From Bryoerythrophyllum caledonicum (Eukaryota; Streptophyta; Bryopsida; Pottiales; Pottiaceae): a stretch of DNA of 64,000 nucleotides. Location of the stretch: assembly GCA_963971425.1 (NCBI GenBank), contig OZ020517.1, forward strand, positions 14,975,297 to 15,039,296, given 5' to 3'. A model generated the notes under the pieces. It was given only the letters and a program-made list of their open reading frames with translations. It made no database searches and was not told where the DNA came from. The translations under genes were made by a program, and so were the position numbers. Position 1 is the first letter of the stretch, and each line of letters starts with the position of its first letter. Below, piece after piece: positions 1 through 64,000 of the stretch.

Positions 1-359
1 GGTGCCAATAGATGCCCATTTTTTCCACATCTATGTTATAGTTTTAATCTTTAATGGAGGTGGCCTAAGTGTTTGCTATGGAGATTGTTGTGCCGGAATA
101 ACCAAGAGATGGACATTAGGCCTTAAAGGATTAATCCCTAAATTTCTAACACCATATTCGTTACAATGGGGAAATTCCATGATTTTGGGAAAATACAGTT
201 TAGGTCAAATCGACCTAAACTGTACCCATAGGTTGGATACTTCACTGAAATTGGACAAACCAACTAATCATCTAAATTTTCAAATGGCCATAACTTACTC
301 AAGTTTTGTCCACATTGGGCATATGAGGTGTTTTTTGACCTCTTCATTTTCTTTAGATG

Positions 360-1320
360 TCAAAGAACACAAAATTGTTGAATCTAGTGCAATGAGTAAA
401 GAAGGAAACAAAAACTTTCATTTATAGTATTGATTGTAGGATCTCAACTAAGACTTATCAAGTAACATGCTCACAAAATTCCATACAATTTGACCGCACC
501 GATTGAAAGGTTACACTATTTGAGGTAGAGAAGACAATTCATATTCTTCCTTGTGTTGAGTGGATCAATAGATTTTGACTTCACTTGGTGTCAAAGAATT
601 GCACTACACAAAGTCTACATTCAATACCATCATGATAAGCATGGTAGTAGTTCCTTGTACACCAATTTTTAGAAGTAGAAAAGAGGTGTAGCATATTCAA
701 AAAAATTGTGCAAGGAGTGGAGGTTCGAATTATTTTTTGCAAGGAGTGGAGGTTCAAAAATTGCCAATTCACATTATATTTTTTTCTGAACTAAACATGT
801 TATAGAATGAGAACCTAAATGTTTAATAAGAAGTTTTAAGCCACGTCTTATAGTTGGAAAAATAAAAAGTAAAGAACATTAATATCTCTAGTTCTTATGT
901 AGGAAAGAAGTAGTTTTTTGGTTCCTTGTCCAACAATGTGTGACCATGTTTGAATTTTTTGACTTGGATTAGCATGCTATTTTAAACCAAGGACAAGAAC
1001 TTGTTTCTGACAATATGGAAGGAAATAATATTATTTGCTAGTATTCAATATCTCACATTCAAGAGAGTGTCCCTAGTAAAAGTTCTCGGAGTTGCCCAAT
1101 GTGCTCGCTCTTGCAATTTTTTGCTATAAATTGGCATAAGTTTTGCATTGAATGTCCAATTTAGGGAAATAATGTATTGACAAAATCTTTTGATAATTTT
1201 CATGAATAGTAAAAAAACAAAAAAAAAAATGTCCTCAATTACCCCTAAAGGACCAATGTTCCCTCGGGGGACATTTTGAGTTTGGGTAAGGTACCACGTT
1301 CTCAATTCTAGGCATTATTT
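360..1320 (+). repeat. Dispersed AT-rich repeat, family 1 (copy near window start)
   Basis: This segment shares long diverged blocks with 45690-46450 and 47800-48720 in the same orientation. Shared landmarks include TTTGACCGCACGG-like, TTGACTTCACTTGGTGTC and GTGTAGCATATTCAAAA strings. Parts recur inverted at about 1690-1950 and 43790-44400. No protein domain is visible, so it is probably a decayed non-autonomous element. Confidence 0.55.
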
Positions 1321-2029
1321 TCTGAGATTTTTTATAGAATGGACAACTTTTGATTAGCTTTGCGTAGACACAAATTTCGTAGAATTCTGACTTACGGTTC
1401 AAAAGTTACAATTTATTTTCACTTCCATACACAAATAGTGTAGCAGTTTAGTGTGACATATCACAAATACTGTCACCAAACTTTAATAACTTCTAAATTC
1501 AATTGAAATTCGAGTTTTTGTCCATTTAAAAGAAAGAAAATGTCTTCTTGGAAAGGAAATTGAGATCTTTGCATCTACCGTACAGATTTGTGAATTTCAA
1601 ATATTTGAGAAGGATATGATATATGCAAAATATAAAGTGTATTGTTGATTCTCGGCACATAGTTGCATTGCAGGATTTTTTAGGACATCTTCTACACCTC
1701 TTCTACTTCTAAAATTTGGCGCACATGTGCCTTACATGATCCTTTTCAAGTTAACACAATAAATTCACGGCCAGTAGTGCAAAAAGTTGCCATAGAAGGT
1801 GGTCGAAGTTTGTTGAAGGTGTATAGTATGACCTGAAAAAGTGATTATGTTGCACTTCAAAGGCTAATATCTTTCAATCTGTGCGGTCAAACTTACCAAA
1901 AATTTACCACATACTTTCATACAAGTCTAATACAAGATTCTATGGTTAAATTTTCAAAAAAATGATTTTGTATCAGTTTGTGTTGAATGTGCTGAAAATG
2001 GCAGTTTTGGAGTGTTTTTTTGAGCAAAA

Positions 2030-2930
2030 ATTGCCTTGGTCCTTTAGGGGTTAATAGAGTAGGAACCTACCCAAACTTTCAAGAGTTCCCCAAGGAGACT
2101 CTTGGAAATTTAGGGATTAACCCTTTACCGGCCAAGAATGTTTCTGAAAAAACCAAGATTTCAGCTGATTTTTTTCTTTGAACTGGGTTTGACAGAAATA
2201 CAATGCCTAATATCAATATCTTACCTTCCAAATTGGAGCTTAACCCATGACCTAAACTTTGGGGAAATCTTGAACCACATCCAACAGTTGATGGAATAGA
2301 TTATAGTGTTCAAAGTAACCATATATTGGTAGTGAAAATTGTGGATTTTGGAGGGTGTACTACTTTAACCATCAATAAATTCTTGCAAGAATTTTTTTAC
2401 TTTGAATAAAAGAGGTCCACATGTGCACTAGGTTGATAGCTTCCCATTGACATATCATATGTGAAGAAAATATTTATACACAATTATTGGTGATTTTTTT
2501 GCTTATTTTACTTAAATTGTATACAAAAATGTTTGAACCTTATACGAATCAAAATGGAAGTTTCGTATGTGAGGAGAGAGATCAACAATTGCAAAACAAT
2601 GAAAAATGTCTTAAAGACGAAGTTCAATCAAAATTTAAGACCAAAATCAATGTGCATGTGTGTAAAATACAAAATAGTATGTGGCATGGTATTCACTATA
2701 TTCACTGTATTTTAGTGTGTTTGATGTATTTTGTGTTGTATTCCTAGCTCTTCCAAGAGTTCTATAAATCCAAATCATGATCTGATTGTTGCAGAGTGTT
2801 TATGTCATAAGTGCGCAAATTTGAACCTTGTATCTTGAAGCCTAATTTGTCATGGATTTCATGCAAATTGAGTTTTAGCACCTCCGGAGTCTCATTTCGG
2901 GCTTCCTCGGTGGAAAAGGGTTAAGGTAAA
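2030..2930 (+). repeat. Dispersed AT-rich repeat, family 2
   Basis: This block is repeated inverted at about 46450-47360. Both copies contain a short reading frame with similar words (REINN, KTMKN, FNQNLR), but neither looks like a known protein. Both border a motif that reads roughly GACTCTTGGAAATTTAG followed by GGTTAA. Confidence 0.5.
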
Positions 2931-3220
2931 TGATTCTGCATGGGCAAATGCACGACTAAAGTGTGGCAAAGAAGTTTGAAATTTTGGGACCTCAAATCAC
3001 ATAAAATCTAACATTGTGGAGAAAAGCATGCCAATAGCTGAACTGGTGAAACAAAAGTCATGGTCATCATGGTGCAAATAACTAGAGATGCTCACTTGGA
3101 CCCACAAAGCACGGCTAGATATTGAGTCCCTGCAGACAATTTGGAACTTCTCATTTCAACATATAAGTCAAAGCAGAGAGGAGAACTCTATTGTCGTAAG
3201 TAATGTGTGCGTTTGTTTTT

Positions 3221-3292
3221 TGACTAAGTCCACGTCCGCAAATAATAGGTTAGCCGTATGGAACTACTTCTCCCTCTAAATGGTAGACACTA
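3221..3292 (+). repeat. Fragment of hairpin-forming short repeat
   Basis: It carries the right half of the short repeat best seen at 36491-36612: an ACTAAGTCCA-like start, then GGTTAGCCGTATGGAACTACTTC and a CCCTC end (read in pieces). The left hairpin is missing. It sits immediately left of the LTR retrotransposon. Confidence 0.55.
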
Positions 3293-3298
3293 TCAAAC

Positions 3299-3671
3299 TG
3301 TCAGGTTCGACGCGTTGGAGGGTTTGTGGAGGTTGGTTTACGCGTTGTAAACCAACTAGGAGGTTAAATGGCCCAAGGAAACCCTAGATGCTAGCTTTAG
3401 TTGTTAATTAGAGTTAGTATTAGTGTTATTTGACTTTTAGGGCCTTGGTGGTGTCTTTTGACACCTCATTTGGGACTTGGAGTCCAAATGACCTCCACGT
3501 GTAGTGTGGGGAGACTCATCTTTCTCAAGTTGAGTCTCCCACGTGATGGAGTGAGAGAGTGCGTGCGTGCGTGCACTTCTTGAACTTCATTGTTATTATG
3601 CGTTCATTCTTTAAGAATGGCATTGGCTTGACTATATGTAGTTTATGAGTATTTACTACTTGTTTATTACT
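3299..3671 (+). repeat. 5' LTR (part shared with 3' LTR)
   Basis: These 373 bp match 14228-14600 with only two differences that I can find (G/A near 3336 and A/T near 3655), so insertion is recent. The copies diverge abruptly after 3671, so the true right edge of this LTR and the primer-binding site are uncertain. I did not find a convincing tRNA-complementary primer site. Confidence 0.85.
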
Positions 3672-5900
3672 TGAGAAAGATCATCACTAAGATATGAGTG
3701 TATTCCTAGTGATTTAGTGACACTTAAAACCTTCAAAATCTTGTGTTTGAGGTGTTTTTGAGCAATGTTTTAGTGCTGAAATTTTGTTGCAAAACCTCAA
3801 GTGTGCTTAGCTAGTTGGATGAGGATCATTAGATAAGATAAGAAAGGTGAGGTGGAGGATTACCTTTGCTAATATTTATGGATGAAAGTACGTTGACTTT
3901 ACGTACTTCATCCATTGTTTGGTCACGAGTAGTCTGCCTCAGATCCGTTTGGGAGGAGAGAGACGTCGCTAGACGCGGGGTCTGTGTGATGGCGTCGGAG
4001 TCTGTGTGCATGGTGACGTGAGGAAAGGGCGCGTGTGGTATGGGGCGCTGGACTGTGGAGTGCGAGGTCGGGAGCTAGAGGCTGGGGTGTGGGCGATGCA
4101 TCGTGGGCATGAAGTGCCGTGCAATGCAGCTTGAGGCCGGGGTTTGTGGGCACGAGAGCAGGGGAAGGAGCCGGGAACTCTAATGCTACTGCTGTTCGGA
4201 GCTTTGAGCGGGTGGCAACAAGGCGGTGGAGGGCTGGGTCGAGCACGAAGTCACGTTGAAGGCGAGGAGGTTCTGTTTGTTCGTGTGCAGGAACGTCGTT
4301 GGACTGTTCATAGATCCCGTCCAGGTTTTCTGCAAGACTGAGTGAGGAGCGACGGTGCAGTGTTCGCGCGTTGGGTGGGAGACGGGGTTGAACGGCTTTG
4401 GCACACCTCGGGGTGTGACTTGGAGAGCACGTACTGGCAGCAGTTTCACACGGGGGACAGTGCCGGGCCTCCTCATTCATAGCAGCCGTATTTGCCAGAC
4501 AACACTTGAGTGTGAGTGTATAAGAACGCACTAACTGTCTTGCTTTGCTAGACAAGTTTTGAGTAGTATATGGGAAACGTGGGGTTGTTAGTGCTGGAGT
4601 GAGTTGGCTGGTTTTCGGAATGGAGAGTGTACACTATGAGAGGTCGAGGAATGCAGGGGGGCTTTGTGTCTGGTCGGGAGAGGGGACAGAAGATCACCGC
4701 CTGCTGGTGCGGTACCCAGCGACGTGGTACAGACAGGATTCATCTCGGCGCAGACAGGAATCATGTCGGCTATCTGCTATCCGGATTATGATACTGCTGC
4801 CCGGCACCTACTGCTACTTGGCACTTATACCCTGAAGCTAACCATACCCTGATTTACTGTTGATATCCGATTCCTATACCTCTGCCCCGTTCTCCTGTTG
4901 ACAACCGGTTTCTTGTTGATAACCTGTTACTTATGTTATACCCTGTCCCTATGCTGATACCCTGTCTTCTGTTCCTACCCGGATCTGATGCTCATAACCG
5001 GTTCTGATACTGGTACCCTGTCCTGATCATGATACCCGGTCAGCGGCTTATACCCGGGAAGTGGGTAGAGGACCAGCAGTGACTGGTACCTGGGCAGAGA
5101 GTGGGTATCCGAGCAGTTGGATGGTACCCGGGGCAGTGATTGGTACCCGGTTACTTTAATGGTACCCGGTCTTCAGGGTTGATAACCGGGACATAGGATT
5201 TATATCCGGTAGTTGGTGCTTATACCCCGGATTGGCTCTGATACCCGGTTGAGAGATTATACCCGTATGTTGAGCTGATACCCGCCTTTTGGACTGACCC
5301 TGCTTGTGATTGATACCCGCATGTCTCTATTATACCCTGTCTGCCTGATACTTGTCCACTCTAATACTCTGGTGTGGGGCTGATCCTCGGTCCTCTACTT
5401 ATACCTTGGCAGCAGGTTGATAACCTGACCAGGGTTGATAACCTGGTTAGTGTTGATAACCGGCCTAGGGATTGATACCCTGGACATGCATGGTACCTAG
5501 GCTGCTCGGTTGAAACCGGCCCCTTGGTTGTTGACCGGTTGTGGGATTGATGACCTGCAATCGGGTTGATAACCAGCAGTCGGGTTGATGACCGGCTGTG
5601 GGGGTTGGCAACCGAGCTTGGGACTCATAACCAGGAGTAAGATACATTCGCCTAGTTGTAGATACACGGGTTTATGATATATGCTCAGATTTGAGCACGA
5701 TAGCCGCGCTGGGACCGCATGTGTTATTGCCATACTCGTATGAGGCTAGGAAGGCTTGCATGTGAGAATCAAGGTTTATTATGAGGGGTGATTGCATACA
5801 CAGTGCCTGGTAGGAGCAAAGTGGACGTTTGGAAGCTCGTAGGAACTCTATTAATATGGTTTGAGAATCTCAAGGGTATTTAAAACTCAAATTATGGACC
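3672..5900 (+). other. Long 5' leader of the retrotransposon
   Basis: About 2.2 kb separates the LTR from the first gag start. The part around 3900-4600 is GC-rich and has open frames on both strands with low-complexity products, which I treat as chance. The part from about 4780 to 5645 is a degenerate short-period repeat, described separately. Confidence 0.6.
4780..5645 (+). repeat. Degenerate ~19-bp tandem array of GATACCCGG / GATAACCGG motifs
   Basis: Roughly 40 variants of TTGATACCCGG or TTGATAACCGG follow one another, spaced about 18-22 bp. The clearest run is 5412-5640, where GGTTGATAACC-like units repeat about every 19 bp. The core alternates between ATACC, TAACC and GTACC. The array lies upstream of gag inside the retrotransposon leader. 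Confidence 0.8.
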
Positions 5901-6422
5901 ATGGAGGGAAGAGGTAAGGCTAGAAAACCCGAGAGGGCTAGTGGGTCGAAGGTGGAAATTAATGGCGAGGTGTTGGACACCTTGATCGATTGTTTGCAGA
6001 GCTTACGAGTGAAAGGTTCTCCAGCCACAGCAAGTGGTAGCCACGGGGACTTTGAACTTTCTCCCATAGCAAAATCTCGCTCGGGGCCTCAGAGTTTGCA
6101 CAAACCAGGCACGAAGGTGTTGAGTGTAGAATCAGTGAAGTATTGGACTTCACTAGGTGGGGTCCAGAAGATTCGTTCACTTCGGACAAAGGAGGGAATT
6201 CCAGCACCACTGTGCCGTGCTCGTGGGCAAGTGGGGGTCGAAGACTTGGTAACTGGAAGTAAGGCCGTGGTTCTTCGAAATTCTGGATCCAGATACGGTA
6301 TAGAGGTTGAGGACTTCTCTTCAGGCATCCAGTTACCCACCTTCTCCCTCATTTTCACCGAGTTCGAGAGCGAAGGGTTTTTATTCCACACTACCTGGCA
6401 GTGGGAGATTAACACGTGGTAG
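5901..6422 (+). pseudogene. Retrotransposon gag, N-terminal segment
   Basis: The open frame of 173 codons starts MEGRGKARKPERASGSK and ends at TAG 6420. The same frame reads sensibly through a further 40 codons to a second TAG at 6540, after which coding sense passes to another frame. There is no strong homology by eye; I assign it to gag by position, charged composition and continuity with the next segment. The first ATG after the leader at about 5901 is a plausible polyprotein start. Confidence 0.55.
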
Positions 6423-6523
6423 GAGCGTGCCTCGAGTGTGTGGGATACTCTTACCTTAGAGTTATTGGACTGGGAAGTGACACCTACGATTTATGCTCCA
6501 GAGATGAGAGGAACCCATGAGGC

Positions 6524-7021
6524 TTGGCATTTGTTCGAGTAGATCACAAAATTAGCAATCTAGAGAACTGTAAGGGTCCCGGGTTTACACGTAGAAATAC
6601 CCCCTTCTCAGTAGATGCTAGTGAGAGAGTGTTGTCTGAAATTCGTGGTCAATCGGAAGAGGTAGAGGAGAGTGCTTTGCCACTGGTGGAAGAGGAGGAA
6701 TTTTTAGAAAGCCCGCAAGTGAGTGTTCAGGTTCTAGTTTTACCCATAAAGCCTTACCAATCATATTTTGATTGGGAGGAAATGGCTTCACCATATGGAG
6801 GTGGGGAAAGAGGGGTACGAAGATTTTCAGGTGCCACGGGCACCATCGAAGTCGATGACTTCAAGAGGGAGTTCACAATGTGGTGTGAACTCCAGAAGTC
6901 ACGTAAGCCCAACTTCAATCCGTATATGGTGTGGAGAGCCTTGTTTGGGTGTTTGGAGGGAGCACCACTGGCAGACTACGGAGAGTTCGAGGCGGCTCAT
7001 TTCACCGAAATCATGGCCTAG
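6524..7021 (+). pseudogene. Retrotransposon gag, central (capsid-like) segment
   Basis: This 165-codon stretch is in the same frame as the large open frame that begins at 7046 and is separated from it only by TAG 7019. It has an acidic linker and then a segment with FKREFTMWCELQKSR, typical of the start of a Ty3/gypsy capsid region. Position and frame show it is part of gag; the upstream junction with the 5901 segment needs a frameshift. Confidence 0.6.
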
Positions 7022-7045
7022 AGAGACTTCTACGCACCGAACTAC

Positions 7046-10000
7046 GTGGATGTGTTCGGTGGAGCACCGACGGTGACCCCCCCACTCTTGTCCAAGCGGA
7101 AGATGGAAGAAGGCACGAGCTCAACAGAGGATGTGGAGCAGCCGGAGGTACTGGTAAATCATCCACCTCCATTCAATCCCACCGTGGAATTCTTCGTGCA
7201 ACTCTATAGAGATTACCAAGGACAGAGGGCGGATAAGATGAAGGCCCTTCGTTCCTTCACACGTGGAGGTGACGAGTCTCTGAGAGAGGCTCATGCGAGA
7301 TTAAGGAGACTAATTTCAGCCACTCACGGAGTTACAGAACAGCACGCAGTGCAACATTGGTACAGTATCCTGGATAAGGAGTTGAAGACCTTGGTTCGCA
7401 ATGAGGCGTTGCGATTGGGTGTACCCACGACACTACGGTTTGTTTTTGAGACTTCGGAGCGGATTGAGATAAACTTACTGGAAGAGAAGGCAGCCATTGG
7501 CTTTTTCAAACGTGAAGAGAAGGTCCCAGAGAAGGTTAAGGTGGCCAAGGTGGCCATTCCTTCGTATACTGAAGAGTCTGGTGCCTTGTGCTTCAAATAT
7601 GGGAAGCCTGGACACCAGAGGAAGGATTGCAAGGAAGGCAAGACCTCCACACCTCAGACTGGAGGTTTTTGCTCTGGTTGTGGTATCAAGGGGCATGCAA
7701 AGGCCAGCTGCTGGAAGCTTCATCCAGAGTTGAAGCCCACGGGGAGCAAAGGAGCTAAAGGAGGCAAAGACAAGGAATCCAAGACCATTGGAGGAGAGAA
7801 GAAGAGCTGGAAGGCCAAATTTGCCGAGTTGGAGGCCAAGATGGAAGCTATGAGTGCCAGTACCAATGTGGTAGGTAGCAAGCCTCAGGTTACTCCCAGT
7901 TTTTATGCTGGGGGCGGTTTTAGCTCTGTGGATGATGAATTTGGAGATTTTATGTTGAGTGGCATGGCACTCGCCATCAAGGATGGCACACAAGAGGCCT
8001 ATACTCTCACACGGAGCCATAATCTAGTTTCTGAGGATATTCCACGTGGAGCTACTCCGACTCTCGATCCACACCATGGAAAAGATAACCGACAAGCCAG
8101 GTTGCCACAATCCTTCACGTTAGAAGAGATGGTACCCACGTCGTCCATGGTTCCTCCACCACGACCAGTGGCGACACCCACACGAGCCTTACCACGAACA
8201 GGAGGACTCATAGGAGGTTCTGGAGCACTTATGGAGGCAACTACTTCCGTGTGGGAAGCCTCGTTATTTTCTGCTAAGATGTTGTCACAGGATGGCTTCA
8301 GTATGGCAGAGGTCTTCAAAAGTGTGGCCTCAATGTGTGAGTTGGATAACTCCACGGGGATTAATGTGTTGAAGACAGAGATAATCCAGGCAGAGGAGAG
8401 CCAGAGTGACAACGTGGAGGGGCTACTTTCAGCAGCCATGCATGTGAAGACAATGGCCGCTAGACCTGCGATTGAGAGATCATCCATTACCCCTGGTGTG
8501 GTAGTAGTTGATAATTCCCAAGATATTTTTCAACTCGTTGGGCCTAAGGGGAAGATATTTGTACCTCGACGTGTGCTTCTGGATTCGGGAGCTCAACCTT
8601 TGATGCTGGGAGCGTCTGCTATGGAAGGGTTGGGATTAACTGGGGATACTTTGGAGAAGTGTCCATGGACCATTAGCACATCCATGGGGGGTACAGAGCA
8701 CGCGACAGGGATCACAAGGACTGAGTTGGTGTTACAACTCAACCAAAGTGATGTGGCAGATGCCAGTTCTATGAAGGTGAAGGCAATCGTTACGGAGGCC
8801 AAGTCGTATGATGTCTTGGTGGGCTCGGCGGTGCTATACCCTATGGGATTCACCTTGGATTTCTGGGAGGAGTCAGCAAGCTATAGACCAGGATGGCAAG
8901 CCGGAGATGGGCGGAAGGCTCAGGTGCCAGCTCAATTTGTTCGAGTTCTTACTGGTAACTTAGCTGACGTGTTTGCCTTCTCTGGATGTATGAACATGAA
9001 ACCTTCATGGTTTCAGATAGGTTTTGAGGATCCTTCTATGGTTGACCACATTTCAGAGAAGGTGGATGCCTACATGAGCAACACGAGTGGTGGAGAGGAA
9101 GAACGATACAAACCTGGGATTGAGGCGGCATGGAGTAACACCACCCAGTTGAGGGAGGCCGCGGAGTTAGCAGTGGAAGAGGCATGGCAACAATCTATGC
9201 TACCACAGATGCAACAGGAGACTGGAGTTGACCAAGACATGGGGCCTCCGTTAGACACTGCTACTATCCATTGGAAGGCACCAATGGATGGTATCGTATT
9301 ATTGGAGCTCTTCGGAGGAATTGGCACAGGCTTGGCAGCTGTTTTACAAGCTGGGATCAAGGTTAAGCGCTACATTTACGTGGATGTAGATGAAACAACA
9401 AGGCATGTGGCCAAACGTCACACACGGAGGCTGAGGACTCAATTCCCAGAATTGTTGGCCACTAGTGCCATCAAAACCTCCTTCTCTACACTTGTGGGTG
9501 ATATTTCCTTGTTGTCAGAAGATGACATTTACCGAGTGGGTCATGTGGACCTTGTCATTGTAGGATGGCCTTGCCAAGGCATGTCTATGGCAGGCAATCA
9601 GAATGGGTTAAAGGATTCCCGTTCTTCCAGGTTCTTTGACATGATTCGAGTGCTTCGATTGCTTCAGACTTCTCAGAGGCAACCGCCTGGTTATATTGTG
9701 GAGAACGTGCCCGTGGTGAGCAGTTCGAGGTCTAGGACACTCGAGAGTATGCATAGGGTCCATCAGACTCTGGGATTGCCAGTGTTAATTGATGCGGCTG
9801 CAGTAGGGTCCAGGGCACATAGACCACGCTTGTGGTGGACAAACCTGGCACCAACCGAGTTGCTACAGTCCGCGGTGGGTCGTCTTAAACGCCCTAATGT
9901 GTATGTGAGTGACATTTTGAATCCTCACAGGACACCACGGCGCGTGTATCACAATGACCAGGCACCATTAGCGGTGGTTAACCGCAAGGGGGAACCACGT

Positions 10001-10087
10001 AGGGCCTTGCCCACGTTGGTTAGCTTTGCACGGTCTTATGCCTTCAAGGATAATGGACCTGGACTTGTATGGGATTCATTATCCTAG
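7046..10087 (+). pseudogene. gag (nucleocapsid)-protease-cytosine methyltransferase polyprotein segment
   Basis: This 1013-codon open frame continues gag after TAG 7019. Residues about 30-170 have retrotransposon capsid character (FFVQLYRDYQG, RSFTRGGDESLREAHARL). Two zinc knuckles follow: the first has lost its second cysteine (C182-F-K-Y185, then H190 and C195), while the second is intact (C209, C212, H217, C222). A lysine-rich linker and a long low-complexity region lead to an aspartic protease with DSGA at residues 513-516. From about residue 747 a C5-cytosine methyltransferase begins: FGG motif I at 756-758, PCQ motif IV with catalytic Cys843, ENV motif VI at 886-888, and SRAHRPR at 922-928. 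The frame stops at TAG 10085 before methyltransferase motifs IX and X, which continue in the same frame. Confidence 0.9.
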
Positions 10088-10270
10088 GAAATGGTGGAGC
10101 CCAATGCAAATGAACGAGAGAGAGCCATGGAGTTTCCCACAGGCACCACCGATGTGCCTGGGATTTCAGAACCACAGAGACGATTTTTACTTGGTCAGGC
10201 CATGGATTTGAATTGCTTGACTTGGATTGTTTCCTTAGTGGTTGCTGGACAGAAGCGGTTAGCTTCTAGT
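9284..10270 (+). other. DNMT3-like C5-cytosine methyltransferase domain in the retrotransposon
   Basis: This family transfers a methyl group from S-adenosylmethionine to carbon 5 of cytosine in DNA. Motifs appear in the usual order: I (LLELFGGIGTG), a GIKVKRYIYVDVD stretch like the DNMT3 segment after motif I, IV (DLVIVGWPCQGMS), VI (YIVENVPV), VIII (AHRPRLWW), then across TAG 10085, IX (NERERAMEFPTG) and X (RRFLLGQAMDL). Motif X and the spacing after motif I are closest to animal-type DNMT3; the order is not the permuted one of plant DRM enzymes. PCQG rather than PCND in motif IV is more like DNMT1. All visible catalytic residues are kept; the only defect is the TAG. It is fused in frame between protease and RT, so it would be made as part of the polyprotein. 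Confidence 0.88.
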
Positions 10271-10483
10271 TTGACTAGTTACATGGGTTATTATGAGTTG
10301 CGGGCGACAGGAGAACCACTTGCCTCTGTCAGGATGACAAGCAAGGTGGTTGGGGGCGAGAGGGCCTTGGCACCTCATCCATGGAACATGTGGGATAACG
10401 CAAATATTTTTGCGACCACCAAGGCAATAGATCTTCACTATGGAGGGGAGAACTGGAGTGAAGGGAGCAGATTGGCTCACTAG
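10091..10483 (+). pseudogene. Methyltransferase C-terminus and linker to RT
   Basis: This continues the 7046 frame beyond TAG 10085. It begins with methyltransferase motifs IX-X and then runs into a segment of unknown function (GYYELRATGEP, NMWDNANIFATTKAIDLHYG) that ends at TAG 10481. The frame goes on as an acidic linker to TAG 10634. The segment after motif X may be a target-recognition extension or merely a spacer; I do not recognise it. Confidence 0.7.
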
Positions 10484-10645
10484 AGGATGGATTTAGAAGA
10501 TGTTGTGGAGAAGATTTTCTTGGAAGAACTCACAGCTCTTCACATGGAAGAAATTGATAAATTGGGTCAATTGGAAGGACTCGGGAGTGTTATTGAGGAG
10601 GAAGGAGGGGAGTCTCCTTCACTGGGGATTCAATAGCAACCAAGG

Positions 10646-11926
10646 GTGGAAAACCCTGCTCCAAAGGAACCGAAGGAGGTGGTGATTAAGGACACTTGGA
10701 AACCAAGAGTAGGCCTGGCGGATGGAGCAGTGGAGGCGGAGAAACATGAGTTCCTGAAGTCGTATTTAGATTGCTTTGCTTTTAGTTTACATGATTTGGG
10801 AGTGTTGAAGGGGCAAGAAGTGCGTATTAACTTAACCGACGAAGCACCAATTTATCGAAAGCCATACAAGTACAGTGACATGGAGCGGAAGATGATTCGT
10901 GCTCGCACTGAAGAATTGATGGCTGCAGGGTTGGTGGAGTTGGCTCTTCCAGATTGTGAGTATGCATCAGCAACGGTTATGCCATCCAAGAAGGACATTT
11001 ATGGTAATTGGACTGAGAAAAAGATGTGTGGTGACTATAGGAGAATTAATAAATTCACTAAGTCAGACCGTTATGCAATGCCAACTCCTGAGGAGAACTT
11101 TGAGGCCATTGGCCATGCCAAGGTGTTTAGTACGTTGGATTTACGCTCTGGATACCACCAGATTGGATTGAGAGAGGAAGACAAAGAGAAAACCGCGTTC
11201 TGGGGCATTGACAGGGATGGGAAGGACCGGTTGTTTCAATGGAAGTTTCTACCGTTTGGATTGAAGAATGCTCCAGCAGAATTTCAAAGGGTCATGGACA
11301 GAGTATTCTCGGGGCTGGATTTCGTGAGATGCTATATTGATGACATCATTGTCTTTAGCAGGAATCGAAAAGAACATAGACTACATTTAATGGAGATTTT
11401 TGCTAGATTGAGGCTTCATGGATTAAAGTTGCACCCTGGTAAGTGCAAATTCTACTTTGATCGCATTGAGTATTTAGGCCACATGATTTATCCAAGTGGA
11501 TTAGGTGTGGTAGCCAGCAAAGTGGAAGTAGTGATGTCTATTCCTAGACCACGAGATGTTAGTAGGTTGAGAGCATTTCTGGGGTTGTGTAACTATTATA
11601 GAAAGTTTGTCAAAACTTTCAGTGCTATTGCCAAGCCATTAATCATGTTGACAAGAAATGATCAATCTTGGATTTGGGGAGATGAGCAAGAGGTGGCCTT
11701 TCAACAATTGAAAGACCGTTTGGCATCAGCACCAATACTTCGGAGGCCTATAGTAGGAAGGACATACCAGCTACACACAGATTGGAGCTCGTTGGGGATT
11801 GGTGCAATATTGACGCAAATGGATGATGATGGTAAGGAATTTGTGATTGCGTATGCCAGCCGGTCCAACAACAATGTTGAGGCTCAGTATAGCTCGTATG
11901 AGGGAGAATGCTTGGCTGCGATATAG
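10646..11926 (+). pseudogene. Reverse transcriptase and N-terminal RNase H
   Basis: This stays in the same frame as the methyltransferase. The RT fingers and palm are clear: YRKPYKYSDMERKMI, CGDYRRINKFT, STLDLRSGYHQIGLREEDKEK, FLPFGLKNAPAEFQRVMD and the catalytic YIDD at residues 230-233, followed by LGHMIYPSGLG and a connection domain. RNase H begins at QLHTDWSSLGIGAIL and continues through YEGECLA to TAG 11924, where related elements usually have tryptophan. RT plus RNase H copies the element's RNA into DNA in virus-like particles. Length and motif order are normal for Ty3/gypsy. Confidence 0.93.
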
Positions 11927-11992
11927 GCAATTGCTCATTTTCGGTGTTATCTTTATGGTAACGAATTTCTGTTAGTTACAGATCATCAGCCG

Positions 11993-12862
11993 TTGAAATG
12001 GTTGATGGAGTCCGATAAATTGACAGGAAAATTGGCACGGTGGGCCTTGATGTTGATGGAGTATGACTTCAAGGTGGTTCATAGGGCAGGTTTGGTTAAT
12101 ATGGATACAGATGGCCTTAGCCGCAATCCAATTCCAAACCAAGAGGATGATACAGGTGCTAGGTGGCATACTGAGGGTGAAACCGACCCGTTGCCAGGGT
12201 GGCATTGTTCGGATTTTCTGGGGATATTGGCAATAAAAGGAGACACCACTGGGGAAGCTACTGTGGCCACAGTAGATGAGGATGGAGGTGAGGAGTCTGG
12301 GGGCGCCAGAGATATTCACGAAGACACGAATGTGATGCAGTTTTTACAAGATGGAGAAACGGTGGCTTCATGGTCTCATAAAGAGAGAAATAGGGTTCTA
12401 CAACGAGCTAAGATGTTTGTGTGGGAGAGGACTCACCTTGTGAGAGTGTGGCCAGATGGTACTAAGAAGGTAGTACTAGCTCCAATAGAGAGAGTGAAAT
12501 TGATTAAGGACACACATGAGGACCTTGGACACTTTGGAGTGCGAAGGACTTATAGTCTACTTCAGATTCACTACTGGTGGCGTGGAATGCAATCCCAAGT
12601 GCAAGCTTTAGTGGCTCGGTGTATGGTGTGTGACCGGGTACGAGCGTCTTTTAACGCTCCAATGCCTCAGTTACAACCTTTGCCAATTATGGGCTTAGGA
12701 TATAGATGGAGCTTGGATTTTGCAGGTCCATTGCCAGTGACACCTCGACACAACAAGTATGTGTTGGTAATCATCGAGCATTTCTCGAAATGGATAGAGT
12801 TAGTGGCATTACCTGATAAGTTTAGTAGGGAGCTGCATATTCATTTCTTGACCGTGTTCTGA
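11993..12862 (+). pseudogene. RNase H C-terminus, integrase zinc finger and start of integrase core
   Basis: The frame before 11993 already reads FRCYLYG and TDHQPLKWL, the end of RNase H. A variable linker follows, then the H2C2 integrase zinc finger (HEDLGHFGV with a downstream CMVC pair) and the first catalytic Asp of the DDE core in WSLDFAGPLP. Near 12830 one base is lost or gained: the good protein sense moves to another frame (AAYSFLDRVLSRFGAPVEVL), so the stop at 12862 is a frameshift artefact. Confidence 0.88.
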
Positions 12863-13521
12863 GTCGCTTTGGAGCTCCAGTAGAGGTACTTATAGACCAA
12901 GGCAGAGAATTCTTGGGTGAGTTTCAGACGTTGTGTGAGCAAGCGATGATTGATCATCGCACTACTTCGAGGGATCACCCCGAAGCAGATGGATTGGCGG
13001 AGCGCATGGTGCAAACCGTCAAGAGAGGGCTCCGGAAGTACAGCTTGAAGAAAGGACATCACCAGGATTGGGATTTACAGCTACCATGGATAGCAATGGG
13101 CTATCGGTTCAGCAAACAAGCATCCTTGGCGTCTTTTTCACCTTACTATCTATTGTTTGGAAGGCACCCGGTTTTACCGAAGGCCATTCAAGCAGATGCT
13201 GACACCGTGTTGGCTAACATGGACAATCCAGACACGTGGGCTCAAGTGTGTGAGCAACGTGCAGAGTTGTTCAAAAGGGTGATGCCTATGGCATTGGAGA
13301 ACCTCTCCATTGCTCAACATCGGGATACGTTGCGTTATGCTACAATATGAGGAGGTGGTTATCGACCGCAGGTGCGGCGTTTCTCACCTGGAGACTATGT
13401 GTATTTGCAGCAAGCAACGCCCACCACCTTGGATGTGACAGTAGGAACGGTAATCTTGAGAGTTCGTGAGATGAAGGACTCAGGAGTGTTAGTGTTGGAG
13501 GGTCGTGATGGCAAGAAGTAG
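12830..13521 (+). pseudogene. Integrase catalytic core and C-terminal domain
   Basis: In the frame used from about 12830, the second catalytic Asp lies in LIDQGREF and the catalytic Glu in DGLAERMVQTVKRGLRKY. The C-terminal domain includes LLFGRHPVLP and, after TGA 13348, a GDYVYLQQ strand typical of the integrase tail. TAG 13519 interrupts the tail inside GRDGKK-KDH. Downstream NCAPCHLP matches the end of many Ty3/gypsy integrases. Confidence 0.85.
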
Positions 13522-13554
13522 AAGGATCACACACGTAATTGTGCACCTTGTCAT

Positions 13555-13761
13555 TTGCCACACATTGATGGGACAATACACCCTGGTCTCTCTCACATCT
13601 CTGTTGGATTACGTTGTCGGTTGTGTGGTAGTGCCAAAAGGGCAGCCACTATGGTTATTTGTGACTTATGTTCTACGGGGTGGCATTTAGAATGCTTAAC
13701 TCCACCTCTGTTGGAAGTACCAATGGATCAATGGTCTTGTCCTGAGTGTTTAGCACGTTGA
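13555..13761 (+). pseudogene. C-terminal PHD finger of the retrotransposon polyprotein
   Basis: Directly after the integrase tail, in the same frame, comes a C4-H-C3 zinc finger: CRLC, then ICDLC, then GWHLEC, then WSCPEC, ending with stop TGA 13759. Spacing and the conserved W before the last CxxC pair are those of a PHD finger, a family that reads the histone H3 tail. Many plant gypsy elements carry a chromodomain here; this element carries a PHD finger instead. A natural guess is that it steers integration or the methyltransferase to particular chromatin, but that is inference. Confidence 0.85.
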
Positions 13762-13991
13762 GGGTCTGAGTGGACAAAGTCTAGCATTAAAAATATGTTA
13801 GAGGCGATTAACGATGGGGCTCTACTTGCACCCGGCCTACCCTTTGTTTGTTAAGTCTTTTAGCGCCTTTTCATGTGGATTACAGTGATTCTATGGTTTT
13901 GAGAGGTTTTCATTCGCGGTTATCATTCAGTTTACATGTAAACTGTGTGGTTCGCCGGTGTGAATGGGGCTTCAGCACGGGCGAAGGGGGC

Positions 13992-14225
13992 GAGTAAAGG
14001 GGTACTTGGAGACCGCTTACCACTTCTTGGTGTACGAGGTCATGGGTCATTTATTTCTTTTTCCCCAAGTCTGGATTGCTGAAAGTGTGTGTGCGTGCAT
14101 TGTATTATTGTTTTATAGAGGTAACGGTGGTGGTTATGTCACCGTTACTCTCGAGTTGTCTCTAACTGTGCGTGCTCACTTGATTAGCACGATGTTATCT
14201 TGGCACGATGCGGTTGTGCACGACA
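13992..14225 (+). repeat. Sequence upstream of 3' LTR, duplicated at the element's end
   Basis: These 234 bp (beginning GAGTAAAGGGG, just after a purine-rich run GGGCGAAGGGGGC that could be the polypurine tract) recur at 14601-14834 with about six differences. The first copy lies immediately before the 3' LTR; the second forms the last 234 bp of the element. Confidence 0.85.
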
Positions 14226-14227
14226 GC

Positions 14228-14834
14228 TGTCAGGTTCGACGCGTTGGAGGGTTTGTGGAGGTTGATTTACGCGTTGTAAACCAACTAGGAGGTTAAATGG
14301 CCCAAGGAAACCCTAGATGCTAGCTTTAGTTGTTAATTAGAGTTAGTATTAGTGTTATTTGACTTTTAGGGCCTTGGTGGTGTCTTTTGACACCTCATTT
14401 GGGACTTGGAGTCCAAATGACCTCCACGTGTAGTGTGGGGAGACTCATCTTTCTCAAGTTGAGTCTCCCACGTGATGGAGTGAGAGAGTGCGTGCGTGCG
14501 TGCACTTCTTGAACTTCATTGTTATTATGCGTTCATTCTTTAAGAATGGCATTGGCTTGACTATATGTAGTTTATGAGTATTTTCTACTTGTTTATTACT
14601 GAGTAAAGGGGTACTTGGAGACCGCTTACTACTTCTTGGTGTACGAGGTCATGGGTCATTTATTTCTTTTTCCCCAAGTCTGGATTGCTGAAAGTGTGTG
14701 TGTGTGCATTGTATTATTGTTTTATAGAGGTAACGGTGGTGGTTATGTCACCGTTACTCTTGAGTTGTCTCTAACTGTGCGTTCTCACCTGATTAGCACG
14801 ATGTTATCTTGGCACAATGCGGTTGTGCACGACA
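14228..14834 (+). repeat. 3' LTR, chimeric
   Basis: 14228-14600 matches the 5' LTR; 14601-14834 instead matches 13992-14225. It starts TGTC and ends GACA. The right part differs from whatever follows 3671 in the 5' LTR. A template switch during reverse transcription, or recombination between two elements, would produce this. Confidence 0.75.
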
Positions 14835-15430
14835 AAACCAATAACTACACTAATAATGATATATAGGATTCCATGACAAGTAGTGTAGTTATCCATGTTC
14901 TCTTAATTTCACTAAATGCCAATTGGATGGCAAAATGATGTGTAGACCCTTGTGATTGTTGCGCCACCGTTCTCGTCGCCTTTCACTAGGTATACATGCC
15001 AATGACCGCCACAATAAGCAATGTGCAATTCGTAGGGGATGAATAATAATCAAACAAATTTGAAGTGATAGCCAATAGGATTACCAATTCAACTCAAGTG
15101 ATTTCTAATTTTTCCAATAATTTGTGAATTAGTTATGAATTTTCAAAGCGGTTTGCCATACTTATTGCCACTAAGTACCCCCATTAGCCCCGACCAAAGT
15201 AAGGGATCTTGACCAATAGCAAGCCTTAAATGGAAATTGTGAGGTGGAAATGGGGTGGGAGATGGGGCGGAAGTAGACAATGTCCAATGGTGGTGAAGGG
15301 TTGCAGTTTTGACAGATTGGCAATTAGCACGTAGGTTAGTGTCGGTAATGGAGGAAATTGGCGCAAAGAAAAAGTTGGCTATGGCATATATAACCCTATC
15401 AAAGAAATTAAAGTAGTCAAAAGACTTCAT
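14835..15430. repeat. Noncoding DNA with a fragment of the inverted-repeat element family
   Basis: About 15040-15240 is a diverged copy of the internal part of the elements at 41994-42349 and 49063-49424; shared words include GATAGCCAATAG, AATTAGTT and CAAAGTAAG. No gene is visible. It abuts the LINE remnant. Confidence 0.5.
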
Positions 15431-16772
15431 GGGCTACAAAACATCCTCAGAGCAGAACTTATGGCCATACACAAAACACTACAAATCATCACATCAAAAT
15501 ATAACAATGAACCCGCACACATATTCACTGACTGTATCAATGCACTCTATCTACTACACACCCAAATAACACACCCTACCCTCTACAATAGCCACCTCGA
15601 CCAAACTATATTAAAGTCAATGGTCCAAATGCTATAAAAACGAACACAAATAACAACTCTTCACAAAGTCAAAGCCCATGCCTATATTGATGGAAACAAA
15701 CAAGCAGATAAACTTGCAAAAGAAGGTCGCAAAAAATCGCATAAAAATGCCAAAAATCCATACGAACATGCCCATGCTACCCCTTTCCACTTCCATAAAG
15801 AAGATTGGCCTTCTAAGGAAGATACCCCCAATAAAGGCCCGGTTAGATTCTTAAACGAACATCTCAAGAAATAAAACCTATATAACAACCTTGACACAAT
15901 CGCAGAAAACCTACCTAATATAGAAAAATATACTAGTAACAACAATATAGACAATGAACTCTCTACAAATTTCTGGAAAAATCCCATCATCTCAGATTCA
16001 CAAATAACATGCCTCATCAAATTCCGTACCGGTCAATATATGGGAAACGCCCGAAAACAACTCTTCTTTGGAACAGAAAGATTCCCATCTATAATATGCC
16101 CCATATGCACTTCCACGGACCCCGACACATGGCTACATGTTTTACTTAAATGTCATAACCATCACATACACTCCTTAATTATCAGAAGACATAACAAAGC
16201 CGTATAGGAAATTCGTAAACTAATCACCTCCCATAATAAATCGAGATGCTTCATTCTCATGAACGCCGGCACCTTCAATAACACCCTACAAGAAAACACG
16301 GTTCCACCATGGCTACTCCCATGTACATGCAAAACTCAAAGATGCCACTGCAATGCCCGACTCAAAACCCGACATACTATGTGTCAGAGGCCTACCATAC
16401 AATGACCCCCCACCCGACCACATAAACCAAGACTACATCATTCAATTCATCGAATTTACATACTGCAATGACAGATTCTCCCCAGAAACAATAGAAAACA
16501 AAATCAATAAATACCAACCCCTTATTGACGACATCACTACCCTTGGATGGAAAGTAGACCCCCTTATTGTAATCACAACTGGCGCTCGTGCCACCATCTT
16601 TATCCCATCTATCAAAATCCTAGACGTAACTTTCAAAATTCCTATGGAAACTATTACAAACACTTTCAAGAATATTAACATCATTGCCATACAACATGCT
16701 ATGTCAATCCTTCTCTATAAGCGTAAAATTGAAAACAACCAAGCCCTCCCTGATACACAAGACCCCCCATAA
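15431..16772 (+). pseudogene. 5'-truncated LINE: RNase H, zinc motif and C-terminal domain
   Basis: The + strand encodes the tail of a LINE polyprotein. RNase H is recognised by RAELMAIHKTLQII, HIFTDCINALYLL and HKVKAHAYIDGNKQADKLAKEG. A CPICTS...HVLLKCH zinc-type motif follows, as in many LINE C-termini. After a frameshift near 16350 comes an open segment, PDILCVRGLPY to IEFTYCNDRF to KYQPLIDDI, which I have the impression of having seen at the ends of algal and oomycete LINEs. In-frame stops lie at 15635 (TAA), 15872 (TAA) and 16205 (TAG). The RT and endonuclease are missing, so this is a dead 5' truncation. The host strand is A-rich in codon choice, unlike the nearby LTR element. Confidence 0.8.
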
Positions 16773-16915
16773 AATTACCCCTCAATCCATTTTCAACCCT
16801 AAAACACTACAAAACACACCCTCCTCTCCCTTTCCCTCCCCTCCTCCCCCCCTTCCCCCCCTCTCTTCTCCCCCCTCCCTCCACCTTTGCTTTTCTTTCG
16901 AATTGGTTGGTCTTA
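16773..16915 (+). other. Polypyrimidine tract after the LINE
   Basis: About 85 bases near 16815-16900 are almost pure C and T (CCCTCC-type runs). It may be the LINE 3' untranslated region or a simple-sequence expansion. No poly(A) tail or target duplication is obvious. Confidence 0.6.
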
Positions 16916-16939
16916 TGGCTCATGGTTTCTTGTTACATA

Positions 16940-17070
16940 GTGTCTACCCTCGAAAGGGGGAAGTAGTTCCAGTTTACTAATTCCTTGTCCGGTGGGCATG
17001 GTCTTAGTAGTGGAATGAACAGACACTTTATTTATGCCGGCCCCTTCGGAGGCCGGCGTTCTTCTTCTGT
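16940..17070 (-). repeat. Hairpin-forming short repeat (copy)
   Basis: Read on the minus strand this is a good copy of the repeat at 36491-36612. The left stem is a perfect GCCGGCC/GGCCGGC-type hairpin at 17036-17057 with a different sequence from the 36 kb copy but the same pairing. The CCTTGTCC/GGGCATGG stem and the CCCTCGAAAGGG stem are also present. Confidence 0.8.
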
Positions 17071-17166
17071 CGGTGATGGGTTGGGTGACCTTACCGCCAT
17101 TTTCCAAGCTTCCAGATAAAACATCCATACACATTGCTCTATGGAACACTGCCAACTTACAACACG

Positions 17167-17334
17167 TCAACAAATTGTGAACATCTGCTCCACAAGTAGG
17201 TTGAGATCTGCAGTCCAGTCGTAGTTGCCACCTACTGAGGTGACACCATCCACCTTGGCCAACGCATTGTCCATAGTGTTCAAGTCCTTGATGCAATCCA
17301 CAAAGTTCTGCAAGTCATCCTCGTGCCAACTCAT
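17167..17334 (-). CDS. Small unrecognised reading frame
   Basis: This 55-codon frame starts MSWHEDDLQNFVDCIKDL and ends at TGA. Its composition is protein-like (mixed helix-forming and acidic residues), unlike the low-complexity frames nearby. No splice partners or homologues are evident. It could be an exon remnant carried with the adjacent repeat. I give it little weight. Confidence 0.2.
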   Translation of the reverse strand: MSWHEDDLQNFVDCIKDLNTMDNALAKVDGVTSVGGNYDWTADLNLLVEQMFTIC

Positions 17335-17344
17335 TGGTGATGCT

Positions 17345-19700
17345 CTTGCACATAATTGACATCAGACACTTACCAGAAGCCACATGAACATCGTTGAGGC
17401 AATGACAATTTATTGTTGGGTGTCATCTTGGGCACAAATGCCAGAAGGGGTAGCAATTTACGTTGCAAACACTAAATATCATTTTCACTATTGAACACAT
17501 AACGAGTAACATGTGTCAAGTGATAAACAAATTGACATAGTAACTCTTAGGAGTGTAAATGATGAAAGGAGGATACAAGAGCAATTTACCTTGGAGTTTG
17601 TTCGCCCATCCATGAGATTGTGTTGCTTTGATGGGGTCTTTATCTCCATAGACTTGGTCCAAATTTGAAATTGGGTAAACTAGACTTAGCACATGTGGTG
17701 ATACGTAGTAGCTTGGCATTGCATTGGTGAGAAATTGCAAAGAAGAAAGTTGTAGCAACTAGTGAGCCTAATCATGTGATAAAGATAAGATGCTTAACTA
17801 TGCTAACAATACGTGGTTTTTACTACAATATAATTTTTGTTATTTATTTTGATTTTGCAATTGATTATTGTTTTGTGGAAGGTCTTATAGGTCTAAAAGG
17901 GGTTAGTTATTCTGGTTGTCTTTTGTGTAGAAAGATCTAAACAATTTTTAGATAAAGGCAATGACAAACACAAGTTAAAAAATAGACTTATCATATTGTG
18001 TTGAGGTCATAACATTCAATAGCTAAACAAGTCTTGTCTTTTGCAATGGTGGTGAATCTTGGGCACAATTGAATTGTTGCCATCATTCTTTTTCTACAGT
18101 AGATCATCTAAATTAGTCAAAGTTGAGCACAAGTAGAAGGGATAATTTGATGAAGTCCGTAGTTTATTGTTTTATAGTTTGGCCCTTATCTTTCTTCTCC
18201 CTTTTCTAGTTTGCTCCGACACTCTTGCCTTTGGGTGTTAAGGTAATCCTATTACCGCCAAACAAAGCAATGTGATTATGTGAAGGGGACACATAATAAT
18301 AGAATTCCTATCGAATGATTAGTAATCAATATTACAAATTCAACCCAAGTGATTTCATGTTCATCCAAATAAAATGCGAATCACATATAAATTTTTGAAG
18401 TGGTTGCCCATGTTCAACCCATTTTTCCAACCAATCACCCCATTTGCGCGAACCAAAAGTAAGGGGTCATGACCGATAACAAACCTTAATCCTCCTTAAA
18501 GATATGAGAAGCCACGTTTGGGTTGCAATATGATGTTTTCTGTGTAAGTGACATACAAGGTGTATGAATTGATGTATACAATAGTCACAAAAGTTTGTAT
18601 TTGTATTGCGCGAGATCCAATGACACATAGCATTTCAAATTTAGATAATTGTTGCACCTTCTTCATCCTTGAGAACTTGCAAAATGGTCATGTATTCTAC
18701 ATGTATGATGTTGTATTTGAACATGATAAGGTTCTCATATTGAAATGACCTTCAATTGAAAGATGTTAGTTGAAGAATCTTCAATCCAAAGGTGTATGTT
18801 TTGCTGAATTTATATACATTTATTTTTTATTGTATTCTAAGAGTAAAACACGTGACCATAGATATGGTCCCCTACAGACCTTTAAGGATTAATTTGAAGG
18901 TGCGAACAAGCAAATGGGTGGTAATGGGGCTCAAATGTGGTGTAAATGGGAACATATATGGAGTGGCGGCAATAGGTTAAGAGAGGTACAGTAGTGGGTT
19001 GGGTTAGCTTACAGATAATTTGTAAATTGGTGTCATTGTCAATCTCTTTTGTTTAGTCATCAAATTGTTCGAGGTTGTGGTGATTGGCAAGGATAAGGAC
19101 TAATAATCCCAAATCAATTTTTGACAAATAGCAGAAGTGCAACAACCCACACTTTGAAGCAGTTTGGTAAGCTATTCAAGTAAATGAAGCATGAGGAGAA
19201 GCATAGAATACTTGGAGATAATGATAACCTACAACATTCTTGAGATTCATATGAAACACCCACGGATATCAGCTCACGTGGTGGCTAAATACTTCTGACG
19301 TTGGTCAGCACTCTGGATAAAACTTCACCATTTGATTCAAATCTTCATAGAATATTAGTGGCAACCATGCTTTTCCCCGTGCTTTATCGTCTAATTCAAG
19401 TTAACCCTAGAGAGCCCATTTTACCCTGGGGAGACATTTCTCATTTTGGGCTGGTACCTAAACTTCGAAAAAAAAAACTTTTTTTCGGTAAATTTTATAC
19501 TATGGGGCTATGCGACAGAACGTCTGGAGGGTCGACTCTTCGGTGCAAAACTTGACTACATTTCCTCTCCAAGAGCTTCAACGGTTTGACAGGTTCGCTA
19601 CAAACTCTATCATGTCTGCCCGTCTGTCTAGATCTATGCCTTGACGACGGTGTTTGTGATTAAATCTAAACTGGGCTGTTGATTGGTCACCTTGCATGAT
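17345..19700. repeat. Noncoding DNA with dispersed repeat fragments
   Basis: 18290-18490 is a diverged fragment of the 41994-42349 element family. 18490-18900 is a third copy of a block found in both segmental duplicates (27240-27620 and 59580-59960), sharing CATTTCAAATTTAGAT, GCAAAATGGTCATGTATTCT and AATCTTCAATCCAAAGGTGT. No gene is recognised in the remainder. Confidence 0.5.
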
Positions 19701-19708
19701 AGATTAAA

Positions 19709-21284
19709 TGTAGCTCCGTGGTACATGACTTGCTTTCTGGGCCGAGCAAACAAGACATGTAGATGTGGAGATACATTTCCTCCCCAAACTGAAGCGGAAG
19801 AGTACATAGTAGTGGTTTCAGGTACAATCTCGGTTTCCGGTACCTCTTTTTTACAGCCGTTCACACGATGTAGTCTTCTTAGGGAGAGTATTTCAGTTGC
19901 CCTCACGAACACGATCTCCTCACGGGAGCCACTCTTTTGTTGGAATTCCCAACTTCCGATGCTCACAAACTTCTACATCTCTGTGTCGCAGCGTTCAAGC
20001 GGCTCATACTACTCGGACGAGATTGTTTGGTTCTGAAGCTCAGGAGATCCTTGCTTCCTCTGGTAAGTGTTCTCTTCAGCGCCATGTTTTTGCCCTTCTC
20101 AAGTTGCTTCTGTATGTCCGGTTTCCATGTCTGGGGGGTTTGACGAAGTGGTGGTGTCTGGTCACTGTTACAGAGATCTAGACTTCAGAAGGGTGCGGTT
20201 GCTTTGTCGTGATCACTACCGTTGTGCTACAAAAATGTGGAGGTCAATCTTCATATTCTAGAAACTGCTTAGCAGGTGAGATTCATCTGATAGCAGACTG
20301 CAGTGGTAGCGTCTATCAATCGATCTTAGGGTGTGCTTTGTTTTCTATGAGAGTGTGAAGTTCTTAGCTTTTAAAAACTGACATCATCTTGAAGGACTAT
20401 AGAATGTGCATTTCGTGTAGCAAACCGGGGGTAACATGTGATTGGCATCAATCCCTACTTGTGGATTGATTGCCAGCAAAGCCAAGCATTAGAACTTGGT
20501 CCACGTGTCTGATCCTAGTGTAAGTCCAAAGAATTTATTGACGACATATATACTGACGATGCCTTTTGCTTTGCATGCGTTTCCTGTACAGTTCGCGTCG
20601 GATGAACAGTTGCTGGCAACATTTACAAGCACATGATAACCGGCTTTCTTCGTTATCATCGTTCTTCATGTATGCATGGCCTACTTTGAGGCAGGCGTTT
20701 GAAGACTCCCTCGAGGGTTTCCGGTGAGTGCCCCCAAGAACTCAACCTGTGATATTTATCACATGTATCCACCTAGTGAAATTCTAGTTTTCTCGTAAGC
20801 TGCAAATTGGGTAAACTTCTTAAGAAATTATCTTATTATGATCACAGTCGTCCATGAATCTGGGTAAAGTTCTCAACCGAGACATGCAAAGTATAGATTC
20901 ATATATTTCTAATGGAATCAAAGTGTAAGCAGCTCGTCAGCAGCTTGATGTTAGATGCATCGAGAAGCAGACTATGTACAGGTCTGGAAAGCGTGAACTG
21001 TAATAAGTATTGAAACATGGGTTTATGGCTTGTGTCACTGTAAAGTCGATGTGAGGAAAAACCCGCATGTGTGTCATGACTTGAGTACTAGAGTCGAAGT
21101 TTAGGGACATCTTGAATACAAGGCAAACCAATGTGTGCTTGATTTTGTTCTGAAGTTTGAGCTCGGGGTTGTTTCAATGTGTGCAGGTCACCCACAACAT
21201 CATTCTTTTTCGCTCATTTGCCTATAAGCACGTCCATTGAAGAAATGACAGAGACTGAAAGCATTCCTTAGTAGACGACGAAGT
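19709..21284 (+). other. Upstream region of LRR-Roc-COR gene A
   Basis: This is 1.6 kb conserved with 52244-53670. A short open frame (MSGGFDEVVVSGHCYRDLDF) near 20129-20261 is preserved in both copies and is followed by a splice-donor-like CTTAGCAG/GTGAG. It may hold 5' untranslated exons and promoter; I cannot place a transcription start. Confidence 0.4.
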
Positions 21285-24200
21285 ATGTCGACAGCAGCAT
21301 CCCAGGAAGTTGAGGGTTATAAGCCTAATGTGCCGTCCTTTAGAGTTGCAGCTTTTCGGTGATTCTCGTATACGGAGTGTGTGTTCGGTCTGCATATTCG
21401 CACACGAGCGACATTTGCCGTGCTTTTTTCTGGACGTTGAGCAAGGAGCTGAGAATCATGGTGCGGTGGCTTGCCTTCTTGTTGTGGTTATTCAGCTTTT
21501 CTATTTGGAAGACGTTCTTTGTTCGTTTGTGTTGGAAGCCCTCCTGTGTTGATGTTGCGGATGATGGTGTTCGGGTGCAGGTGTTGTCGGGCAGTGACAG
21601 CGGGTTGCGATCAGATGAGGAGGAAGCTGATGCATCTACGGAACATCGAAGTAAACTTTCAGATTATTTGGCGGATGTGCTCTCAAAGGTTTCATTAAGT
21701 GAGCAGGTTACCATTTACTTCAACGTTGACCACTATGGATACGGGCCATTGACATGCGATGAGGACGCACAGGTGAAGGAGATCTTGGGAGCCATTGCTA
21801 CTTCCACCATTCTCAAAGACTTGGGGTTTTATAATATTTGGCCAATGACATGGGAGGGAGTGTCAGAATCCTTGCTCTTCAATCGAAGTGTGAAGAAATT
21901 ATCACGTATAGGCTATTCGAGTAATGAAATTATTACACATGAAATGATGTCGAGAGTGTTGTTGGAGAATACATGTCTAGAGGATGTTGATCTTAGTCAT
22001 ATGACAATGGACAACAAGTGTGCGGTGTTCGTGAGTAATGTGTTGCGCCACAATCGGACTCTAAAACGCCTTAATTTGGGTGGGTGTGAGATGGATGAAG
22101 AAGGATGGAAAGTGTGTCTTGATCCACTCTCAGGGGGCGATGATCATAATTCCGTCCTTGAGCACTTGGGATTCTCTGTTAGATCAAGAGCAGAGTCCCA
22201 TTGTGATGTGCACATTGGCAACATGGTTAGTAGAAACTCCTCCCTCCTTTCTTTGGCCATTCTAGTGAATGATGCTGTTGGCACAAGTGTGGTTTCAAGT
22301 ATTGGAGAAGCCCTTCACTTCAATAGGCAACTCTCAAGTTTGGATATTTGTACTATTGAAGGAGCAAAGGTTGTATGGAAGGGATTATTTACATCATTGG
22401 CACCGAATGCAGAAGGACAACAAGCAAATACCAGTCTTCAAGAATTATTTTTGATTGGCGGTTATCCTGGGGAGGATGTTTGGAAAATTGAACATGATTC
22501 CTTGTGTGACATGCTACGAGGCAATACATCCTTGATTAAATTCGGGTGGTGGTTAGATGATAGCACTGAAATTGCCCATGTGATTCAACTCTTGGAATCC
22601 TTGAAAAGCAATAAGTGTTTGGAGATATTGGACCTATCCCAATTAGAAGTAATGAAGGGTCGAAGAGTATTGGGGGCAATCATAGATCTCCTTGATGAAA
22701 ATCACTACTTGAAGGAAATCATGCTGAATGGTACACCTCTCCAGGAGGATGGAAGTGCTGAAGTGGTAACGGCAGCACTAGACAAGAAGTCGAAGGATCG
22801 GTTATGGGAAGTGGTGCAAGGCATGGCAACAACAACACCCACTTCTGGAAGAGTTTTCTTGTGTGGCGAGCCATATGCAGGTGAGCTTGTTTGTTTTACA
22901 TTTGTTTGGTTTGGAACCCTATCTATATCAATGGTAAACATGTATGTATTATGATTGATCAACATTTAAAGGAATGTAGTAATTTCTAAAGGTTATGAGA
23001 GTTTGAGTTATAAACATGTTAGAACTAGGAATGATTCAGATGAAATAATAGAGGATGCATCTTATCCATCTTATTTTGATATTGAAGGTATGAATTTAAG
23101 ATAGATTTGATGTGTTGGTTATACGAAAGTGGATAATATATTTCAGATGATCAAACTTTATACGAACTTGGATCGAACTTGGATTGGTAGTCTCTACAAT
23201 GTGAGTAGAAAGTAATCAATCATTTATGTGTTTGATAATAATGACACTTATCCTCATATCAGACTAGTACTTAAACATGAGATTGTTCACATTACCTTGA
23301 ACATACTTTCATCAAAAGTCATGTTCAAAATTAAATATATATAGAGCATTATAACTTCTCCATTCTACCTACTTCCTATGATTATATATGGCCTTACCTA
23401 ATTATTATTAACAACTTGAGACGACTACCATTGACTTAATAATCATTCATGACTTTCATGTTTTAAGGTCATTCTACACTAATCTAAGCGTTTTATTCAA
23501 GAGTGAAACGTGATTGGTTATTATCAATGATTGTACCATACCATCTTACAGGTAAAACTACTCTTCGTAAGACAATAATGAAAAATTATTCGAGTGCGAT
23601 TGGAAAACAATCAATCAAAACGAGAGTGAAAGCAATTTTCACGGGAAGGAAAAGAGATAGAAGAGTTCCAAGTGCCAAAGATATTGTTGATGAACGAACT
23701 CGAGGAATTGAGGTACATAACCTTCAATGTGAGGATATCGTTATGACTATCTGGGACATGGCTGGAGAAGAAGAATACCATGCTTTCCATGATTTGGTGG
23801 TTCCAAATCTCCCGATGAGTGGAAGTTGTTGTTCATTTGTACTTGTATGCAATCTTGCATACTGTCATGATAACCCACATGAATTGAAGGGAATTGAAGA
23901 GATCATTATAGAGCTCCAATATTGGTTGAAGTTCATTGTCTCTAATTCAAGAATTTCAAATCTATATCAACCTCATGTGATGATTGTGTTCACTCACATC
24001 GATGAGTGCTCATGGGATACAACTCTTATGCTCCAAGCAACCAAGGATTTGAAGGGAAAGTTTGAAGAGTTCCTTGACTTTGAAGGTCATGATTTTGTGA
24101 TCAATGCCAAGACTTGCAAAGATTCAGTTGATGGTGTGTTGAAGGCCATGGTCGACCACTTGAAAAGCCTATTGGCAAGGGTGCCAAAAACTATTGAAGC

Positions 24201-26591
24201 TTGTGACAAGCTACAACAAGTCATAGCCAAGAGTATCAAAGACAATCCGCATGAGTTGGTTTTGGATTGGGATAGATTTTCTAGGATGTGTGATGAAGTG
24301 CGAGAGTTACAAATGGTGGATGCAACAAATCCAAACTTGATAAAGAGGAGGAAAGAATTTGTTGCTTCATCCTTGCATGATAGAGGGCATGTGATATATT
24401 ATGAAGACCTGAATATGGTGATTGTGAATCCCCACTTGTTTTGTCATGGCATTATGGGTGAGCTCATGGATGGCTTTAAAATGTCAAGGTATAAATCAAA
24501 TGCACAACATGGCATTACAAAAGGAAATCTGGAAATGGCATTGTCAAGCACACCTACAGCGAAACAACACAAGGTGGCATTGAAGGATGTTCTACAAGTG
24601 ATGCAAAAGATGGAACTTTGCTATGAGCAAGAGGATGGAATCATTATGATTCCATCAACATTGTCAGATGGATATGGGAAGTTGACTTGGCCAATGAAGT
24701 CCAATGCATCCATTTCTTATAGGTATATTGGAAGGAGATTGACAATCGATGATAAAGAGAAGACGCTTCTTAGTCTTGGGTTTTTTCCTCGATTACAAGT
24801 ATGTCATCATCTCATTCCACTTTTAATTTGTACTTGTTTGATGATAAATTGTAATTGAGGATAGATTTTTCATGTTTGAATAGGTCCTTCTCTATAGGAA
24901 TCATGAAATACTTTTTAGAGATCAATGCTTATTAAATAACTGAAGTGCTCAATTTCTTAATTTTAAGTTAGTGGTTTGAGGGCTCTGTATTTGAAGATGG
25001 CTTGGTGTCTGGGGACTCATTATTGATGTTGAGGCATTTAGAACTCAATAGTTGTTTGATGCAACAACAATGTATTCATAAACATATCTACTTGTCTTTC
25101 ATGAAAAGATATTGTTGTTGGTAGAGTAAATTGCCACATGATTTCACAATCTCATCATTTGTACTATATTTCCATTCTTGAAATCTTAATATTCAATAGT
25201 TCTGTTATACAAATTTCAATTGCTTTGTGCAGGTTTCTCTACAAAAGGAATTTGGAAGAGCTTGTGAAATCATGAAAAATATGATCAAGTTCATTCATAA
25301 TGGGATGGAGACCATCATTGAATACAGTGGATCTCCTGCTTTTGACATTGATATTTTGATGCGGTCAAATGGGAACGAAGACATAATTAAGTTGGATTCT
25401 CTTCAAAGGCAACTCATCAAACGCATTGTCACACTTTGTGCACATCCCACATTGGGTTGTCCAGGAGTGAAACTCGTGGACCACATCATGCGGCCAGCGT
25501 GTGCTGAAGAACTTGTTGCATACAAATATAGGTCCGAGCATCAAGTTGTTATGGTAGAGAAGTTGAAACAAATGGTATTGGACCGTGCTGACCTTGCTTT
25601 GAAGTATGATTGGCGTAGTGAAGGGCCAGTACTAAAGATGGGTTGTGATGATGCAAAGACATTGTTGGGGGATCAAATGTCTAATGATGTGTTGAATCAA
25701 CTTATGGTTGATTTGAAGATGATTGAATGTCAAATTTTGGGGGATAAGGGATCATTGGATGTCATTGGCAATGCAAGGTCAATGGGCATCACAAAGGCTT
25801 CAAAACCATCACATGTGACCATGGATGACTTATGGATCAAGATGGACAAGCTTGAAGACACAATGAATCAAAGATTTGATAGGCTTGAAGAGAAAATGCA
25901 AGAGATCAAGTTGCTTCAAGAGAAATTGTTGCCTAAAGTGTGCAAAAGATTGGAGGAGTTGGTAACATTCACGGTGGAGTTTCAACAACACAAATATCCA
26001 CGCCTTCCTTATTTTTTAGATTGTCTACATGGTGGTCTAACACACATGGTGCCCGGGATGCGAAAGTATGTTCTCCACTTGTTATGTGAACACAAAGATG
26101 GATTTCACATTGTTGAAGATCAAGAAGGTTGTGAATTGTCAATTGGCACGGAGTCAACACAAGCATTTCAAAATGTTGTAAGGTGGGGGTTGAGAGTTTT
26201 CACACTCTTGTTGAAAGTGGGGGCACACGTTGGAGCGGGCATGGGTTCAATGGTTCCAGACCTTGGAAAGGCTTTCCTACTTGTATTAGATACACCAGGG
26301 ATTGGGCTTGATGAAGTAAACTTGGGTACAACTCGAACTTTGATGGTTGATGCAAAGCCACACATTTCACATACTAAAGAGAAGGTGGCTGAGCAATGGT
26401 TGATAGATGTGTTGAAAGAAAAGTGCAAAGGTAGCAATGATATCAAAAGAATGTTCAAGCTTCAAAAGGTGATGTACACGAAGAATGATGATGGTGAATC
26501 TGGAGGTGTGGCATGGATTTGTAACAAGCACTATGAGGAAGGTAGACAGAGTAGTACCTTGGAATTGTTGCTTTGTGACATGGATGGTTGA
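21285..26591 (+). CDS. LRR-Roc-COR protein (TORNADO1-like), gene A
   Basis: Proposed exons are 21285-21329, 21581-22880, 23552-24798 and 25233-26591: phases fit, total 1316 residues, close to the roughly 1380 of Arabidopsis TORNADO1. The first tiny exon (MSTAASQEVEGYKPN) is inferred because both copies preserve it and because the following 250 bp contain an indel between copies. Exon 2 encodes leucine-rich repeats (for example LRHNRTLKRLNLGG). The Roc GTPase P-loop GEPYAGKTT is split by the second intron. The other GTPase motifs are TRGIEV, DMAGEEEYH, THIDE (K of the usual N/TKxD absent) and NAK. A COR region follows (LHDRGHVIY, VNPHLFCHG, GFFPRLQV), then a coiled-coil stretch (MDKLEDTMNQRFDRLEEKMQ). 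In land plants TORNADO1 acts in growth symmetry; the role here is unknown. Confidence 0.85.
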
Positions 26592-29100
26592 CTATGTGTT
26601 GTATAGTTTAGGAGAGGTAGTCTAGCCTACAATGATATATTAAGGAGAGTGTATGTGTGAAGAATCGTCATGTTCAATCTTAGGGTTTGGCTGTGATGAA
26701 TCTTGGTTGTTATGAACTCTAATCATTGGTTCATTAATATTCTTTTACCTACTTGTGATTGTTGACTAATCTAGTAGATATAGTTCACAACTTTGTGTTC
26801 ACACAATTTCAAATTATTTTAAACTTGACTTTCTCCAGAACAAATATTTGACAACATATCTACTTGTATGAAAATTTTGAAAGTATTTTAATATCTTATT
26901 TGTTTGGCTATTGCCAAGTATGAGTTCCAATATAGGTCGGATATCACAAACATCTTGCATAATACATCCATCCTTTGAAAATAAGCTTATTTCCTAACAA
27001 TTCAATATCTTCATTCTTTCAACTTGCATGCATGCAAAAATCCTCATTATTTTGCCAGGATGATCAAATGGTTTTATGTGAGGAAGTTGAGGGATAACCA
27101 TAGGAACAAAGTTTTGTAGCATAGTTGGAAACGCATAGCAATTGGTTGCATCAAATTGACACTACCATTCACTTGTACAGCATGCAGGAAGCCTCATACA
27201 TTTTATATCCTTTGTTTCTCAAGCTCTAGCTCAAGTTTAACCCTTAAAGGTTTGAGAAGCCACATTTGGGTTTCAACATGATGCTTTTATGTGCATTTGA
27301 CATAGAAGGTGTAAGAATTGATGCATGCAATATTTATAAAAGTTTGTACTTGTGTTGAGCCAGATCCAATGGCACATGGCATTTCAAATTTAGATCATTC
27401 TTGCACCTCTACATGTTTGAGAAATTGCAAAATGGTCATGTATTCTTCCTATATGGTGTTGTATTTGAGCATGATAAGGTCTAAATATTGAAATGACTTC
27501 CAAATGAAAGATGTTACTTGAAGAATCTTCAATCCAAAGGTGTATGTTCCGAAGTCATTTTTTAGTGTAAAATACGTGACTGAATATACGGTCCCCTTAA
27601 GACCTTTACAAATTAAGGTAGAGGAACCCTAAGCTGTTCTTTTAAGCTAGATGGGGTTTGAAATCACATTGTATGGTAAAAAGGGACAATGCATAAAAAT
27701 GAAGAATCGTTGAGCAAGCTCATCAAACAATTTCTTTAAATTATTATCAAAGGTACCAAATAGATACTAAATTTCAAAGCTCTAACAAATACATGCTTGG
27801 GCCTTTAACTATGGTGTAGAGTATGTGGTACTTGTTAAGGGTTGGTTTGGAATTTTGTGCCCCCTTAACCCAATGTTAGGAACTGACAATGAGTAAAAGA
27901 AAAAAAACATGGGATTTGATGATGTGACTATTCAAGACTAAATTTGGAGAATTGAGAGCAGACGATGATGCATTTAGATTTCAATATAAAAAAGTGTTAA
28001 CTTGTTCGAGCAAGCCCTCTACCACGTCTAAAATTTGGTGCAAGTCCGAGTTTACTCTAAAATGATTCCTAAATTTCTTGAAATAGGATTTTATAAAAAT
28101 TATACTCCAATCATCAAAATTCAAGCACATCATGTGACTTAGGGGTTAAGAAACCCTAGCAGTTTGATAACCCTTGCCTGTGAACGGAGGTTTTCCAGTG
28201 CATATAATTAGTAAATTAGAATGTGTTGAGGGGCGATTGTCCAACAACTCACAACCATGCCTTGCCCTTGAAACCCAACTTGATTTTTTCATTTTTATTT
28301 GTGGCCACACCCTTTGACGTATACATCACATGATGATGTGGACCGCTCTTGGCATACCATGATGAGTGAACACTGACACGATGAACAATGTAAGGCAAGA
28401 AGAAATACACCAGAAATAGGCCATTTTTCCCGTGCAATTCTATTTGTCTGACAAGACATTGAAAATTTCTACAGAGTCAGGGCATTAGTGGGGAGTTGTT
28501 CTCGCAAAAATTTGCCCGCAACCTAAAGATATATCAATCCAGGGTAAGTTTCTTACAACTTCTAGCGATGCTCTAACAAATGATACGTAACATATTTGTT
28601 TTGGCCCTGCCTTCAAGCCTCAAGATATCAAACATTTTAAAAGGGCACATCTTTAGAGGTTGGCCAAACACATTTTGAACTCTTCCATCTTTTATAGCCT
28701 TTGGAACAATGTAACCCTTTAAGGACCAAGTGTCCGTTCAAGGGACAAAAAATTTCAATTGGACTACAATTATCTTACAACTAGTATATTGACTTGTTGT
28801 CTCCAACGGGAGGCGACAACGTATAAGATGTATTTTTGATGTGAATCATCCGCACTAATTTACATCAAGCTCATACATATCAAGTTTTGATTTGTTACTT
28901 GTTTCCAAGCAAGTGTGTGTAAGTCAAAGATTGCACGTTAATATTTAATTTGTGTAGAAACTTGAAATACTATATACACGATATAGTCAAGAACCAAAAG
29001 GGATTTCCCGTGTTGTAGCTTCAACTAAATATGATGTTCAGCATACAAAGTGCAATTCACTTTTTAAATCAAACTTGCCCCAATTGTTTAGAACAACAAC
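26592..29100 (+). other. Downstream region of gene A, conserved in copy B
   Basis: This 2.5 kb stretch is noncoding as far as I can see and is collinear with 58957-61430. It includes the dispersed block at 27240-27620 and a GACCAAGTGTCCGTTCAAGGG motif that resembles the edges of family 2 repeats. Confidence 0.6.
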
Positions 29101-30220
29101 GTAACGCACGCCCGCGTTTTTGGCCCATTCATTCCGGCAAACATTACACCGCAAAATGTTCACGACAACCGGGCGTTACAAATCCTCACAGCAAAAAGGC
29201 CGGTTAGCGGATATCCACGGGCAGCCATAATAAATAATTAATTTTGAAGCAAAAAAAATGGACATGAGTTTTTTCTACACAAATTTTAAATGTGGCTGTG
29301 ACTTATTCTCATTTGTCGCTTCGATTTGTAACATACTTAGGGCTGCTACACACATTCCTAATAAGTAACATATTTTTCCATTTAACGGACAAAATTCCTT
29401 GTGTGCATGTGCAATGCCAACATACAACATATAATTCCAGAACACTTTGCAAATGTCTTCGTTTCAAGCAAAAGAGCATATTTGTTTTTTTAGCAATATG
29501 AACAAACTATTTTACAAAGTCTAGAAGCTCACTTTTGCTACAGGTTCACAATTTTCCACTAAATTCAGCTCACCAAAATGTACAAAACAAAAACTCCACA
29601 AGAATGCCTCACATACAACATTTACAAATATACAGTCATGCAAAATCATGAATGAGCGACTAAGCTATGTTGTACACAGCGTTTGCAAATGCAATGTTTG
29701 TGAATCGAACAATTCCAACAAATCTAACTCTACAACTCAAAATGACAAACTCTGTATCGAACCACGTTTTGAAACAATCTTCAGAATTGCCCATCTAAAC
29801 ACATTACGAATTGAAGCCAACAACTGAAAACCCTGGATCGTTCCCTTCCACCTTAACTCGACATGAAAACAAAGCTTGGTCCCCGGATCGCTCTCTCCCA
29901 CCTTAACTCAATTGAATTACCAACCTGGCGAGCGGGGAAGAAGAAGTGGAAGGCACGCCCTCGGTGAGGATTTGAAGGACCAATTTCCGCAATGCCAGCA
30001 ACGAACATGTGAGCAAGGGAGCCTGCTTCAAAGAGAGCGAGAAGGAGACGCTCCAGCGCCGGTTAGGTTGGGCGAGGCTAAACTCTGATTTCTTCTCAGG
30101 CTTCCTTCTGCACTGGTTTTTACAATGAATTAGAATTGGCTCCCTACATAATTTAAGCTCAGATCAACATTTACAAGCAAAGAAACGGAACAATCCACCA
30201 TAAAACAAACTAAGCAATTC
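29101..30220. other. No recognised gene; left border of recombinase region
   Basis: Similarity to duplicate B ends near 29100. The sequence is AT-rich to about 29850, then GC-richer with two related CCCACCTTAACTC-like strings. The 3' end of the minus-strand recombinase gene probably falls near 30.1-30.2 kb. Confidence 0.4.
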
Positions 30221-30228
30221 AAACTTAC

Positions 30229-33200
30229 CTTCAATTGATGCACGAGGGACACCATGGATGACGGATCAAGAACACTGCCAAAATTGATAAAGGTACAACC
30301 AGTGACATTCCCAAACACCATTCCATTGGATCCATCCTGGAATAAAATAAAATTAGAAGACATTGATTAAACTACACTAACCAAATATTGCTTCAAGACA
30401 ACTTACCCCATCCTTCAACGTAGAAGCAGAAATAAAGCCTGATTCTTCCTTCACCAAACCAGATAGGTCGGTCTTGAACACCTAAAAGACATACGTAAAT
30501 CCAAAAAAGTTTATCATCAAAAACATCAAAAACATCAAAAAACTTCAGAAACATCACTGCACATACCTTATCAGATGAGTATACTTGATTAGATACGTTG
30601 TGAACAACTTCTACAACAGCAGTCAAGTCCGCCTCCTAAAATATTACAAAGAAAATAATTAGAAAAAAATATAAAAGGAATAAACACAAACATATATACA
30701 CCATATACCTTAAAAGCCTTGACTTTCTGTTCTTCTTCGAGGATCAGGTCTCCAAACTTTGGTACTTTGCCCAAGGCAAGAAGCAATGAATCACCACTTA
30801 TCGCTCGTTGACAAACGCTCATGTCAACATGACCAAAATTGGCATCATATTGCTGGTATGATTTTTCATCGCGGTGTCCAATGACACGCATACCTTTCTC
30901 CGATGGTATGTTTGCCTCTTGCATCCTAGTAATGCCAATACGACGTGGAGTCTTGTTACTAAACTTTTGCCCCGCCACGTCAATGCCCGGAGTAGAGTCA
31001 ATCAGATCTCTCACAAGGTTTTCCAAAGGATTCTTGCCCATGGGTCGGGGGAGATACCACACTTTACTAGAGTGCTTAATCTTCAACTTAGGCATCAGGA
31101 ACAAGGGATGACCAATTTTGCCGAATTTCTGCTCCATCACCTTCTTCTCCGGCCTGTGCTCGATAATGGTTTTGAAAGTCAAGATGATATCCGGATCTGA
31201 CATATCCACTGGGCGCCGAAGCGAGTGGCTGGCATAGCGGTCTACGGTAAACTTATAATTCTTCGACAATATCGGTTTATAGCTGCCACATTCCCACATA
31301 AAAAAAGCATAAAGAACAAACTAACAAACATTAAGCTAAAACAACAATCAATAAAATGAAATGAACACAACCATTCAATGAGCAACCATAAATATCTTTG
31401 TTTCTCTATATTCAACTTCGCCTAGAAATGTAATAATGAAGCCGAAGGAAAGAGATGGCAGTGAACTGAAGGCAATCCAACTGACAGACAAGTAAAGAAC
31501 CAAAAAAGGAAAATGTACGGTCTCAAACTTGTCAAGAATAGGTTCACAACGAACCAATAGGACAACAAACCAAGCATTGCAAGACATGAGACTCTCTTGC
31601 TCTCTCAATCTAAACAAGAAACCTCTCTCAAAGAGGTTGAGGTTAAGCAGGAGGAAATCTTAGCCTATGAGACGGCCATAGCAGAAGAGGAAAAGGAGAC
31701 AATGGAAAGGAACAAACAATGACTCAGTAGAAGTTGGAATGTTCAATTTACCGAAGAGAAATAAACAATGACTCAGAAGAGAAACAACATAACTCACCGG
31801 AGATACTCTTGTCCATTTAAGTGAACCAATTCGAACTGGTCAACGACAGTTGACCGCAGCTCCTCTTTGCCGCATATGAACATGTTTCGGCAAGCATAGT
31901 ATCCGAGCCTCAAGTTGCACCCATGCGGATGCTCGAGACTAGCAGCAGCACTCCTTAATACACGAACCTCCTCTTCCAAAGAGAGTACATCGTTGGTACT
32001 TACTCGGGTACCTAGACCTTGTTTGAATGTTCATCGTACCGCCGCCGTCCCTGCATCCTTCACCTTTCGATAGCGGACATCTTTGAAGATGTCGAAGGGA
32101 ATCTCTACAACCGACGTCTCAGTGATACGCTGCTATTGCCTCTTTCGAATAACTTGACCAATCGCCCGCAACAGATTCTGAATTTTGCACAACAAACTTC
32201 AAAAAAAATATCAGCCACCCAAATAACAAACAAAGCAAAGACAAATAAGATTAGAGAACTGCACTTACGAGCCAGGGGGGTAGAGTGTGCCATCTTTCTT
32301 CGTAACTTGCAAGGCAAAGTCGTGTAACATCTGCACGAAGCCTCGAACGTCGGGCTGCTCCGACAGTTGCTCGACACTCAAATCAACAGAGTGCCCAAAA
32401 CAGACGCGCCATTCGTTGAAAGCATTCAATGCCCACGTTTCAGAGTGTCTACTTTTGCGGTCACCTCCGGCAGCCACAATTGCGACCTCCTTCTTGTCAA
32501 GTTGAAGGAACCGACGATACTCTCCATTCCCGCTAGCACTAAAAGATCCACCACTTTGGCTCTCGCTTCCAGCCACGGATGGAAGACCACAATCTTCTCC
32601 TTCATCAAAGTCTGCAAGGCTGGGAGTAAAAGCCCCTACATCCGGATCATGATTGTCCTTATCGAGCGCCTTCTCATCTAAGCTCTCCAACTCCAACTTA
32701 TATTCATCTTCCTTCTCGTCATCAACTGCATCATCATCAATGCATCATCATCAACTGCACACGTAACCAAAATAACAAATCAAAATAAACAAATGCACCC
32801 TTAACAATGGGAGTTAGTAAATATAGAATGCAACCATACCATCAGAGGCTTCTCATTAGGAACTTTGGCGGTTGGCGCGACCTCGTGAATGCTTGCACAA
32901 GCCCCGTAACCATTGCCTACAGATCACATATACAATCAGCAACCAATCCATAACAAAGTAAAGGAAAATCAATATCATAACCTCATAACACAAACAAGTA
33001 AAGGAAAAAGAAAAAACCTTCACATGTGCACGAGCGGCCACAAACAACACACGTGCACACATCTGCGGCGCACAGTATCAAGACGACAAATCAATGTAAA
33101 CACATTAGCAATGAAAACACATGGCAAACAAAACAAACCTTTGACGAAAAGGACATCTAAAAACGAGTACTGCCTTTTTATTAAAAGTGCCATAATCAAG

Positions 33201-33523
33201 AGAATTAGCAACAACAACTACTATAGAATTTTTCATAGATTGCACTGCCGCGCGGCAACTAGCCGGTCAAGGCCGGCTAGATTTGAGCTTTTTAGAAAAT
33301 TCTTACCAGGAATGACCAGCTGTGACTGAGTGAGAAAGAGATCATACGACACATTGCACCAATCGTCTACAGCCGCTTCGTCGTCCTTCGATTCAGGAAC
33401 TATTACCTTAGTTGCTGGATCGTCAACATGTTGAAATTCCACAAGCTCTTGTTGATGTTGTAGATCATCCACATCAGATAATGAAGGCGCTTCGTTGTCT
33501 GGAACGTATTTTGAGTCACACGC
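30229..33523 (-). pseudogene. Crypton-type tyrosine recombinase gene, multi-exon, decayed
   Basis: Minus-strand exons, 5' to 3', are about 33523-33308, 32758-32276, 32177-31798, 31282-30709, 30635-30567, 30481-30407 and 30336-30229. The core-binding domain is in the second (WALNAFNEWRVCFG, LQVTKKDGTLYPPGS). The third carries FDIFKDVRY, FKQGLGTR and the first catalytic arginine region (YACRNMFICGKEELR). The fourth has the active-site block NKTPRRIGITRM, GMRVIGHRDEKSYQQY with the GHR and likely Tyr nucleophile. The last visible exon has GCTFINFG, a C-terminal motif of this family. Crypton recombinases cut and rejoin DNA through a tyrosine. The third exon contains TAG at 32135-32133 and TGA at 32033-32031, and its phase does not match the preceding exon. 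It may instead be a domesticated relative; the 5' end is unresolved. Confidence 0.75.
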
Positions 33524-34140
33524 TGCATCAAAAAAATGAATGAATCAAAACATGCAAACATATGAAAACTAACAAACAATAAGAGCACATCAGACCAATA
33601 AAAGTACCTGAATCGGACTCAATCTTCACAGCAACACTGCCTAAGTTGATGCCAAGACTAAAGAGATGCAAAGGGGACAGTCCTCCAAAATCACGATCTC
33701 CTCTTCGAACAACTTCCTTTTCCTATTGTTAGAATCCATCCTACACACCTGCACATCCAACTCATTAGCAATACACCAAGAAATGAAATGAATAAAACAG
33801 ATCACTAAGTTAATTCAGCGCACAATAAAAATTCAAAAATTGTATACCTTCGCAAACTACAAATGCGCAACACCACAAACTGAGAGAAAACACGGACAGT
33901 GAAAAACTGCGCATAGAACATAAACATGACAAATTCAAACAAGACCATGAAATTTGCAGGATTCTGAGGATCATCTACCTTCAAGAAGCTTTTGATCCTC
34001 CGATCCACGGTCATCGGAACCACGGTCATCGGATCCAGCCGAGGGGCACATCACGCGAACAGGCGCAAGTCGACGTGGAGGCCTAAGACGTCTACTTCGC
34101 ATCGTCACTACAACACACTTATTCACACTAATCAATACAG
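33524..34140 (-). other. Possible 5' exons of the recombinase gene
   Basis: An ATG context with MDSNNRKRKLFEEE lies near 33739 on the minus strand, and an acidic repeated stretch (GSDDRGSDDRGSEDQ) ends near 33980 with a donor-like GGTAG. Neither is assignable by homology. They are candidate leader exons only. Confidence 0.25.
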
Positions 34141-34298
34141 CACCATATTCATTATATTGGGAGATTTCCATGATTTTGATCTAGTGCACATTCAGCTCGA
34201 CTCGAGCTGAATGTGCATAGTGGGTACATTTTAGAGCTCAAGAGCAACATACGTATTAAACTGGGAGGCTCACAATCTCCCAATATAATGAATATGGT
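34141..34298. repeat. Foldback element with central 33-bp palindrome
   Basis: 34142-34165 and 34275-34298 are perfect 24-bp inverted copies (ACCATATTCATTATATTGGG and onward). Between them, 34185-34217 is a perfect palindrome: TGCACATTCAGCTCGA, a single C, then its exact reverse complement. The hAT-like element is inserted exactly at the right arm's end. Confidence 0.9.
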
Positions 34299-34499
34299 CA
34301 GGGTTGTCATACTGGACGGACGTCCAGTTCGCCCGTCCGTCCGATTCGCCTGTTCGATAGAGCTCTCGCCCGTTTCATACAGTCAACATAGGGTTGACTT
34401 ACCTGCAAGGTAAAAAACAGGCGACGTGGCAGCCACGTATGAACTAAAGTGCTGCCACGCAGGATTTAAACTAAAAAAATGAATAGTTGACTACATAAA

Positions 34500-35575
34500 A
34501 TAATATACTGGCCGCAAAGACGTATCCGCCCCTAAATAGTAAGGGGGGAGACGTCCCCGCCCCTAAATGGCAGGGGCGGAGACGTCACCGCCCCTCCCCG
34601 CCCAATTTTGGAATCAAGATCTTTGAGAGGCCATAGCTCACTCAAAAATAGTCCAAATTAAGCGTGTGATATGTTTTTTGGCATCTACGAAAAATTTAGA
34701 TGTCAAATCACACCTCAAGCGCTTAATTTGGGCTATTTTTGAGTGAGTTATGCCCATTCAAACATTCTGACTCCAAATTTAGGCGGGGAATGGGCGGGGT
34801 CGTTAGGGGCGGGGACGTGAGGGCGAGGACTCAACCCTTTGAAGGTTACAGAGGAACAAAGTTGGGCAAACTCCATTCTCGCCTTGGCAAAGGCCTTCCT
34901 CCTTCCGATGCGTTAGAAAAACAATATTTTTAATGTAAATTTAGTTTTCCTTCCAACTTCTAAGGAATGATATGATTGCCATGATGATTGACGAATGCAA
35001 AGATCTTGTCGGAACCAAATATAGCGGCTTTTTGCTCTAAATGATTCTATTGGACTTGAATTAGGAGAAGAAGAAGAACTGCGGTCTTCCAATGGGACCG
35101 GTGTGAATGTAGTGTTTGTTCATTCTCTTCACTAAGCATATGGTGATGGGACATAGGCTAGTGTGTATAGAACTACTGCCCCCTCTCGAGGATAAACAAT
35201 TTTTTACTTTAAGTGCTCTCCTATACTAATTGCATTAGTAACAACCGACATTTGATCTCCCCCAAGGACTTTGTGGGTTCCCATACAACGGAGCCGTGGG
35301 ACCCTCTACCATAATTGGGTGGACTATGGTGGTACTTGGATTAGAATGTTGTATTACACTATAAACAACAAATTCTTTTTGACATTTTCAAAGAAGGTAA
35401 TATTCTTTGCACAAGTGAAACCTCTTTTATTATCGACGGACAAATACCATTGAGCAATGTGGTTTTAATGTAAAGATGTGTTCTTAAATGACTCATCTTG
35501 AGGTCATATTCAAATTTATGAAGCATAATGTCGAATCATCCAATGTCCATATATCCCTTGTGTAACAACCTTTAA
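34500..35575 (+). repeat. Left inverted arm inside the hAT-like element
   Basis: This arm is the reverse complement of about 36990-38235, allowing for small indels. It opens with CGCCCC-rich blocks around a nested hairpin whose halves read ACTCAAAAATAGTCCAAATT and its complement, and it includes one copy of the hairpin short repeat at 35065-35205. Confidence 0.85.
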
Positions 35576-36989
35576 ACTTTACTTTACAAAGGAATTACGC
35601 AACTTAACTTTACAAACAAATTATTTAAACATGCAATGAGAGAGAAATATATATATCCCCAAACATAAGGGCTCGTGTAAACTTTTAACCACGGAGGAAA
35701 TGTACAAGTTACCCAACAATAAAATGTTGCATGAGTGCCCCACAATAAATACCCCCTTTTCATATATTGAGAAATAGTGAGAACCTAAATCAGTATAATC
35801 TACCATTCAAATTTTGTACCTATTTTTTCCATGATATTTTGTATGTATCAATTACATAGTTCTTTGACATTACATCTATTTATATATTACTTATAACCAT
35901 ATTTCACACTTTTAAAGCAATGTATGTTTCATGTACTTTCTTTATAAAATTTATCCTAAGTGAATATATTTGCCCCTATTTCTTTATCGTACGTCGTTTC
36001 TACAATTATGCCAGTGGCCCCTTCGAGATCTCTTTTTTTCCCAACTTCCCCAAAAAGTGTAAACGTGCTCTATTTGGGTTAAAATGTATTTTAACAACTA
36101 AGAAAATACTTTGTTTTTGGAATCTTAGAAGAATGTAATACGCTTTATATATACGTATTCTACAATTGAATCCAATGTTAAGAAGGGGCATGGAAAGATA
36201 AACAAAAAAGTTAAGGAACATATAAATAGTTTGCACGTGTTAGAGGAAATGTAATAGTTTCCATTTGAACATAAAGAAATTGACATTCCCAATTTATAAA
36301 TACGGCATATGTATAGTACATCACAACGTCAAAATTATATTTACTTAAGAAAAGAATTTCATGCAAACCATACAAAGTTCCATCGTTATTGTATATAGAC
36401 ATGAGTTCAAGAAAGAAGTTAATAGTTATGTCCTATATTGCTAGAAATTTTACTAGAGCTACTATTGACATTTATATTTTTTGTACAGAAGAAGAAGAAC
36501 GCCGGTTTCCAAAGGGGGCCGGCGTGGATAAAGTGTCCGTTCATTCCACCACTAAGTCCATGCCCACCGGGCATGGGTTAGTAGTATGGAACTACTTCCC
36601 CCTTTCGAGGGTGGATTATTTTTTGTACATCTATATCTATACTAAAAAACATTTGGTCGTGTGTCTCTCCCCTACATCCATAGCTTTTACAATAGACATG
36701 TTTATTGTGACCTTTTGAAGGTGTCACCCTTAGTTGCAAAGCCTTTTGGAGTTTCATCTAACCTTTGCAAGGTTCAATCAATTTAAAGTTAAATTGACAC
36801 CATTTAGTAAGAAGTGTTGTGAGAGAACCACTTCGACTTTGGAACATTAGGGCCTTTAGATAATGCTTTTATTTGCATCATCTTTCTTTATGATTGAATA
36901 AAGAGATAAATAATCATAACCTCAACAATTTAAAGATAGATATTTCATCGACCCTACGGTTATGAAGAGTAATTCGTGGAATGTTCCAA
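35576..36989. other. Central spacer of the hAT-like element
   Basis: This 1.4 kb spacer is AT-rich, has no gene, and holds its own copy of the hairpin short repeat at 36491-36612. Confidence 0.7.
36491..36612 (+). repeat. Hairpin-forming short repeat (best copy)
   Basis: It starts with GAAGAAGAAC and contains three hairpins. The first is GCCGGTTTCC paired with GGGGGCCGGC (36501-36523, with G-T pairs). The second is CCATGCCC-ACC-GGGCATGG (36558-36576, perfect). The third is a CCCTTTCGAGGG-type stem near 36598-36611. It ends near GAGGGTGGA. Confidence 0.85.
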
Positions 36990-38235
36990 AGGGGTTGTTA
37001 CACATTGGATGATTCGACATTATGCTTCATAAATTTGAATATGACCTCAAGATGAGTCATTTAAGAACACATCTTTACATTAAAACTACATTGTTCAATG
37101 GTATTTGCCCGTCGATAATAAAGGAGGTTTTACTTGTGCAAAGAATATTACCTTCTTTGAAAATTTCAAAAAGAATTTGTTGTTTATAGCGTAATACAAC
37201 ATTTTAATTCAAGTACCACCATAGTCCACCCAATTATGGTGGGAGATCCCACGGCCTCGTTGTATGGGGACCCACAAAGCCCTTGGGGGAGATGACATGT
37301 CGGTTATCTTTAATGCAATTAGTGTAGGGAAGCACTTAGTGTGGAAAAGTGTTTACCCTCGAGAGGGGAAAATAATTCTTTATACACTAGCCTATGTCCC
37401 GTGGCCATATGCTTAGTGAAGAGAATGAACGAACACTACATTCACGCTGGTCCCATTGGAAGACCGTAGTTCTTCTTCTTCTCCTAATTCAAGTCCAATA
37501 GAATCATTTAGAGCAAAAAGCCGCTATATTTGGTTCCGACAAGATCTTTGCATTCCTCAATCATCACGGCAATCATGTCATTCCTTAGAAGTTGGAAGGA
37601 AAACTAAATTTATATTAAAAATATCGTTTTTCTAACGCATCGGAAGGAGGAAGGCCTTTGCCAAGGCGAGAATGGAGTTTGCCCAACTTTGTTCCTCTAC
37701 AACCTTCAAAGGGTTGAGTCCTCGCCCTCACGTCCCCGCCCCTAACGACCCCGCCCATTCCCCGCCTAAATTTGGAGTCAGAATGTTTGAATGGGCATAA
37801 CTCACTCAAAAATAGCCCAAATTAAGCGTTTGAGGTATGATTTGACATCTAAATTTTCCGTAGATGCCACAAAACATATCACACTCTTAATTTGGACTAT
37901 TTTTGAGTGATATATGGCCTCTCAAAGATCTTGATTCCAAAATTGGGCGGGGAGGGGCGGTGATATCTTCGCCCCTGCCATTTAGAGGCGGGGACATCTC
38001 CGCCCCTAACGTCCCCACCCCTTCCCCGCCTAAATTTGGAGTCAGAATGTTTGAATGGGCATAACTCACTCAAAAATAGCCCAAATTAAGCGTTTGAGGT
38101 GTGATTTGACATCTAAATTTTCTGTAGATGCCAAAAAACATCTCATATACTTAATATGGACTATTTTTGAGTGAGATATGGGCGTTCAAAGATCTTGATT
38201 CCAAAATTGGGCGGGGAGGGGCGGAGACGTCCCCG
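36990..38235 (-). repeat. Right inverted arm inside the hAT-like element
   Basis: It is the inverted partner of 34500-35575. It is longer because the outer block occurs twice in tandem (about 37680-37900 and 38010-38220). It carries an inverted copy of the hairpin repeat at about 37352-37480. Confidence 0.85.
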
Positions 38236-38428
38236 CCCTAGTGCCACGGTGGCGTGACGCGTCCGTATGTGACGTGCCGATCACAATAATAATTTCTTAC
38301 TTGCAAAAAGTTATTGGGCGCACTTCGGGCAATCCGTTTGAACCGTCCGTCCGTGCCATCCGGACCGCCCATCCGTTTGTCCCATCCGATCACCTCAACC
38401 CATCCGTTATGACAACCCTGAATATGGT

Positions 38429-39310
38429 GTTATACAGACAAAACACAAACAGAACACAAAACACTAAACAAACAAATCAATCTAAGAACCTTCACAACAC
38501 CTCCCGGGAGGAGGATGAATGCCATGTTGAGCTTGAGCGCGGCGCCCTAGTGCGCCGCGGTTTCATGCTTGGGGACGGGGTTAGGAGCGACGTGTTACTG
38601 CACAATCGCCGCGTCCTTGTCCTGGTGCTTCGCCCCGACGCGCATCAGCTCGATGTAGCCGTCGCAGTCCGTGTCGAGCTCCTCCATGAATCCATGATCA
38701 GCGCTGCGTACTCCCCCGATTGCCATTGCTCCACGACCCGCACTAGTCCACGACCCCAGCGAGATGTAAAGACTGAATGTACAACCAGTGCACATCGCAC
38801 ACTAAAACAGCTAAAACAACCAGTGCACATCGCACACTCGGGTCACTTTCAACAGTCCCAGTGTAGACTCTATGACTGAACTATAATCAAAACCTTGCAC
38901 CCAAGTCCTCTGCAAAATGGGAAAACCGAGCGCAGAATGCTCACATACGATGGAGGAGGTCAAGCAGAGCACAAAGCAAACAAAGACGCGATATTTGAAC
39001 ATGGGCGAAAACTTGGGCCGCAGCCCCAACAGGTAGCCTCCAACCCACGGGCAGCTCCTCCGCTGCCATCTGCAACCACCCTCACCCTCGCATCAAAAAC
39101 CTCAACAGAAGTGAACATAAAAATACTGTCACCCAAACTGTGTGCCCACATGACTTACCAAATTACGACATGCCACAGCTTCACATCCGGAAAAAAATAA
39201 AATCGTGGTGAGTTCCTCCTCAATATAGGTGTACATTCTATGATTTTTTGTTCTTTTCTAAGACATATCATTCTTTCTCACCTGGCTTCTAATTGCCCGT
39301 TGTGTTCCAG
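38429..39310. other. Region between hAT-like element and CCA-transferase remnant
   Basis: The sequence is GC-richer than its surroundings. On the minus strand a frame at 38595-38795 contains ELDTDCDGYIEL, close to an EF-hand calcium-binding loop, but position 12 is Arg rather than Glu and no second hand is seen. It may be a fragment of a calcium-binding gene. A direct repeat of AACCAGTGCACATCGCACACT occurs near 38785 and 38818. Confidence 0.35.
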
Positions 39311-40598
39311 CTACCGGTAGCAGAATTTATTATCAAAGAATCTTTGAAGCTGAAATCAGATGATGCAAAGAACTAGGTGTGCATGTTTTTGTCTTTCTTA
39401 TGCACCTGCTTCTATGTGCTCATGCTGGAGACTTTACATGATCTCAAACTGTGCTTGAGTTAATTGTGATGCTTTGTTACCGTGGCTTTTCATGTATATT
39501 GATGTCACGAAGTACTATTTCCGGCAGGTGTTACAACTTCAAACTGCTGCTGAGCAGTTTGTGAATATTACAGAAATGTTTCTTGGTGAGGAGCATGAAA
39601 GGATCGACGAAGATTTCCAGGCAGAGAAGCGAGTTCAAGCAGGTTTTCCCCACCTTCATTCAAAGTGCTTGTCGAGTGGGATACATTAAAAAAAACATCC
39701 AGGAGTTTGTGATTTAGAACTGACGTTAAACTAACAGGAAATGGATCAGCAGTTAGTTTTTCTGTTCTTAATAATCACACTCTCAATTAAGTCAGTCTCC
39801 GATCTTCAGCTGCTACGCATGTACGTGTTCGTTCACTCAGGGTAATGTTTCTTGCAAGTATTTTTGCGTCACTTCAGGATGTGTTGGTTGGAATCATGTG
39901 CAGGTTTGCTGTTGGGGGACATCAAGAGCCTCTGGCGCCTGGCTTTGGTTCTTTCATCGGTTCTCTCTATTCCACTGGATGAAGCTAGTGTTACGGAGAG
40001 GGCGAATTGCTGCCTCATAGTTGAATCCAACATACTCAAATTAGGTGAGAATCTTTGACATCTTTTACAAACCTTCATTATTACAGAGTCCACCTAAGAC
40101 CAATAAAAACAATGGTCTCGTTTTTGCAGGTGTCGAGAACGTATGGACCCGGAAGCCTTTACTTGACGGCAGAAAAGTAATGAGCCTTCTAGGACTACAG
40201 AAGGGTGGTCCCCTCGTCAAAGAATGGGTACGCTGAAAATTCCATAATACTTGAAGGAGACACCCCTCCAATTCCATTTTGAGAGATTGAAATGAGCTGT
40301 AAATAATCCCAAGTATCTAAAATCAGGTCGCTAATTTTTATCAGGGTTGATCTCTTGCTTCACTCTCAACCACTATAACTTGAATTTAGAGACCACCAAG
40401 CTCTTTTCTTGATGTAAGAACTGTTTAGGATGAAGAAAGAGTAATATACTAAGTAAAGAGGGGGTTTCTTATCGAAACATATGGGTGATAATGCAGATGG
40501 GCAGATTTCACAAGTAGGAGCTGGCTCATCCACAAGGTACAGAGGAGCAATGCCTGCAGTGGTTCCAAGAGGAGCATGCGAAGCGCCTCAAGTCATAG
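39311..40598 (+). pseudogene. CCA tRNA nucleotidyltransferase, 3' half, decayed
   Basis: Five consecutive C-terminal exons are recognisable: 39311-39376 (VAEFIIKESLKLKSDDAK), 39528-39642, 39904-40044, 40130-40227 (LLDGRKVMSLLGLQKGG, PLVKEW) and 40497-40598 (ELAHPQGTEEQCLQWF). Phases and GT-AG boundaries fit. These match the tail of plant CCA-adding enzymes, which put CCA on tRNA 3' ends. The catalytic N-terminal half is absent upstream. TAG at 39374 and TAG at 40515 (where a W or Q is expected before ELAHP) break the frame; a final TAG at 40596 is at the natural end. It is on the same strand as the 5' half at 62.3 kb, and I take it as the dead partner of that gene after duplication. Confidence 0.85.
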
Positions 40599-41043
40599 TA
40601 AGTGTTTCCAAATTCTTCAAGTTTCACAATCCTGAGCATGTGTAGGTGTAAATCCTAATATCTGTGCATGCGTAAGCTCCACTCCTTTCCTAAGTTTTCT
40701 CCTGTAATGTGTATGGTTTTAGTTCCGGAATAGTATTGGAGTTATTTGCAAAGTGTGGCAAAGATACCATGACTTTTGACCTCGTTCCTCGTCTTGAATA
40801 ACTCAAATCAGCCCTTAAATATAGCTCTAAAAATCTATCTGTACTCGTCTTGAATAACTCAAATCAGCCCTTAAATATAGCTCTAAATATCTGTAATCAG
40901 CTCAAAGAGGAAAAAAGGGAAAAGGCAGCCTAAATTCATGGTACAACATGATTTCTCCTTTGTTCTCAACTAAATCCAGTTCTAAGTTGAGTTTAAAGAC
41001 CACCAAGCTCTTCCATTGATGCAATAGCTACTAAAAGTGAATA
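40599..41043. repeat. Noncoding DNA with a ~56-bp tandem duplication
   Basis: A unit beginning CTCGTCTTGAATAACTCAAA occurs twice in direct tandem at about 40788-40895. Nothing else is recognised. Confidence 0.65.
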
Positions 41044-41882
41044 CAGTCTAACCTTGATAATATCACACCCTCCGTTTCATCCAAAAATGTGATATTATCA
41101 AGGTGTGACAATTTTGATAATATCACGTTTGGCAATTTTAGGCAAAATGTGATATTATCAAAATAGAAGGCCAAAAAAAATTCAAAAAAATTCAAAAAAA
41201 TCAGAAAATTAAATTAAATTACAAAATGTCATACACTTGATTTTCCAACCTGAATCAATCACCATCGGATGTTATAAATTACAAAAATCAAATAAATGAA
41301 ATAGTGAAATCTCATATTGAGACCTAACAAACTAGTAAATCCATTGAAACCTAACATATGATTTATCTCACCTCATGTCGAATGGTCATTGAGAAATAAC
41401 ACGTGACAAGGTATAACTAGTTCACATTACACATATAGTATCATCAATTAATCGCCATTCCAGCAATGAACTTACACCCCATCGATCTGTACTATACTAA
41501 ATCTGTAATGAAACCAACCGCAAGCAAACCCTTGTCCTCTCCCAAGTCTCAATGCTTTTGGAGCTCAGAAGCCTTGCTCTTCCTAGAACCCTCGTCTTCA
41601 CAAAAATCTACGATTTGCGCACATTTTTCATTCAGGAATCACCCCCAATCGTAGATACAATAAAACATTCCGACGAGATATGCCATCATCCCCACTTATT
41701 CATCCATCCATCTTTTATATTGTCACACTTACTCTATAGATTTTGAAAAAAAAATGTGATATTATCAAGGGTGATAGTGATATTAACAAGGTAGTTTTAC
41801 ACTAAGAAAATTTGTTTCAAGGTTTTGGGTGACAATATCAAGATGTTATATTAACAAGTGTGATATTATCAAGGTTAGACTG
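41044..41882. mobile_element. Non-autonomous Tc1/mariner (pogo-like) element
   Basis: The element is 839 bp with 25-bp perfect terminal inverted repeats beginning CAGTCTAACCTTGATAATAT, flanked by TA on both sides (41042-41043 and 41883-41884). CAGT ends and a TA target are typical of pogo-type elements. The motif TGATATTATCA from the terminus recurs several times inside, near both ends. There is no transposase frame. Confidence 0.88.
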
Positions 41883-41993
41883 TAGATCATACTATTTTAA
41901 GTTAAAGGAGGGGTATATGTTTGATTTTTTGGATGACTTTATAAATAATAGATGGTGACGTCAAAGGAGGTACATAGGTGATACGTATTTGGT

Positions 41994-42349
41994 ATAAGGT
42001 GAGCCCCCCATAACCAACAAAAACCCATAGCCAACGCCTATGAAATTGGGGTATATCCAACCCTCTTTCATCCCATTACCACCAACTCAGCTCCAAATAG
42101 AGGTTTGCTATTAGTCAAGAGCTTTACTTTTGGTCGTTGGTTTTAGAGGGTACCTACTACTGGCTACCCACTAAACATGGCTGCACAGTTTGAAAATTCA
42201 AAACTAATTCAGTTTTCATCGAAAAACATGAAATCACTTGGGTTGGAATTGTAATTCTATTGGCTCACTGAAAAATAATAGTATAATTATCTCCTCTCTC
42301 CATATATTCACATTCCTTAACTTGTTGGTTTTAGGGGGGCTTACCTTAT
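41994..42349 (-). mobile_element. MITE, 356 bp, with ATAAGGT...CCCCCC termini
   Basis: Imperfect inverted ends of about 27 bp read ATAAGGTGAGCCCCCCATAA on the left and ATAAGGTAAGCCCCCCTAAA (reverse strand) on the right. GGT flanks both sides, a possible 3-bp target duplication. The orientation is arbitrary; relative to the copy at 49063-49424 it is inverted. Confidence 0.75.
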
Positions 42350-43489
42350 GGTTTGACCCCATCTAGAAATTTGAGAGATTGATTTGAGGTTTAATAAGCT
42401 ATGAAAATGGAAGGATTTTGCTGCATTTGCTGTGACTGAACATTTTTTGTGAATCTGGAGCATCACTTTGTAACATCCAATTTGGCAATTGGTTGATGGA
42501 TTCTTATGAAGTTCATATGAAATCACGAAGTCCTCACCTTGTTGACAGATATTGAATCCTTGTGTGGGAAAAATTTGAGGTGATTTGAGAAGATAATAAT
42601 CCCTAAACTTCCTTGACTATTTCACTCCAAAACACTTTAAAAATGCCCATTTTAGTGTAAGGAGCAGCAAAGGAAAACAAAAGTTTCATTTAGAAAATTT
42701 ATATTTTAGGATCTTGATCTAAATGAATGGACTAGGGTCTTGACTTTGAAGAATATCTTGATATTAAGGACACGCTTTGGACTTTAGGATTTGGTGATAT
42801 TATAGAAGGTGAAACATGTCATTTTGACATCTACATCAAAAGTAGGTAGGAGTTTTCTGTATAACTTGGAGATATAGTTGATTGACCTCTAAATATCAAT
42901 TGTTCGTTTGAGGACTTTTCTCATTTTCAGGAGGTTTCTACAGTGTAATTTGATAATGTATTTTGGACTTTTTATGATATTGTTGTTAAGTAACCGGTCT
43001 AAGTTTGAATCTTGCATACATGTCATTGCACGCTTAGCTGAGACTAAGATGGTAACCATTAACCTTACACGGTTGGGTTATTTTCCAACCATTGATCTCA
43101 GCCGTTGGACTTGAATCCAATGGTCCTTCACCAGTTGCGTTAGGTAACCGACTAGAGGAGGCTGGTTATTGGGAAAAGACTTGTCCGTCTCCAATAATTG
43201 GCCTCCTCTAGTGGGTTACCTAATATGTAATAGCTTCATATGCTAACCCATGTCCGGTGGGCATGGACTTGGTGGTGGTACAAACAGATACTTTATTCAC
43301 GCCAACCTCCTCCTTGAGATTGGAGTTCTTCTTCTTCTTCTTAATAGCTTCATGGAATTGTAATTCATTTTTTCACCAAATCTCTAGAAAAAAATATGCT
43401 ATTCTAGTTGAAATTAAATGAACTTTGGACAAGTCCAATTTTTTTTCTACAAGCTTCTATTGACAGTTAGATTATATACACAAATTAAA

Positions 43490-43493
<4 letters not shown>
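42350..43493. repeat. Noncoding DNA with an inverted repeat and a hairpin short-repeat copy
   Basis: 43140-43173 and 43190-43222 form an inverted pair (TTAGGTAACC with GACTAGAGGAGGC; loop of about 16 bases). A copy of the hairpin short repeat follows at 43240-43345 on the minus strand, with the first stem changed to CCAAC.CTC/GAG.TTGG yet still paired. No gene is seen in 42350-43139. Confidence 0.65.

Positions 43494-43529
<36 letters not shown>
43494..43529. repeat. TA microsatellite, about 18 units
   Basis: An uninterrupted (TA)n run of about 36 bp, followed by CATATTACA. Confidence 0.95.
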
Positions 43530-43534
<5 letters not shown>

Positions 43535-46500
43535 TACATTGTCAAAAAAATCTTGTCTCTTCTGTAAGAACTCCATTTCGACACAAGTCAAACATTTCTA
43601 CACCTTACCAAAAAGTATCATGTACTAAAAGTACTTCTTTTCTTCACAAAAATCTAAGATTCTAATCTTATTAAAGTTATTTAAAAGTTACAAGATGTGG
43701 TGTAAACCTTCTTCTTGATTATTTGGATTTTTAATTTATAAGATATTGAGTTCACATGAAATTAAAATGTGTACTAGCAACTTTTAACCGTCCATTTCTT
43801 GCACAATTGTTCTGAATATGCTACCACCTCTTCTACCTCTAAAATTGGTCTACAACAAACTAACATCATAAAAATGCGTAGAAATAAAGAATTTTATTTT
43901 CTTCCAAAACTTTCCCCTAATAAAAGAAGGCATGATAATGTCATCTTTCATTTGGATTCAAGATCCAACAATCGTTTTTCTAATCTAACAAATAAAATTG
44001 CTTTCCATAGGAAATGGCTGTTTTCTACACCAACACTTGTCGCAAGTCCATCTTTTTTATCCAAAACACTTATATTACATGTGACTTTTGGCATGCAATG
44101 ACTTCACACAAGGTAGAACATGGATCTATTAAATTTATGCAATGTGTAATGGAAAAATATGCTATTATTTTGAGTCAAAGTAGGCTGACCATGTCCAAGT
44201 GAGGAAGAGAAAAATCATATTGCACCCTTCTAATACATAAATCTTACAATCCATGCGGTCAAAGTTTATGACATTTTTTTATGTCTTTTTTGTAGTATTG
44301 GGGTTTGAGATCCAGTGGTTGAAAATAGTAAAATATTATTTAGAATACTTTAATAATATCTCATATAAAAAAGACAATTTTGGGGTGCTTTAGGTCATAG
44401 TCACTGTCTACTAGAGGTTAACATGGATTTCTTTAATACAAATAAGTGATATCATCCAAAATAGCTTACTTCAATGTGGAAACTTCATTTTAAGGCACAT
44501 CAAAGGTTTTCACACCTTCTTGATTGAGATACAAGAAAAGCTCATTATTTTTTGAATAAAGTTCTCGGAGTTTAGGCTTTCTAACCTTCTTCAGAATGTA
44601 GTATGATTGTTATTTTTGACTATTTATATTTCATTTACCAAAAAATAAAAATATAAATGGCAATTTTTGAACCTACATTCGTTGCAAACTTGTTTTGAAA
44701 ATGCATTTCTTGGTCTTTAACCTTTAAAAATTGGTGTAGAAGCAAATACCATCTAGGTCATAATGGTATAAAATTTAGATCTTATATAATGCAAAAATTT
44801 AACATGAGGTGGAGGTAAAGTGTATCCATCATCTTCATTTGAGGATGAAAGAAGTCCTTTCTTTTCACTCCAAATGCTATAATCTATCAATTAGTGCACT
44901 CAAAATTTATGAAATTGTCTTTATGCATGCTATTTTATTAATCTAGATCAAGATCCTATGGTTTAAATTCAAAATAAAGCTTTTCTATTACAATTTCACT
45001 CTTTGCACAAAAATGGATACTGTTGAAGTGTTTTGGTGGAAAAAGTCAAGCCAATTTAGGGGTTGTAATAGCAAGGAATTTTCATGACATTGTTAAAGTA
45101 GAGGAACTAAAGACACCTACAAGTAAATATATGATCATTGAAAATAAACAATACACAAACAATGTAATAGGTAGAACTTCTATACACTAGAAAAAACCCT
45201 TTCTAAGAAACAACCCTTTACTATAGGAGGTTTGAGTTGCTGAAACCTTTACATCTACGTGCTATTAATTTTGGGATAAACCTATTTGATATAAATGGGG
45301 ATATCATATATTTCTTTAATATATAATAATTTCCTATTCACTCAAAGAAATATACTACCTTTGACCTCAAGCAAAGGCACAATACAAGTGCTACAACATG
45401 AATACACTCTCCATCAACACCAAGGGTAAAAAAATCACTTTGGCAACACGGTTCACTAAATATAGTGTGGATGCATGTTAATGTGGGTGAAAAATGATGT
45501 GGACCGCATCAATTTCGGGTTTTGTAACAAAATCAATGTGGACACATTTCAACATGTGTCATGCCGCTCACTGCCACCTCACCAACGCTCATCGCCACCT
45601 TTCCATCAATCCACATTAATTTTGTGCCAACAATTTTGAATCATTCCACACTATATTTCTGAGGTACATGATTCAACCTCTAAATTTCTTTCACAAATTC
45701 ACACCAAAAACACTTCAAAATTGCTCGTTTTATTGTAATAAGTAAGAAAGAAAAAAAAAACTCTTGTTTCTAGTATTAACCGTAGGATTCAATTAAGACT
45801 TATTAAGTAACATATTCACAAAACTTAATAAAATTTGACTGTAGAGATTGATTACAGTGTTTGGAGTAGAGAAAAAGGTTCATTTTCTTCCCTGCGTTTA
45901 GTGGATTGGCTGTCTATGACTTCACTTGGTGTCCAACTTTTGCACTACACAAGGTCCAAATTCATTACCAACATGTTAAGCATGTTATTAGCTCCGTGTA
46001 CACCAATTTTTAGATATAGAAATAGGGTGTAGCATATTCAAAAAAATTGTGCACGGAGTGCAGGTTCAAAAATTGCCAATCCACGTTATATTTTTTTGTG
46101 AACTTAATATGTTTTAGAATGACTATCCGGATGGTCAATAAAAACGTTTACACCAAATAATGCTGTGGAAGAAATAAAAAGTAAAATTTTTGAAGATCTC
46201 TAAGTTTAATGTGGAAAAGAAAGAGATTTTTTAGTACCTTGCCCGGCAATGTGCGACAATGTGTGAAAATGTTTGACTTGGATTAATAATACGCTATTTT
46301 TTGCTAGAGACAAGAGATTTTCTTTGATGATATGAAATGAAATATTATTATTAGCTACTATTGAAAATCTCACATTCAATAGTGTCCTAGCAAAAGTTTT
46401 TGGAGTTGCCCGACGTGCCCAATCTCTCCATTTGAAATTCAAAACCCTGCAACTTTTTCATTAACCCTTCAGTGCCCACAGAACCCAGAATGGAACTCTG

Positions 46501-48720
46501 GAGGTGTTAAAACTCAATTTGCATGAAATCCATGAGGAATGAGGTTGTGAAAGGTTAAGTTTAGATTTGCGCACACATTACAAGAACACTCTACAAAAAT
46601 TAGATCATGATTTTGGAATTATAGAATTCCTAGAAAAGCTAGGAATACAACATAAAATGCATCAAATACACTAAATACCATGCCCCATATTATGTTGTAT
46701 TTCATACACTTGCAAAATGATTTTGATCTTAAATTTTGATTGAAATTTGTCTTTAAGAGATTCTTCATTGTTTTGTGATTGTTGATCTCTCTCATTGCAT
46801 ACAAAACTTTTAAAAAAAAAGTCATCAATAATCATCTATAAATGTTTTCTGCACTTATAATATGTCACTGCAAAGCTATCAGCCTAGTGCACATGTCAAC
46901 CTCTTTTATTCAAAGTATAAAAATTCTTGCAAGAATCTATTGATGGTCAAAGTAGTATACCCTCCAAATTCCACAGTTTTCATTACCATTATACGGTAAC
47001 TTTAAATACTAAAATCTATTCCATCAACTGTTGGATGTTGTGCAAATCTTCTCCAAAGTTGAGGTCATGGTTTGAGTTCAATTTTGTGAGGTTGACTACT
47101 AAAATTAGGCATTATTTTTCCATCAAAGTTAGTTCAAAGAAAAAATCAGCACATATCTTGCTTTTAGAGAAACATGACCTCGGTGCTAAAGTGTTAAATG
47201 TTGGATTTGGGAAAAAAAAAGGATTCACACAAAGCATTTAATAATGTCCATCTAAAATTTTTACATTTAAAAAAATATGTTATAGATTGACACAGTAGGA
47301 ACATGCCGAAACCTTCAAGAGTCTCCCGAGGGGACTCTTGGAAATTTAGAGGTTAAAGTGGATTGAGAATTGAGGTGGACCAACTTAATTTGGGTTTATT
47401 GAAATTAATTTAGGTATTTAAAAATAGTCTGGTCCACACTATATCCAGTGAACGATGTAGCATGCTAGAGCTATAAATAAACAAAAAGCCACTAAATAAA
47501 GTAAACGGTGGAGTTGGCAAAAATGGATGATGCTACCAGTAACCATATGATACAGTTAGAGGCTCAACCGAGAAGGCTTCTCCCGACGGAACGGCTCGAG
47601 GGAATTTCACTCTAAAAGGGATTTCCGAATCTTACAGAGGGCATTCCGTCCTGTACGAGAGGCATTCCATCGTGGGAGGCCCTGGAACATTGGGAACGCA
47701 GGATGGAGTTCAGAGAAACTTTTAGATTGTGGGCCTCACGCCTGAGAGGGACGTCGAAGTTCCATTCAATTAACCCCTAAGGTACCGTGACAGTTTTACA
47801 CCAAAAACACTTCAAACTAAATGGATTCTAGTGCAACGAATAAAGAAGGTAATAAAAACTTTGATTTTTAGTTTTGACTGTAGGATCTCAATAAAGGCTT
47901 ATTAAGTAACACATGTACAAAATTTCATAAAGTTTGACCGCACGGATTAAAAGATTATAGTGTTTGAAGTCAAGCAAATGGTTCATTTTCTTCCCTGCGT
48001 TTAGTGGATCAGCAGACTTTGACTTCAGTTGGTGTCAAAAAATTTCACTATGAAAGGTCTAAATCTATTACCATCTTGTTAAGCATGATGTTAGCTCCTT
48101 ACACTCCAATTTTTAGAGGTAGAGACCGGGTGTAGCATATTCAAAACGAGTGTGCAAGGAGTGGAGGCTCGGAATTTGTTAATTCACACTTTATTTTTTT
48201 TGAACATAATATGTTTTTGATTGATAATCCGAATGGTTAATAAGAAGGTTTACATTACATATTGATGTGGAAAAAAAAAAGGTGAAAAATATGAAGATCT
48301 CTAGGTTTTATGTGGAAAAGAAGAAGTTTTTTTGGTACCTTGCCCGACAATGAGTGACAATGTGTGAAAATGTTTGACTTGGGTTGGTATGCTATTTTTC
48401 ACTAAAGACAATAACTTTTTTTTGACAACATGAAGGGAAATAATATTACTTGCGAGTATTGAAAATCTCACTTTCAATAGAGTGTCCTATCAAAAGTTTT
48501 TGGAGGTGCCCGAGGTGCCTGCCTCCCCATTTAAAATTCAAAACCCTATAATTTTTTCATCAAATGTCCAATCTAGGAAAAAATTGTTTTCCCACTAAAC
48601 TCTTGGTAATGTCTTTTGATAGTAAAAATTTCAAAGAAGAATGTTGGAAATTGACAGCATAGGAACCTAACCAAACTTTCGAAAAGCCCTTTTTGGACAC
48701 TTGGTACCTTAGGGGTTAAA
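43530..48720. repeat. AT-rich dispersed repeats, families 1 and 2
   Basis: About 43790-44400 is an inverted, diverged copy of family 1. 45690-46450 and 47800-48720 are direct copies. 46450-47360 is an inverted copy of family 2 (compare 2030-2930). Copies tend to end at a motif resembling GACTCTTGGAAATTTAG and GGTTAA. No gene is recognised; the longer open frames here are low-complexity. Confidence 0.55.
45458..45658. mobile_element. Candidate short MITE
   Basis: AAATATAGTGTGGA at 45458-45471 is repeated inverted at 45645-45658, enclosing about 200 bp with no gene. Further inward pairing (CATTAATGTGG-like) is diverged. I see no clear target duplication. Confidence 0.4.
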
Positions 48721-49062
48721 ATCCTGAGGGCGTTACATTACTGGAGACGGAGCCACAAGCAGCCCTTATTTTTTTGCCGATCTAAAGCCAAATTGCAAAA
48801 AAAAATTCCCAAAAAAGAATATTCCCAAAAAGAATATTCCCCAAAAAAGTGGGAAAATTATGATTTCATGTTGCCAAAACTTCATTGGTGGTTGTTTTTA
48901 CATCGCCATATTGCCACTAATGAATAGCCATGACTCCATCATGTTGCCAAAAAGGATGTACAATTCTATTTTTATGGAGATGAATCCTCAAAAATGGATG
49001 TTTAGGGAAAAAGCCAGAAGTGCTACAACGCCCTAGCCTGTGTAGCCACAATGGCTATCCCA
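48721..49062. other. Noncoding DNA, nothing recognised
   Basis: AT-rich with short A-runs and repeated TTCCCAAAAA strings. I see no gene or complete element. Confidence 0.6.
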
Positions 49063-49424
49063 CTAAGGTACGCCCCTCTAAATCCGACAAGTTAAGGAAT
49101 GTGCATATATGGAGAGAAGAGATAATTATGCTATTATTTTTCAGTGATAGCCAATAGAATTACAATTCCAACGCCAGTGCTTTCATATTTTTCCGATGAA
49201 AACTGAATTAGTTGTGAATTTTCAAACTGTGCAACCATGTTTAGTGGGTGGCCAATAGTAGGTACCCCCATGATAACCTACGACCAAAAGTAAGAGTCTT
49301 GACTAATAGCAAACCTCCATTTGGAGCTAAGTTGGCGGCAATGGGATGGAAGAGCGTTGGATATACCTCAATTTTATAGGCGTTGGCTATTGGTTTTTGT
49401 TGGTTATGGGGGGGGGCTTACATC
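49063..49424 (+). mobile_element. Second copy of the ATAAGGT MITE, inverted
   Basis: This is a diverged inverted copy of 41994-42349 over its whole length: TAAGGTACGCCCC on the left, GGTTATGGGGGGGG on the right, and matching internal words (GATAGCCAATAGAATTACAA, TAGTGGGTGGCCAATAGTAG). Ends are less well conserved than in the 42 kb copy. Confidence 0.7.
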
Positions 49425-50304
49425 ATACTACTAAAATCATAGTGAACCACGGAGTGACGGAGCGATCAATCGCGCTATCAACCTTGGAGTAAACTATAGG
49501 TACGGTGCAGCCAACCACGCGGTAAATCATGTTACTTTTTTAAAATATAGTTTGTAAAATAAAAACTACATGAAAATGGTTGGACTATTGCGTTGCAAAG
49601 CATTAGCTTGAGTTTTTGGGTGTGACAAATATGCATTTGTGTGTTGTAATTTGTGCTTTTGATTAGAAATTGGACGTTCAATTTTTTTTTGAGTTAAGCA
49701 CTAAAAGATTGAATTGTAAATTATGAGTTGTAAACTTCGAGTGAAAAAGTTGTGAAGTTGGAGTTCTGAGCTTGGAGGTTGGCATACAAAGTTGGAGTTG
49801 CAAAATTGCATATTCGAGTTGTGGAGATTGGAACTACAAGTATTGAGGTGAGATTGCAAGTTTTGAGATTGTAATTGCAAATTGAGTTTGTGGGTGTGTG
49901 AATTTGAGATTGTAATTGCAAGTTGAGTTTGTGGGTGTGTAAAATTTGCATTTGTGTGTTGCAATCTGTGCTTATCCAAAATAAGATTGAAACTCTTGAT
50001 TACAAATTTGACATTCATAACAATTTTTAAATTCCATGTTAAAATGCAAAAAATCTAAAACTTAACTAATTTTTTTCTATTCTATTCTAATACATTATAA
50101 AAATTCATGCATGGATTTCAAAGATATATTTGTATTTTATGTAGATTGTTGTTACCTTTCTTTTTTATATTTTGTGATATTAAAACTACATTAAAATGGT
50201 TGAACTAGTGCGTTGCAAAGCAAGCGCCAACTGCTAGTTGAAACGAAAAAAACAAGGGGTGGTCACAAGAGAACAATGTCTGCACAAGTTGCAGCTGTGC
50301 TGTA
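49425..50304. other. Noncoding DNA with a 41-bp tandem duplication
   Basis: A 41-bp unit starting AGATTGTAATTGCAA occurs twice at 49866-49947, inside a longer G+T-rich stretch of irregular short repeats (GAGTTG, GTTGGAG). Two GGTTGAACTA/TTGCAAAGCA-like strings near 49580 and 50205 are also repeated. There is no gene. Confidence 0.6.
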
Positions 50305-51607
50305 CAGTCCCCTTCAATAAGGTTACATACTTTTTGCATTCCTAGGGATAGTAACTTTCAGTGCCGCCAACTTTGACATCCTCTTGAGGTCTAGAAAATT
50401 GTTATTTTACCATGAAATTTTTGGCATAAGATCATTTCTATGTTGACAACATGTGTGCCAAATTTCGAGGCCAGAAGATGAATATAGAAAAAGATATTCC
50501 AAATTTACCAACATGTGTAGTTGTAAGCCATTCACTACTGCCAATTTTGACACCCTCCTGAGGGCTGAAAATTTGATATTTTACCATGAAATTTTTATCA
50601 CAAGATCATCTCTATGCTGATAACATGTGTGTTAAATTTCAAAGCCATGTGATGAATACAATAATAGATACACAAGATTGTTTCTCATAGTTTCACATGT
50701 TGGTAGATTTTGAATATGGGTTTTTTTATTCATCTTCTAGCCTTGAAATTTGGCACACATGTTATAAACATAGAGGTGATCATGTGTCAAAAATTTCATA
50801 GTAAAATAACAATCTTTCAAACCTAGGGAAGGTGCCAAAGTTGAAATGGTACCCGGTTGTTTCTCACATTTAGCACGTTGGTAGATTTTGATTTTTTTCA
50901 TTTCTATCGTGGATATTTTAGACTTGAAATTAAGCACACATATAATCAACATAGAGATGGTCTCATGTCCAAAATCTCATGGGAAAAAATATAAAACTCA
51001 ATCCATGGGAGGGTGTCAAATTTGGCAAGAGTTAACAACTACACATGTTGGTAGATTTCAAAATCTTTTGCTATGTAGGTATTCTAGCCTTAAAACTTGG
51101 TACACATGTATTCAATAAAGACATGGTTTCATGCCAAAAATTTCATGTGCAAAAACAAAAGATTGAATCCTTGGGAGTGTGTCAAAGTTGGCGAGGAGTG
51201 AAATGTTTCTTACAACTACACTCACAACTACACATGTTGCTAGATTTTAAATATGTTTCTTAGTGTGGATGTTTTGGACTTTAAACATGTAATAAACACA
51301 GAGAAGGTCCCATGCCAAAAATTACATGGGCAAAAACAAAAAATTCAATCCTTGGCAGGGTGTCAAAGTTCGTAGCTATGAAACTTTTCTTAGTGCTACC
51401 CATGTTGGTAGATCTTGAATATCTTTTTATTTATTCGACTTCCGACCTTGAAATTTTGCACACGTGTTGTCAACATAGAAATGATGTGCCAAAAATTTCA
51501 TGGTAAAATAACAATTTCTCACCCTCAAGAGGGTGTCACAGTTGGTAGCAGTGAAAGTTACTATCCCTACGAGTGCAAAAAGTACGTAACATTATTGAAG
51601 GGGACTG
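50305..51607. mobile_element. Foldback element with TA target and internal ~175-bp tandem units
   Basis: The ends begin CAGTCCCCTTCAATAA and are inverted copies for well over 100 bp, flanked by TA (50303-50304 and 51608-51609). The interior consists of five direct units marked by ATGTTGGTAGATTTT at about 50698, 50875, 51043, 51231 and 51403, plus one or two inverted units on the left. There is no transposase frame. CAGT ends plus TA suggest a Tc1/mariner-type transposase acting in trans. Confidence 0.82.
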
Positions 51608-51609
51608 TA

Positions 51610-52243
51610 CACCAAGCACCTTCCCGAACAGTCATGGGCAAGCTCTGCAACTTGTGTGTCTGCATGAAGACGATGAGAGTGAATCCGACAGCTGCTCCAG
51701 AACTACTGTAGCGAGTATATTCCATGCCCAGGATTCCTCTCGGCGTCTCGCTTGTACGCATTGTGCCAGTGTCGTCTAGATCATTGTATTGCGCCAGCGC
51801 CGTCTAGATTCGACCTCTCTTTATGATTTGTGACCAAGGTGCAGGAATGGTTCGGTTAACTCAGTCTAGTGGTCCATACAACTTCACAGATACGGTGGCG
51901 GACTGGTTCTTTAGAGCTGCTCTGTGATTTCGTGTGTGCAGACCGATTCTGTGGTCTCAGTCCGCGCTCTTCTCAGTCCCACCGAGATCGCTACAGTCGC
52001 GATCGCCACCGACAGAGCCGCAGGTGAAACACCCAAGTAAGTGAACTCAACCACCGATCCCTGGCGTCCTGTGCTTGCGTTTGCGTCGGAGTCAGAGGAC
52101 AGTGTCTGCACAACTTGGTACACCTTCCTTGAGTCTGCCCCTCACTTTCTTTCCTGTCCTCCGTCTAAGGAAGAGGTACCTGAGACCTGCAACGCACCTT
52201 GCACCCCTGGTATGTACTCCTACCCTTCATTTTAAAGGAGAAG
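51610..52243. other. No recognised gene; left border of duplicate B
   Basis: GC content is higher than in the neighbouring repeats. A near-direct repeat of the type TTGTGCCAGTGTCGTCTAGAT occurs twice near 51760-51810. Short frames on both strands are not convincing. Confidence 0.45.
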
Positions 52244-53670
52244 TGTAGCTCCGTGGTACATGACTTGGTTTCTGAGCTTGGGAGATAGGACATGTACATG
52301 TAGAGCTACATTTCCTCCCCGAACTGAAGCGAAAGAGTACATATTAGCGGTTTAAGGCACACTCTCGGTTTCACGTACCTCTACGTTGTAGCCGTTTACA
52401 TGATATACTCTTTCAGTTGCACTCACAAACATGATCTCGTCACGAGAGTGTTCTCTTCAGCGGCGTGTTTTTGCCCTTCTCAAGTTGCTTCTGTTTGTCC
52501 GGTTTCTATGTCTGGGGGGTTTGACGAAGTGGTGGTGTCTGGTCACTGTTATAGAGATCTGGACTTCAGAAGGGTGCGGTTGCTTTGTCGTGATCACTAC
52601 CGTTGTGCCACAAAAATATGGAGTTCGATCTTCATATTCTAGAAACTGCTTAGCAGGTGAGATTCATGTGATAGTAGTCTGCAGTGGTAGCGTCCATCAA
52701 TCGATCTTAGGGTGTGCTTTGTTTTCTATGAGAGTGTGAAGTTCTTAGCTTTTTATCAAGGACTATAGAATGTGCTTTTCGTGTAGCAAACCGGGGGTAA
52801 CATGTGATTGGCATCAATCCTTACTTGAGGATTGATTGCCAGCAAAGCCAAGCATTAAAACTTGGTCCACGTGACTGATCCTAGTGTAAGTCCAAAGAAT
52901 TTCTTGACGACATATACTGACGATGCCTTTTGCTTTGCATGCGTTTCCTGTACAGTTTGCGTCGGATGAACAGTTGCTGGCAACATTTACAAGCGTATGA
53001 TAACCGGCTTTCCTCGTTATCTTGGTTTTCCATGTATGCATGGCCTACTTTGAGGCAGGCGTTTGAAGACTCCCTCGAGGGTTTCCGATGAGTGCCCCAA
53101 GAACTCAACCTGTGATATGTGTCTCATTTATTCATCTAGTGAACTTCTAGTTTTCTCGTAAGCTGCAAATTGGGTAAACTTTTTCAGAAATGATCTTATC
53201 CTGATCACAGTCGTCCATGAATCTGGGTAAAAGTCCTTAACCGAGACATGCAAAATATAGATTCATATAATTCTAATAGAATCGAAGTGTAAGCAGATCG
53301 TCAGCAGCTTGATGTTAGATGCATCGAGAAGTAGTTCCAAGCAGACTATGTACCTCACCTACAGGTTTGGAAAGCGTGAACTGTAATAAGTATTGAAACA
53401 TGGGTGTGGCTGTATGGCTTATGGCTGGTTTCACTGTAAAGTCGATGTGAGGAGAACCGCATGTTTGTCATGACTTGAGTACTAGAGTCGAAGTTTAGGA
53501 ACATCAAGGCAAACCAATCTGTGCTTGATTCTGTTCTGAAGTTTGAGGTTGGGGTTGTTTTAATGTGTGCAGATCATCGATAACATCATTCTTTTCCACT
53601 CATTTGTTTATGAGCACGTCCATTGAAGAAATGACAGAGACTGAAAGCATTCCTTAGTAGACGACGAAGT

Positions 53671-56600
53671 ATGTCGGCAGCACCATCCCAGGAAGTTGAG
53701 GATTATAAGCCTAATGTGCTGTCCTATAGAGTTGCAACTTTTCGGTGATTCTCGTATACCGAGTGTGTGTTCGGTCTGCATATTCGCACACGAGCGACAT
53801 TTACCGTGCTATTTTTCTGGACGTTGAGCAAGGAGCTGAGAATCATGGTGCGGTGGCTCGCCTTCTTGTTGTCGTTATTCAGCTTTTCTATTTAGAAGAC
53901 GTTCTTTGTTCGTCTGTGTTGGAAGCCCTCCTCTGTTGATGTTGCGGATGATGGTGTTCGGGTGCAGGTGTTGTCGGGCAGTGACAGCAGGTTGCGATCA
54001 GACGAGGAGGAAGCTGATGCATCTACGGAACATCGAAGTAAACTTTCAGATTATCTGGCGAATGTGCTCTCAAAGGTTTCATTAAATGAGAAGGTTACCA
54101 TTCACTTCAACGTTGACCAATATGGATACGGGCCATTGACATGTGATGAGGACGCACAGGTGAAGGAGATCTTGGGAGCCATTGCTACTTCCACCGTTGT
54201 CAAAGAGTTGGTGTTTTATAATATTTGGCCAATGACATGGGAGGGAGTGTCAAAATCCTTGCTCTCCAACCAAAGTGTGAAGAAACTATCAAGTATGGGC
54301 TATCCGAGCAGGTTTATACATGAATTGATGTCAAGAGTGTTGTTGCAGAATACATGTCTGGAGGATGTTGATCTTAGTAGAATGACAATGGATAGCAAGT
54401 GCGCGGTGTTCGTGAGTAATGCGTTGCGCCACAATCGGACTCTAAAACGCCTTCATTTAGGTGGGTGTGAGATGGATGAAGAAGGATGGAAAGTGTTTCT
54501 TGATCCACTCTCAGGGGGCGATGATCATAATTCCGTCCTTGAGCACTTGGGATTCTCTGTTAGATCAAGAGCAGAGTCCCATTGTGATGTGCACATTGGC
54601 AACATGGTTAGTAGAAACTCCTCCCTCCTTTCTTTGGCCATTCTAGTGAATGATGCTGTTGGCACAAGTGTGGTTTCAAGTATTGGAGAAGCCCTTCACT
54701 TCAATAGGCAACTCTCAAGTTTGGATATTTGTACTATTGAAGGAGCAAAGGTTGTATGGAAGGAATTATTTACATCATTGGCACCGAATGCAGAAGGACA
54801 ACAAGCGAATACCAGTCTTCAAGAATTATTTTTGATTGGCGGTTATCCTGGGGAGGATGTTTGGAAAATTGAACATGATTCCTTGTGTGACATGCTACGA
54901 GGCAATACATCCTTGATTAAATTCGGGTGGTGGTTAGATGATAGCACTGAAATTGCCCATGTGATTCAACTCTTGGAATCCTTGAAAAGCAATAAGTGTT
55001 TGGAGATATTGGACCTATCCCAATTAGAAGTAATGAAGGGTCGAAGAGTATTGGGGGCAATCATAGATCTCCTTGATGAAAATCACTACTTGAAGGAAAT
55101 CATGCTGAATGGTACACCTCTCCAGGAGGATGGAAGTGCTGAAGTGGTAACGGCAGCACTAGACAAGAAGTCGAAGGATCGGTTATGGGAAGTGGTGCAA
55201 GGCATGGCAACAACAACACCCACTTCTGGAAGAGTTTTCTTGTGTGGCGAGCCATATGCAGGTGAGCTTGTTTGTTTTACATTTGTTTGGTTTGGAACCC
55301 TATCTATATCAATGGTAAACATGCATGTATTATGATTGATCAACCTTCAAAGGAATGTAATAATTTCTGTAGGCTATGAAAATTTGAGTTATAAACATGT
55401 TGGAGCGCTAAATGATTCATGTGATATAATAGACGATGTATCTTATCCATCTTATTTTGATATTGAAGGTATGAATTTTAGATAGATTTGATGTGATGGT
55501 TACACGAAAGCGGATAATATATTTCGCATGATCAAAGTTTGTACGAACTTGGTTCCAACTTGGATTGGTAGTCTCTACAATGTGAGTAGAAAGTAATCAT
55601 TCATTTATGTGTTTGATCATAATGACACTTATCCTCACATCAAAGCAGTCCTTAAGCATGAGATTGTTCACATTACCTTGAACATACTTTCATCAAAAGT
55701 CATGTAAACAATTAAATATATATAGAGCATTACAATTTCTCCATTCTACCTACTTCCTATGAGTATGTATGGCCTTACCTAATTAGTGGTAACAACTTGT
55801 GACGCGTACCATTGACTTAAATAATCATTCATGACTTTCATGCTTTAAGGTCATTCTACACTAATCTAAACGTTATATTCAAGAGTGAAATGTGATTGGT
55901 TATTATCAATGATTGTACCATACCATCTTACAGGTAAAACTACTCTTCGCAAGACAATAATGAAAAATTATTCGAGTGCGATTGGAAAACAATCAATCAA
56001 AACGAGAGTGAAAGCAATTTTCAGGGAAAGGAAAAGAGATGGAAGAGTTCCAAGTGCCATTGATATTGTTGATGAACGAACTCGAGGAATTGAGGTACAT
56101 AACTTTCAATGTGAGGATATCGTTATGACTATCTGGGATATGGCTGGACAAGAAGAATACCACGCTTTCCATGACTTGGTGGTTCCAAATCTCCCGATGA
56201 GTGGAAGTTGTTGTTCATTTGTACTTGTATGCAATCTTGCATACCGTCATGATAACCCACATGAATTAAGGGGAATTGAAGAGATCATTACAGAGCTCCA
56301 ATATTGGTTGAAGTTCATTGTTTCAAACACAAGAATTTCAAATCTTTATCGACCTCATGTGATGATTGTGTTCACTCACATCGATGAGTGCTCATGGGAT
56401 ACAACTCTTATGCTCCAAGCAACCAAGGATTTGAAGGGAAAGTTTGAAGAGTTCCTTGAGTTTGAAGGTCATGATTTTGTGATCAATGCCAAGACTTGCA
56501 AAGATTCAGCTGATGGTGTGTTCAAGGCGATGGTAAACGACTTGAAAGGCTTATTGGCAAGGGTGCCAAAAACTATTGAAGCTTGTGACACTCTACAACA

Positions 56601-58956
56601 GGTCATAGCAAGGAGGATCGAAGACAATCCACATTTGCTAGTGTTGGAATGGGATAGATTCTCTGGAATATGTGATGAAGTACAAGAGTTACAGATGGTG
56701 GATGCATCAGATCCAAAGTTGATAAAGAGGAGGAAAGAATTTGTTGCTTCGTCCTTGCATGATAGAGGGCATGTGATATACTCTGAAGACCCAAATATGG
56801 TGATTGTGAATCCCCACTTGTTTTGTCATGGCATCATGGGTGAGCTCATGAATGGGGATAGAATGTCAAAGTATAAATCAGATGTACAACATGGCATTAC
56901 AAAGGGGAATCTACAAATGGCATTGTCAAGCACACCTACAGCGAAACAACACAAGGTGGCTTTGGAGGATGTATTGCAAGTGATGCAAAAGATGGAACTT
57001 TGCTATGAGCAAGAGGATGGAACTATTATGATTCCATCAATATTGTCAGAGGGATATGGGAAATTGACTTGGCCAATGAAGTCCAATGCATCCATTTCTT
57101 ATAGGTATATTGGAAGGAGATTGACAATTGATGATAAAGAGAAGACACTTCTTAGTCTTGGGTTTTTTCCTCGATTACAAGTATGTCATCATGTCATTCC
57201 ACTTTTAATTTGTACTTGTTTGATGATAAATTGTAATTGACGATATATTTTTCATGTTTGAATTGATCGTGCTGTGTAGAAATCATGACACACTTATTAG
57301 AGATCAATGTGTATTATATATCGATAGTGCTCAATTTCTAAATTTTAAGTTAGTTGTTTGAGGAGTGCAATTCAGGATGGCTTGGTGTCTGAGAACTCAT
57401 TATTGATGTTGAGGCATTTAGAACTCAATAGTTGTTTGATGTAACAACAATGTATTCATGAACATATCTACTTGTCTTTCATGAAAAGATATTGTTGTTG
57501 GTAGAGTAAATTGCCACATGATTTCAGAATCTCATCATTTGTACTATATTTCCATTCTTGAAATCTTAATATTCAATAGCTCATTTATACAAATTTCAAT
57601 TGCTTTGTGTAGGTTTCTCTACAAAAGGAATTTGGAAGAGCTTGTGAAATCATGAAAAACATGATCAAGTTCATTCATAATGGGATGGAGACCATCATTG
57701 AATACAGTGGATCTCCTGCTTTTGATATTGATATTTTGATGCGGTCAAATGGGAACGAAGACATGATTAAGTTGGATTCTCTTCAAAGGCATCTCATCAA
57801 GCGCATTGTCACACTTTGTGCACATCCCACATTGGGTTGTCCAGGAGTGAAACTCGTGGACCACATCATGCGGCCTGCGTGTGCTGAAGAACTTGTTGCA
57901 TACAAATATAGGTCCGAGCATCAAGTTGTTATGGTAGAGAAGTTGAAACAAATGGTATTGGACCGTGCTGACCTTGCTTTGAAGTATGATTGGCGTAGTG
58001 AAGGGCCAGTACTAAAGATGGGTTGTGATGATGCAAAGACATTGTTGGGGGATCAAATGTCTAATGATGTGTTGAATCAACTTATGGTTGATTTGAAGAT
58101 GATTGAATGTCAAATTTTGGGGGATAAGGGATCATTGGATGTCATTGGCAATGCAAGGTCGATGGGCATCACAAAGGCTTCAAAACCATCATATGTGACG
58201 ATGGATGACTTATGGATCAAGATGGACAAGCTTGAAGACACAATGAATCAAAGATTTGATAGGCTTGAAGAGAAAATGCAGGAGATCAAGTTGCTTCAAG
58301 AGAAATTGTTGCGTAAAGTGTGCAAAAGATTGGAGGAGTTGGTGACATTCACGGTGGAGTTTCAACAACACAAATATCCACGCCTTCCTTATTTTTTAGA
58401 TTGTCTACATGGTGGTCTAACACACATGGTGCCCGGGATGCGAAAGTATGTTCTCCACTTGTTATGTGAACACAAAGATGGATTTCACATTGTTGAAGAT
58501 CAAGAAGGTTGTGAATTGTCAATTGGCACGGAGTCAACACAAGCATTTCAAAATGTTGTAAGGTGGGGGTTGAGAGTTTTCACACTCTTGTTGAAAGTGG
58601 GGGCACACGTTGGAGCGGGCATGGGTTCAATGGTTCCAGGCCTTGGAAAGGCTTTCCTACTTGTGTTAGATACACCAGGGATTGGACTTGATAAAGTGAA
58701 CTTGGGTACGACACAAACTTTGATGAATGAAGCAAAGCCACACATTTCACATACCAAAGAGAAGGTGGATGAGCAATGGTTGATTGATGTGTTGAAAGAA
58801 AAGTGCAAAGGTAGCAATGATATCAAAAGAATGTTCAAGCTTCAAAAGGTGACGTACACGAAGAATGAAGATGATGAATTCGGAGGTGTGGCATGGATTT
58901 GTAACAAGCACTATGAGGAAGGTAGACAGAGTAGTACCTTGGAATTGTTGTTGTGA
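53671..58956 (+). CDS. LRR-Roc-COR protein (TORNADO1-like), gene B
   Basis: Proposed exons are 53671-53715, 53968-55261, 55934-57180 and 57613-58956, giving 1309 residues with consistent phases. Domain order is as in gene A: leucine-rich repeats, Roc GTPase with the P-loop split by the second intron, COR, coiled coil and a C-terminal region. It differs from A by a two-codon-shorter patch in the LRRs (PSRFIHELMS), DMAGQEEYH in the GTPase, and a 2-base deletion near the end that removes the last residues (stop at 58954). The roughly 250 bp between the first two proposed exons carries a one-base indel and a TGG-to-TAG change relative to A, which fits an intron. There is no internal stop in the proposed coding exons, so it looks functional. 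Confidence 0.85.
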
Positions 58957-61430
58957 CATGGATGGTTGACTTTGTGTTGTATAATTTAGGAGAGGTAGTC
59001 TAGCATACAATGATATAGTAATGGGAGGGTATGTGTGAAGAATCTTCATGTATAATCTTAGGGCTTGGCTGTGATGAATCTTGGTTGTTATATATTTTAA
59101 TCTTTGGGTCATTAATATTCTTTTACCTACTTGTGATTGTTGACTAATCTATTGGATATTATTCACAACTTTGTGGTCACACAATTTCAAATTATTTGAC
59201 ACTTGACTTTCTCCAGAACATTTATTTGACGACATATCTACTTGTATGAAAATTTTGAAAGTATTTCAATATCTTATTTGTTTGACTATTTCCAAGTATG
59301 TGTTCCAATAAAAGTCGAATTTCACAAACATCTTGCATAATACCTCCATCCTTTGAAAATAAGCTTATTTCCTAACAATTCAATGTCCTCATTCTTTCAA
59401 CTTGCCTGCATGCAAAAATCCTCATGATTTTGCCAAGATGATAAAAAGCTTTTATGTGAGGAAGTTGAGGGACAACCATAGGAACAAAGTTTTGTAGGAT
59501 AGTTGGGAATGCATAGCAATTGGTTGCATCAAATTGACACTGCCATTCACTTGTTCAGCATGGATGAACCCTCACACATTTTGAATCCTTTGTTTCTTAA
59601 GCCACGTTTGGGTTTCAACATGATGTTTTTTGTGCATTTGATATAGAAGGTGTAAAAATTGATGTATGCAATATTTATAAAAGTTTGTACTTGTCTTGAA
59701 CCTGATCCAATTGCACATGGCATTTTAAATTTAGATCATTCTTGCACCTACTACATGTTTGAGAGGTTGCAAAATGGTCATGTATTCTACCTATATGGTG
59801 TTGTATTTGAGCATGATAAGGTCTAATTTTTGAAATGACTTCCGAATGAAAGATGTTACTTGAAAAATCTTCAATTCAAAGGTGTATGTTTTGAAGTCAT
59901 TTTTTAGTGTAAAATGCGTGACTATATGTATGGTCCCCTTAAGACCTTTACAAATTAAGGTAGAGCAACCCTAAACCGTTCTTTTAAGCCAGATGGGGTT
60001 TGAAATCACATTGTATGTCAAAAAGGGACAATGCATATAGATGAGGAATCATTGAGCAAGCTCATCAAGCAATTTCTTACAATTAATCTCAAAGGTACAC
60101 AAAATTGATACAAAATTTAAAAGCTCTAAAGCTACTTGGGCCCTTAACTATGGTGTAGAGTATGAGGTACTTGTTAAGGGTTGGTTTGGAATTTTGTGCC
60201 CCCTTAACCCAATGTTAGGAACTGACAATGAGTAAAAGAGAAAAAACATGGGATTTGATGATGTGACTATTCAAGACTAAGTTTGGAGAATTAGACGATT
60301 ATGCATTTAGATTTCAATATCAAAAAGTGTTAACTTGTTTGATCGAGCCCTCTATCACGTCTAAAATTTGGTGCTTGTCCGAGTTTACTCTAAAATGATT
60401 CTAAAATTTCTTGAAATAGGATTTTATAACAATTTTACTCCAATCATCAAAATTCAAGCACATCATGTGATCTAAGGTTAAGAAATCCTAGCAGTTTGAT
60501 CTCCCTTGCCTTTGAACGGGGATTTTTAAGTGCATTTAATTAGTAAATCAGAATGTCTTGACGGACGATGTTCCAACAGCTTACAACCATGCCTTGCCCT
60601 TGAAACCCTACTTGATTTTTTCATCTTAATTTGTGGCCACACCCTCTGACGTATACATCACATGATGATGTGGACCACTCTTGGCACACCATGATGAGTG
60701 AACATTGAGACAATGAACAGTGTAGGGCAAGAAGAAACACACCATAAATAGACTCATTTTCCCGTGCAATTCTATTTGACCAGCAAGACTTTGTAAATTT
60801 CTACAGAGTCAGGGCATTGGTCGGGAGCTATTCTCGCAAAATTTTGCTTGCAATCTAAACATATATCGATCCAGGATAAGTTTCTTACGACTACTAGCGA
60901 TGCTCTAACAAATGATACGTAACATATTTGTTTTTGCCCTGCCTTCACGCCTCAATATATCAAACATTTTGAAAGGGCACATCTTCAGAGGTTGGCAAGC
61001 ACATTTTGAACTCTTCCATCTTTTATAGCCTTTGGAACAATTTAACCCCTTAAGGACCAAGTGTCCGTCCAAGGGGCAACAAATTTCAATTGGACTACAA
61101 TTATCTTACAACTAGTATATTGACTTGTTGTCTCCGACGAGAGGCGACAACATATAAGATGTATTTTTTATGTGAATCATGTGCACTAATTTACATCAAG
61201 CTCATACATATCAAGTTTTGATTTGGTACTTGTTTCCAAGCAAGTGTGTGCAAGTCAAAGATTGCACGTTAATAATTATTTTGTGTAGAAACTTGAAATA
61301 CTATATACACGTCGATGTAGTCAAGAACCAAAAGGGATTTCCCGTGTTGTAGCTTCAACTAAGTATGATGTTCAACATACAAAGTGCAATTCACTTTTTA
61401 AATCAAACTTGCGCCAACTGTCTAGAACAT
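58957..61430 (+). other. Downstream region of gene B, conserved in copy A
   Basis: Noncoding, collinear with 26592-29100, with the dispersed block at 59580-59960. Confidence 0.6.
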
Positions 61431-62267
61431 CAACAATGACTCCCTATTCAACAACAAGCTCTTCACTGTCTCGTTTACAAAAACCTAGCTCACAGCAATA
61501 AACTCGCACCATCACACACTAAAATAACTCTAAGTCTCTTGGGATTTATTTTCAGAAACCTCATCTCAAGAAAGAAAAAACTGTAGTACACACTCTCTCC
61601 TTGTCAAATTTCCTTTTAAACTTTGACTCTCACTTTCACACCAAATCCTAAAACTATGAAAGTTTCCGTCAACGATGAATCTGGCTTCTCCTCTAGCACC
61701 ACCATCGCGGCCTTCCTTGCCTTGCCACCATCTCCCACGCATGGCAATTGTCATTCCATCATCATCACCTACAAATCACCAACACATGTGCATTACTTTG
61801 AATTCGCAGGGCTGGTGAAAGAGAAGAGCGCAGCAAGTGGGTAGATCGCATGGCTGGACTGGGCGCACCACCAACAAACGGAATCAGAAACCTCAAACCC
61901 TCGCAAATAGTCTACATGCACAACAAGCATGGAGAAGATGATCACTAAATCTTAAGAGAAACTATCACCAATTGTGCTCCAATTGCATATGCAGCGAAGC
62001 TTCAACAAAAATCTATCACACCAACAGGCACTGTTGACAAATACACATGAGCTAAACCCAAATCACTGATCGTAGGAAACCTAATGCATCACCAATTGTG
62101 CTCCAAAAGATGTCATGACAAAGAGGCGCTCAAATGCACAGCAGAGGAGCGATAATGAGGCAGGAGATTGGCAATCTCACCTGATGATTTGCAACTGTGA
62201 GATCGTAATCTAAGAGGCTCTGTATCATTCCAAGAGGAAGGAGGCTGACGTGGAGCCCTAATCCAAC
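61431..62267 (+). other. Region upstream of the CCA-transferase gene
   Basis: Contains the likely promoter and 5' untranslated region of the gene at 62268. The string CTAATGCATCACCAATTGTGCTCCAA is partly repeated near 61970 and 62090. A small frame at 61623-61844 is not convincing. Confidence 0.45.
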
Positions 62268-64000
62268 ATGATGGCGCACATAGGCTTCTCGTCGTCGCTG
62301 CGGCTCTGGACGCGTTGCCGAGGGATTGTGGTGGCTCAGCAGCGACGTGAGCTTGGATTCTCGTCTCTAGAGGTCGGGAGGGGACGTGAGTTGCGGGTGA
62401 CTGGAAGCGGAGCAGGGTTAGGTTACAGGTTGCGATCGAGGAGAGCCTTGTGTGTGACGATGGGCGTGGAGGTCGTGGACGCGGTGCAGCTGACGGAGCT
62501 CGAGGGGAAGCTCTTCGGTGTTCTCGTTGCGACGTTGCAGCACTTTGGGTTGCAGACCGAGCTGCGAGTCGCGGGCGGATGGGTCCGTGATAAGGTGAGT
62601 TTGATTGTTCTTCCTCTTGATTGTTTGATGAATCCTGAGCAAAGATCGATTCCGTGGGTGAGGGTGATCCATGTCGTCTATGAAATCGAATCAGAACTGC
62701 TTGATGGTTTTTGGTGCCCAATTTGGCAGCTGCTCGGGAAAGATTCGAACGACATTGATATTGCGTTGGACAACTTGCTGGGCAAGCAGTTCTGCGAGAA
62801 AGTGAACGACTATCTCACAAGCATTGGCGAGTTGGCGTCATCCAGAGGTGCATGTCTGATCCGCCTTCTTCTTGATGAATTCGAAGAGGTTGCAGGCATT
62901 GATTTTGGTTGTGAGCCCTGTGCAAATGTTTTCTGTGTCTACAGCAACCCTGAGCAGTCGAAGCATTTGGAGACGGCCACTATGCGCGTGAAGGGCGTGT
63001 GGGTGGACTTTGTGAACTTGCGCGCAGAGACATATGCTCAAAACAGCCGGATTCCAACCATGGTATAACATCTGTTTATCTGCCATCTTGTCTTCACTTG
63101 AGAGCACACACATTTCTGAACGTTTTGGAGTGGCCTTCATGACGTGCATTTGGATATCGAACATTTGGGGTCCTTTTCCAGGAATTTGGAACCGCCGCGC
63201 AAGATGCGTTACGGCGGGACTTGACTATAAACAGGTAGTAATATATGCGTCATTTGAAATGATTCATTGTGATGGAGTTCCATATCATGATTAGGGGTTT
63301 AATTCTGTTGGCCAGTATGTTTTACAACATCAACAAGCGCAGCGTGGAGGACTTCACGTCACGAGGTGCGTTTCTCACTTCACCTTTTCAGGGATAGCTG
63401 TTGGATGTTGTTAGTTTGCTTATGAATCATGTTGTAGATGTGGTTATTGGTCCAACATCATGTTGCAGAGAAAGTTGTTGGGTGCGGATGCCATCGCATG
63501 TGGTTTTGCTAATGAGTATGTTTGTATCGGTGAGCTTTGAATGATGTTGCAGTTGTCGCTATTGGCTCAACATCTAGTTCTTGGCTGTTGAGTGTTTTTA
63601 GCGATGACGATATTCATTCCTCTCTTTCAGGGCTGCAAGACTTGAAAGCAGGAGTCATTCGCACTCCGCTGCCTTCGAAGGAAACGTTTCTAGATGATCC
63701 ATTGCGCGTGATGCGGGCTGTACGTTTTAGTGCGTCTTTCACAACCTGTCTAATCAGTTCTTCCGTTTCGTTTTCTTATTTTTAATCCGATCTGCCGCTC
63801 TTGCTTCACTAGGTGCTCGATTTGGATTTGAGCTGGATGACGAGCTCAAAGAGGCAGCTTCTTGTGACGAAGTCAAGGCAGCATTGGGCGAGAAAGTGAG
63901 CCGTGAACGTATTGGTCACGAGGTGAATATTTGTTGCTCATTTGAGGGGTGAGGTTCTAGTCACGCTTTTTTTCACTGATCTTTCCACTTCGGTGCAGAT
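62268..64000 (+). CDS. CCA tRNA nucleotidyltransferase, 5' part (runs off the window)
   Basis: Exons: 62268-62594, 62730-63062 (possibly interrupted by 62848-62895), 63182-63234, 63316-63365, 63631-63729, 63813-63922, and one starting at 63999. The enzyme adds CCA to tRNA 3' ends without a template. Motifs appear in order: GGWVRDK plus LLGKDSNDIDIAL (metal-binding DxD), VDFVNLR, AAQDALRRDLTIN, SMFYNIN, TPLPSKETFLDDPLRVMRAVRF, RFGFELDDEL and VSRERIGHE. The first Met (62268) starts a 64-residue Arg- and Ser-rich extension that looks like an organelle-targeting peptide; a second in-frame ATG at 62460 (MGVEVVDAV) begins the mature protein. The same two-start arrangement supplies cytosol and organelles in yeast and plants. 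No defect is visible. Confidence 0.9.

Follow-up and report, generated by a model that had tools for sequence, protein, structure and literature searches.

The window analysed here, a stretch of 64,000 nucleotides from Bryoerythrophyllum caledonicum, contains at positions 3299-14834 a Ty3/Gypsy element encoding gag, protease, a DNMT3-type methyltransferase, reverse transcriptase (RT), RNase H, integrase and a PHD finger. The methyltransferase is a standing, selected part of the polyprotein of this element family. Taken as a whole, the window element very probably belongs to a large Ty3/Gypsy family with recent activity, whose members would prime their own reverse transcription, integrate from a circle and mark their own copies. 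Hosts employ enzymes of this type to mark jumping genes and keep them silent, and here the jumping genes themselves carry one. Its conservation in the very elements that hosts silence provides a direct handle on the co-evolution of transposons and methylation.

Domains of the element and identity of the methyltransferase

The initial annotation had described a gypsy retrotransposon, and this is borne out by the RT, RNase H and integrase domains. The order gag-protease-RT-RNase H-integrase, with a DDE integrase, is that of Ty3/Gypsy elements, the gag and protease matches being below the Pfam cut-offs. All features that have a strand lie on the plus strand. Gag (6782-8250, 3' limit approximate) resembles P0003 and P0039, has a weak PF03732 match below cut-off, and includes a CCHC knuckle at 7670-7711. 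The aspartic protease (8560-8850, limits approximate; PF13650, E 0.0017, below cut-off) contains the motif LLDSGA at 8576-8593. RT and the start of RNase H occupy 10646-11926 (PF00078, 4.6e-32; PF17919, 2.5e-23), with the RT motif YIDD at 11333. The remaining RNase H region and the DDE integrase follow at 11993-13347 (PF17921, 5.8e-16; PF00665, weak), with the integrase HHCC at 12515-12631; in the relative L162 the integrase match is above the Pfam cut-off. The proposed pairing of the methyltransferase with a PHD finger was confirmed by a domain at the C-terminus of pol (13612-13758; PF00628, E 1.4e-11), which matches PHD proteins in the PDB from 1.3e-12. By pattern, this finger is present in 33 of 44 relatives with an integrase. 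Six of the eleven that lack it end at most 22 residues past the integrase match, and the other five (P0017, P0062, P0064, P0068 and P0097) extend more than 22 residues beyond it. No chromodomain was found among the Pfam matches of the scanned window pieces or of L162, and no RNA family or tRNA was found within the window.

The window copy is decayed and broken at several places, with a stop in gag at 7019-7021, an in-frame stop in the methyltransferase at 10085-10087 and a frame change in the integrase region near 12860. In L162, a gag-protease-methyltransferase frame is followed by one in-frame stop and then by an RT-RNase H-integrase-PHD frame.

The open reading frame at 7046-10087 (1013 residues) matches PF00145, DNA_methylase, with an E value of 2.2e-13 and 50.8 bits, the cut-off being 22 bits. 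As had been claimed from the sequence, a DNMT3-like domain with its motifs in order lies between protease and RT. It spans 9284-10345 (3' limit approximate) and follows the canonical C5-methyltransferase order: motif I (9305-9331), motif IV with PC (9563-9586), motif VI with ENV (9695-9712), motif VIII with RxR (9815-9838) and motif X (10193-10237), the motifs being numbered as in the initial annotation. An ALPTLVS stretch is found at 10004-10024, and the in-frame stop separates it from motif X in the window copy. The predicted nucleophile, Cys843, was correctly named; its codon is 9572-9574, and the cysteine is present in 86 of 89 aligned methyltransferase rows, the remaining three being gapped at the site. 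The interval originally given for the domain, 9284-10270, captured a real domain but crossed the in-frame stop and fell short of the approximate end at 10345.

When a profile of seven domains was compared with the PDB, DNMT3A was the best of the named matches (5e-24). Other matches were 4onj (1.3e-14), an entry that carries the name 'DNA methyltransferase' only and that we take to be a plant DRM, followed by DRM2 (3.4e-11), M.HhaI (1e-9) and DNMT2 (5.4e-6); no chain named DNMT1 or CMT was among the 57 matches up to E 1. A structural model of the relative P0007 had DNMT3 entries as its best fold matches. By profile and by the predicted fold of this relative, the domain is closest to DNMT3 among the solved C5-methyltransferases. 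Plant host DNMT3 shares the DNMT3-type catalytic domain, but is described in the accessible part of the literature as a host gene outside any retroelement (Yaari et al., 2019, PMC6453930).

A bacterial or phage origin of the methyltransferase was considered and rejected, since among the best 80 matches from each of the profile searches of GTDB and IMG/VR one was contaminant-like and all others had at most 48% identity. Among the best 80 of 142 GTDB matches, the top one (L001, 51% across the entire domain) comes from a cyanobacterium-binned contig that encodes the same kind of retroelement, and we therefore read it as a probable eukaryotic contaminant; the other 79 have 23-47% identity, most of them aligning with only a part of it. 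The best 80 of 212 IMG/VR matches were all weak (23-48%). Scans using pol alignments as the query confirmed no relative.

Copies, selection and relatives

The initial annotation had asked for sister copies in the host genome; its reading would have failed had sister elements lacked the domain and the methyltransferase part matched a host gene fragment inserted into this copy alone, and this was not the case. At least 144 copies of the methyltransferase domain, the window copy included, are present in the same 437-Mb genome at 85-100% identity, which excludes a chance origin of the domain. For 21 stop-free copies, dN/dS was below 1 in all 206 pairs with dS above 0.02 (median 0.064), a sample biased to low values because the 20 other copies were picked stop-free, and in which large dS values are saturated. 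In ten copies (34 of 45 pairs usable), dN/dS of the methyltransferase, 0.123, was near that of RT, 0.107, the RT piece of one copy (L214) being unreadable in frame and left out of the recalculation. A passenger fragment of a host DNMT3, inserted in the window copy alone, would suit the broken state of this copy and the stop inside its domain. It is refuted by the copy number and by purifying selection, and both liverworts and algae have the homologous domain at the same place in the order, which leaves this explanation with a negligible likelihood. One further copy (L183+L181) has the A repeat described below, the leader and pieces of gag, and matched none of the four pol/gag queries, the methyltransferase among them, at the protein level; it is therefore considered a partial copy. 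CpG depletion beyond the flanks, a footprint that self-methylation might leave, was not seen, the observed/expected ratio being 0.60 in the element against a host median of 0.54.

Relatives were found in Marchantia, Calypogeia, Closterium, Klebsormidium and a chlamydomonad, and they fall into two domain orders. The methyltransferase precedes RT in the window, liverworts, Closterium and Klebsormidium, and lies between RNase H and integrase in C. eustigma. The two types separate cleanly, with no intermediate, on the RT tree (32 rows, 99/97; 5 of 52 rows dropped as too short) and on the methyltransferase tree (41 rows, 100/98; 10 of 99 dropped), where 12 of the 48 methyltransferase-first rows carry no order information and 8 of the 41 others, being fragments that lack RT, are ordered from methyltransferase and integrase alone. 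The trees agree on this deep split; P0095 is grouped with the window by the RT tree, but with Klebsormidium by a quick methyltransferase tree. The clean split could mean two independent captures by gypsy lineages, one placing the enzyme ahead of RT and the other placing it between RNase H and integrase, which we regard as possible though somewhat improbable. Against it, human DNMT3A roots the methyltransferase tree inside the before-RT set, so that the second type is nested there, a pattern expected from a single capture followed by a single relocation; this outgroup is a single DNMT3 row on a branch of 3.0, in a tree from which green cellular DNMT3s are absent.

In Klebsormidium nitens, the polyprotein P0081 (KFL_009030040) carries a homologous methyltransferase, likewise ordered methyltransferase-RT-integrase, and is placed on the window's side of both trees. 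Judging from these trees, the methyltransferase and RT of the window share descent with P0081, which by its name and layout is presumably a copy of the published KnitGypsy-Dnmt3. In the accessible part of that report, KnitGypsy-Dnmt3 of K. nitens has DIRS-like repeats in the arrangement A-coding-B-A-B (Fig. 4c legend), gypsy domains, a DNMT3-type enzyme in Pol that is not rearranged, and purifying selection (de Mendoza et al., 2018, PMC5890265), all of which are also found in the window family. If P0081 is one of its copies, the enzymes are also homologous and on the same side of both trees. The relation to the 2018 report that had been suggested is upheld by this homology and by the repeat structure. 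The suggestion of a distinct lineage found no support in the form proposed, given the shared domain order, tree side and repeats, and the sequence evidence places the window family within the KnitGypsy-Dnmt3 kind and not in a separate one. The window family lives in another host, in which at least 144 copies are present. In its accessible part, the report was not found to describe a PHD finger, 4-bp duplications, a palindrome or a self-priming helix; it states that the K. nitens enzyme had no activity in yeast, a result that its authors themselves call inconclusive (PMC5890265). Our literature searches returned no description of the family's liverwort reach or its two domain orders, nor of split ends with 4-bp duplications, the palindrome, zero, one or three repeat units and the self-priming helix; a TOC1 literature search gave no match.

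Split ends, proposed circular junction and possible self-priming

Instead of the identical complete LTR at each end that is usual for Ty3/Gypsy elements, the window element has split repeats in the arrangement A-coding-B-GC-A-B. Repeat A1 (3299-3671, 373 bp) begins TGTCAGG and differs by two substitutions from A2 (14228-14600, 373 bp); B1 (13992-14225, 234 bp) ends CACGACA and differs by six from B2 (14601-14834, 234 bp), the 3' end of the element. A possible polypurine tract is seen in the sequence directly 5' of B1 (13971-13991), and none was found in L162. The element is flanked by matching target-site duplications AAAC at 3295-3298 and 14835-14838, and 4-bp duplications were found in all six copies with both ends read. 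DIRS elements have a tyrosine recombinase and are not known to make a target duplication, whereas the window element combines a DDE integrase with a 4-bp duplication. The same difference separates it from SymbioDIRS-Dnmt3 of Symbiodinium, a DIRS element with a tyrosine recombinase that otherwise resembles it, according to the accessible part of the report, in being a retrotransposon with a DNMT3-type enzyme and A-coding-B-A-B repeats (PMC5890265).

The B-GC-A junction at 14222-14231 is a palindrome, GACAGCTGTC, with the same 10 bp in L162. It is intact in 13 of 15 host copies having a B-A junction, window copy included, the exceptions being L229 (one change) and L232 (shortened junction); in an older copy, copy2, neither this palindrome nor the pair of self-priming arms described below was found. 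Among 20 3' ends, namely that of the window copy and those of 19 others picked from the at least 144 copies, mostly with long open frames, one A-B unit is present in 14, none in four and three in one, and in the last (L239) no repeat is visible. The split repeats, duplications, palindrome and unit numbers would fit an integrase acting on a circular junction. The RT product would be circularised and opened by integrase at the palindrome, cuts after CA on both strands leaving recessed CA ends as in retroviral end processing, and circles would yield zero, one or more A-B units according to whether they contain one, two or more copies of the LTR.

The same ends might instead arise by linear integration of an element with a 607-bp A-B LTR, followed by recombination that moves a copy of B. 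A2-B2 alone is bounded by the normal LTR ends TG..CA, and unequal exchange between B copies can produce zero, one and three units within the same target duplication. Nevertheless, we consider this unlikely, since recombination would have had to repeat the same product to leave the B-A-B order at 14 of 20 3' ends, and since this arrangement is also the one given for the K. nitens element in the accessible part of the report (PMC5890265). As for integration from a circle, the full history in which integrase cuts the circular B-GC-A palindrome of an element that captured DNMT3 once, before the chlorophyte/streptophyte split, relocated it once in pol and kept it by selection, is offered tentatively and is, as a whole, doubtful. 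The combination of split repeats with a DDE integrase raises a testable question as to the form of DNA on which a retroelement integrase acts.

With no TGG within 3674-3760, no tRNA primer site was found there, and self-priming was therefore tested. A 13-nt arm at 3518-3530, in the putative 5' part of the RNA, is the exact reverse complement of 3669-3681, which lies across the border between A and the internal region, at the usual position of a primer-binding site. None of 1458 control sites reached a 13-nt complementarity, and the fold of 3517-3700 contains the 13-bp helix (z -3.57). The same pair of arms is present in five other host copies, and in the distant relative L162 with one exchanged base pair. 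These features suggest that reverse transcription may be self-primed. Tf1/Sushi and Tcn1 chromoviruses have normal LTRs, and the window element differs from them also in having a PHD finger, with no chromodomain among the Pfam matches of its scanned pieces. Self-priming is described or predicted for these chromoviruses, and the accessible part of that source makes no mention of a methyltransferase or a PHD finger, both of which the window family has (Neumann et al., 2019, PMC6317226).

Possible role of the methyltransferase

On the layout of L162, the methyltransferase would be made as the C-terminal domain of the Gag-protease-methyltransferase frame, just ahead of the RT-RNase H-integrase-PHD frame. 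It could travel in the particle with the cDNA and, before integration or in the course of it, place 5-methylcytosine on the new copy, while the PHD finger might read a histone H3 tail at the target site. The initial annotation had suggested such methylation of the element's own copies as a possible way of tuning host silencing. Alternatively, the domain may be retained not for silencing but to protect the cDNA or to conceal it from the host's sensors. De Mendoza et al. proposed this for dinoflagellate elements in the accessible part of their report (PMC5890265), and packaging together with the cDNA is implied by L162, where the methyltransferase lies in the gag frame; we rate this alternative as quite conceivable, if short of probable. 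The liverworts that the family reaches include Marchantia, a genetic model, which makes it possible to test there what the domain is for.

Apart from the element, the window contains a Roco-like gene, whose best matches are at 43% and whose Sphagnum jensenii match is at 30% over 47% of the query.

Layout and enzyme of the element

A single Ty3/Gypsy element occupies 3299-14834 of the window, flanked by a 4-bp duplication (AAAC). The initial annotation had described a gypsy polyprotein with a DNMT3-like methyltransferase between protease and RT, paired with a PHD finger. This order was recovered: gag (from 6782), protease (LLDSGA at 8576), methyltransferase (9284 to about 10345), RT (YIDD at 11333), RNase H, integrase (HHCC motif, 12515-12631) and PHD (13612-13758). 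The copy is decayed, with in-frame stops at 7019, 10085, 10481, 10634 and 11924, and a frame change near 12860 into a frame with stops at 13348 and 13519. Of the in-frame stops, those at 10481 and 10634 fall in the methyltransferase-RT spacer. Since the spacer of L162, a distant relative with open frames, likewise contains a stop, at least one of these two may be natural.

The domain matches PF00145 (2.2e-13, Pfam). Among solved structures, its own sequence retrieved DNMT3A first (2.7e-12), then DNMT3C, DNMT3B, M.HhaI and DRM2. A profile of seven domains gave DNMT3A (5e-24), 4onj (1.3e-14), DRM2 (3.4e-11), M.HhaI (1e-9) and DNMT2 (5.4e-6), and no DNMT1- or CMT-named chain was among its 57 sequences up to E 1. 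Entry 4onj, titled just "DNA methyltransferase", we take to be a plant DRM. In the AlphaFold2 model of P0007, a liverwort relative, domain confidence was 72 to 97 per ten-residue block, and all 50 listed of its 867 PDB matches were DNMT3A, 3B or 3C entries, some with 3L. The DNMT3-like character of the domain is thus well supported by similarity, both of sequence and of the P0007 model. Glu replaces the conserved Pro ahead of the motif IV nucleophile Cys in 25 of the 89 enzymes aligned (9/48 and 16/41 in the two clades), a substitution unusual for a C5-methyltransferase; the Cys itself is retained in all rows without a gap at that column.

Relatives, domain orders and host copies

Two protein searches with the domain, limited to proteins of restricted length with shared short words, returned 41 and 74 matches, a sample of 98 distinct proteins. 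Profile or pattern scans found at least one retroelement feature in 95 of them and none in three (P0007, P0027 and P0029). Named hosts are Marchantia polymorpha, Calypogeia fissa, Closterium sp., Klebsormidium nitens and Chlamydomonas eustigma. Two domain orders occur: the methyltransferase lies ahead of RT in the window, liverworts, Closterium and Klebsormidium, and between RNase H and integrase in C. eustigma and others. All 32 RT-first rows of the 47 in the RT tree fell on one side of a branch (99/97), as did 41 RT-first-type rows, 8 of them fragments without RT, in a 90-row methyltransferase tree including DNMT3A (100/98); no row of known domain order was misplaced relative to this split. 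The window groups within a liverwort-containing set of 16 rows in the methyltransferase tree (100/97) and, in the RT tree (100/98), with a Marchantia protein to which it is 65% identical across 193 columns. Because the DNMT3A root, placed by a single outgroup row on a branch of 3.0, lies inside the methyltransferase-first set, the tree would favour one capture of the methyltransferase and a later move within the element. Three Closterium gene models (P0027, P0037 and P0040) fuse Copia-type domains with this methyltransferase, and are probably nested insertions or model fusions.

The initial annotation had also raised the possibility of a distinct lineage. The evidence does not show one; gypsy elements with DNMT3 and DIRS-like repeats are already published from K. 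nitens (PMC5890265, as far as its available text goes), and the window element joins this known kind. From its name and layout, we infer that P0081 (K. nitens polyprotein KFL_009030040) is a copy of the published element. A 2025 survey, in its available text, refers to DNMT3-bearing elements of streptophytes and of dinoflagellates with a citation of the same paper (PMC12344493). The available text of a Marchantia methylome paper gives five DNA methyltransferases (MET, two CMT and two DRM), and no DNMT3 mention was found in it (PMC5784723). Among the titles and abstract starts listed by full-text searches of the open-access literature, none reports DNMT3-bearing gypsy elements in liverworts; nor did these searches find the family's reach, its two domain orders or its end structure in print.

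Sister copies, whose collection the initial annotation had proposed, are numerous in the host assembly (437,360,962 bases, 894 contigs). At least 144 copies of the domain, the window's included, are spread over many chromosomes, the number being a lower bound; 144 of 1885 first-look candidates were scored. They are 85-100% identical over nearly all of 267 residues, and 93 of the 144 listed have no stop in the aligned stretch. We compared 20 stop-free copies across the identity range and the window (210 pairs). Methyltransferase dN/dS was below 1 in 206/206 pairs with dS above 0.02 (median 0.064), falling from a median of 0.313 at dS 0.02-0.1 (53 pairs) to 0.048 at dS 0.4-2 (96 pairs), values that the choice of stop-free copies depresses and, at the largest dS, saturation affects. 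In ten copies (34 usable of 45 pairs), the medians were 0.123 for methyltransferase and 0.107 for RT; the domain is constrained much like RT. A second, older lineage on the window's chromosome (L184+L179, order gag-PR-MT-RT-IN) has a methyltransferase closest to the group of P0047, P0054 and L162. At L179, a second, oppositely directed RT fragment adjoins this older copy.

Split repeats, priming and a proposed cycle

The repeats are split. A first A (3299-3671) precedes the coding region, and a first B (13992-14225) is followed by GC, a second A (14228-14600) and a second B (14601-14834), the same DIRS-like arrangement that the Fig. 4c legend of the 2018 paper gives for KnitGypsy-Dnmt3 (PMC5890265). 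They are young, the A copies differing at 2/373 positions and the B copies at 6/234. Among 20 copies (the window and 19 others), the 3' end was B-A-B in 14, B without a later A in the stretch read in four, B followed by three A-B units in one, and without repeat in one. All six copies read at both ends start with TGTCAGG, finish with CACGACA and lie between exact 4-bp duplications (AAAC, CCTC, GGGG, ATTA, ATGA and AGTT); they include one with zero A-B units and the one with three (L219+L224). In the latter the units are 99.6-99.9% identical to one another, and the AGTT duplication encloses the whole copy, three units included.

Of the 15 copies with a B-A junction, 13 show the palindrome GACAGCTGTC there; in L229 it carries one change, and in L232 the junction is shortened. 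L162 has the identical 10-bp junction, though its methyltransferase is only about half identical. This 9285-bp contig (CADCWO010000201.1) is assigned to a cyanobacterial MAG, a probable bin contamination, and encodes this kind of retroelement, its second frame holding RT, RNase H, integrase and PHD, all above Pfam cut-off. Its identical 127-bp ends close it, as assembled, into a 9158-bp circle with one B-A junction, which may be genuinely circular or may reflect a collapsed repeat.

No TGG, the site expected for tRNA end priming, was found after the first A of the window element. At the A/internal border, 13 nt repeat 3518-3530 of A in exact reverse complement, a match length reached by 0/1458 control sites. 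RNA 3517-3700 folds better than 200/200 shuffles (z -3.57), and the fold includes this helix. The pair is kept in five further host copies, one only ~88% identical across A. L162 has the helix as well, with both partners of one base pair replaced; it is the sole inverted match of at least 9 nt at 60-500 distance in each region searched. The available text of PMC6317226 describes self-priming for Tf1/Sushi elements and has it as predicted for Tcn1.

We propose that the methyltransferase, being made together with Gag and protease in the L162 layout, would be packaged with the RNA into the particle. Reverse transcription would be self-primed, and its product, with B-A as LTR, circularised. Integrase would then cut the circle at the B-GC-A palindrome, after CA on both strands, leaving recessed CA ends, the usual integrase-processed form. 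Depending on whether the circle contained one, two or four LTR copies, 0, 1 or 3 A-B units would result, although unequal exchange between B copies could produce the same numbers. De novo marking of the new DNA would be the enzyme's part in the proposed cycle. Roles discussed in the available text of the 2018 paper are hiding new DNA, protecting it, or settling it into silent chromatin (PMC5890265). The element has a CpG observed/expected ratio of 0.60, against a median of 0.54 (range 0.25-0.92) for 25 host segments, each 2 kb long, and no special CpG loss was seen relative to these.

Other features of the window

On the minus strand, 30589-32696 holds two frames resembling, by eye only, a tyrosine-recombinase (Crypton-like) remnant; Pfam yielded nothing but a weak, unrelated match to one of the two. 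An LRR/Roc-COR (Roco-like) gene is present in two similar copies about 32 kb apart (21359-26591 and 53962-58956), the first with COR-A (5.6e-06) and Roc (0.00053) matches each below Pfam cut-off, and with 38-43% in its top four protein matches. A gene flanking the element also has a weak match in Sphagnum; with the liverwort relatives of the element, this makes a bryophyte the likely host. An open frame at 62268-63068 matches the PolyA_pol head domain (2.3e-05) and is presumably an exon of a CCA-adding enzyme.
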